Source of the DNA: Eubacteriales bacterium
GTDB taxonomy: Bacteria; Bacillota; Clostridia; Lachnospirales; Lachnospiraceae
DNA length: 34,096 nt
Direction: 5' to 3'
NCBI GenBank assembly: GCA_030536855.1
Contig: JAUNPK010000026.1
Span: 1 to 34,096 of the forward strand
The notes under the pieces were generated by a model that did not search any database, was not told the DNA's origin, and saw nothing but the letters and a program-made list of their open reading frames with translations. A program made the translations under genes and the position numbers. Below, piece by piece: positions 1 through 34,096 of the stretch (within the stretch, counting starts at the first letter, position 1; every line of letters begins with the position of its first letter).

Positions 1-78
1 TCACTCTCATTTTTTATTTTTTCTTATTCAACTAACAAAATCTTTACTCTATTATACCATCTAAACCATATTTTATCA

Positions 79-108
79 GTATAAATCCATCCCATAAAGG
101 CAATCATA
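79..108 (+). promoter_or_regulatory. Candidate sigma-F/sigma-G promoter of sigG
   Basis: A -35-like GTATA lies at 79-83 and a -10-like GGCAATCATA at 99-108, separated by exactly 15 nt. This fits the Bacillus sigma-F consensus (GYATA, 15-nt spacer, GGNNANAHTR) at all but one position of the -10 element. Transcription would start near 115, about 65 nt before the chosen sigG start. In B. subtilis sigG is first transcribed by sigma-F and then by sigma-G itself, so the match is expected here. The rest of 1-149 is AT-rich and I see no gene in it. Confidence 0.6.
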
Positions 109-179
109 AAACTATAAACACGAACACAATTATTTTCTACCAAAGATTAATGTTCGTAATAATCTTGGAGGAAATGAAT

Positions 180-956
180 ATGGCTATGTCTAAAGTTAAT
201 ATCTGCGGCGTTAATACTCAGGAATTACCACTTCTCAACTCAGCACAAAAGGCTGAATTACTAAAGCGTATTAAAGATGGCGACAATCAGGCAAGGGATA
301 AATTTATCAAAGGAAATCTACGTCTTGTATTAAGTATTGTAAGCAGATTTTCCAACAGTAACGAAAATCTTGATGACCTGTTTCAAATTGGATGTATAGG
401 GATGATTAAAGCAATTGATAATTTTGATATAGAACAGGGTGTACAGTTCTCCACATATGCAGTACCAATGATTACGGGGGAGATTAAAAGATTCCTCAGA
501 GACAACAGTTCAATTAGAGTGAGTCGTTCTCTTAAAGATACCGCCTATAAAGCCATATACGCTAAGGAACTGTTAACAAAAGAGAAACAAAAAGAGCCAA
601 CTATATCAGAGATTTCTGAAGAAATAGGAATATCCAAAGAAGATATTGTAATAGCCCTTGAAGCTGTATCTCCCGCAGTTTCCTTGTATGAACCTGTATT
701 TAATGAAGGAGGTGATACCCTCTATGTCATTGATCAGGTTAAGGATAAAAAGACCACAGAAGATACATGGGTAACGCATATCGCCCTCTGTGATGCCCTT
801 AATAAATTAGAATCAAGAGAAAAACAGATTATTAAAATGCGTTTTTTTGATTACAAAACACAAATGGAAATTGCTGAAGAAATCGGCATTTCCCAAGCCC
901 AGGTCAGCCGGCTTGAAAAATGCGCTCTTCGCAACCTGCGTAAACATCTGACATAA
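180..956 (+). CDS. sigG: RNA polymerase sporulation sigma factor SigG
   Basis: Forespore-specific sigma-70 family factor that directs late forespore genes after engulfment. The 258-residue product is the usual SigG length. The N-terminal stretch with VNICGVNTQELP (residues 6-17) is a SigG signature. Region 2 (about 45-110) carries NLRLVLS, DDLFQIGCIGMIKAIDNFD and FSTYAVPMITGEIKRFLRD; region 4 ends in the helix-turn-helix TQMEIAEEIGISQAQVSRLE (227-246). The ATG at 180 was chosen because GGAGG at 167-171 sits 8 nt upstream of it; an in-frame ATG at 150 precedes the Shine-Dalgarno, and the one at 174 is too close. The sigE/spoIIGA genes that often precede sigG are not visible, but only 179 nt of upstream sequence are available. 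It converges on the next gene with 5 nt between stop codons and no terminator hairpin. Recognition is firm. Confidence 0.97.
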   Translation: MAMSKVNICGVNTQELPLLNSAQKAELLKRIKDGDNQARDKFIKGNLRLVLSIVSRFSNSNENLDDLFQIGCIGMIKAIDNFDIEQGVQFSTYAVPMITGEIKRFLRDNSSIRVSRSLKDTAYKAIYAKELLTKEKQKEPTISEISEEIGISKEDIVIALEAVSPAVSLYEPVFNEGGDTLYVIDQVKDKKTTEDTWVTHIALCDALNKLESREKQIIKMRFFDYKTQMEIAEEIGISQAQVSRLEKCALRNLRKHLT

Positions 957-961
957 TCAGA

Positions 962-1645
962 TTAGTCTCTGTCTCTTGTAAGTATAAGAAGTCTTGCAAG
1001 CTGAAGTACTGCTGTCAATAAAGATGCCACATAAGTCAGAGCTGCAGCAACAAGTACCTTTCTTGCTCCACTAAGTTCATTGCCGTAGAGCATACCATTT
1101 TCCCTAAGAATTCTTAAAGCTCTTGAGGATGCGTTAAATTCTACCGGCAATGTTACCATCTGGAATATTACCACAACAGAAAATAATATAACACCAATCT
1201 TCATAAATCCTGTAAATCCAAATACAAGCCCCAAAAGGATAAGAGGCCATGAAAGACTTGAACCAATATTAGCAATAGGAATTACTGCTGACCTTATCTT
1301 TATTGGCAGATATTCCTTCTGGTGCTGAATTGCATGTCCACACTCATGGGCTGCAACTCCTATAGCACCTACCGACTGAGAATTATATGTGGAATCTGAC
1401 AATCTTAACACTTTCTCCTTAGGAGAATAATGATCTGTCAGATTTCCGCTTATTCTCTCAATTCTAACATCATATATACCTGCACTGTTAAGAATCATCT
1501 GAGCTGCCATAGCACCTGTCAATCCTCTGCTGTTTCCTACTTTTTTATATCTTTTGAATGTTGCATTAACATTCCATGACGCCAATGCTCCTATAACTGC
1601 ACCAATAATTACCAATACATAAGTTGCATCATAAAAATAGTACAT
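962..1645 (-). CDS. YugP-type membrane zinc metallopeptidase
   Basis: Member of the putative neutral zinc metallopeptidase family typified by B. subtilis YugP (Pfam Peptidase_Zn-type membrane proteases); substrates are not established. The 227-residue protein has an N-terminal membrane segment (about 5-24), the zinc-binding motif HECGH at 100-104 inside GVAAHECGHAIQHQ, hydrophobic segments around 125-146 and 150-168, the conserved LPVEFNASSRAL (166-177) that probably supplies the third metal ligand (E169), and a last hydrophobic helix at 197-216. The ATG at 1645 is used because GGAGGG lies 5-6 nt upstream on the minus strand; the frame is open for 11 more codons to 1678 but those include the Shine-Dalgarno. 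It is divergent from the YlmC/YmxH gene. Family assignment is secure, biological role is not. Confidence 0.92.
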   Translation of the reverse strand: MYYFYDATYVLVIIGAVIGALASWNVNATFKRYKKVGNSRGLTGAMAAQMILNSAGIYDVRIERISGNLTDHYSPKEKVLRLSDSTYNSQSVGAIGVAAHECGHAIQHQKEYLPIKIRSAVIPIANIGSSLSWPLILLGLVFGFTGFMKIGVILFSVVVIFQMVTLPVEFNASSRALRILRENGMLYGNELSGARKVLVAAALTYVASLLTAVLQLARLLILTRDRD

Positions 1646-1787
1646 TACACCCTCCATTTCTGCACATCTCATGTGCAAAGAATAACTTATTTTCAGTTAT
1701 TCCCATCATTTTATACATAATATCACAGAAGCCATAACGCTTCCATATATTAATTATAACCATACATAAAAAGAGTATTAATTTTTT

Positions 1788-2042
1788 ATGAAATTATGCG
1801 AATTAAAAGAAAAACAGGTTATTAATGAAGATGACTGCAAAATAATAGGAAATGTTGCAGATCTGGAATTTGACCCTCAGTCAGGTTGTATCATTTATCT
1901 TATTGTTCCCGGTCCCGGACGTATATGCAGCATCTTCGGAAGGGAATTTGAATACAGGATACCTTTTAAATGCATAAAATGCATTGGTCCCGATGTAATT
2001 CTGGTTAATGTCTGCCTTGATAAACATAAAGAAAAATGCTAA
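1788..2042 (+). CDS. YlmC/YmxH-family sporulation protein (PRC-barrel-like)
   Basis: Small 84-residue protein of the YlmC/YmxH family, found in endospore-forming Firmicutes and linked by annotation to sporulation; its molecular activity is unknown. The features I rely on are the start MKLCELKEKQVINEDDCKIIG, the central GNVADLEFDPQSGCIIYLIVPGP and the YRIPFKCIKCIGPDVILV end, which match the family pattern of a short PRC-barrel-like beta fold. Five cysteines occur, two as CIKC. The ribosome site is weak (AAAGAG about 12 nt before the ATG), so translation may be low or stage-specific. It precedes the lactonase gene by 36 nt and could be cotranscribed with it. The presence of sigG 800 bp away fits a sporulation-capable host. 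Confidence 0.85.
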   Translation: MKLCELKEKQVINEDDCKIIGNVADLEFDPQSGCIIYLIVPGPGRICSIFGREFEYRIPFKCIKCIGPDVILVNVCLDKHKEKC

Positions 2043-2078
2043 AATGTGTCTATATTTAAGTAGTTCGGAGGCATCATA

Positions 2079-3125
2079 ATGAATAAAAAATATATCGCTT
2101 ATGTAGGCAGTTACACCCATGAATGTAGCAAAGGTATTCACATATATGATATGGATGTTGAAAAGGGACGAATTTCCGAAAGAGCAGAGGTTGCCATAGA
2201 CAACCCTTCCTTCATAGCTTTTTCCCACGATGGCAATTTTCTGTACTCTATATGTGACCAGGGGGTTTCATCATTTGCAGTCCTTGAAAATGGAGATCTT
2301 GAGTTAATGAATGTCCAATCCATCAATGGAATGAGGGGATGTCATATTACAGTTACAAAGGACAATAAATTCCTTATTGTATCAGGATATCATGATGGAA
2401 AGATTACTGTTCTTCACATCAATCAGGATGGCTCTATAGGGGTTATTGCTGATGAAGTTTTCCATAAAGGAATCGGAAGTGTTGCGGAACGTAACTTCAG
2501 ACCTCACGTCAGTGAAACCTGTTTCACTCCTGATGAAGAACTTTTGTGTGCCTGTGATTTAGGAATTGACCAAATAAAGCTTTATGAGTTCAATCACGTA
2601 ACCGGAAAGCTTAAGCTTTATGACATCATCAGATCCCAGCAGGAATCCGCACCAAGAAAGATGATTTTTTCAAAAGACGGCAGATTTGCTTATGTGGTAT
2701 GTGAATTAAAGAATTACATCAACGTTTATTCTTACAACAAAGACTCTGAAAAAGAACGTTTTGAACTTGTTCAGAACATTTTCACCGTAAGACGCAATCA
2801 CAAAAGCAACAGTGCTGCTACTGATATCTTATTTACGGAAAGCGGTGATAATCTTCTCTGCACCAATGCAGGAGATAACACTGTTACCATATATTCAGTA
2901 AATAAAGAAACCGGTTGTATTGCACCTCTTAATTCTCTTCCGGTAAGTGGAGATTATCCAAAGTATGGTTGCCTATTTCCGGATGACAAGCATTTTCTTT
3001 CCATGAATAATGAAGGAAACAGCATTACTATTTTTACCGTAAATTATGAAAGAGGTCTTATTGTTATGAACGGGCATGAAATCAAGATTTCAAAGCCTAA
3101 TAATATGATTATTAAACAGGTGTAA
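2079..3125 (+). CDS. pgl: Lactonase-family seven-bladed beta-propeller (6-phosphogluconolactonase type)
   Basis: Belongs to the YbhE/YkgB type of 6-phosphogluconolactonases, which hydrolyse 6-phosphogluconolactone in the pentose phosphate pathway, although many family members act on other lactones or are untested. The 348-residue product shows the family start YIAYVGSYT with repeated blade motifs such as NPSFIAFSHDGNFLYS, RPHVSETCFTPDEELLCACDLG, APRKMIFSKDGRFAYVVCEL and a final GDYPKYGCLFPDDKHFLSMNNEGNSITIF. Family consensus PHxH is PHVS here and PRH is PRK, so catalytic competence should not be assumed. No signal peptide is visible, so it is probably cytoplasmic. A good Shine-Dalgarno (GGAGG, 7-8 nt before the ATG) supports the start. 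The gene is closed by the hairpin at 3152-3195. Confidence 0.85.
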   Translation: MNKKYIAYVGSYTHECSKGIHIYDMDVEKGRISERAEVAIDNPSFIAFSHDGNFLYSICDQGVSSFAVLENGDLELMNVQSINGMRGCHITVTKDNKFLIVSGYHDGKITVLHINQDGSIGVIADEVFHKGIGSVAERNFRPHVSETCFTPDEELLCACDLGIDQIKLYEFNHVTGKLKLYDIIRSQQESAPRKMIFSKDGRFAYVVCELKNYINVYSYNKDSEKERFELVQNIFTVRRNHKSNSAATDILFTESGDNLLCTNAGDNTVTIYSVNKETGCIAPLNSLPVSGDYPKYGCLFPDDKHFLSMNNEGNSITIFTVNYERGLIVMNGHEIKISKPNNMIIKQV

Positions 3126-3151
3126 TCAGTCTTAATCAAAATGAATATAAC

Positions 3152-3195
3152 AAAAAATGTGATTGGGTGCTATATTGTCTCCAATCACATTTTTT
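3152..3195. terminator. Bidirectional intrinsic terminator between pgl and trpS
   Basis: Perfect 15-bp inverted repeat (arms 3152-3166 and 3181-3195) with a 14-nt loop. Each arm starts or ends in six A or T, so both strands give a hairpin followed by a U-run. It lies between two convergent genes (pgl on plus, trpS on minus) and should end both transcripts. Confidence 0.92.
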
Positions 3196-3247
3196 ATAGA
3201 AATATACTTATGAAAATTTATCTTGTAGATATTTCCTAATATTATAA

Positions 3248-4336
3248 TTAGTTATTTCCATACTTCTCTGACTGAACCTTAATAAGTTCAGCATCATCAA
3301 AGTAATTAATCTTCATTGAAGCCTTTACCTGATTAAGAGTCTCCTGTGCCACCTCATAAGCCGCATCAGTACCCTTCTTTAATATGTTATATACTTCCGG
3401 TATATCCTTCTCATATTCATGTCTTCTGGCCCTTATAGGTTCAAGCTCCTTATTAAGAACATTAAGAAGGAATTTCTTCACCTTAACATCCCCAAGTCCG
3501 CCTCTTGTATAATGATCTTTAAGTTCGTCGAGATTATTATATTCCGGAAGGAATAAGCCGAAATCCTCATCCTTTGAAAATGCATCAAGATAAGTAAACA
3601 CACAGTTACCCTCGAGCTTTCCTGGATCTTCAACCTTAATATGATCAGGATCTGTATACATACTCATAACCTTCTTTTTAACATCCTCAGGGGTATCAGA
3701 AAGGTATATACAGTTTCCTAATGACTTACTCATCTTTGCTTTGCCGTCTGTGCCCGGAAGTCTTAAGCATGCCTTGTTATCAGGAAGAAGGATATTAGGT
3801 TCAACCAAAGTCTCTCCGTATACAGAGTTAAACTTTCTTACAATTTCTCTTGCCTGTTCAATCATTGGCTCCTGATCTTCACCAACAGGAACTGTTGTCG
3901 CCTTGAATGCTGTAATATCAGCAGCCTGACTTATAGGATAAGTAAAGAAACCAACCGGAATACTTGTTTCAAAATTTCTCAGCTGAATTTCTGATTTTAC
4001 TGTAGGATTTCTTTGCAATCTTGAAACTGTTACCAGATTCATGTAATAAAATGTTAATTCTGTAAGCTGTGGAAGCTGTGACTGAATAAATATATTTGAT
4101 TTTGAAGGATCAATTCCAACAGAAAGATAGTCAAGGGCTACCTCAATTATATTCTGGCGTACCTTCTCGGGATTATCCGCATTATCGGTAAGTGCCTGAG
4201 CATCTGCTATCATTATGAAAATTTTATCGAATTCACCTGAGTTCTGCAATTCCACACGCCTCTTTAATGAGCCTACGTAGTGACCCAGATGTAACTTTCC
4301 TGTTGGTCTGTCACCAGTTAAAATAATTTTAGACAT
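3248..4336 (-). CDS. trpS: Tryptophanyl-tRNA synthetase
   Basis: Class I aminoacyl-tRNA synthetase that charges tRNA-Trp. The HIGH-type motif HLGH is at residues 16-19 within [16 protein letters not shown], and the KMSKS loop is intact at 201-205 ([11 protein letters not shown]). Other family blocks are [15 protein letters not shown] and [15 protein letters not shown]. At 362 residues it is longer than the roughly 330-residue Bacillus enzyme, which is normal for the clostridial branch with this N-terminus. The start at 4336 is used because GGAG lies 6 nt upstream; the four codons further upstream in frame contain that Shine-Dalgarno. The 170-nt space to the divergent pyrB shows no T-box specifier or antiterminator motif, so tRNA-dependent leader control is not evident. 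Its transcript ends at the shared hairpin at 3152-3195. Confidence 0.97.
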
Positions 4337-4440
4337 AAAAAACTCCAATCCGGTTAATCTTTCATACTTTACTACATTTCTGATTAACCCACTACTTATA
4401 CGTACTGTACAATATTACCATAAAAAAAAACAAATAACAA

Positions 4441-4469
4441 TTGAGAAATAAGTCAAATAATAGTATTAT
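4441..4469 (+). promoter_or_regulatory. Candidate sigma-A promoter of pyrBI
   Basis: TTGAGA at 4441-4446 and TATTAT at 4464-4469 are separated by 17 nt; each hexamer matches consensus at 5 of 6 positions. The predicted start near 4476 would leave a leader of only about 30 nt, too short for a PyrR-type anti-antiterminator/terminator. Confidence 0.6.
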
Positions 4470-4506
4470 ATATTTTAGTAAATAATACAGGGAGGAACAA
4501 CTAATT

Positions 4507-5421
4507 ATGAAACATCTACTTAGTCCACTTGATTTCAGTGTCGAGGAACTTGATGAACTTCTTGAGCTCGCAAGAGATATTTCAAAGGACCCTAAAAAAT
4601 ATAGCCATGTGTGTGATGGCAAAAAATTAGCAACTTTATTTTATGAACCTAGTACAAGAACCAGACTTAGTTTTGAAGCGGCAATGCTCAATCTTGGTGG
4701 TTCTGTATTAGGTTTTTCTTCTGCTGATTCAAGTTCAGCTGCAAAAGGAGAAAGTGTTTCTGATACAATCCGGGTAATCTCATGCTACGCTGATATTTGC
4801 GCCATGAGACATCCAAAGGAAGGTGCTCCTATGGTTGCTGCATCTAAATCCGGAATTCCTGTAATCAATGCAGGTGACGGTGGCCATCAGCATCCTACCC
4901 AGACTCTTACAGACCTTATGACAATCCGAGAACTTACAGGCTCTCTTGACAATTTTACCGTTGGTCTGTGTGGAGACTTAAAGTTTGGACGTACCGTACA
5001 CTCTCTTATTAACTCACTTGTAAGATATAAGAATGTAAAATTTGTACTCATTTCTCCAAAGGAACTTCGTGTTCCTGACTATATAAGAGATGATGTACTT
5101 TCTGCTAATAATGCAGAGTTTGAAGAAGTTGAAAATTTAGAGGATGCTATGCCTAAACTTGATATTCTCTACATGACAAGAGTCCAGAGAGAAAGATTTT
5201 TCTCAGAAGATGAATATCTTAGAATGAAGGATTTCTATATATTAGACAAAGCCAAGATGGAACTTGCCAAAGAATCCATGTATGTATTACATCCACTTCC
5301 TCGTGTAAATGAAATCTCAGTAGAAGTTGATGATGATCCAAGAGCTGCATATTTTAAGCAGGCTCAATATGGAGTATATGTCCGTATGGCACTTATAATG
5401 ACACTTTTAGGACTTAATTAA
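4507..5421 (+). CDS. pyrB: Aspartate carbamoyltransferase catalytic subunit
   Basis: Condenses carbamoyl phosphate with L-aspartate, the committed step of pyrimidine synthesis. The 304-residue chain has the carbamoyl-phosphate loop EPSTRTR at 47-53, the SSSAAKGES loop around 76-83, HPTQTLTD at 129-136 and HPLPRVNEI at 262-270, all catalytic-subunit signatures. The Shine-Dalgarno GGGAGG at 4490-4495 is 11 nt before the ATG. pyrI follows 35 nt downstream, so the enzyme is probably the E. coli-like holoenzyme with regulatory subunits and not the free trimer of Bacillus. It is not next to pyrR, pyrC, carAB or pyrD in this window, so it forms an isolated two-gene unit with its own promoter and terminator. 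Confidence 0.98.
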
Positions 5422-5456
5422 TAAACTGTGCGTCCGCACAAAAAAGGAGGATTTTC

Positions 5457-5879
5457 ATGTTGAATGTAGGACAGCTTAATGAAGGCTTTGTGTTGGATCA
5501 TATTGAAGCCGGAAAATCAATGATGATATATAACAATCTTGGATTGGACAAGCTGGATTGTCAGGTTGCTATTATTAAGAACGCAAAAAGCAATAAAATG
5601 GGTAAAAAGGATATTATAAAGATTGAGGGTGGACTTGATCTTGTAGACCTTGATATCCTTGGATTTATTGACCATAACATTACAGTAAATATAATTAAAA
5701 ACGGTGAAATTGTAGAAAAGAAAACCCTTTCACTTCCTCAGGAAATCACCAATATTATTCATTGCAAAAACCCTCGTTGCATCACTTCCATCGAGCAGGA
5801 ACTTAAGCACGTATTTATACTCTCAGACCCTGAAAAACAGATATACAGATGTAAATACTGTGAAGAGAAATATAATTAA
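5457..5879 (+). CDS. pyrI: Aspartate carbamoyltransferase regulatory subunit
   Basis: Regulatory chain that binds nucleotide effectors at the N-terminal domain and docks on PyrB through a C-terminal zinc domain. The 140-residue protein has the allosteric-domain start with residues 1-95 and four zinc ligands C103, C108, C132 and C135 in the family pattern C-x4-C...C-x2-C (CKNPRC and CKYC). AAGGAGG at 5444-5450 is 6 nt before the ATG. A short palindrome TGTGCG/CGCACA at 5427-5440 sits just before that Shine-Dalgarno, between pyrB and pyrI; it has no U-run and could affect translation or mRNA processing of pyrI. The transcript ends at the large hairpin at 5885-5949. Confidence 0.97.
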   Translation: MLNVGQLNEGFVLDHIEAGKSMMIYNNLGLDKLDCQVAIIKNAKSNKMGKKDIIKIEGGLDLVDLDILGFIDHNITVNIIKNGEIVEKKTLSLPQEITNIIHCKNPRCITSIEQELKHVFILSDPEKQIYRCKYCEEKYN

Positions 5880-5884
5880 TAAAC

Positions 5885-5949
5885 AAAATGTGGTCATTCC
5901 GCTGAAATAGTCTGCTATGTACTATTTCAATGGAATGACCACATTTTTA
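5885..5949. terminator. Bidirectional terminator shared by pyrI and rnpB
   Basis: A 16-bp outer stem (5885-5900 with 5932-5947) is continued after a 2x2 internal loop by an 8-bp inner stem (5903-5910 with 5922-5929). The outer ends are AAAA/TTTT, giving a U-run on the plus strand (TTTTTAT) and a weaker interrupted one on minus. It lies between convergent pyrI and rnpB and should terminate both. Confidence 0.9.
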
Positions 5950-5955
5950 TTATGA

Positions 5956-6329
5956 TTATGAGCAGCGCTGTAAGCCGGGTTATGTCATACGCCTGGGAAT
6001 TCTCCCAGAACACGAGATAATCATCTATCTAGTCCTGCTGTTACCAACAGGCTCAAGCGACCTACCTAAAAGCACGACGGGCAGCCGTATAGCTTTTTAT
6101 TTGGTCTTGCTTCGGATGGGGTTTACATGGCCATCACTGTTACCAGTGATGCGGTAGTCTCTTAAACTGCCTTTCCACCCTTACCATAAAATGGCGGTAT
6201 ATTTCTGTTGCACTAGCCTTGGAGTCGCCTCCACCGGACGTTATCCGGCATCCTGCCCTGTGAAGCCCGGACTTTCCTCACCTGCGGTCTTACGACACTT
6301 GCAGCCGCGATTATCCACACTACTCATAA
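5956..6329 (-). ncRNA. rnpB: RNase P RNA
   Basis: Catalytic RNA subunit of RNase P, which removes 5' leaders from pre-tRNAs. On the minus strand the conserved 5' core GAGGAAAGTCCGGGCT (complement of 6264-6279) and the 3' core ACATAACCCGGCTTACAG (complement of 5968-5985) are both present, together with AGGGTGGAAAG near 6171-6181. The ends were set by the outermost P1 helix: TTATGAGTAG (6329 to 6320) pairs with CTGCTCATAA (5965 to 5956), giving about 374 nt. The layout looks like the common bacterial type A fold, but I did not fold it fully. Its 5' end overlaps the last ten bases of the upstream PilZ gene, so its promoter must lie inside that coding sequence; TTTAAG and TGTAAG with a 17-nt spacer just upstream are a weak candidate. 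Confidence 0.96.
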
Positions 6330-6670
6330 TTACTTACAATCTGGAATACTTCAATCTTAAACTTACATTCCTCTGTCATACCTATAAATCTGCATCCGTA
6401 AGTTGTTTCTACTTCTCCGAGATTTTCCATTCTTACTACTTCAATAACAGCATCAAAGGAATCTTTATTATCAAGCGTTATCCATGTATTATAAAACGAG
6501 TTTAATTCAAACTTGTGTTCTGACTTAAATGCAATTCCTCCCTTTGATATGTTAATTACATTAACAGGAATCTTCTTTTCTGAAATTCCCTTGGGATATC
6601 TGTCATCAATATGTCTCAACCCAATACTTGCATCTACCTTAAAACGATTATACACTCTTTTTTCAACCAT
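6320..6670 (-). CDS. PilZ-domain protein, candidate cyclic di-GMP receptor
   Basis: Single-domain PilZ protein of 116 residues. Both halves of the c-di-GMP-binding signature are present: RxxxR at residues 5-9 (RVYNR) and NxSxxG at 40-45 (NISKGG), followed by a beta-barrel-like pattern. It should therefore bind cyclic di-GMP, but the target process cannot be read from the sequence. An AAGGGG stretch about 4-5 nt before the ATG supports the start. The TAG stop (6322-6320) falls inside the predicted first helix of RNase P RNA. It lies 66 nt downstream of queA on the same strand; that gap holds a small GTGTA/TACAC hairpin and no recognisable c-di-GMP riboswitch. No diguanylate cyclase or phosphodiesterase gene lies in the window. 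Confidence 0.85.
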   Translation of the reverse strand: MVEKRVYNRFKVDASIGLRHIDDRYPKGISEKKIPVNVINISKGGIAFKSEHKFELNSFYNTWITLDNKDSFDAVIEVVRMENLGEVETTYGCRFIGMTEECKFKIEVFQIVSNYE

Positions 6671-6736
6671 AAGACCCCTTTTCTGTGTACCCCATATACA
6701 CCCGCTAATTAAAATACCCTTATCATTATTATGATG

Positions 6737-7768
6737 CTATTGTATAAACATTGCATCTCCAAAACTAAAGAATCTATATTTTTCCTGAACCGCGGTCTCA
6801 TACGCATTAAGGACGTTTTCCCTGCCTGCAAATGCTGAAACAAGCATTACAAGAGTAGATTCCGGAAGATGGAAATTAGTTATCAAAGCATCTATTATCT
6901 TGAATTTATATCCCGGATATATGAATATATCAGTCCATCCGCTTTTAGCTGTAAGAGTCCCATCTTCATTAGCCGCCGACTCCAGAGTACGTGTACTGGT
7001 TGTTCCTACAGCAATTACTCTATTACCATTCTTTCTGGCATTATTTATAATTTCGGCTGTTTCCTCAGTAACCATGTAGAATTCTGAATGCATATGATGC
7101 TCAAGGATATTTTCAACCTTAACCGGTCTAAATGTTCCAAGTCCCACATGAAGCGTAACTCTTGCAATCTTAATTCCCTTATCTTCTATCTGCTTTAACA
7201 GTTCATTAGTGAAATGAAGCCCCGCTGTAGGTGCAGCAGCAGAACCTTCATGTTTGGCATAAACAGTCTGGTATCTGTCCTTATCCTCAAGCTTATGCTT
7301 TATATATGGTGGAAGTGGCATCTGTCCAAGTTCATCCAGTATTTCTTCAAATATACCTTCATATTCAAATTTTATAATACGGTTTCCATCTTCAACAACA
7401 TCAATAATTTCACCAATGAGTTTACCTTCTCCAAAACTTATCCTTGCTCCCGGTCTGCATTTCTTACCCGGTTTGACAAGTGCTTCCCATGTATCATTCA
7501 TATCTTCCATTCTCTTAAGAAGCAACACCTCAATTGTAGCACCTGTACCAACCTTTTCTCCGATAAGTCTCGCCGGAATAACTTTTGTATCATTAATTAC
7601 AAGGCAATCACCGGGATTAAGATATTCTATAATATCTTTAAATATTCTGTGAGTAACCTCACCTGTCTCCTTGTTAAGAACCATTAATCTTGAACTTGAA
7701 CGATCTGACAGAGGATCCTGAGCAATCAGTTCCTCCGGCAGATCATAATAAAAATCATGTAAATCCAT
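6737..7768 (-). CDS. queA: S-adenosylmethionine:tRNA ribosyltransferase-isomerase QueA
   Basis: Transfers and isomerises the ribosyl part of S-adenosylmethionine onto preQ1-tRNA to make epoxyqueuosine at wobble position 34. The 343-residue length is typical. Family blocks include [58 protein letters not shown] and a C-terminal [19 protein letters not shown]. The Shine-Dalgarno AAAGGAA is 5 nt before the ATG. It begins 14 nt after the pheT stop, so it is probably cotranscribed with pheST. Other queuosine genes (tgt, queG) are not in the window; tgt often follows queA in Clostridia but here a PilZ gene and rnpB follow. Confidence 0.97.
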
Positions 7769-7782
7769 AACTATTCCTTTTT

Positions 7783-10200
7783 TTAGCTTCTAAGCTCAAT
7801 TCCGGCTTTATTCTTGAGATTCTCTAAGATTGCTGAAACAAAACCTTCCATTGTCTTAGCATTAAGTTCTTCATCTTTAGGTGTGAATACAACCTTAAAT
7901 GCCATACTCTTCTTATCTTGTGAAAGCTGTGCTCCTTCATAGACATCAAAGAGCTTCACATCCGTTACATATTCACAGGCCTCTTTAATTCCATTCTCAA
8001 TGGTTTCACAGGTAATATCCTTATCCACAACGAAAGCAAAATCTCTCTTCTCAACGTCATATTTTGGAAGAGGTGTGTATACTCTCGCCTTACCATACCA
8101 TGCTGAAAGCTCCTTCATATCGATTTCACACACAAATGCAGGCACTCTCATATCAAGTTCATCTGCAATTTCATAACGAAGCTTTCCTAAGTAACCAACC
8201 TTAACACCATCACAGAATATATCTGCTGTCTGATATGGGTGAAGGAATGTCTTCTCTGAAGGTGTATACGTAAATTTAACATCAAGTGCGTCAGCAACTG
8301 TCTCAGCCATGCCCTTAAGGGTAAAGAAATTCTCATTCTCACCAAATATACCTATACAGAGAGTTTCTCTCTCATCCGGATATTCTGTAAGAGGAAGCTC
8401 CTTAGCAATAAATTTATTGCCCAATTCAAAAATTCTTCCCTCTAAAATTGCCTTCTTCTGGTTTCTTGCAATTGCGTAAAGCATCTGTGGAACAAGAGTA
8501 GTTCTCATCAGCGACAAATCTACGTTAATCGGATTAATAAGTGAAATAGCATATCTTTCAGGCGCATCCTCAGGTAACTTTAAAAGATCCAAGTCAGATG
8601 GTGAGAAGAATGAATAATGAATTCCCTCATATGCTCCCTGTCCGCAAAGAGCTTTCTTAATCTTTAACTCAGTCTTCTGACGAAGGTTCATACCGCCTGC
8701 TGTAACCTGTGCTGTCGGCATAAATGTCGGCGTTACATGGTCATAACCATACATACGTATAACTTCTTCGGCTATATCCTGATAGCTCTCCATATCCTCA
8801 CGATATGCAGGCACCATAATTGTAAGCTCATCCCCTTCAATTACAGGCTGGAAATTAAGTGCAGCAAGAATTCTTATAATATCCTCGTCAGGAACCCTGA
8901 TACCAAGTACACTGTTAATCTGAGACACCTTAGCTGTCATCTTAACCGGTTCAAGTGAGTTTCCTGCCGTATCAGATACGTGTGTCTTAGAAACCTTTCC
9001 GGCATTAAGCTCCTCAACAAGATGAAGTGCTCTCTTAAGACCCATTTCAGTATTATACTCATATACACCCTTAGAGTACATTGCACTTGAGTCAGATGAC
9101 TGTCCAAGCGCTCTTGAGCTCTTACGGATGTTATCTCTCGCAAATTTTGCAGATTCAAAAAGGACCTCTGTTGTATCGTCCTTAATCTCAGAATTAAGTC
9201 CACCCATAATACCTGCAAGAGCAACCGGCTTAACACCGTCACAGATTAAAAGATTGGTATCTTTAAGTTCAAATTCCTTCTCATCAAGAGTTACAATCTT
9301 CTCTCCCTTCTTAGCAAGTCTTACATTGATTTCGTTACCCTCAAGATACTTATAATCAAATGCATGCATAGGCTGTCCTATCTCTGTGAGGACATAATTA
9401 GTAATATCAACGATATTGCTGATTGAGTTTATACCAACCAAAGCAAGTCTTCTTCTCATCCATGCAGGCGACTGTTCAATCTTTACATCTGTAACATAGT
9501 GAGCTGTATATCTCGGACAGATGTCCTTAGCCTCAACATTAACCTTAAAATCAATTGACTTATCTGACTCTGTGTAAGTAAGAGATGGTTCTTTACACTC
9601 TTTGCCAAGAACAGCTGCAACCTCTCTTGCAATACCAAGAATACTCTGACAGTCCGGTCTGTTAGCTGTGATTGCAATATCAAAAATCCAGTCATCCATT
9701 CCAAGGATTGGCTTAACGTCCGCACCTGCCTCAGCATCATCAGGAAGCTCCAACAAACCGTTGTAGCCTGCGCCCGGATACAGGTCCTCAGAAAGGCCGA
9801 GCTCCGTACCTGAACAGAGCATACCAAATGAATCATATCCTCTGAGTTTTCCCTGTTTAATCTCCATCACACCCTCAACAGTCACATGGTCTTTAGCAGT
9901 TGCATAAACTGTTGCTCCTATAAGGGCAAGCGGAAACTTCTTACCGACACGTACATTATCTGCTCCGCAGCAAATCTGGAATGTTCCGCAAGATCCGGCA
10001 TTTACCTTACATAAGTGAAGATGAGTATCCGGAATATCCTCACACTCTTCCACTAAACCAACAACAACATTGCTGATATCTTTACCAACCTCTGTCAACT
10101 CCTCAACCTCAAAACCGCATGAGAACAGCTTCTCCTCAAGTTCCTTTGGAGTTACATCTATATCTACATATTCCTTAAGCCAACTAAGTGGTGCTAACAT
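7783..10200 (-). CDS. pheT: Phenylalanyl-tRNA synthetase beta subunit
   Basis: Beta chain of the heterotetrameric class II PheRS. The 805-residue protein has the expected order: N-terminal SWLKEYVDI segment and tRNA-binding OB domain (about 40-150), B3/B4 editing region (about 200-390), B5 domain (about 400-480, with [23 protein letters not shown]), catalytic-like domain, and the C-terminal FDX-ACB domain starting around [26 protein letters not shown] lies 6-7 nt before the ATG. It follows pheS with a 20-nt gap and precedes queA with 14 nt, a common compact arrangement. Length and domains are complete, with no frameshift. Confidence 0.97.
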
Positions 10201-10220
10201 ATTATTATCCCTCCTGATTC

Positions 10221-11246
10221 CTAGTTATCATCTATCTGATCTAACACTCTAAGATCTGATTCAAATAACAGCTTGATGTTATTAATACCGTACTTAAGCA
10301 TTGCAATACGCTCAATACCTATACCAAATGCAAAACCACTGTAAACTTCTGTATCAATATTACATCCCTCAAGGACCTTTTTATTAACAACACCCGCACC
10401 GAGTACTTCAATCCATCCGGTACCCTTACACAGCTTACATCCCTTGCCGCCACACTGGAAACAGCTTACATCAACTTCAACAGATGGTTCTGTAAATGGA
10501 AAGTATGACGGACGAAGTCTTGTTGTAACCTCTTCAGAGAAAATCTTCTTAACAAATACATCAAGCATACCCTTAAGGTCACAAAGTGTAATACCCTTGT
10601 CCACTACAAGACCTTCCATCTGACTAAACATTGGTGAATGAGTAGCATCATCATCTGAACGGAATACCTTACCCGGAGAGATAACCTTAATTGGGAGCTT
10701 ACCTGTTTCCATTACATGAATCTGACCTGCAGATGTCTGTGTACGAAGAAGAAATTCCGGTGAAAGATAGAATGTATCCTGCATATCTCTTGCCGGATGA
10801 TCCTGAGGTGTATTAAGTGCCGTGAAATTATAATGGTCAGTCTCAATCTCTGTTCCTTCATAAATTTCAAATCCCATAGAGCCAAATATATCTATAAGTT
10901 CATTCTTTATCTGAGTGATAGGATGAAGATTTCCTCTGGCTGCCTTTTTTGCGGGCATTGTAACATCAATCTTCTCAGCCTTATATCTTCTTCTTAACTT
11001 CTCAGCCTCAAACATTGCTATTCTTTCTGCAAGAAGGCTTTCTATAGCTTCTCTTGTCTCATTAACAATCTGTCCAACCTTAGGTCTGTCTTCAGGAGCT
11101 ACGTCCTTCATTCCTTTGAGTACCTCTGTAAGTTCACCCTTCTTTCCAAGAAAAGCTACTCTGATATCATTTAATTTTTCCAGAGAATCAGTTTCCTTAA
11201 TCTGAGACAATGCACTATTTTTGATTGCTTCAAGTTTCTCTTTCAT
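10221..11246 (-). CDS. pheS: Phenylalanyl-tRNA synthetase alpha subunit
   Basis: Catalytic alpha chain of PheRS, 341 residues. After an N-terminal coiled-coil arm (about 1-85, [22 protein letters not shown]) the class II core shows [12 protein letters not shown] (motif 2 region), [25 protein letters not shown], and motif 3 as [18 protein letters not shown] cysteine cluster [14 protein letters not shown] sits before the GWIEVLGAG block; this insertion is known in clostridial PheS. The start at 11246 is chosen because GGAGG lies 5 nt upstream; the reading frame is open seven more codons to 11267 but those include the Shine-Dalgarno. It is preceded by a candidate promoter and a short structured leader instead of a T-box. 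Confidence 0.96.
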
Positions 11247-11280
11247 CTTATCCTCCATTCTTCTCACATTCGAGTATATT

Positions 11281-11328
11281 GAAAACTCCCTATCAGGAGT
11301 CCGACTCCTTATTTACGGCTGGAAAGCC
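11281..11328 (-). promoter_or_regulatory. Structured pheS leader, candidate attenuator
   Basis: Three short helices can form in the minus-strand leader: GGCT/AGCC (11328-11317); a 6-bp stem AGGAGT-CGG-ACTCCT (11309-11295); and ACTCC/GGAGT (11300-11285), extendable by G-U pairs and followed by TTTTC. The second and third share the ACTCC segment and so exclude each other, as in an attenuator. The U-run is short. No T-box consensus is present, and the sensed signal, if any, is unknown. Confidence 0.35.
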
Positions 11329-11335
11329 ACATTCA

Positions 11336-11363
11336 ATTGTACCATAAAAGCTGTTTTTATCAA
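11336..11363 (-). promoter_or_regulatory. Candidate sigma-A promoter of pheST
   Basis: On the minus strand TTGATA (11363-11358) and TACAAT (11341-11336) are separated by 16 nt; each matches consensus at 5 of 6 positions. It begins only 17 nt after the stop codon of the upstream membrane-protein gene. The predicted transcript has a leader of about 80 nt. Confidence 0.6.
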
Positions 11364-11379
11364 GCATTTTATTATTTAC

Positions 11380-12969
11380 TCACAATACATGCTTCTTCTC
11401 GTACATCTCGATTACCTTTAATGCTTCATTGGTATACTCAGGATTACTTTTTGTTATATTCTTTATGTTCTCCTTTGCTTCCTGTATTCTTCCCTCATTA
11501 TATTCAATCTGATTTCTCAGTTTTTGTCTTCTCACCGTGAGACTATGACGAACTTCAACCATTTCTTTTGGATTATATAAAGCTCTGGTCTGTCCTATCC
11601 ATATATGAGGGTCATATAAACCAAGTTTTTTAAGTTTTTCCTGAAGCTGCACCTCAGCACTGTTAAGACTGGATGTCATCTCAAGTAGTTTCTGCTGTTC
11701 CATCTTCATTTCCACATACATCTGGTATTTTTTTTCAAGTTCGTAGGAACTCTTTACGCCATACTTGTTATATTCGTAATCCAGTACATTTGCCGCATTT
11801 ACATATTTTATTTTCATTTTATTAAGCAGGGAGGTTGCTTTGTTAAGTTTCACTTCAGTTACGTATACTTTACGTTCCGTAGTCTTTAACATAGCCAGCA
11901 GTCCCAACGCCATAACCCCGGCAAGAATTGATACAGTTATAAACATACCAAGATAGTCATTCTCCGGTGCTGCTGCAGAAATCATTAAAAATAATACAAA
12001 TATAAATCCAAGAAATACTATTGCTGCTAATGAATATTTTCTTATCTTTAACTGTCTTCTTACTAGCTCCTTTGACTCTATTCTATGGCTCATTCTCTCC
12101 CCTTCAAGCATTCTCATGTCACGGGAAACTGCTTCATAGTATTCTTCCTGATGTCTTAGGAACTTAATTCCCTTAGGAAGTTCATCTTCGTACATTTCCA
12201 TACGTCTGTAGGTATTATTGGACAGCTTATTATCGGTAGATTTAAAAATTCTTCTGTCAACAGCAAGATTATCCACCATCTCTGCATAAGTACGAATCTG
12301 CTCTCTTATGTCATCAGGCGCTTCCTCTATAATCTGTATATCATTGAAATAATCGGACACACTCTCGTATTCCGCTTTTGCATTTTCAATATACTCCGAC
12401 GCTTCCTCCATAATATCGCACTGCTCTTTAACATATTTTTCGATATCATAAGTCTTGAATCCGTCTGTGTTAACTCTGTCCAGCTTTTTAGGTTTTCTTG
12501 TTATATCCGGAAGTACTATATTAATCTTATCTTGGTTATCATTAATTGTGTCTTTTGCTTTGGATTTCTCTGATGCCTTTTTTACTTTCCTGTTATTTTC
12601 AGGTGATTCCTGTGAATTAAATTTATCAACAGTTTTAATGAGATCCTGAGCCTGGACACTGTTAAGAAGGTGATCGTATCGTGCCTCTTCATCAGAAACC
12701 TGTTTCTGTCTCTTTTTTGTATTTTCATCCAGTCCGTTGAAATCACCTTTTTCTTCTGACTTCCCGTCAATTGCAAATCCTTCAAAAAGACTACTTATAT
12801 CAAGCTGTTCCGTTTTATCATTGCTGCTTTGTAATGTATTAGTAAATGTAATCTCATCATCAGATTCATCTGTCAATTCTATCTGTTCATCATCATAAAC
12901 AAGATCCTCCAGATTCTCCAGGTCATAGTCCTCTTCATAACCTTTCTTAAAGAATTCAAAAAGCCCCAA
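11380..12969 (-). CDS. Membrane-anchored coiled-coil protein of unknown function, TTG start
   Basis: I do not recognise the family. The 529-residue protein starts MGLFEFFKKGYEEDYDLE and has a strongly acidic, low-complexity N-terminal region (1-110), a lysine-rich linker (about 125-165), a helical domain (about 175-310), two adjacent transmembrane helices (about 313-334 and 339-361, separated by AAPENDY), and a C-terminal coiled coil (about 362-520, with KMKIKYVNAANVLDYEYNKYG and EMKMEQQKLLEM). The hairpin topology would leave both long ends in the cytoplasm. The start is a TTG at 12969, with AGGAGG at 12977-12982 seven nt upstream; an upstream in-frame TTG at 12987 precedes that site and is unlikely. 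It is the last gene of the rarA-led run, 33 nt after the TPR gene, and probably anchors the other products at the membrane (inference). Confidence 0.82.
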   Translation of the reverse strand: MGLFEFFKKGYEEDYDLENLEDLVYDDEQIELTDESDDEITFTNTLQSSNDKTEQLDISSLFEGFAIDGKSEEKGDFNGLDENTKKRQKQVSDEEARYDHLLNSVQAQDLIKTVDKFNSQESPENNRKVKKASEKSKAKDTINDNQDKINIVLPDITRKPKKLDRVNTDGFKTYDIEKYVKEQCDIMEEASEYIENAKAEYESVSDYFNDIQIIEEAPDDIREQIRTYAEMVDNLAVDRRIFKSTDNKLSNNTYRRMEMYEDELPKGIKFLRHQEEYYEAVSRDMRMLEGERMSHRIESKELVRRQLKIRKYSLAAIVFLGFIFVLFLMISAAAPENDYLGMFITVSILAGVMALGLLAMLKTTERKVYVTEVKLNKATSLLNKMKIKYVNAANVLDYEYNKYGVKSSYELEKKYQMYVEMKMEQQKLLEMTSSLNSAEVQLQEKLKKLGLYDPHIWIGQTRALYNPKEMVEVRHSLTVRRQKLRNQIEYNEGRIQEAKENIKNITKSNPEYTNEALKVIEMYEKKHVL

Positions 12970-13002
12970 AATCTCACCTCCTGACAATTAATTATTATTT
13001 TA

Positions 13003-13833
13003 CTATCTTGAACCATCTGTATATTTAAAATAACTCTTTTTCCATCTCTCGATAACTTCTTCAATCGCCTTATGATATGCGGCCACATTTCCATCAGATC
13101 TAAGCGAATCTATATCTTCAAGTTCCCTGTATTCATCCTGATATCTTGCATTATCCATAAGTGTTTCTATCTCTCTCCTGAGCACATATTCATCCTCAGA
13201 TACATCCTCGTTGACCGGACCTTCATTTCTTTCTGCAAACCAGTCTGCTGCCATATAACACTTCTTGGATTCCTCATGCTGTCCGATTTTATAAGCAGTC
13301 TTAAAACACTGTGATGCCTCTTTATATAAAAACATTCTTGCAAAGGCAACTCCCGCATTATGAAATACTCCCGCAAGGAAAATTCCCGACAGATCATTTC
13401 CCTTATACTCATCAATAATCTGCATATAACATTTAATTGCATTATAAAAACAATGATTGTACAAGTAACTGTCGCCCCTTGTTTTCAGCCTCTCATACAT
13501 ATTCTGACTGTTCAGTGTATTAAGTATTTCTCTTATCTGTTCAATTTCCGCTATGGAATAATAATCAACAGATTTGAGTATTGTTACAACAATTTCAGCT
13601 AACCCCGCATTTTTCTCACGTAAGAATTCAATTCGCTCTGCCAGCTGATTTTCCTCAACCTCATCTTTTAAAAACATAATAAGATTCTCATTTATAAAAT
13701 CGTTTCCAATAAGATATATGTTGTTGTAAATATAATAGCAAAGCTCTTCAACCGTATATATACTGATCCCTGCGTGATGAATCTTAAGTGGATGCTTAGC
13801 TTCTTTACTCCTGCACAATATCATTGAGCCCAT
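13003..13833 (-). CDS. TPR-like helical protein of unknown function
   Basis: A 276-residue soluble protein with no signal peptide. The N-terminal part (MGSMILCRSKEAKHP, then IYTVEELCYYIYNNIYLIG, residues 26-44) is a short helical domain that I recall from Lachnospiraceae hypothetical proteins. Residues about 115-205 form two or three tetratricopeptide-like repeats: GDSYLYNHCFYNAIKCYMQI and NAGVAFARMFLYKEASQCFK show the A/G-x-Y spacing of TPR helices. The C-terminus (about 210-276) is charged and helical. AGAGG lies about 7-8 nt before the ATG. It starts 12 nt after the Hsp70-like gene and ends 33 nt before the membrane-protein gene. A TPR adaptor beside an Hsp70-fold protein suggests a co-chaperone or scaffold role, but this is inference from context. 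Confidence 0.82.
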   Translation of the reverse strand: MGSMILCRSKEAKHPLKIHHAGISIYTVEELCYYIYNNIYLIGNDFINENLIMFLKDEVEENQLAERIEFLREKNAGLAEIVVTILKSVDYYSIAEIEQIREILNTLNSQNMYERLKTRGDSYLYNHCFYNAIKCYMQIIDEYKGNDLSGIFLAGVFHNAGVAFARMFLYKEASQCFKTAYKIGQHEESKKCYMAADWFAERNEGPVNEDVSEDEYVLRREIETLMDNARYQDEYRELEDIDSLRSDGNVAAYHKAIEEVIERWKKSYFKYTDGSR

Positions 13834-13845
13834 ATATAATACCTC

Positions 13846-15009
13846 TTAAACACTAAATTCCAGTTCCTTATAAATAACTTTTCCTGAACTCTTAAAGAAA
13901 TCTCCAAATCCTTTATCTTTTATTGTTATCAGACATCTGTCTTCTCCAACAAATTTTACATTCATTGATATTCTTGTTGTTTTCCCTTCCCTGTAAGGTA
14001 TCTCGCTTATGTCTATTACCTCATCAGAAAATTTTCCATCAGGTGTTACAATCTTTAAAGTTATAAATCTTACATCATCAAGTAAAAAGTCCACTGTCCT
14101 TTCAGCCATAAACCAGTTAAAACCAGGTTTTAGGATTCTAAATCTCATAAGCTGTCCCCGTTCGCTGATATCTGTCTCTATTCCTACCTTAATTCTTCCG
14201 GACACAAGCAATACACATCTGTCAAAAAGTCTTGGTCTTACCTGCTCCAATGCTGCAAAACATGCACCTCTTACAAAAAGATTCTGGCCCATAAATGCCT
14301 TTTTTCTGTTAACGATAATTTTTGTAAAATTCTCCGGCAATTTGTCCGTATTAAATCCCTTTCCTGTAAGATACACCGCAGAAGCCATATGTTTTCCAAA
14401 ATACCCTTCCGTAAAGGAACATAACTCCGAAGAAATATCTTCAAGGTTAGCTTCACCATTCAAAACATTCATAAGTTTATCCGAGGAAAAACTTTCCTGT
14501 TCCTCTATTATGTAATCCTCTCCATCCTTTTTCTTTGCAGTAAGTCGATGAATATCAATACCGTCTTTATCATAATCCATAAGGACAACACCGGCTGCAT
14601 ACAATTCCTTTCGCTGGCTGTAAGCATAATAGGCAAAGCTCTCAGTCTTACCTATTATCTGCCACCGATTACTCTTTACAGGTATCTTTCTTATAGCAGA
14701 TTTAATAATAGACAAACCGTCATAATCATTGACTTTGGTGACGATACAGACTGCATCTATGACATTACATTCCATCTGCCTGAAAGACTCACTGATACAC
14801 AGACTAATTAAAGATACAACTCCGTCTACATCTGCTTCGTGTTCACCATCTTTACCTAACAGTTCTGACAAACTTCGTTGATTATCATAAACAGGTTTAT
14901 TCGGAATCAATTCAATTGTCTTAGGTATGTCTTTATTAAAATCATAAGCACACACCTGGGTAGTATTTTCATTTAATTCAATACCTATTACAAGTCCTTT
15001 ATCACTCAT
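13846..15009 (-). CDS. Divergent Hsp70/actin-fold protein (DUF5716-like), probably degenerate ATPase
   Basis: The 387-residue product resembles a shortened Hsp70. Recognisable counterparts are: phosphate-1 region VIGIELNENTTQV (7-19; compare IIGIDLGTTNS); connect-1 GKTESFAYYAYSQ (120-132; compare NEPTAAALAYG); phosphate-2 region VVLMDYDKDGIDIHRL (141-156; compare DLGGGTFDVSIL); adenosine region AVYLTGKGF (211-219); GACFAAL (248-254; compare GAAxxxG). Residues about 272-387 look like a substrate-domain beta sandwich, with KVGIETD and RCLITIKDKGFGDF. The glycine-rich phosphate-2 loop is not conserved, so ATP hydrolysis is doubtful. I recall such proteins as DUF5716, to be verified. The ATG at 15009 has AGGGA 9 nt upstream; the TTG at 15015 is too close to it. 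It lies 14 nt after the large scaffold gene. Confidence 0.8.
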   Translation of the reverse strand: MSDKGLVIGIELNENTTQVCAYDFNKDIPKTIELIPNKPVYDNQRSLSELLGKDGEHEADVDGVVSLISLCISESFRQMECNVIDAVCIVTKVNDYDGLSIIKSAIRKIPVKSNRWQIIGKTESFAYYAYSQRKELYAAGVVLMDYDKDGIDIHRLTAKKKDGEDYIIEEQESFSSDKLMNVLNGEANLEDISSELCSFTEGYFGKHMASAVYLTGKGFNTDKLPENFTKIIVNRKKAFMGQNLFVRGACFAALEQVRPRLFDRCVLLVSGRIKVGIETDISERGQLMRFRILKPGFNWFMAERTVDFLLDDVRFITLKIVTPDGKFSDEVIDISEIPYREGKTTRISMNVKFVGEDRCLITIKDKGFGDFFKSSGKVIYKELEFSV

Positions 15010-15023
15010 GTTCAAATATCCCT

Positions 15024-18000
15024 CTATCCCTTCATCGGTTTGAACAACTGCTTGGTTACATAGTCCTCAACTACATATCCATGCATTACTTTCTTTAATG
15101 TAACCATATCGTGCAGTTCCACACAGGCAAGACAATCATTAATAGCATCATATCTTCCCTCCGTACACTCCGAATTAAAATCATCGCATACGAGATTATA
15201 GACTTCACTTTCCGTAACATATTCATTATCATTTTCCGTAATATAATATTTAATCCTGTCGTTGTAGAACAGATTAACTCTAAAGGTAAATATTCCACAT
15301 CGGTCACATTTCATAACCTTCTCAGTATATTCCTCAGAATCTGTATCGTAGGTATAATGTATTGTCACCTTGCTATCCGGGTCTGCAAAATACTGAATCA
15401 CGGTAGTTCCCAACACGTTATAAGGAATAACAAGAACGCCCTTAAACTCTTTGTAAAATTCATATATTATGTCCTGTTTACACAGTGATGTAAATAATTT
15501 CTGAACCATGGGAAGCTTGTCCGATTTTTTCAATTCTCCGGCTTTCTTTGATAACTCCTTAAGCCATGCTACAAAGCATATCTGCGGCAATCCCATTTCC
15601 TCTTCAAATGCTTCCTCTATCACACTGAAAACAATATCATTGGCTTTTTTCTGCTTAACAAGATATAGAAAGGCATTATAAGATGCATAAGCTTTGACTA
15701 TGACATTACGCGCACCTTTCCTGTAATAATCAGTAAAAACTTCCGTAAGTCTTCCTGTATGCTTGCCCGTAAAAATCATCTGTGCAATAACTCTCTCAGA
15801 AAGAGAATCCACATTCATACCAAAGTTGATACTTGCTTTCCACACGTCATACATCTCATCATTAGTACCGTTAAAATATTTAATCATATAAGATAATACA
15901 TTTTCATTGTAAAGATGATTGCTGAATGCACATTTTGCAAGCTGGTTCTTTTCTTCACTGTAGTCATCGGAATACTCCAGCTGATGAACCAGTAGTTTAA
16001 ATACATTTGAGGGCGAAATATAAGAAAACCCATATTTTTCCATAAGTTCATAGCTATCCATATACATTCCGTAATCTATAAGGAGTTCTATAAGCTTTGA
16101 ACTTGAAGATATATCAAGATTATCTCTTAAAATCCATGTGTATTCATGCTTAAAACTATCTCCGGGATAATACTCACTGTAATAATCAATCATCCATGAG
16201 TTTAGAGTTTCTCTGTATTGTTTTGTAATTCCCTCTATTCTTCCTGCCCTCTTATACACGTTGAGGGTATTAGAATCAAATACCTTGGCTGTTCTTAAAT
16301 AATTAGCTTTATATATAAGTATAAAATCATTATTTATATTGTATTCGGCAAATTCTTTAAGTCCATCCGGCTCTCCAAAGGCTTTTTCAATCTCGTAATT
16401 TATGCTGCTTTTTCTTGTAACTCCATCTTTGCAAATAAATGTAAGGGCACAATCGGAAGTATACATCGGAATATATGTAACTTTATCAACAACATCATAT
16501 ATTTCCGGTTTTCCTTTTTCTCCATACTTTACAAGAATCTTATCAACCACATCATCAAAACACGTAACTCTGTACATAAATCTTAACTTTGACATAAACT
16601 CTGCCGTCTCGTCACGTAACAGTTCCGGTTTTAAGAACTCCCTGTAAAGCATTGCAAGATTATCATCAACATTGCCTTCCCTAAGCTGTTCATAAACATA
16701 CATTTCCATGTTCTTTTCGTATGAATTGTATACGTCACGGTATTCTTTTTTATTATGAAGAACATTGGCATAAAGAAAAGCCTTATATGCATAATCAAGC
16801 TGATTATCATAGGCAAAATACATCAACACCATTTTAGGTAGAAGAATGGTAACATCCTTCTGTATACTCGCTATATAAAATTCATACAGCTTAGTTATTC
16901 TAAGTCCACGAAGAATTCCCTTTTCATACAGCGATGCAGCAGACTGGTCTATAACACCCGCTTTAATCATACTGGAAATGCAAACTCCCAATAATTCATC
17001 TTTGTCAAATTGATTATACAAATCCTTAAGTATATCAATATACTCATAGGATATAACTTTATCATTACTGATAACTTCTCCAATCTGCATGGCGAATTTT
17101 TCGTTAATCAGCTTATGACGGCAGCCGAATTTTATTACCTGTATTTCAAATCTGTTTAGAACCCTTAACAGGTTAGGCTGGACATTATATATATTAAGGG
17201 CTTCAAGATACATAACAGGACTTGTACAGCCATCATTATATGCATCCTTAATTCTTATTATCTTAATACTTTTATTGTGATCTACTTCTGCATTGAGATA
17301 AAAAAGTATCCACAAAATCCTCCATGTGTCATAACCGTTTTCAAAGTATTTTGTGACAATTTTAATTACTTCTTCGGTGTATTGTTCATTTTTCTGTGCC
17401 AGGGTATTGACATAAAGGTAAAAGCAATATAATTCCACATTTTCTTCAATGTTCTCCATAATATTGCCTTTTATATTATCAAGAATCCACTGTCCGTCTT
17501 CATCTCTGCCTGAAATAAAGTTAATCTGAGCATGAGCAAGGTCAAAAAATGTAGACCCTGCCCCTTCTATGCCTCTGACTCTTTTTAATATCTGGTCCGA
17601 ATGTGAAATCCATGTCTCTTTCTTTGTTTTCTTCATTCTGAAATCAAGATACTCTTTAGTGAGGCTGACCACAGCATTTTTAACTTCACGTTCTATTCTT
17701 ATATCTTTCTGAGTTATTCCATCAGATAGCACGTTATCTACCACAATATCAAGATATTCTATATGATTATATGAGCTTACTGAAATTCTTCCGAAATTCT
17801 TTCCTGCATGAAGTTTTTCTGCGTCAATAATATACTCAAGTTCGTATATATCCCCTGTAAACTCATCTGAAGTTATTACTCTATTGGATATGTCTATAAA
17901 ATTTGCGTCAGTATCTACATTAAGCGAAATATAACCCCAGCCATTTTTCTCAATTACAATGGAATCTTTTTCATTGGAACCTGTTTCATCGTATACCCTT

Positions 18001-18590
18001 ATACTATCCCTTAACTTAAAAGTTACAGCGGATTTCTTCTTAATGGCGATAAGAAATTCCTCCATTGATTCATATATGTGTTGTTCATCGTACAGGGCAT
18101 CATATAGATTAATAAGTGATTTATCATCATTTAAAAAAATTCTTTTAAAATCCGGAGAAGTATATATGCTTTCAGCTTCTTCTCTTGATGTCTGAACAAG
18201 ATTGGTAAAATGAAAAAGATTATATGCTTTTCCTACAGAAGTCTCCACGCTTTCCGGAACTACCGTAAATACATACGGAATTTCTTTTTCTCCTCCGCTG
18301 CTTATAATGCAAAAGGTCCCCTCTATCTGCTCCTTAACTCCAAGTTCCCTGGCATCAACCGAAAATCTGATATCGCAATCTGCTCCCATAAAGCCGTTAT
18401 CTTTTATAACAATTCTGCTGTCAGAAGCATATACTACACCCTTTATAACGTCAGTGGCATGAATATGAAACGACAACTCATTAATCTTTCCCTTTATCAC
18501 ATCCAAGTTAACAGACTCCACGGGCTGTGTTATCTTAGGACACTCATATACAAATTTTCCTATTGCAAGTCTGTTAATATACTCTCTCAT
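15024..18590 (-). CDS. Very large beta/helical-repeat protein of unknown function (DUF5717-like)
   Basis: A 1188-residue protein without signal peptide or membrane segment. Residues 1-115 look like an all-beta domain with an Ig-like end (GTFCIISSGGEKEIPYVFTV), and a second similar beta domain spans about 200-290 (GWGYISLNVDT, FGRISVSSYNHIEYLDIVV). From about 300 to 1020 it is almost entirely helical with tyrosine-rich, TPR/HEAT-like periodicity. The last 150 residues return to beta structure and include a CDRC pair (1095-1098) and a conserved-looking MHGYVVEDYVTKQLFKP tail. I believe this is the Lachnospiraceae family annotated DUF5717; that is memory, not a search. GGAGG lies 10 nt before the ATG. 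It starts 18 nt after the rarA stop and is followed 14 nt later by the Hsp70-like gene, so all five are probably one transcript. Confidence 0.82.
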   Translation of the reverse strand: MREYINRLAIGKFVYECPKITQPVESVNLDVIKGKINELSFHIHATDVIKGVVYASDSRIVIKDNGFMGADCDIRFSVDARELGVKEQIEGTFCIISSGGEKEIPYVFTVVPESVETSVGKAYNLFHFTNLVQTSREEAESIYTSPDFKRIFLNDDKSLINLYDALYDEQHIYESMEEFLIAIKKKSAVTFKLRDSIRVYDETGSNEKDSIVIEKNGWGYISLNVDTDANFIDISNRVITSDEFTGDIYELEYIIDAEKLHAGKNFGRISVSSYNHIEYLDIVVDNVLSDGITQKDIRIEREVKNAVVSLTKEYLDFRMKKTKKETWISHSDQILKRVRGIEGAGSTFFDLAHAQINFISGRDEDGQWILDNIKGNIMENIEENVELYCFYLYVNTLAQKNEQYTEEVIKIVTKYFENGYDTWRILWILFYLNAEVDHNKSIKIIRIKDAYNDGCTSPVMYLEALNIYNVQPNLLRVLNRFEIQVIKFGCRHKLINEKFAMQIGEVISNDKVISYEYIDILKDLYNQFDKDELLGVCISSMIKAGVIDQSAASLYEKGILRGLRITKLYEFYIASIQKDVTILLPKMVLMYFAYDNQLDYAYKAFLYANVLHNKKEYRDVYNSYEKNMEMYVYEQLREGNVDDNLAMLYREFLKPELLRDETAEFMSKLRFMYRVTCFDDVVDKILVKYGEKGKPEIYDVVDKVTYIPMYTSDCALTFICKDGVTRKSSINYEIEKAFGEPDGLKEFAEYNINNDFILIYKANYLRTAKVFDSNTLNVYKRAGRIEGITKQYRETLNSWMIDYYSEYYPGDSFKHEYTWILRDNLDISSSSKLIELLIDYGMYMDSYELMEKYGFSYISPSNVFKLLVHQLEYSDDYSEEKNQLAKCAFSNHLYNENVLSYMIKYFNGTNDEMYDVWKASINFGMNVDSLSERVIAQMIFTGKHTGRLTEVFTDYYRKGARNVIVKAYASYNAFLYLVKQKKANDIVFSVIEEAFEEEMGLPQICFVAWLKELSKKAGELKKSDKLPMVQKLFTSLCKQDIIYEFYKEFKGVLVIPYNVLGTTVIQYFADPDSKVTIHYTYDTDSEEYTEKVMKCDRCGIFTFRVNLFYNDRIKYYITENDNEYVTESEVYNLVCDDFNSECTEGRYDAINDCLACVELHDMVTLKKVMHGYVVEDYVTKQLFKPMKG

Positions 18591-18608
18591 TAGTTAAAAG
18601 CCTCCAGT

Positions 18609-19925
18609 TTAGCCTTTGATTTCTCTAAAATGTTCCTTAATCTTTTTCTCATATCCCATATCAGATGGTTCATAAAATACTTCCCCCACAAGGGAATCCG
18701 GCAGATATTGCTGTTCAACATAATGATTAGGATAATCATGAGCATATTTATACCCTATTCCATGACCTAATTTTGCTGAATCCTTATAATGGGCATCCAT
18801 AAGATGCACAGGAACATTATCTGTCTTTCTCTTTTCCACAATCTCCATAGCTTTATCTATGGCACATATACATGAATTACTTTTAGGCGCACAGGCAACA
18901 TACAATGCTGCCTGGGAAAGAATAATCCGTGCTTCCGGCATGCCTATCCTTTCCACTGCCATGGCTGCACTTGTGGCTACCACAAGTGCGTTGGGATCTG
19001 CATTACCCACATCCTCACTTGCACATATCATAATCCTTCTTGCTATAAATTTAATATCTTCCCCTGCATACAGCATCTTGGCCAGATAATAACTTACAGC
19101 ATCAGGGTCAGAGCCTCTCATACTTTTTATAAAGGCAGATATTGTATCGTAGTGGTTATCACCCTGTTTATCATATCTTAAAGCTCTTTTCTGTATACAC
19201 TGCTCTGCCGTCTTTAAATCTATATGTATAATACCGTCTTCGCTTCTGTCAGTAGTAAGAACACCCAGTTCAACAGCATTAAGAGCATTTCTTGCATCAC
19301 CATTAGATATATCCGCAAGAAAATCCAGAGCTTCTTCATCTATGGCTGCATTATAGCTTCCCATGCCCTTCTTTTCATCATACACAGCACGCTTTATTAT
19401 TTCTTTTATATCATCTTTAGAAAGGGGTCTTAATTCAAATATTACAGACCTTGAAATCAAAGCCTTATTAACCTCAAAATATGGATTTTCTGTTGTAGCT
19501 CCAATAAGAATTATTGTTCCATCCTCAACAAATGGCAGAAGATAATCCTGTTGCCCTTTATTAAATCTATGAATTTCATCTACAAATAATATGGTCTTTC
19601 TTCCATACATACCAAGATTATTCTTGGCTTTCTCAACCACATCCTCCATATCCTTCTTACCTGCTACCGTAGCATTAATCTGGCAAAAATCAGCGCTTGT
19701 GGTATTTGCAATCACCTTTGCCAGTGTTGTCTTACCGGTTCCCGGTGGTCCGTAAAATATAACCGAACTTATCTTATCAGCCTTAATAGCTCTGTATAAA
19801 AGCTTATCCTTGCCAACTATATGCTGCTGTCCAACTATTTCTTCCAAAGTCTCCGGACGAAGTCTCATAGCCAGAGGTGACTCATTATTTTTATTATTTT
19901 CTCTCATGTACTCAAATAAATCCAT
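18609..19925 (-). CDS. rarA: Replication-associated recombination protein RarA (MgsA), AAA+ ATPase
   Basis: Clamp-loader-like AAA+ ATPase that acts at stalled replication forks. The 438-residue protein has PLAMRLRPETLEEIVGQQHI at its start, Walker A GPPGTGKT at 59-66, Walker B ILFVDEIH at 112-119, sensor-1 IGATTENPYF, an SRS arginine-finger region (SRSVIFELRPL) and the RarA-type C-terminal domain (KSMRGSDPDAVSYYLAKML, DVGNADPNAL). The ATG at 19925 is used because GGAGG is 5 nt upstream; the ten further upstream codons in frame overlap it. A candidate promoter lies at 19974-20002. It is the first gene of a run with four proteins of unknown function, a linkage that may be functional or merely positional. 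Confidence 0.96.
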   Translation of the reverse strand: MDLFEYMRENNKNNESPLAMRLRPETLEEIVGQQHIVGKDKLLYRAIKADKISSVIFYGPPGTGKTTLAKVIANTTSADFCQINATVAGKKDMEDVVEKAKNNLGMYGRKTILFVDEIHRFNKGQQDYLLPFVEDGTIILIGATTENPYFEVNKALISRSVIFELRPLSKDDIKEIIKRAVYDEKKGMGSYNAAIDEEALDFLADISNGDARNALNAVELGVLTTDRSEDGIIHIDLKTAEQCIQKRALRYDKQGDNHYDTISAFIKSMRGSDPDAVSYYLAKMLYAGEDIKFIARRIMICASEDVGNADPNALVVATSAAMAVERIGMPEARIILSQAALYVACAPKSNSCICAIDKAMEIVEKRKTDNVPVHLMDAHYKDSAKLGHGIGYKYAHDYPNHYVEQQYLPDSLVGEVFYEPSDMGYEKKIKEHFREIKG

Positions 19926-19973
19926 AACAGCCTCCACTTTAGTAAGCCTTTGCAAATTGGCAATACACTAGAT

Positions 19974-20002
19974 ATGATAGCATATTTCCCGTTGAATGAC
20001 AC
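19974..20002 (-). promoter_or_regulatory. Candidate promoter of the rarA-led operon
   Basis: On the minus strand GTGTCA (20002-19997, 4 of 6 to consensus) and TATCAT (19979-19974, 5 of 6) are separated by 17 nt, within the 81-nt gap between dacF and rarA. No damage-inducible operator of the GAAC-N4-GTTC type is visible. Confidence 0.4.
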
Positions 20003-20006
20003 TACT

Positions 20007-21188
20007 TTAATTCAAGAACTTCCACATTATTTTTTTCAAAGCATCACCAAAATTCATCTTATCCACATTTTTACCTGCTACAATATCTATGGTTCCAATA
20101 AGTGTGTCCTTATAGTAGTAATTCAACATTCCCACACTATCTCCTCCTTTTACAGGAACCTTTATATCTTTATTCAAAATCAACTCCTTACGTATATCCT
20201 CCTCACTGTAACGATTAAGGAACAGGTAAGAAAATGTATCTTTTTTTACTATAGGCAAGCTGCTTTCTTTTCCGCCTTTTATAGCAACAGGTTCGTAACT
20301 TTCTTCCTGATTATCCACGTATATGTTACAACTACTGAAACCGTAATTAAGAAGGGTAACAGCATCAGAAAATCTTGTCTTACTGTTGGGAGCTGCCATT
20401 ACAACTGCCACAAGTTCAATCCCATCCTTTTCAGCCGTAGCAGAAAGACAACAGCCCGCCTTACTTGTTGATCCGGTCTTTAAACCTGTTGCATAGGAAT
20501 ACTGCTTAATCAGCTTATTGGTATTGGATAATGTAAATTCCGACTCTCCCTTTCTTGTAACATGGGTTATGGTATCCATCCAGATATTGGAATAATCCTT
20601 TATTTGAGGATGTTTTGTTATAAGTTCCCTGCTCATAAGTGCAACATCCAGAGCACTTGATGTATGACCTTCATCATCCAGACCGCAACAATTTACAAAA
20701 TGTGTATTATTCATGCCAAGCTCTTTAGCTTTTTCATTCATTTGTCCCACAAACACATCCTCCGAGCCACATATATGCTCGGCCATGGCTACACAGGCAT
20801 CATTGGCACTTGCAACAGTTATACATTTTATCATTGTATTTACCGTCTGCTTTTCCCCAACTTCAAGAAACACCTGACTACCTCCCATACCGGCAGCATG
20901 TTCGGATACTGTCACTTCATCCTCCAGTGATATTCTTCCATCTTCTAATGCCTCAAATATAAGATTCAAAGTCATTATTTTTGTAATACTGGCAGGAGCA
21001 AGTGACTCATTTGCATTTTTTTCATAAATAATCTGTCCCGTACGAGATTCCATAAGTATGGCTGAAGGGGTCACTATTTCCGGTCCCGACTTATCATTAT
21101 CCTCCCCATATACAGTTTTAGCTGCCATCACAATTGTGACGGCAGCTATTATAATAAACTGCATAAATCTAATTTTTGTACGCCCCAT
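20007..21188 (-). CDS. dacF: D-alanyl-D-alanine carboxypeptidase, DacF type
   Basis: Serine-type penicillin-binding D,D-carboxypeptidase (peptidase family S11) that trims the terminal D-Ala of peptidoglycan stems outside the membrane. The 393-residue precursor has a signal peptide (hydrophobic about 9-27, likely cut near VYG-ED), the active-site SITK at 67-70, SAN at 127-129 and KTGS at 237-240. A C-terminal beta domain ends in an amphipathic helix (GDALKKIMWKFLN) that usually anchors such enzymes to the membrane surface. GGAGG is 5 nt before the ATG. In Bacillus, dacF is a forespore gene; I do not find a convincing sigma-F promoter in the 90 nt upstream, so a housekeeping DacA/DacB-like role is equally possible. 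The symbol is a family label. Confidence 0.88.
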   Translation of the reverse strand: MGRTKIRFMQFIIIAAVTIVMAAKTVYGEDNDKSGPEIVTPSAILMESRTGQIIYEKNANESLAPASITKIMTLNLIFEALEDGRISLEDEVTVSEHAAGMGGSQVFLEVGEKQTVNTMIKCITVASANDACVAMAEHICGSEDVFVGQMNEKAKELGMNNTHFVNCCGLDDEGHTSSALDVALMSRELITKHPQIKDYSNIWMDTITHVTRKGESEFTLSNTNKLIKQYSYATGLKTGSTSKAGCCLSATAEKDGIELVAVVMAAPNSKTRFSDAVTLLNYGFSSCNIYVDNQEESYEPVAIKGGKESSLPIVKKDTFSYLFLNRYSEEDIRKELILNKDIKVPVKGGDSVGMLNYYYKDTLIGTIDIVAGKNVDKMNFGDALKKIMWKFLN

Positions 21189-21278
21189 AATAACCTCCGT
21201 TTATACGCACATCATCGTACACATTATCCGTATTCTACGTAGTTATTAATATATATGTGAGCCTTTAAAAATGTATAA

Positions 21279-21485
21279 CTATATTCTTACTTTATATTTT
21301 CTTTTAAATACCTCATCCACAACGCATCCCATGAGTACAGAATTAAATGCCCATAATGTTACTATTGCCAACACAGGTATATTCAATGGATTGATTCCAA
21401 AAACAAAATAAAAAACCGCTTCAACTTCCAATCCTAATACTGCGCTTATAATGATTCCTGCAATTCTTAACTGTATTTTTTTCAT
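21279..21485 (-). CDS. Small two-helix membrane protein, unknown function
   Basis: A 68-residue protein starting MKKIQLRIAG, with two predicted transmembrane helices (about 7-30 and 36-58) joined by the turn FGINPLN, and a positively charged tail (FKRKYKVRI), which would place both ends in the cytoplasm. No family recognised. The ATG at 21485 has GGAGG 5 nt upstream; four more in-frame codons to 21497 overlap the Shine-Dalgarno. It stands alone, 90 nt before dacF and 162 nt after the zinc-ribbon gene. That upstream gap contains a CATCAC/GTGATG inverted repeat around 21516-21541 but no clear promoter. The strong ribosome site and membrane composition make a real gene likely. Confidence 0.65.
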   Translation of the reverse strand: MKKIQLRIAGIIISAVLGLEVEAVFYFVFGINPLNIPVLAIVTLWAFNSVLMGCVVDEVFKRKYKVRI

Positions 21486-21647
21486 ATTATCCTCCATTCC
21501 GCAGAACCATCACCTTCGTTCTTATGTGTGATGTTTCCAACAAAAATTTTATTTTCTGTTTCCTTGAATGAATGAATAATACCAAATAAAAAGAGTAATA
21601 AATTACACAGTTTCCAAGCCACCCGAGGTATTGTTACTGCTGCTGGG

Positions 21648-23258
21648 TTATTTCAGCTCTGTACCAAGCCACATCCGTTCTACTGTTCCGATTGAATTTC
21701 CGCTCTTTCCTTTGAGGTTACAACTGCGGAGCTCATTATTAGCATCATAAAAATATAATTTATTTTTATAATAACAGGTATCTGATGTACTTGAAACACT
21801 GCCTATATTGTACATAAGAACCGGTTTTGATGCGGATGTCTTTAAATAATATTGACATCCGTCCTTAATATAAGTAAGGGATTTTTCTGTGTTATTTATA
21901 AGCGAAAGGGTTCCATCAGAAACTCCTTCCATAAGCATTTTAGATGTTCCCTTTAACAACTCTTTAAGCTGTCCTTCTCCGTTAATATACACAAGTTCAC
22001 CTGATGATTTATCAAACACATAATTGTTCTGTGAGCCTATACTGTCTACGGTGCTGTACTGCCCGAATCTTTCTCCATCATAGGCTGATACCATAATATT
22101 CCCGTTGTTAATCATATACATACAGGAATTTTTCTTATCATATACATAAATTATTCCGGAACTTAAGGCACCACTTACCCTTATACTTTCTTCCTTTTTG
22201 ATGTTGACCAGAAAGCATCCCGAATCTGAAGTGTACATATAAGAATCTGCGTTATCAGATGAATTTATGTGTTCCACTGATGTACCGTATACATAATCAT
22301 AATCAGAACTCATAACATATAAATTGCCAATATTTACATCTATTAAATCCTTTTTCTTTTTATCAAAATCGTACCGGTAAAGATTACTGTTGTTATCAAG
22401 AAATACAATTGAAGCTGATTTACTATAAACATAGGCATTCTTCAGGTCACTTTCAATAGTAACCGAATTGGCAGCAAGTTTTTTATCCCCTTTTGAAGAT
22501 GATTTTTTAACTTCTGTCATTCCTAAAGAGGTGGAACCAACTGTTCCCTCTTCATTAATTACCTGAATTTCTTTATAAATCAACTGCCCTTTATCTGTAA
22601 GACAGTATATTTCGTGAGCATTAAAATTGTTCAATGCGTCAACCACGTTGCCTTCCTCATCCCACACATAAAGAGAGTATATCTCAGAATCACTATCATA
22701 AACATCCGCAGCAAAATATTTACCGCTGTCACTGGCAAGGGTAGAAACAATATTTCCACTTCTTACTTCCAACGGCCTGTCCGGTGTGTAAAATGTAGCA
22801 TAATCCGAGGCAAATATTGCATCTGACTGTTCACACACGAATTTACTTTCCAAACCTGTAACATTATATATTTTACCGTTACTTCTCATAAAAAGCTCAT
22901 AATTTTTTTTAGTAGAAAGCTTATATATCCCCAGAGATGCAAGTCCTGCAAGGACCAAAACCAAGGCGACAACTATATACTTCACACCTTTTTTATTTGT
23001 ATTTTTTAACTTAGGTTTCTTTAATGACTTCAAGGAATTTATTATATTAAGAAAAATGCTTTTCATTTTCCCGGAGGATTTTTTCTTTGTCTTTCCGGGT
23101 TCTTTTTCTTTGTCTTTTTCAGCATTTTCCCTGACCTTCTTTTCCTCATAAGCCTTACGTCTTGCAAGATAGTCATTGTTATTAACCAAAATTACCGGTC
23201 CGTCACACTTCGGGCAACGACTACCTTCATACTCTGTTTTACATTTTGTACACAGCAT
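21648..23258 (-). CDS. Zinc-ribbon, single-pass membrane protein with propeller-like outer domain
   Basis: I do not recognise a named family. The 536-residue protein opens with a zinc ribbon (C3, C6, C15, C18: CTKC and CPKC), followed by a very basic, charged linker (about 35-90, rich in KEK/KKK), one transmembrane helix (about 92-113, YIVVALVLVLAGLASLGIY), and a 420-residue extracytoplasmic part. That part is beta-rich with many short repeats of the form YVYDKKNSCMYMINNG and LYRYDFDKKKKDL, suggesting a beta-propeller or stacked WD-like sheets. The topology (cytoplasmic zinc ribbon, outside propeller) resembles Firmicute envelope sensors, but no catalytic motif is seen. AGGAG is 6 nt before the ATG. 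An 84-nt folded element directly precedes the gene. Confidence 0.82.
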   Translation of the reverse strand: MLCTKCKTEYEGSRCPKCDGPVILVNNNDYLARRKAYEEKKVRENAEKDKEKEPGKTKKKSSGKMKSIFLNIINSLKSLKKPKLKNTNKKGVKYIVVALVLVLAGLASLGIYKLSTKKNYELFMRSNGKIYNVTGLESKFVCEQSDAIFASDYATFYTPDRPLEVRSGNIVSTLASDSGKYFAADVYDSDSEIYSLYVWDEEGNVVDALNNFNAHEIYCLTDKGQLIYKEIQVINEEGTVGSTSLGMTEVKKSSSKGDKKLAANSVTIESDLKNAYVYSKSASIVFLDNNSNLYRYDFDKKKKDLIDVNIGNLYVMSSDYDYVYGTSVEHINSSDNADSYMYTSDSGCFLVNIKKEESIRVSGALSSGIIYVYDKKNSCMYMINNGNIMVSAYDGERFGQYSTVDSIGSQNNYVFDKSSGELVYINGEGQLKELLKGTSKMLMEGVSDGTLSLINNTEKSLTYIKDGCQYYLKTSASKPVLMYNIGSVSSTSDTCYYKNKLYFYDANNELRSCNLKGKSGNSIGTVERMWLGTELK

Positions 23259-23278
23259 ATAATTCTCCTGATTTAAAA

Positions 23279-23362
23279 TTGCCGCTCATCACTGTATATC
23301 ATGACTCAACCCAAGTCCTGACGCAGAACAAATCTGCCTCTGATATAATGTATGAGCGGCAA
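23279..23362 (-). other. 84-nt structured element between glyS and the zinc-ribbon gene
   Basis: Perfect 11-bp terminal inverted repeat (TTGCCGCTCAT at 23279-23289, ATGAGCGGCAA at 23352-23362). Inside it a 7-bp second stem TATATCA/TGATATA and two 15-nt hairpins (GCAGA-TTTGT-TCTGC and GACTT-GGGTT-GAGTC) can form, giving a branched, cloverleaf-like minus-strand RNA. It is followed by TTTTAAAT and, 9 nt later, the Shine-Dalgarno of the next gene. It may be the glyS terminator, a leader element, or a small mobile repeat. Confidence 0.6.
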
Positions 23363-23388
23363 CATTAAAATGCATATTGTTTTATAAA

Positions 23389-24777
23389 TTAAAATCTGAA
23401 CTTATCTTCAAAGTAAGCCTTAAGATCTTCAATTTTAACTCTTTCCTGTTCCATAGTATCTCTATCACGAACTGTAACAGCATTATCTTCCTCTGAGTCA
23501 AAATCATATGTTATACAGAATGGAGTTCCAATCTCATCCTGTCTTCTGTATCTCTTACCAATATTTCCTCTGTCATCAAACTCACAATTGTAGTATTTTG
23601 ATAACTCTGCAAATACTTTCTCAGCTCCTTCATTAAGCTTCTTAGAAAGAGGAAGAACACCTATCTTAACAGGTGCAAGCGCCGGATGGAAATGAAGAAC
23701 TGTTCTTACATCTCCTCCTTCCAATTCCTCCTCATCATAGGCTGAGCAAAGGAATGCAAGTGTTACTCTGTCTGCTCCAAGAGAAGGCTCAATAACATAA
23801 GGAATATATTTTTCCTTAGATTCATCATCAAAATATGACATATCTTCCCCTGAAACTGTCTGATGCTGTGTAAGATCATAGTCTGTTCTGTCTGCGATAC
23901 CCCAAAGCTCGCCCCATCCAAATGGGAAGAGGAATTCAATATCTGTTGTTCCCTTTGAGTAGAAGCAAAGCTCTTCCGGTGAATGGTCTCTGGCTCTCAT
24001 CTCATCATCTTTCATTCCAAGAGCTTTTAACCAATCTATACAATACTGTCTCCAATATGAAAACCATTCAAGATCTGTTCCGGGTTTGCAGAAGAACTCT
24101 AATTCCATCTGCTCAAATTCTCTTGTTCTGAATGTAAAATTACCCGGTGTAATCTCATTTCTGAAAGACTTACCAATCTGACCAATACCAAATGGAACTT
24201 TCTTTCTTGATGTTCTCTGGACATTCTTAAAGTTTACAAATATACCCTGTGCTGTCTCAGGTCTTAAATATACAGTATTCTTTGCATCCTCTGTTACACC
24301 CTGGAAAGTCTTAAACATAAGGTTGAACTGTCTGATATCTGTAAAGTTGTGCTTTCCGCATGTTGGGCAGCATATATTTTTCTCATCAATGAAATTCTTC
24401 ATCTGCTCCTGAGTCCATCCGTCAACAGAACCGCCAAGATCATAATTATTTTCCTCAGCCCAATCTTCAATAAGCTTATCTGCTCTGAATCTCTCATGGC
24501 ACTCTTTACAATCCATTAAAGGATCTGAGAAGCCTCCAAGGTGTCCTGATGCAACCCATGTCTGTGGATTCATAAGAATTGCACAGTCAACACCAACATT
24601 GTATGGGCTTTCCTGTACAAACTTCTGCCACCAGGCCTTTTTAACATTATTCTTAAGCTCTACGCCCAGGTTTCCATAATCCCATGTATTAGCAAGACCA
24701 CCGTAAATTTCTGAGCCCGGATAAACAAAACCTCTCGCCTTAGCCAAAGCAACTATCTTTTCCATTGATTTTTCCAT
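23389..24777 (-). CDS. glyS: Glycyl-tRNA synthetase, homodimeric type
   Basis: Class II synthetase that charges tRNA-Gly, single-chain (alpha2, GlyQS) form. The 462-residue length is the usual Firmicute size. The family start [21 protein letters not shown] is present, with [18 protein letters not shown], cysteine pairs in CKECHERF and [10 protein letters not shown], motif 2 [49 protein letters not shown] and motif 3 [14 protein letters not shown]. The C-terminal anticodon domain includes [20 protein letters not shown] is 9 nt before the ATG at 24777; a second Met four codons later is too far from it. No glycine T-box is seen in the 162-nt upstream gap. Confidence 0.97.
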
Positions 24778-24847
24778 ATCTTAAATCCTCCTGTATGCAA
24801 ATGCCTGACTACATCGAACTGCATCGGCTTTTGCAGTAATCCAGATA

Positions 24848-24876
24848 ATTCTATAACATTTGTAAAACATTTACAA
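24848..24876 (-). promoter_or_regulatory. Candidate promoter of glyS
   Basis: On the minus strand TTGTAA (24876-24871) and TAGAAT (24853-24848) are 17 nt apart, matching consensus at 4 and 5 of 6 positions. The -35 lies inside a 17-nt palindrome (24860-24876, TTGTAAA/TTTACAA) that could also be an operator. The leader of about 65 nt contains one small hairpin CTGCA/TGCAG (24819-24836). Confidence 0.4.
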
Positions 24877-24889
24877 GAACTAATCCCTT

Positions 24890-24917
24890 ATGTTTAATCT
24901 TATATGTTTAATCTTAT
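24890..24917. repeat. Tandem 14-bp AT-rich repeat
   Basis: Two perfect head-to-tail copies of ATGTTTAATCTTAT (24890-24903 and 24904-24917), followed by a partial degenerate third copy (ATTAATCTTATATT) at about 24928-24941 that runs into the end of the next gene. It lies just upstream of the candidate glyS promoter. Confidence 0.8.
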
Positions 24918-24939
24918 ATTGCTTAACATTAATCTTATA

Positions 24940-25545
24940 TTAGTCTTCCCAAGGTCTTATCCTGTAGACAGCGCCTATTTCATCGCATATCTTTCTGCAC
25001 TCAACCTCTTCCTCGTGGGTTATTGTTGTGTCCACAGTAGTCAGTACAACTTTAAGTCCTTCCTGAACACATTCCTTTGCAAAATTTATCATGGCATCGA
25101 ATGTCACATCTCCAAATTTGCTTCTCACAAGTTCATGATATTTTTTTGCATCGGGATTATTAAGGCTTATGGAAACTGTATCAATGAGTCCCTTCATCTC
25201 CGGGGCTATGTCTCTTCCATTAATTAGATTGCCTGCTCCGTTAGTATTAATTCTTATTGGCTTGTTATTATAAGTTTTCTTAACAAATGCAGCCACTTCT
25301 TTAATTCTGTCCCACACTTCGGTAGGCTCGCCAAATCCACAGAATACCACTTCCTGAAAGTCATCAAGATTCCACTTTGCAAACTCCTGGCAAACTTCTT
25401 CTGCAGAAGGTTCTCTCTCAAGCCACAATCTTCCTGATTCCCCTATTCTGTCCATAGTCTGTCTGAGACAGAATGTACATGAATATGGGCACTTGTTTGT
25501 CATATTAACATATAAATTGTTGTGTACTTTGTATAAAATCTCCAT
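24940..25545 (-). CDS. TatD-linked radical SAM protein
   Basis: Short radical SAM enzyme of the TatD-associated family (I recall TIGR04038), function unknown. The 201-residue protein carries the 4Fe-4S motif C-x3-C-x2-C at C19, C23 and C26 (NKCPYSCTFC), the SAM-binding GFGEP block (about 70-74) and RINTNGAGNL on the following strand, and ends abruptly at RIRPWED. In many Firmicutes it is fused or adjacent to a TatD nuclease; here the neighbours are glyS and a pyridoxal kinase and no TatD is in the window. GGGAGG is 5 nt before the ATG. The stop lies in the third, degenerate copy of the AT-rich repeat. The main alternative, a QueE-like enzyme, is less likely because its start and CxxxCxxC context differ. 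Confidence 0.85.
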   Translation of the reverse strand: MEILYKVHNNLYVNMTNKCPYSCTFCLRQTMDRIGESGRLWLEREPSAEEVCQEFAKWNLDDFQEVVFCGFGEPTEVWDRIKEVAAFVKKTYNNKPIRINTNGAGNLINGRDIAPEMKGLIDTVSISLNNPDAKKYHELVRSKFGDVTFDAMINFAKECVQEGLKVVLTTVDTTITHEEEVECRKICDEIGAVYRIRPWED

Positions 25546-25592
25546 AATATCCTCCCTTTTTCCGCATCATTCCGGTATATTAATATTTTGTC

Positions 25593-26420
25593 TTATTTTA
25601 AGGTTGTCAGCAATTCTTCGAAACACACTCCATCCGTTAAAGGAATATCCATTTCTATGGATTTGAGTATACATTTTTTTATAAAATGTGATGCTTTTCT
25701 TACGGATTCATGAAAATCTACACCATTTACCGCATCAGCAGCAATTATAGCTGTAAATATATCACCTGTTCCTGAACGCTGGGTACCAACCTTCATGGTT
25801 TTAATAATATACCCTTCTTTACCTTTTTCATAGCAGTAATTTGCAATATATTTCCCTCTTTGAATTCCTGTTATAACAATTTTTTCAGGTCCCATATCAG
25901 AAAGCTTTCTTGCTATTCTTAAAAGCTCCTCATTAGAATACTCAACATCATAGGGTTCTTCTGTTATGATGCAGGCCTCCGTAAGGTTTGGCGTCAGTAT
26001 ATCCGCATATTTCACCAGTTTTTTCATTTCCTCACATGTTTCTTTAGTGTAGGTAGGATATAAATCACCATAATCTCCCATAACCGGATCCACAACAATA
26101 ATATTGTCTTTCGTCTTAAATGACTTAAAAAAATCCTCGACTATAGCAATCTGCTTGTGAGAACCCAGAAATCCGCTGCATATTCCGTCAAATTTGAGAT
26201 TAAGCTTTTTCCACTCATCTATATAACCGGTCATATAATCCGTAAAATCCTGAAAATAAAAACTGTCAAATCCTGTGTGATTGGAAAAGATTGAGGTAGG
26301 TATTGGGCAGCACTGGACTTTGAGAGCTGAAATAACCGGAAGTTCCACTGCAATGGAACATCTTCCAAATCCCGAATAATCATTAATTGCCGCGATCTTT
26401 TTATAATTGTTATGTGACAT
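25593..26420 (-). CDS. pdxY: Pyridoxal/pyridoxamine kinase
   Basis: PfkB/ribokinase-superfamily kinase that phosphorylates B6 vitamers for the salvage route to pyridoxal phosphate. The 275-residue chain shows AINDYSGFGRCSIAVELPVISAL (11-33), VVDPVMGDYG (109-118), the ADILTPNLTEA block (139-149) and the anion-hole/catalytic GTGD at 217-220 (D220). These place it with the PdxY/PdxK pyridoxamine kinase group and not with ThiD. It starts 2 nt after the recO stop, and its Shine-Dalgarno (AAGGAA) lies inside the last recO codons, so translational coupling is likely. pdxY versus pdxK naming is uncertain; the activity class is firm. Confidence 0.9.
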   Translation of the reverse strand: MSHNNYKKIAAINDYSGFGRCSIAVELPVISALKVQCCPIPTSIFSNHTGFDSFYFQDFTDYMTGYIDEWKKLNLKFDGICSGFLGSHKQIAIVEDFFKSFKTKDNIIVVDPVMGDYGDLYPTYTKETCEEMKKLVKYADILTPNLTEACIITEEPYDVEYSNEELLRIARKLSDMGPEKIVITGIQRGKYIANYCYEKGKEGYIIKTMKVGTQRSGTGDIFTAIIAADAVNGVDFHESVRKASHFIKKCILKSIEMDIPLTDGVCFEELLTTLK

Positions 26421-26422
26421 GG

Positions 26423-27178
26423 TTAATCATTCCTTTTCTGATTTTCTAACATTAATTCTTTTGATTTAAATTTCTTATCAAAAGTTACCGACTCAATACG
26501 CCCAACCACCATTCTTAACTCTGACATTACTTCTTCATTAAGAACAAATGTATATAATTTATTCAATGGTGAACTTACTATAAACTGCAAAGCATACAAT
26601 GTTGACGGCGATAGTTTAATTCCATCATTAATGCCTTTGCTACAACTGTTGCAATAAACACAATTACCTGAAAGAGAATAAGTATCAATATCTTTATCCT
26701 TTCCACATTTATAACAGGAAAAGAAATCCGGACACTCTCCGTTGATTGCAATAATTCTCAACTCATATATGTATCTTATAAGTTCATTGCTAATTTTAGG
26801 ATTGGTCAATGCTTTTAAAGATATATAGAGAAGGTTAATCATATCACTTCCGTCAAGATTTTCCCTGCCGTAGTAATCAGCCACCTCTGCCATGTAGTAT
26901 CCATACCATACAGCATCTAAATCATTAACTACATCCTCAAAATAATTGTCCGCATGAGCTTTATATACCGTATATGAATCTCTTCCCCTATACACCTCAA
27001 AGGTTCCCAGAATAAAAGGTCTGGTAACACCAATAAGGGGACTGTTAGGTCTTCTTGCGCCCTTGGCAAATGCACATATTTTACCTAACTGTCTGGTAAG
27101 TATCACTATTCTTCTATCATACTCCCCAACAGGCATGCTTGACAGAATCATGCCGGTAACTTCCGTAACATCAGCCAT
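26423..27178 (-). CDS. recO: DNA repair protein RecO
   Basis: RecFOR-pathway mediator that helps load RecA on SSB-coated single-stranded DNA. The 251-residue protein has the N-terminal OB fold with EVTGMILSSMPVGEYDRRIVILTRQLGKICAFAKGAR in its first 41 residues, the helical middle domain, and a zinc-binding site C155, C158, C173, C176 (CYKC and CVYC). GAGG is 5 nt before the ATG. It follows era by 61 nt and overlaps the ribosome site of pdxY. The era-recO pair, often followed by glyS in Firmicutes, is kept here with pdxY and a radical SAM gene inserted before glyS. Confidence 0.95.
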   Translation of the reverse strand: MADVTEVTGMILSSMPVGEYDRRIVILTRQLGKICAFAKGARRPNSPLIGVTRPFILGTFEVYRGRDSYTVYKAHADNYFEDVVNDLDAVWYGYYMAEVADYYGRENLDGSDMINLLYISLKALTNPKISNELIRYIYELRIIAINGECPDFFSCYKCGKDKDIDTYSLSGNCVYCNSCSKGINDGIKLSPSTLYALQFIVSSPLNKLYTFVLNEEVMSELRMVVGRIESVTFDKKFKSKELMLENQKRND

Positions 27179-27239
27179 TTTAACCTCTTATCTGAGCCAC
27201 TTATCCACAAGAGACATTTTATCAGCTCTTTTATCAGTT

Positions 27240-28217
27240 TTATTGATTAGATTTATTATCCTTTTTATCATAGCCAAAATTCTTTATAAGAATATCACTT
27301 TCGCGCCATTCCTTCTTAACCTTGACCCAAAGCTTAAGATTAACCTTGTTTCCAATCTGTTTTTCTATTTCATAACGGGCATTGGTACCAATCTTCTTAA
27401 GCATTTCTCCACCTTTGCCGATTATTATTCCTTTATGGGAATCTCGTTCGCATATAATAGTTGCATCAATATCAGTTATCACACCCTTTGGTGTTTCTCT
27501 GTCCTTAAACCTGTCGATAACAACTGCAATACCATGTGGAATTTCTTCATTCAATGCATGAAGAGCTTTTTCTCTTATAAGCTCAGATACAATCTGTCTC
27601 ATAGGCTGATCCGTAACGGTATCTTCGTCGTAAAACATTGGTCCGTAAGTAAGATACTTAAATATTGTGTCAATCAGGTCATCCACATTATTACCGTTTC
27701 TTGCTGATACAGGAACTATTTCATCAAATGTTATTTCCTTGCTGTAGCAGTCAATAACCGGCAGAATTTCCTCTTTCTTAATGGTATCAACCTTATTAAT
27801 AACAAGAATTTTAGGAGCATTTACATTTTTTAATTTTTCGATAATATGTCTTTCACCTGCACCTATATAAGTTGTAGGTTCTACAAGCCAACATACAACA
27901 TCCACTTCTCCAATTGTCTTCTCAGCTGCACCTACCATATACTCTCCAAGCTTATTCTTAGCTTTGTGTATACCCGGCGTATCAACAAATACAATCTGTC
28001 CTCTTTCATCGGTATAGACAGTCTGTATTCTGTTTCTTGTTGTCTGTGGCTTATTGGATGTTATGGCAATCTTCTGCCCTATTATCCTGTTCATCAATGT
28101 AGACTTTCCAACATTAGGTCTTCCAATAAATGTAACAAAACCCGATTTGGTATTGTTGTTGTCTGTAGATGTGCCTCCTGTTATTCCGCTTGCTGCAAGC
28201 ATTTCATCTAAGTTCAT
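27240..28217 (-). CDS. era: GTPase Era
   Basis: Essential GTPase that binds 16S rRNA and assists 30S maturation. GTP-binding motifs are G1 GRPNVGKS (32-39), G3 DTPG (79-82) and G4 NKVD (141-144), with the Era effector block SNKPQTTRNRIQ between. The C-terminal KH domain carries GIIIGKGGEMLKKIG (about 268-282). At 325 residues it has about 24 extra residues at the N-terminus (NLDEMLAASGITGGTSTDNN), a low-complexity extension absent from the roughly 300-residue Bacillus protein. AAAGGAA 6 nt before the ATG at 28217 supports the longer start, although the Met at codon 6 cannot be excluded. It starts 19 nt after the M16C peptidase gene. Confidence 0.97.
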   Translation of the reverse strand: MNLDEMLAASGITGGTSTDNNNTKSGFVTFIGRPNVGKSTLMNRIIGQKIAITSNKPQTTRNRIQTVYTDERGQIVFVDTPGIHKAKNKLGEYMVGAAEKTIGEVDVVCWLVEPTTYIGAGERHIIEKLKNVNAPKILVINKVDTIKKEEILPVIDCYSKEITFDEIVPVSARNGNNVDDLIDTIFKYLTYGPMFYDEDTVTDQPMRQIVSELIREKALHALNEEIPHGIAVVIDRFKDRETPKGVITDIDATIICERDSHKGIIIGKGGEMLKKIGTNARYEIEKQIGNKVNLKLWVKVKKEWRESDILIKNFGYDKKDNKSNQ

Positions 28218-28236
28218 TAAAGTTTCCTTTCATCCG

Positions 28237-31212
28237 CTATTCCTTATCATCCCCGATATAAAGAGGTCTGATAACATCAAACATTTCCCTGTTACTTTCA
28301 ATTTCCTTCTGATTTCCAACAACCACAAGATAATTCTGGTCAACCGCTGTTCTTACCAAAGGTGCCAGTGCTCTTATACTTTCCACATCAGCATCCAATA
28401 CTTCGAGTCTGTCCTCCTTTAGCATTTCGTATGAAGTATTACAGAAATAATGCGTGAAGGAACGAATCCCCTCCGCTGATGGTGTTAAAGGTGTATCAAT
28501 TTCTCCAATGGTACCGATTATGAATTTCACCATATCCCTGTCACTTACTGAGAATTTTTCTATATAATCCGCAGCTTCTTCATATATCAGGTTTGTTTCA
28601 CGAAGCTTAGGGTCTCTGTAAGATACCATGTAAAAATCACCGTTTCTTGTAGCTCCGCTCATGCAACCGTATGCCCCGCCTTTAACACGTACATTATTCC
28701 ACAGATAATCGTAAGAGAAAATAACCTTAAGCACTTTCAGTGCTCCCGTATAGCTCATTCCGTCTCCGGCAAAATTACCGCATCTTGCTACATACTGAAC
28801 CTGGGATGACGAAGTAAAAGCTGTTTTCACATTTTCAATTTCAAAATGTCTCTCCTCCGGCTTTCTGTGTTCATCATTAACTTTTCCTTCGAATGATACA
28901 AATGCTTCTGCAAACTTGTCATAGCCTTCATCATCTGTTGTAATACTTACAATAAGATTATCCCTTGTAAATATAAGCTTTACTAAAGTCTCCAGCTTTT
29001 CCGCAATATCTTCTTTAAGTTCATCAAAATTGCTGTCAAGTTTCTGTACAAGCTCGTAAAACCTGTACCCACGCATAAGGTCGGAATAATATGCCGCAGA
29101 AGAAAACTGAGCACTTGCATAATTCATAGCCAGTGAATGGCCTGAATTCATCATATAGGCTTCCAATCTTGATCTGCTTCTTGAGATAATCTCCTTCAGG
29201 CGTTTGTAATTCCTGAATTTTGTATGGTAAACCATCTCGTCTATCATATCCAGGATAAAAGGTATCTTATCAAATAAGACCTTACCTCTCAACTCATAAA
29301 GAATACTGTCCTTATGGATATCCACCTTATCTCTGTAAACTGCCGCATCCGTTGTGAGTCCTCCGCAATTCATATATATTTCATTGGTAAACTCAGGATA
29401 TGTATACTTCTCAGTATCCATAAGCCCAAGTGTTGAACTTAATAATCCGATATATCCCAGTAATTCATCAGGAACATTCATACAGTTAAAAGTCAGCATC
29501 AGATATGCAATCTTATTGGTAAACAGATTGTGATGAACAACCTTAATTCCATCAATATCCTTAAGATCATTATAAAGTTTTCTCGGTTCCCGCCGGATAT
29601 CAGAAAGCTTAAGCATAGGAATTTTTTCCAAATCTTCCTGACTTGACGGTTTGTCCTGATAATCCTTTAAAGCCTTTGTATCCTTAACAAGCTGTTCAAG
29701 CTCTTCTCTTGAAAGGCTATTCTTATATTCCGCCAGTTTTCTTGTTTCCCGTTCTTCCATTTCTTCAAGAAGACCATGTTTTGGAACAAGACTGATAACA
29801 ACTTCATGATTATTGTTAAGTATATAATCCCTTACAAGATTCTCGAACAAGCCTTCTTCTGCTTCTTTCTTTATCTGTTCAAATGTCTCTGAAGCCTCAA
29901 CATGAATAAATGGCTTTGTATCATCATAAAGCCAGCTGTCCATCATGGTAAGATAATACATCAGTCCCTTCGGATATGCCCCATAGTCGGACTCTCTGTA
30001 CTTAAACTCGTAATAATTGATACCTGCCTTTATTGTCCTTTCGTTAAACCCATTTTTTACGATATCTGACAAAACATCTTCAATTGTTTTAACAAAAAGC
30101 TCTCTTTGTTCCTCATTGGCATTTTTAGCAATAATTGAATACACCGGCTGACATACAGATGTCTCAAAGCTTGAGTACACATCTGTACTTATTCCCACAT
30201 CCATAAGAGCCTGTTTAAGCACTGCTCCCGGTGACAGCACCAATGCATAATCAAGTATCTGCATAGCAAGGTACAGCTTTGCATCAAGGGAAGTTCCCAC
30301 TACAACATTATAAGAGAGAAATGTATTATTTTCCAAAGACTCGTCATCTGTCACAGGGTATTCCTTTACCATATACTTAGGTTCTTCAAAAGGTTTCTGT
30401 ATTTCTATATGAGAATCAATATTGATATCATTTTTTTCAAAATCGGACAAATAACACTCATCAAGATAATTAAGTCTCTCTTCCACATTCATATTTCCAT
30501 AAAGATAAATATAACTGTTGGAAGGATGATAATATTCCTTATGATATTTCAAAAATTCCTCGTATGTTAAAGCCGGTATTTTTTCCGGGTCCCCGCCTGA
30601 TTCAAATCTATATGCAGTATCAGGAAAAAGTTCAACAAATGTGTACCTTGAAAGAACATCATCAGGAGATGAATAAACACCCTTCATCTCATTGAACACA
30701 ACACCATTATATTTTAACTCTCCATCTACATTTTCAAGTTCATAGTGCCATCCTTCCTGCTTAAAAATTTCCGGATGTTTGTAAATATCAGGATAGAATA
30801 CCGCATCCATATACACATCCATAATATTTTTAAAATCAGCATCATTGCAACTGGCTACCGGATAAACAGTCTTGTCCGGATAAGTCATAGCATTTAAAAA
30901 TGTATTAAGAGAACCCTTGCATAATTCAACAAAAGGATCTTTTACAGGATATTTTCTTGAGCCGCATAATGTTGAATGTTCAAGAATATGCTGCAAACCG
31001 GTATCATTGAAAGGAGGTGTCTTAAATCCTATGGAAAATACTTTGTTATCATCATCGTTGGATATCACCACCACTCTTGCCCCTGACTTTTTGTGAACAA
31101 GAATCAGGCCTACCGAATTAAGGTCTTCAAGACAGGTCATTTCTGCCACATCATAATTTTTTATGTCTGATTTTTTCAATTCTTCCATTCTATTTTCAAC
31201 ATTAAAGCTCAT
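28237..31212 (-). CDS. M16C-family zinc metallopeptidase (PreP/insulinase-like)
   Basis: Large pitrilysin-family peptidase of the one-chain presequence-protease (M16C) type, which degrades short unfolded peptides. The 991-residue protein has the inverted zinc motif HxxEH as H75-I-L-E78-H79 (GLQHILEHSTLCG) and the third ligand E175 in FNEMKGVYSSPDD, 96 residues after H79 as in human PreP. Two repeated halves follow, with YHPSNSYIYLYGN in the first and VKGGAYGCMSG (about 845) in the second, the conserved substrate-binding block. No signal peptide, so probably cytoplasmic. AAAGGGG is 7 nt before the ATG. It lies between a GT8 gene (18 nt) and era (19 nt) in a compact run. Substrate in this organism is unknown. 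Confidence 0.95.
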   Translation of the reverse strand: MSFNVENRMEELKKSDIKNYDVAEMTCLEDLNSVGLILVHKKSGARVVVISNDDDNKVFSIGFKTPPFNDTGLQHILEHSTLCGSRKYPVKDPFVELCKGSLNTFLNAMTYPDKTVYPVASCNDADFKNIMDVYMDAVFYPDIYKHPEIFKQEGWHYELENVDGELKYNGVVFNEMKGVYSSPDDVLSRYTFVELFPDTAYRFESGGDPEKIPALTYEEFLKYHKEYYHPSNSYIYLYGNMNVEERLNYLDECYLSDFEKNDINIDSHIEIQKPFEEPKYMVKEYPVTDDESLENNTFLSYNVVVGTSLDAKLYLAMQILDYALVLSPGAVLKQALMDVGISTDVYSSFETSVCQPVYSIIAKNANEEQRELFVKTIEDVLSDIVKNGFNERTIKAGINYYEFKYRESDYGAYPKGLMYYLTMMDSWLYDDTKPFIHVEASETFEQIKKEAEEGLFENLVRDYILNNNHEVVISLVPKHGLLEEMEERETRKLAEYKNSLSREELEQLVKDTKALKDYQDKPSSQEDLEKIPMLKLSDIRREPRKLYNDLKDIDGIKVVHHNLFTNKIAYLMLTFNCMNVPDELLGYIGLLSSTLGLMDTEKYTYPEFTNEIYMNCGGLTTDAAVYRDKVDIHKDSILYELRGKVLFDKIPFILDMIDEMVYHTKFRNYKRLKEIISRSRSRLEAYMMNSGHSLAMNYASAQFSSAAYYSDLMRGYRFYELVQKLDSNFDELKEDIAEKLETLVKLIFTRDNLIVSITTDDEGYDKFAEAFVSFEGKVNDEHRKPEERHFEIENVKTAFTSSSQVQYVARCGNFAGDGMSYTGALKVLKVIFSYDYLWNNVRVKGGAYGCMSGATRNGDFYMVSYRDPKLRETNLIYEEAADYIEKFSVSDRDMVKFIIGTIGEIDTPLTPSAEGIRSFTHYFCNTSYEMLKEDRLEVLDADVESIRALAPLVRTAVDQNYLVVVGNQKEIESNREMFDVIRPLYIGDDKE

Positions 31213-31230
31213 TAAAAATCCCCTTTACAT

Positions 31231-32193
31231 TTATACTGTAATTTTTGCCCCATTTTTGATTGCATATACAAAACATTTATCTGTTTTTGGCACATCCACA
31301 GCTCTCTGAACAAGCACCTTGAAATTCTTGTCATCATTTTCTTTTTCCGTATCACTGTAGTTATCTTTTATATCATGAATTTCTTTACTAAATTCTGTCT
31401 TATCCGCATAACTCCAAAAATAATCTTCATAACCTACGCCATCATAATGCCATGGTTTTTGGAAAAGATTATAATGAATAAGCTTAGGATTTTCAAATGG
31501 CTGGGCGAGTCCCGGTGCAGGCATGGAATCCCATCTGTTATCTATATGGAGTATCCGTCCTTTACACATTGCATTAATATAGTCCTGGTCAGGCGCAATT
31601 ACATCAAATTTATAATTATGTAATAAATCCATAAACTTCTCAGCAAACTTAACCTTCCTAAGTTCCTTCAAATTCATAAGAAGCACACCTGAATTAATAT
31701 ACTCATCTCCTCTTACACCCACTGCATTTTTGTAATAATTCTGAATTTCATCAAACTCTGCAACAGAAATATCAACACATCCACCTATAAGATTATCTTT
31801 AAGATCAATATTATAAAGCTCTGATATATCACCCGGCACAATTATATCACTGTCTATATAGATGCCTTTATCGTATTCAGGAAACATATCCGCAATAAAG
31901 AGTCTGTAGAAAATTGTAAGCGTAAAGTAATCGTAATGAAGCCTGTTATCAGATTTATTAGTAAAGCTTTCCGCAGATAACTGTTGCATTGCTACAAACT
32001 CAACACTGAAATTCTCAGTTTTCATGGCACTGAGCTTCCTAATATTGGTTTCATTCAAGCCATCATTAATAACAATTATCTTATATTTATATTCCTTTGA
32101 AGCATTATCAATTATTGAGCGCAAAGCCACTCCAAGAAAAGGGGCATAACTATCATCCACAGCAAAGAATATTGGAATAGTATCTTTATACAT
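31231..32193 (-). CDS. GT8-family glycosyltransferase
   Basis: Retaining glycosyltransferase of family 8 (glycogenin/LgtC/GatL-like), using a nucleotide sugar with Mn2+. The 320-residue protein has the N-terminal IPIFFAVDDSYAPFLGVALRSI, the metal-binding DxD motif DSD at 114-116 (IYIDSDIIVPGDI), NSGVLLMN (167-174), DQDYINAMC (202-210) and the HYNLFQKPW block (240-248, family HxxGxxKPW with L for G). The longer open frame to 32274 would overlap the end of dnaJ; the ATG at 32193 has AAGGAGA 10 nt upstream and matches the family start. It is 22 nt after the dnaJ stop. Acceptor unknown: glycogen, a surface glycan or a glycosylated protein are all possible. Confidence 0.92.
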   Translation of the reverse strand: MYKDTIPIFFAVDDSYAPFLGVALRSIIDNASKEYKYKIIVINDGLNETNIRKLSAMKTENFSVEFVAMQQLSAESFTNKSDNRLHYDYFTLTIFYRLFIADMFPEYDKGIYIDSDIIVPGDISELYNIDLKDNLIGGCVDISVAEFDEIQNYYKNAVGVRGDEYINSGVLLMNLKELRKVKFAEKFMDLLHNYKFDVIAPDQDYINAMCKGRILHIDNRWDSMPAPGLAQPFENPKLIHYNLFQKPWHYDGVGYEDYFWSYADKTEFSKEIHDIKDNYSDTEKENDDKNFKVLVQRAVDVPKTDKCFVYAIKNGAKITV

Positions 32194-32215
32194 ATATATT
32201 TTTTCTCCTTGTCTG

Positions 32216-33337
32216 TTATTTAAATAATCCTTTTTTCTTTGATGGTTTTGACTCCCCCGTAAGAGTTTTATCATAAGCTAACAGTGCTTCTTTCTGTTCA
32301 TTGTTAAGTTTTGTAGGAATATCAACTATAAGTGTAATATAGTGGTCTCCTCTTACAGACTGGCTCCTGAGGGTAGGCATACCCTTTCCTTTAAGTCTTA
32401 CCCTTGTTCCTGATGCAGTTCCGGGTTTAACCTCATATAACACTTCGCCATCTACAGTTTTAACCTTGATTTCTCCTCCCAGAACGGCAGTAGGATAACT
32501 TATTCTCACATCAGAGAAAATGTTGTATCCGTCTCTTTCAAAATTAGGGTCTGCTGAAATCATAACCGCAACCAAAAGGTCACCTCTGGCGCCTCCGTTA
32601 ATTCCCGGCTCACCCTTGCCTTGTATTCTGACGCATTGTCCGTTATCAATACCGGCAGGAATACTAACCTCTATAGTCTTTTTACTGCTGATATATCCGG
32701 TTCCGTAACAATCAGGACATTTTTCTTTTATGATTTTACCTGTTCCGTGACAATCAGGACATGGCTGAACACTTTTCATCATTCCCAAAAATGACTGCTG
32801 CGTTATTGTGACCTGTCCCCTTCCGCCACACTTGCCACAGGTTTCAGGACTTGTTCCTGCCTTAGCTCCTGTTCCGTGACAAGAATTACAAGCATCTTTT
32901 AAGGTTACATCTATCTTCTTTGATGTTCCTGTTACCGATTCGGCAAAGGTAATCCGTACATTTACTCTTATATCTGCTCCACGTCTTGGGCCGTTGCTGT
33001 TTCTTCTGCTGCTTCCTCCGCCAAACATTCCACCGAACAGGTCTCCAAATATATCTCCCATATCACCGAAATCAAAGTCAAATCCTCCGGCTCCTGCACC
33101 GCCGCTTCCGTCAAATGCAGCATGACCGAACTGATCATACTGTCTTCTCTTATCCGGATCGCTAAGCACAGCATAAGCCTCTGAAGCCTCTTTGAATTTT
33201 GCCTCAGCCTCTTTATCTCCCGGATTGGTATCAGGGTGATATTTCTTTGCCAGCTGTCTGTAAGCCTTCTTTATAGCTGAATCATCAGCATCCTTGGATA
33301 TACCAAGGACTTCATAATAATCTCTCTTATCTGCCAT
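32216..33337 (-). CDS. dnaJ: Chaperone protein DnaJ
   Basis: Type I J-protein that delivers unfolded substrates to DnaK and triggers its ATPase. The 373-residue protein has a J domain with HPD at 34-36, a Gly/Phe-rich segment (about 75-110, [20 protein letters not shown]), four zinc-finger repeats [32 protein letters not shown], and C-terminal beta domains ([22 protein letters not shown]). Its Shine-Dalgarno is weak (GAAAG 4 nt or GGAG 13 nt before the ATG). dnaK lies 162 nt upstream behind a hairpin terminator, so dnaJ may need its own promoter (TTGTGC/TATGCA with 17-nt spacing is a weak candidate). No CIRCE inverted repeat is seen in that gap. Confidence 0.97.
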
Positions 33338-33414
33338 AATCTTTCAATAACTCCAATCAATATATTAAAGTTTACCTTGTTGCATATCTGTTACACATTT
33401 ACTGCACAAATAAC

Positions 33415-33450
33415 ACTAAAACTGCACGAGGCAAATGCCTCATGCAGTTT
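33415..33450 (-). terminator. Hairpin terminator after dnaK
   Basis: Arms AAACTGCA (33419-33426) and TGCAGTTT (33443-33450) plus an inner GAGGC/GCCTC stem, a single C-A mismatch and a 4-nt loop. On the minus strand the stem ends in TTTTAG, which makes a modest terminator that could be partly read through into dnaJ. Confidence 0.75.
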
Positions 33451-33499
33451 AATTATTCTTAAATGTTTATGCTTTAAACTTCCCTATGGAATTTAGATT

Positions 33500-34096
33500 T
33501 TAGACTTCCTTGTAATCTCCGTCAACAACATCATCACCATAGTTTGCACCAGCATCTGTACCTGCTCCCATGTCAGGGCCGGCTCCCATATCAGGACCTG
33601 CACCTGCTGTGCCCTGCTGTGCTTCATATAACTTAGCAAAAAGCTTCTGAGCTGATTCCATAAGTTTTTCCTTAGCTGCCTTAATCTCATCAACCTGTGC
33701 ATCTGTCATATTATCAGCATCTGTAGACTCTACCAGTGATTTAAGAGCGTTAAGATCTGCCTCAACTGCTGCCTTATCGCTTGCATCAAGCTTATCACCA
33801 GCTTCATCCATAGCCTTCTGTGTCTGGAATACCATTGAATCAGCATCATTTCTTACTTCAATAGCTTCCTTACGTTTCTTATCCTGAGCCTCATACTCAG
33901 CAGCTTCCTTTACAGCCTTCTCGATATCATCATCTGACATATTTGAACCTGCTGTAATTGTAATATGCTGTTCCTTGCCCGTACCAAGATCCTTAGCTGA
34001 TACATTAACGATACCATTTGCATCAATATCAAATGTAACTTCAATCTGTGGAACACCTCTTCTTGCTGGTGGAATACCATCAAGTCTGAACTGTCC
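33500..34096 (-). CDS. dnaK: Chaperone protein DnaK, C-terminal part (cut by window edge)
   Basis: The last 198 residues of DnaK; the frame is open to the right edge at 34096, so the start lies outside the window. The visible part has the end of the substrate-binding beta domain ([40 protein letters not shown]) and the helical lid, beginning with the canonical [20 protein letters not shown]. The C-terminal tail is unusual in carrying a glycine-rich repeat, [15 protein letters not shown], before the conserved acidic end [12 protein letters not shown] Met at 33940 gives a smaller open frame of 146 residues, but it is internal. It is followed by a terminator and then dnaJ, the normal hsp70 operon order. 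Confidence 0.97.

What the first reader, a model, noticed from the sequence alone, without database searches (positions are those of the whole stretch)
11380..19925. Undescribed five-gene unit: rarA plus scaffold, Hsp70-like, TPR and membrane coiled-coil proteins
Seen: five co-oriented genes with gaps of 18, 14, 12 and 33 nt, each with its own Shine-Dalgarno, no internal terminator, a candidate promoter before rarA, and a new promoter (pheS) starting 17 nt after the last stop. Known: TPR proteins commonly partner Hsp70s; two-TM coiled-coil proteins can anchor cytosolic complexes. Inferred: the four unknown products form a membrane-tethered assembly with a chaperone- or cytoskeleton-like core. 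I recall the families from Lachnospiraceae only, which would make it a lineage-specific cell-biology module.
Basis: partly seen in the sequence, partly recalled or inferred. Interest (0 to 1): 0.8.

Follow-up and report, generated by a model that had tools for sequence, protein, structure and literature searches.

The report
Leftover scaffold of multi-Hsp70 machine
Four uncharacterised neighbouring genes in a family of gut bacteria look like what is left of a larger chaperone-type gene set that related bacteria still carry, which gives these widely kept but unexplained genes a first testable role.

Summary
The five genes, gaps and Shine-Dalgarno sites are as described. rarA is only a neighbour: directly upstream in 13 of 80 named loci and in 0 of 50 regions from other families. 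The real unit is DUF5717–DUF5716–TPR–coiled-coil (CC), in that order in 65 of 80 named loci. DUF5717 occurs in 117 of 120 Lachnospiraceae genomes.

In other families of the order, DUF5717 heads a larger operon: HspA–GrpE-like–HspB–HspC–Hsp70-VWA–TPR, sometimes with CC. Twenty-four of 50 regions hold the whole run; none shows another order, though 11 hold only DUF5717. DUF5716 is a degraded HspB, an Hsp70 (E 2.6e-53). GrpE-like and TPR co-occur with DUF5717 even where unlinked. GrpE-like (22 genomes) and Hsp70-VWA (120 genomes) were not found in Lachnospiraceae, whose nearest DUF5717 lineage keeps the larger set.

Best reading: Lachnospiraceae kept the scaffold, pseudo-Hsp70, TPR adaptor and, mostly, the membrane protein, and lost the ATPase half. 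The history is well supported; the mechanism is inferred, since structure prediction was off. CC is the loosest member. The papers searched do not describe it.

The parts
15024..18590 (-). DUF5717 protein, 1188 aa (PF18984 + PF18983), predicted scaffold; fused form of what is mostly two genes (about 400 + 900 aa) in other families of the order
13846..15009 (-). DUF5716 protein, 387 aa (PF18980): degenerate Hsp70, counterpart by position and profile of HspB in the larger operon; most ATP-site residues lost
13003..13833 (-). TPR protein, 276 aa; matches the first half of the longer TPR protein that ends the larger operon
11380..12969 (-). Coiled-coil protein with two central membrane segments, 529 aa; last gene of the set, loosest member, also found elsewhere without the set
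18609..19925 (-). rarA (recombination factor): neighbour, not a member of the conserved set
11336..11363 (-). promoter-like site before pheS (consensus match only)
19974..20002 (-). promoter-like site before rarA (consensus match only)

Best explanation
The conserved unit is DUF5717–DUF5716–TPR–CC, without rarA. It is the Lachnospiraceae remainder of a dedicated multi-Hsp70 system. The fuller operon in related families is DUF5717 (one or two genes)–HspA–GrpE-like–HspB–HspC–HspV (Hsp70 fused to a VWA domain)–TPR, with CC at the end in some lineages. Shown by sequence: DUF5716 is HspB with its ATP site degraded further; HspA and HspV keep the ATP-site residues tabulated; HspC keeps all but the lysine; GrpE-like carries a GrpE domain at its C-terminus; TPR and GrpE-like co-occur with DUF5717 even where not linked; GrpE-like and HspV were not found in the Lachnospiraceae sampled. 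Inferred: in the full system the Hsp70s run an ATP cycle reset by the GrpE-like factor, on clients or partners held by the DUF5717 solenoid and passed through the TPR adaptor, at the membrane. In Lachnospiraceae the ATPase half was lost and the rest works as an ATP-independent, membrane-tethered scaffold or holdase in which DUF5716 binds partners through its substrate-binding-like half; canonical DnaK, GrpE and DnaJ may supply any ATP-driven step.
For: Order: 24 of 50 regions outside the family hold the whole run DUF5717–HspA–GrpE-like–HspB–HspC–HspV–TPR (HspC of four of them found by tblastn); none of the 50 shows the co-oriented genes in another order, though 11 hold only DUF5717 and so do not test it. 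The same genes minus the ATPase half lie in the same order in 65 of 80 named loci. Co-occurrence in the 174 non-Lachnospiraceae genomes of the order: DUF5717 with TPR 65 both, 7 DUF5717 alone, 1 TPR alone, 101 neither; with GrpE-like 68, 4, 1, 101. Homology: DUF5716 profile against HspB profile 100% probability, E 2.6e-53, 425 columns; HspB profile against solved DnaK E 1.6e-23 over both domains. GrpE PF01025 at the C-terminus, E 1.4e-14. ATP-site residues. Loss: GrpE-like in 0 of 22 Lachnospiraceae at real scores, HspV in 0 of 120 (best 325 bits, against 985 or more for full-length HspV, the latter scored with a single sequence). Conservation: DUF5717 in 117 of 120 Lachnospiraceae, TPR in 22 of 22. 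Direction: the Lachnospiraceae DUF5717 rows form one clade (99/92) next to a lineage (100/99) with the larger operon including CC.
Against: No interaction, structure or phenotype was tested. CC was not found in 5 of 22 Lachnospiraceae, occurs without the set in 41 genomes and often lies near an unrelated gene family, so its membership may be loose. DUF5717 has no solved relative, so its scaffold role rests on size and weak TPR-like hits (4 of 40 members). HspA and HspC absence was not tested across Lachnospiraceae (HspA only in the window's genome). The tree root is a midpoint, so loss rather than gain is the simpler reading, not proof. In part of one family the operon is dispersed, so a tight complex is not required. 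DUF5716 still keeps some ATP-site positions (the first-loop aspartate in 93 of 103, one adenosine-loop glycine in 103 of 103), so residual nucleotide binding is not excluded. Four near-complete genomes of one genus (g259, family f138) have weak DUF5717 and strong GrpE-like hits but no specific TPR hit.
Confidence: 0.6

Rival explanations
1. Actin-like or cytoskeletal assembly: the Hsp70 fold is an actin-type fold (recalled), and the Hsp70s with a pseudo-Hsp70, a giant solenoid and membrane coiled-coils could build a membrane-attached filament or cell-shape scaffold rather than handle clients.
For: HspA, HspC and HspV also match the MreB model (E 8e-8 to 2e-18); coiled-coil membrane proteins at one or both ends of the operon.
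Against: HspA, HspC and HspV match the Hsp70 model far better and through its substrate-binding part, HspB matches DnaK structures over both domains, and a GrpE domain is present.
Confidence: 0.15
2. Conflict or defence system: a variant of the GTPase-associated HSP70/GrpE gene neighbourhoods described by Kaur and colleagues (PMC7159879), guarding against phage.
For: That paper describes neighbourhoods with HSP70, GrpE, a second HSP70 without peptide-binding domain, and FNIII proteins fused to TPR or DnaJ, near the membrane. HspA, HspC and HspV hit one PADLOC candidate model (E 2e-8 to 4e-5).
Against: No GTPase or GAP1 match among ten operon proteins or ten flanking proteins from five regions, which are ordinary metabolic and transport genes; near-universal rather than patchy (117 of 120); the PADLOC hits cover the Hsp70 domain only, and the four window proteins gave nothing but one weak repeat hit (E 0.009); the phage-record hits look like bacterial chromosome pieces.
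Confidence: 0.07
3. The functional core is three genes (DUF5717, DUF5716, TPR); CC is a separate, perhaps older membrane protein that the set has merely come to adjoin.
For: CC was found in 41 of 102 genomes outside the family that lack DUF5717, was not found in 5 of 22 Lachnospiraceae, and in 12 of 16 CC regions shares the region with one protein family, identified in the one tested as valyl-tRNA synthetase.
Against: CC follows TPR in 65 of 80 named loci, ends the operon in lineages f4 and f7, and lies beside TPR in four f138 genomes by coordinates.
Confidence: 0.3
4. The first reader's five-gene unit including rarA, a recombination-linked chaperone module.
For: rarA is in the region in 11 of 14 Lachnospira relatives and directly upstream in 13 of 80 named loci.
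Against: Not directly upstream in the other 67 named loci, some of them cut by contig ends, and in none of the 50 regions outside the family.
Confidence: 0.03

Closest known systems
Hsp70 (DnaK) with its exchange factor GrpE
   Same: HspA, HspC and HspV match PF00012 and GrpE-like matches PF01025; HspA and HspV keep the ATP-site residues.
   Different: Several Hsp70 paralogues in one operon, one fused to VWA, one degenerate; the GrpE domain sits at the end of a long protein; no J-domain match in the ten operon proteins scanned; the window's version keeps only the degenerate Hsp70.
GAP1-N2 GTPase-centric systems, HSP70/GrpE theme (Kaur et al. 2020, PMC7159879; section 29 and eight passages read)
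   Same: HSP70 plus GrpE, a second reduced HSP70, TPR, membrane association.
   Different: No GTPase or GAP1 found in operon or scanned flanks; fixed gene order; near-universal in Lachnospiraceae.
DnaK paralogue pairs, as in Myxococcus (PMC11019930; eight passages read)
   Same: Extra Hsp70 with a nucleotide exchange factor gene next to it.
   Different: There two DnaKs; here an operon of four Hsp70-type proteins with scaffold, TPR and membrane proteins.

Membership tests
Hsp70 family (for DUF5716) | Nucleotide-binding plus substrate-binding beta domain homology | tested here: met
   Full-length profile match to HspB, which matches DnaK structures over both domains and PF00012
Hsp70 family (for DUF5716) | ATP-binding and hydrolysis residues (phosphate loops, Lys70, Glu171, Thr199 of DnaK) | tested here: not met
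   In 103 DUF5716 sequences the commonest letters at Thr11, Lys70, Glu171 and Thr199 differ from DnaK's; Asp8 is kept in 93 and one adenosine-loop Gly in 103 (alignment approximate). A degenerate relative, not shown to be a working ATPase
Hsp70 family (for HspA, HspV) | ATP-site residues intact | tested here: met
   HspA 40 of 40 and HspV 27 of 27 at the 13 positions tabulated, except Lys70 in HspA (36 Lys, 4 Arg)
Hsp70 family (for HspC) | ATP-site residues intact | tested here: not met
   12 of 13 tabulated positions intact in 29 of 29; Lys70 is Y, F, H or W in 29 of 29
Hsp70 family (for HspA, HspB, HspC) | C-terminal helical lid | tested here: inconclusive
   The proteins end soon after the region matched to the beta domain; no structure available
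GrpE family (for GrpE-like) | GrpE domain | tested here: met
   PF01025 E 1.4e-14 and 3.8e-14 at the C-terminus of the two members scanned
GrpE family (for GrpE-like) | Exchange activity on its Hsp70 | not testable with these tools
   Needs biochemistry
GAP1-N2 HSP70/GrpE conflict systems | GTPase and GAP1 component in the neighbourhood | tested here: not met
   No such Pfam match among ten operon proteins or ten flanking proteins of five regions; the other regions' flanks were not scanned
GAP1-N2 HSP70/GrpE conflict systems | FNIII-repeat protein fused to TPR or DnaJ | tested here: inconclusive
   DUF5717 shows weak TPR hits in 4 of 40 members; FNIII is not among the 25 of 32 weak families listed; no structure
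Hsp70 system with J-protein | J-domain partner in the operon | tested here: not met
   No DnaJ-domain match among the ten operon proteins scanned

The most novel reading that the evidence does not exclude
A dedicated nine-gene Hsp70 machine exists in many families related to Lachnospiraceae: three largely intact Hsp70s (one carrying a VWA domain), a pseudo-Hsp70, an exchange factor with a GrpE domain, a giant scaffold, a TPR adaptor and membrane anchors acting as one membrane-associated complex. Lachnospiraceae dropped its ATPase half and turned the pseudo-Hsp70 scaffold into a core, family-wide cell component with an ATP-independent job.
Probability: 0.5. Interest if true: 0.85.

Novelty: new variant of a known kind. 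Interest (0 to 1): 0.7.

Why it matters
Lachnospiraceae are abundant gut bacteria (recalled). DUF5717 is present in 116 of 119 sampled genera of the family, and I found no function for it in print. Tying DUF5716 and DUF5717 to a multi-Hsp70 operon gives a first mechanistic handle. The contrast between the full and the reduced version is a natural experiment on what an Hsp70 complex can do without its ATPases.

Tried and rejected
Comparing DUF5716 directly with HspA gave a weaker, N-terminal match (93% probability); HspB is the bridge. The upstream membrane coiled-coil family of other families (20 of the 36 co-oriented, unlabelled upstream genes examined) is not related to CC by profile (probability 1.1%). 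Solved structures: only one weak cross-hit for DUF5717 (E 0.068, an antibody chain), generic TPR for the TPR protein, coiled-coil and membrane cross-hits for CC. Rfam: nothing in 9900-21700. Plasmids: no DUF5717; HspV only cross-hits covering under 80% (167 records). Phage records: four DUF5717 hits; all four also carry DUF5716, three carry rarA, three carry TPR and CC, and all are 'UNVERIFIED' human faecal scaffolds, so I read them as bacterial fragments. One (L271) also has a 562 aa gene labelled HspV at E below 1e-5, score not printed, not followed up. Papers: DUF5716 in one unrelated paper (listing only); DUF5717, PF18980, PF18983 and PF18984 in none; two searches gave nothing; one search gave Kaur et al. 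and PMC8195603 (the latter listing only); one search gave PMC11019930; one search gave 13 papers, of which the 12 listed looked unrelated by title except Kaur et al. Only openly licensed PMC papers were searched.

Counting rules. TPR was called present at E below 1e-27 and GrpE-like below 1e-30, both at natural gaps in the lists; weaker hits are generic TPR or canonical GrpE. The lists behind one search were copied by hand; one weak CC hit (G398, E 7e-4) was left out. Gene calls were my own longest-ORF calls, which miss some genes (HspC in four regions was recovered by tblastn). The 80 named loci are the best 80 of 422; their titles are mostly Lachnospiraceae or its genera, some are vague or look mis-titled, and several are cut by contig ends. 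Of 46 regions L105-L150 two stubs of 100 bases (L141, L142) were dropped. The tree used 48 chosen rows.
Full report
OBSERVATION. The five genes are where the finding puts them, on the minus strand, with gaps of 18, 14, 12 and 33 nt and a Shine-Dalgarno-like site before each. The terminator and promoter scans are at chance level overall: no terminator-like site lies in the gaps, and the two promoters are only plausible. Pfam names the first unknown gene DUF5717 (PF18984 and PF18983), the second DUF5716 (PF18980), finds weak TPR signal in the third and nothing above cut-off in the fourth; NCBIfam has no match for these four.

NAMES. The window's genus looks like Lachnospira: two same-genus genomes have contigs of exactly the lengths of the Lachnospira multipara records (G001 and NZ_JNKW01000016, 41091 bases; G003 and NZ_AUJG01000001, 553257 bases). 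I therefore call family f1 Lachnospiraceae; that assignment, and the order being Lachnospirales, is recalled taxonomy.

RARA IS A NEIGHBOUR. In 14 regions of Lachnospira relatives pheS is present in 14 and rarA in 11. In the 80 named loci, rarA is directly upstream in 13; some of the rest are cut by contig ends. In 50 regions from other families it is never the neighbour; one region has a weak, distant rarA-like hit on the other strand. The block itself is stable: DUF5716, TPR and CC are the next three genes after DUF5717 in 65 of 80 named loci. In the 14 Lachnospira regions, TPR was not called in two and CC not in one.

HOW WIDE. DUF5717 was found in 117 of 120 Lachnospiraceae genomes, 116 of 119 genera. 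The misses are one genome 67% complete and two at 93% and 98%. In the order, 94 of 196 genomes have it: 22 of 22 Lachnospiraceae and 72 of 174 others. TPR was found specifically in 22 of 22 Lachnospiraceae, CC in 17 of 22. In 299 genomes drawn across the phylum DUF5717 had five matches, four Lachnospiraceae (the window's genome among them) and one weak (E 5.8e-5); CC matched the same four only; the GrpE-like profile matched three genomes weakly, over its GrpE part. That phylum sample held only one genome of the order outside the family, so it speaks for confinement to the order, not about spread within it.

THE LARGER OPERON. Outside Lachnospiraceae DUF5717 is mostly two genes, about 400 and 900 aa. 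Next to it lie a canonical-looking Hsp70 (HspA, about 559 aa), a protein of mostly 560-645 aa ending in a GrpE domain (GrpE-like), a degenerate Hsp70 (HspB, about 520 aa, hit by both HSP70 and DUF5716 models over overlapping residues), a third Hsp70 (HspC), an Hsp70 fused to a VWA domain (HspV), a TPR protein, and in some lineages CC. Twenty-four of 50 regions hold the run from DUF5717 to TPR. In one of these (L143) the N-terminal DUF5717 gene lies on another contig, and in the four f138 regions DUF5717 is a single gene of 931-1006 aa matched mainly at its C-terminus. In 21 of the 24 there is no unassigned co-oriented ORF of 70 aa or more inside the run; L129, L136 and L147 have one to two, of 76-246 aa. 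None of the 50 shows the co-oriented genes in another order; 11 hold only DUF5717, the others are shorter runs, several ending at contig ends. Regions from lineage f7 (L044, L111) have all nine genes including CC. A further membrane coiled-coil family lies just upstream in 20 of the 36 regions where an unlabelled co-oriented gene precedes DUF5717, all 20 outside Lachnospiraceae. Ten flanking proteins from five full regions are ordinary metabolic or transport proteins.

CO-OCCURRENCE WITHOUT LINKAGE. In part of family f5 the operon has come apart: DUF5717 stands without the Hsp70s in regions such as L126, L138 and L150. In nine regions around unlinked GrpE-like genes, HspB follows GrpE-like in 9, HspA precedes it in 4, HspC is in 3 and HspV in 1. 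Over the 174 non-Lachnospiraceae genomes, DUF5717 and TPR agree in 166 (65 both, 101 neither) and DUF5717 and GrpE-like in 169 (68 both, 101 neither); Fisher p is below 1e-37 in each case, though related genomes are not independent. The TPR exceptions are four near-complete genomes of one f138 genus with weak DUF5717 hits, and four genomes 58-80% complete; the GrpE-like exceptions are G330 (96% complete) and four genomes 58-86% complete. CC agrees less: 64 both, 61 neither, 41 CC alone, 8 DUF5717 alone. In 12 of 16 CC regions examined (five of the 16 from genomes that have DUF5717) one protein family recurs; it is valyl-tRNA synthetase in the one tested (L242), and the gene after CC in one named locus (L158) is valyl-tRNA synthetase too.

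DUF5716 IS A DEGENERATE HSP70. The DUF5716 profile from 32 sequences matches the HspB profile over 425 columns at 100% probability, E 2.6e-53, with 12% identity. HspB in turn matches solved DnaK chains over both domains at E 1.6e-23. At 13 ATP-site positions, HspA (40 sequences) and HspV (27) keep the DnaK residues, apart from 4 HspA with Arg for Lys70; HspC (29) keeps all except Lys70, which is Tyr, Phe, His or Trp; HspB (35) and DUF5716 (103) have mostly lost the first-loop threonines, the lysine, the glutamate and Thr199, while the first-loop aspartate (34 of 35 and 93 of 103) and an adenosine-loop glycine (35 of 35 and 103 of 103) remain. The alignment is approximate for HspB and DUF5716. 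That Lys70 matters for hydrolysis is recalled.

WHAT LACHNOSPIRACEAE LOST. GrpE-like: 15 of 22 Lachnospiraceae have no hit and 7 only weak ones (E 3e-6 or weaker). HspV: at E 1e-60 109 of 120 have hits, none above 325 bits and all but one of those listed ending by model position 499 of 692 (one at 531), so the DnaK-type part; full-length HspV genes score 985 or more with a single-sequence query, a different but comparable scale. In the window's own genome an HspA search finds only two matches, both DnaK-like at 35-36% identity. HspA and HspC were not sought across the family; none was labelled in the stretch printed for the named loci (two genes before DUF5717 to five after). In a tree of the C-terminal part of DUF5717, 18 Lachnospiraceae rows form one clade (99/92), and the nearest row (100/99) is lineage f4, whose region carries the larger operon ending in CC, with HspV and TPR apparently broken in that assembly. 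Loss in Lachnospiraceae is the simplest reading; the root is a midpoint only.

HOW IT PROBABLY WORKS. Inference from here. The full operon has the parts of an Hsp70 cycle: apparently ATP-competent Hsp70s, an exchange factor, a TPR adaptor, plus a large scaffold and membrane proteins, but no J-protein among those scanned. The simplest role is a membrane-associated chaperone or assembly machine for a particular client. In Lachnospiraceae the parts that would need ATP are gone and DUF5717 is near-universal, so the rest should have a function that does not need them: holding or positioning a client or complex at the membrane, with DUF5716 as a non-cycling binding module. A dnaJ and the end of a dnaK lie in the window itself, and contig C41 starts with the rest of a dnaK after what reads like grpE (by eye). 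DUF5717 as scaffold rests on its size, weak TPR hits in 4 of 40 members and its constant presence.

KNOWN SYSTEMS. The nearest described theme is the HSP70/GrpE group of GAP1-N2 GTPase systems (PMC7159879, section 29 read). Its GTPase and GAP1 parts were not found in the proteins scanned, and the system here is near-universal in its family rather than accessory. DnaK paralogue pairs (PMC11019930, passages read) are simpler. In the library searched, no paper holds DUF5717, and the one that holds DUF5716 is unrelated (listing only).

VERDICT. The evolutionary statement I hold at about 0.9, the mechanism at about 0.4, combined 0.6.

Noticed in passing
window 32216-34096: The window's end carries dnaJ and the 3' part of an Hsp70 gene (Pfam); the start of contig C41 of the same genome (L055) carries the 5' part of a dnaK after what reads like grpE. 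The canonical heat-shock operon probably spans the two contigs, with dnaJ about 14 kb upstream of DUF5717 on the same strand.
   Followed up: partly
L054 (G000:C30) 88-1833: A second DnaK-like Hsp70 (581 aa) in the window's genome apart from the one split over two contigs; same-genus genome G013 also has two Hsp70 matches.
   Followed up: no
L113:15831-17150 and 19 similar genes: A membrane coiled-coil family directly upstream of DUF5717 in several families outside Lachnospiraceae; it may be a further member of the full system.
   Followed up: partly
L268-L271 (MT837190, MT835486, MT835988, MT835719): Four 'Bacteriophage sp.' records from human faeces carry DUF5717 and DUF5716 (three with rarA, three with TPR and CC), so they look like mislabelled Lachnospiraceae chromosome pieces.
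   Followed up: yes
L043 / L057 / L265 (lineage f4): HspV and TPR appear split into two frames each in the lineage closest to Lachnospiraceae, which may be assembly error or decay in progress.
   Followed up: no
window 21648-23258: A 536 aa protein without a Pfam match at E 1e-5 lies just upstream of dacA; genes of similar size and position recur in several Lachnospira regions.
   Followed up: no
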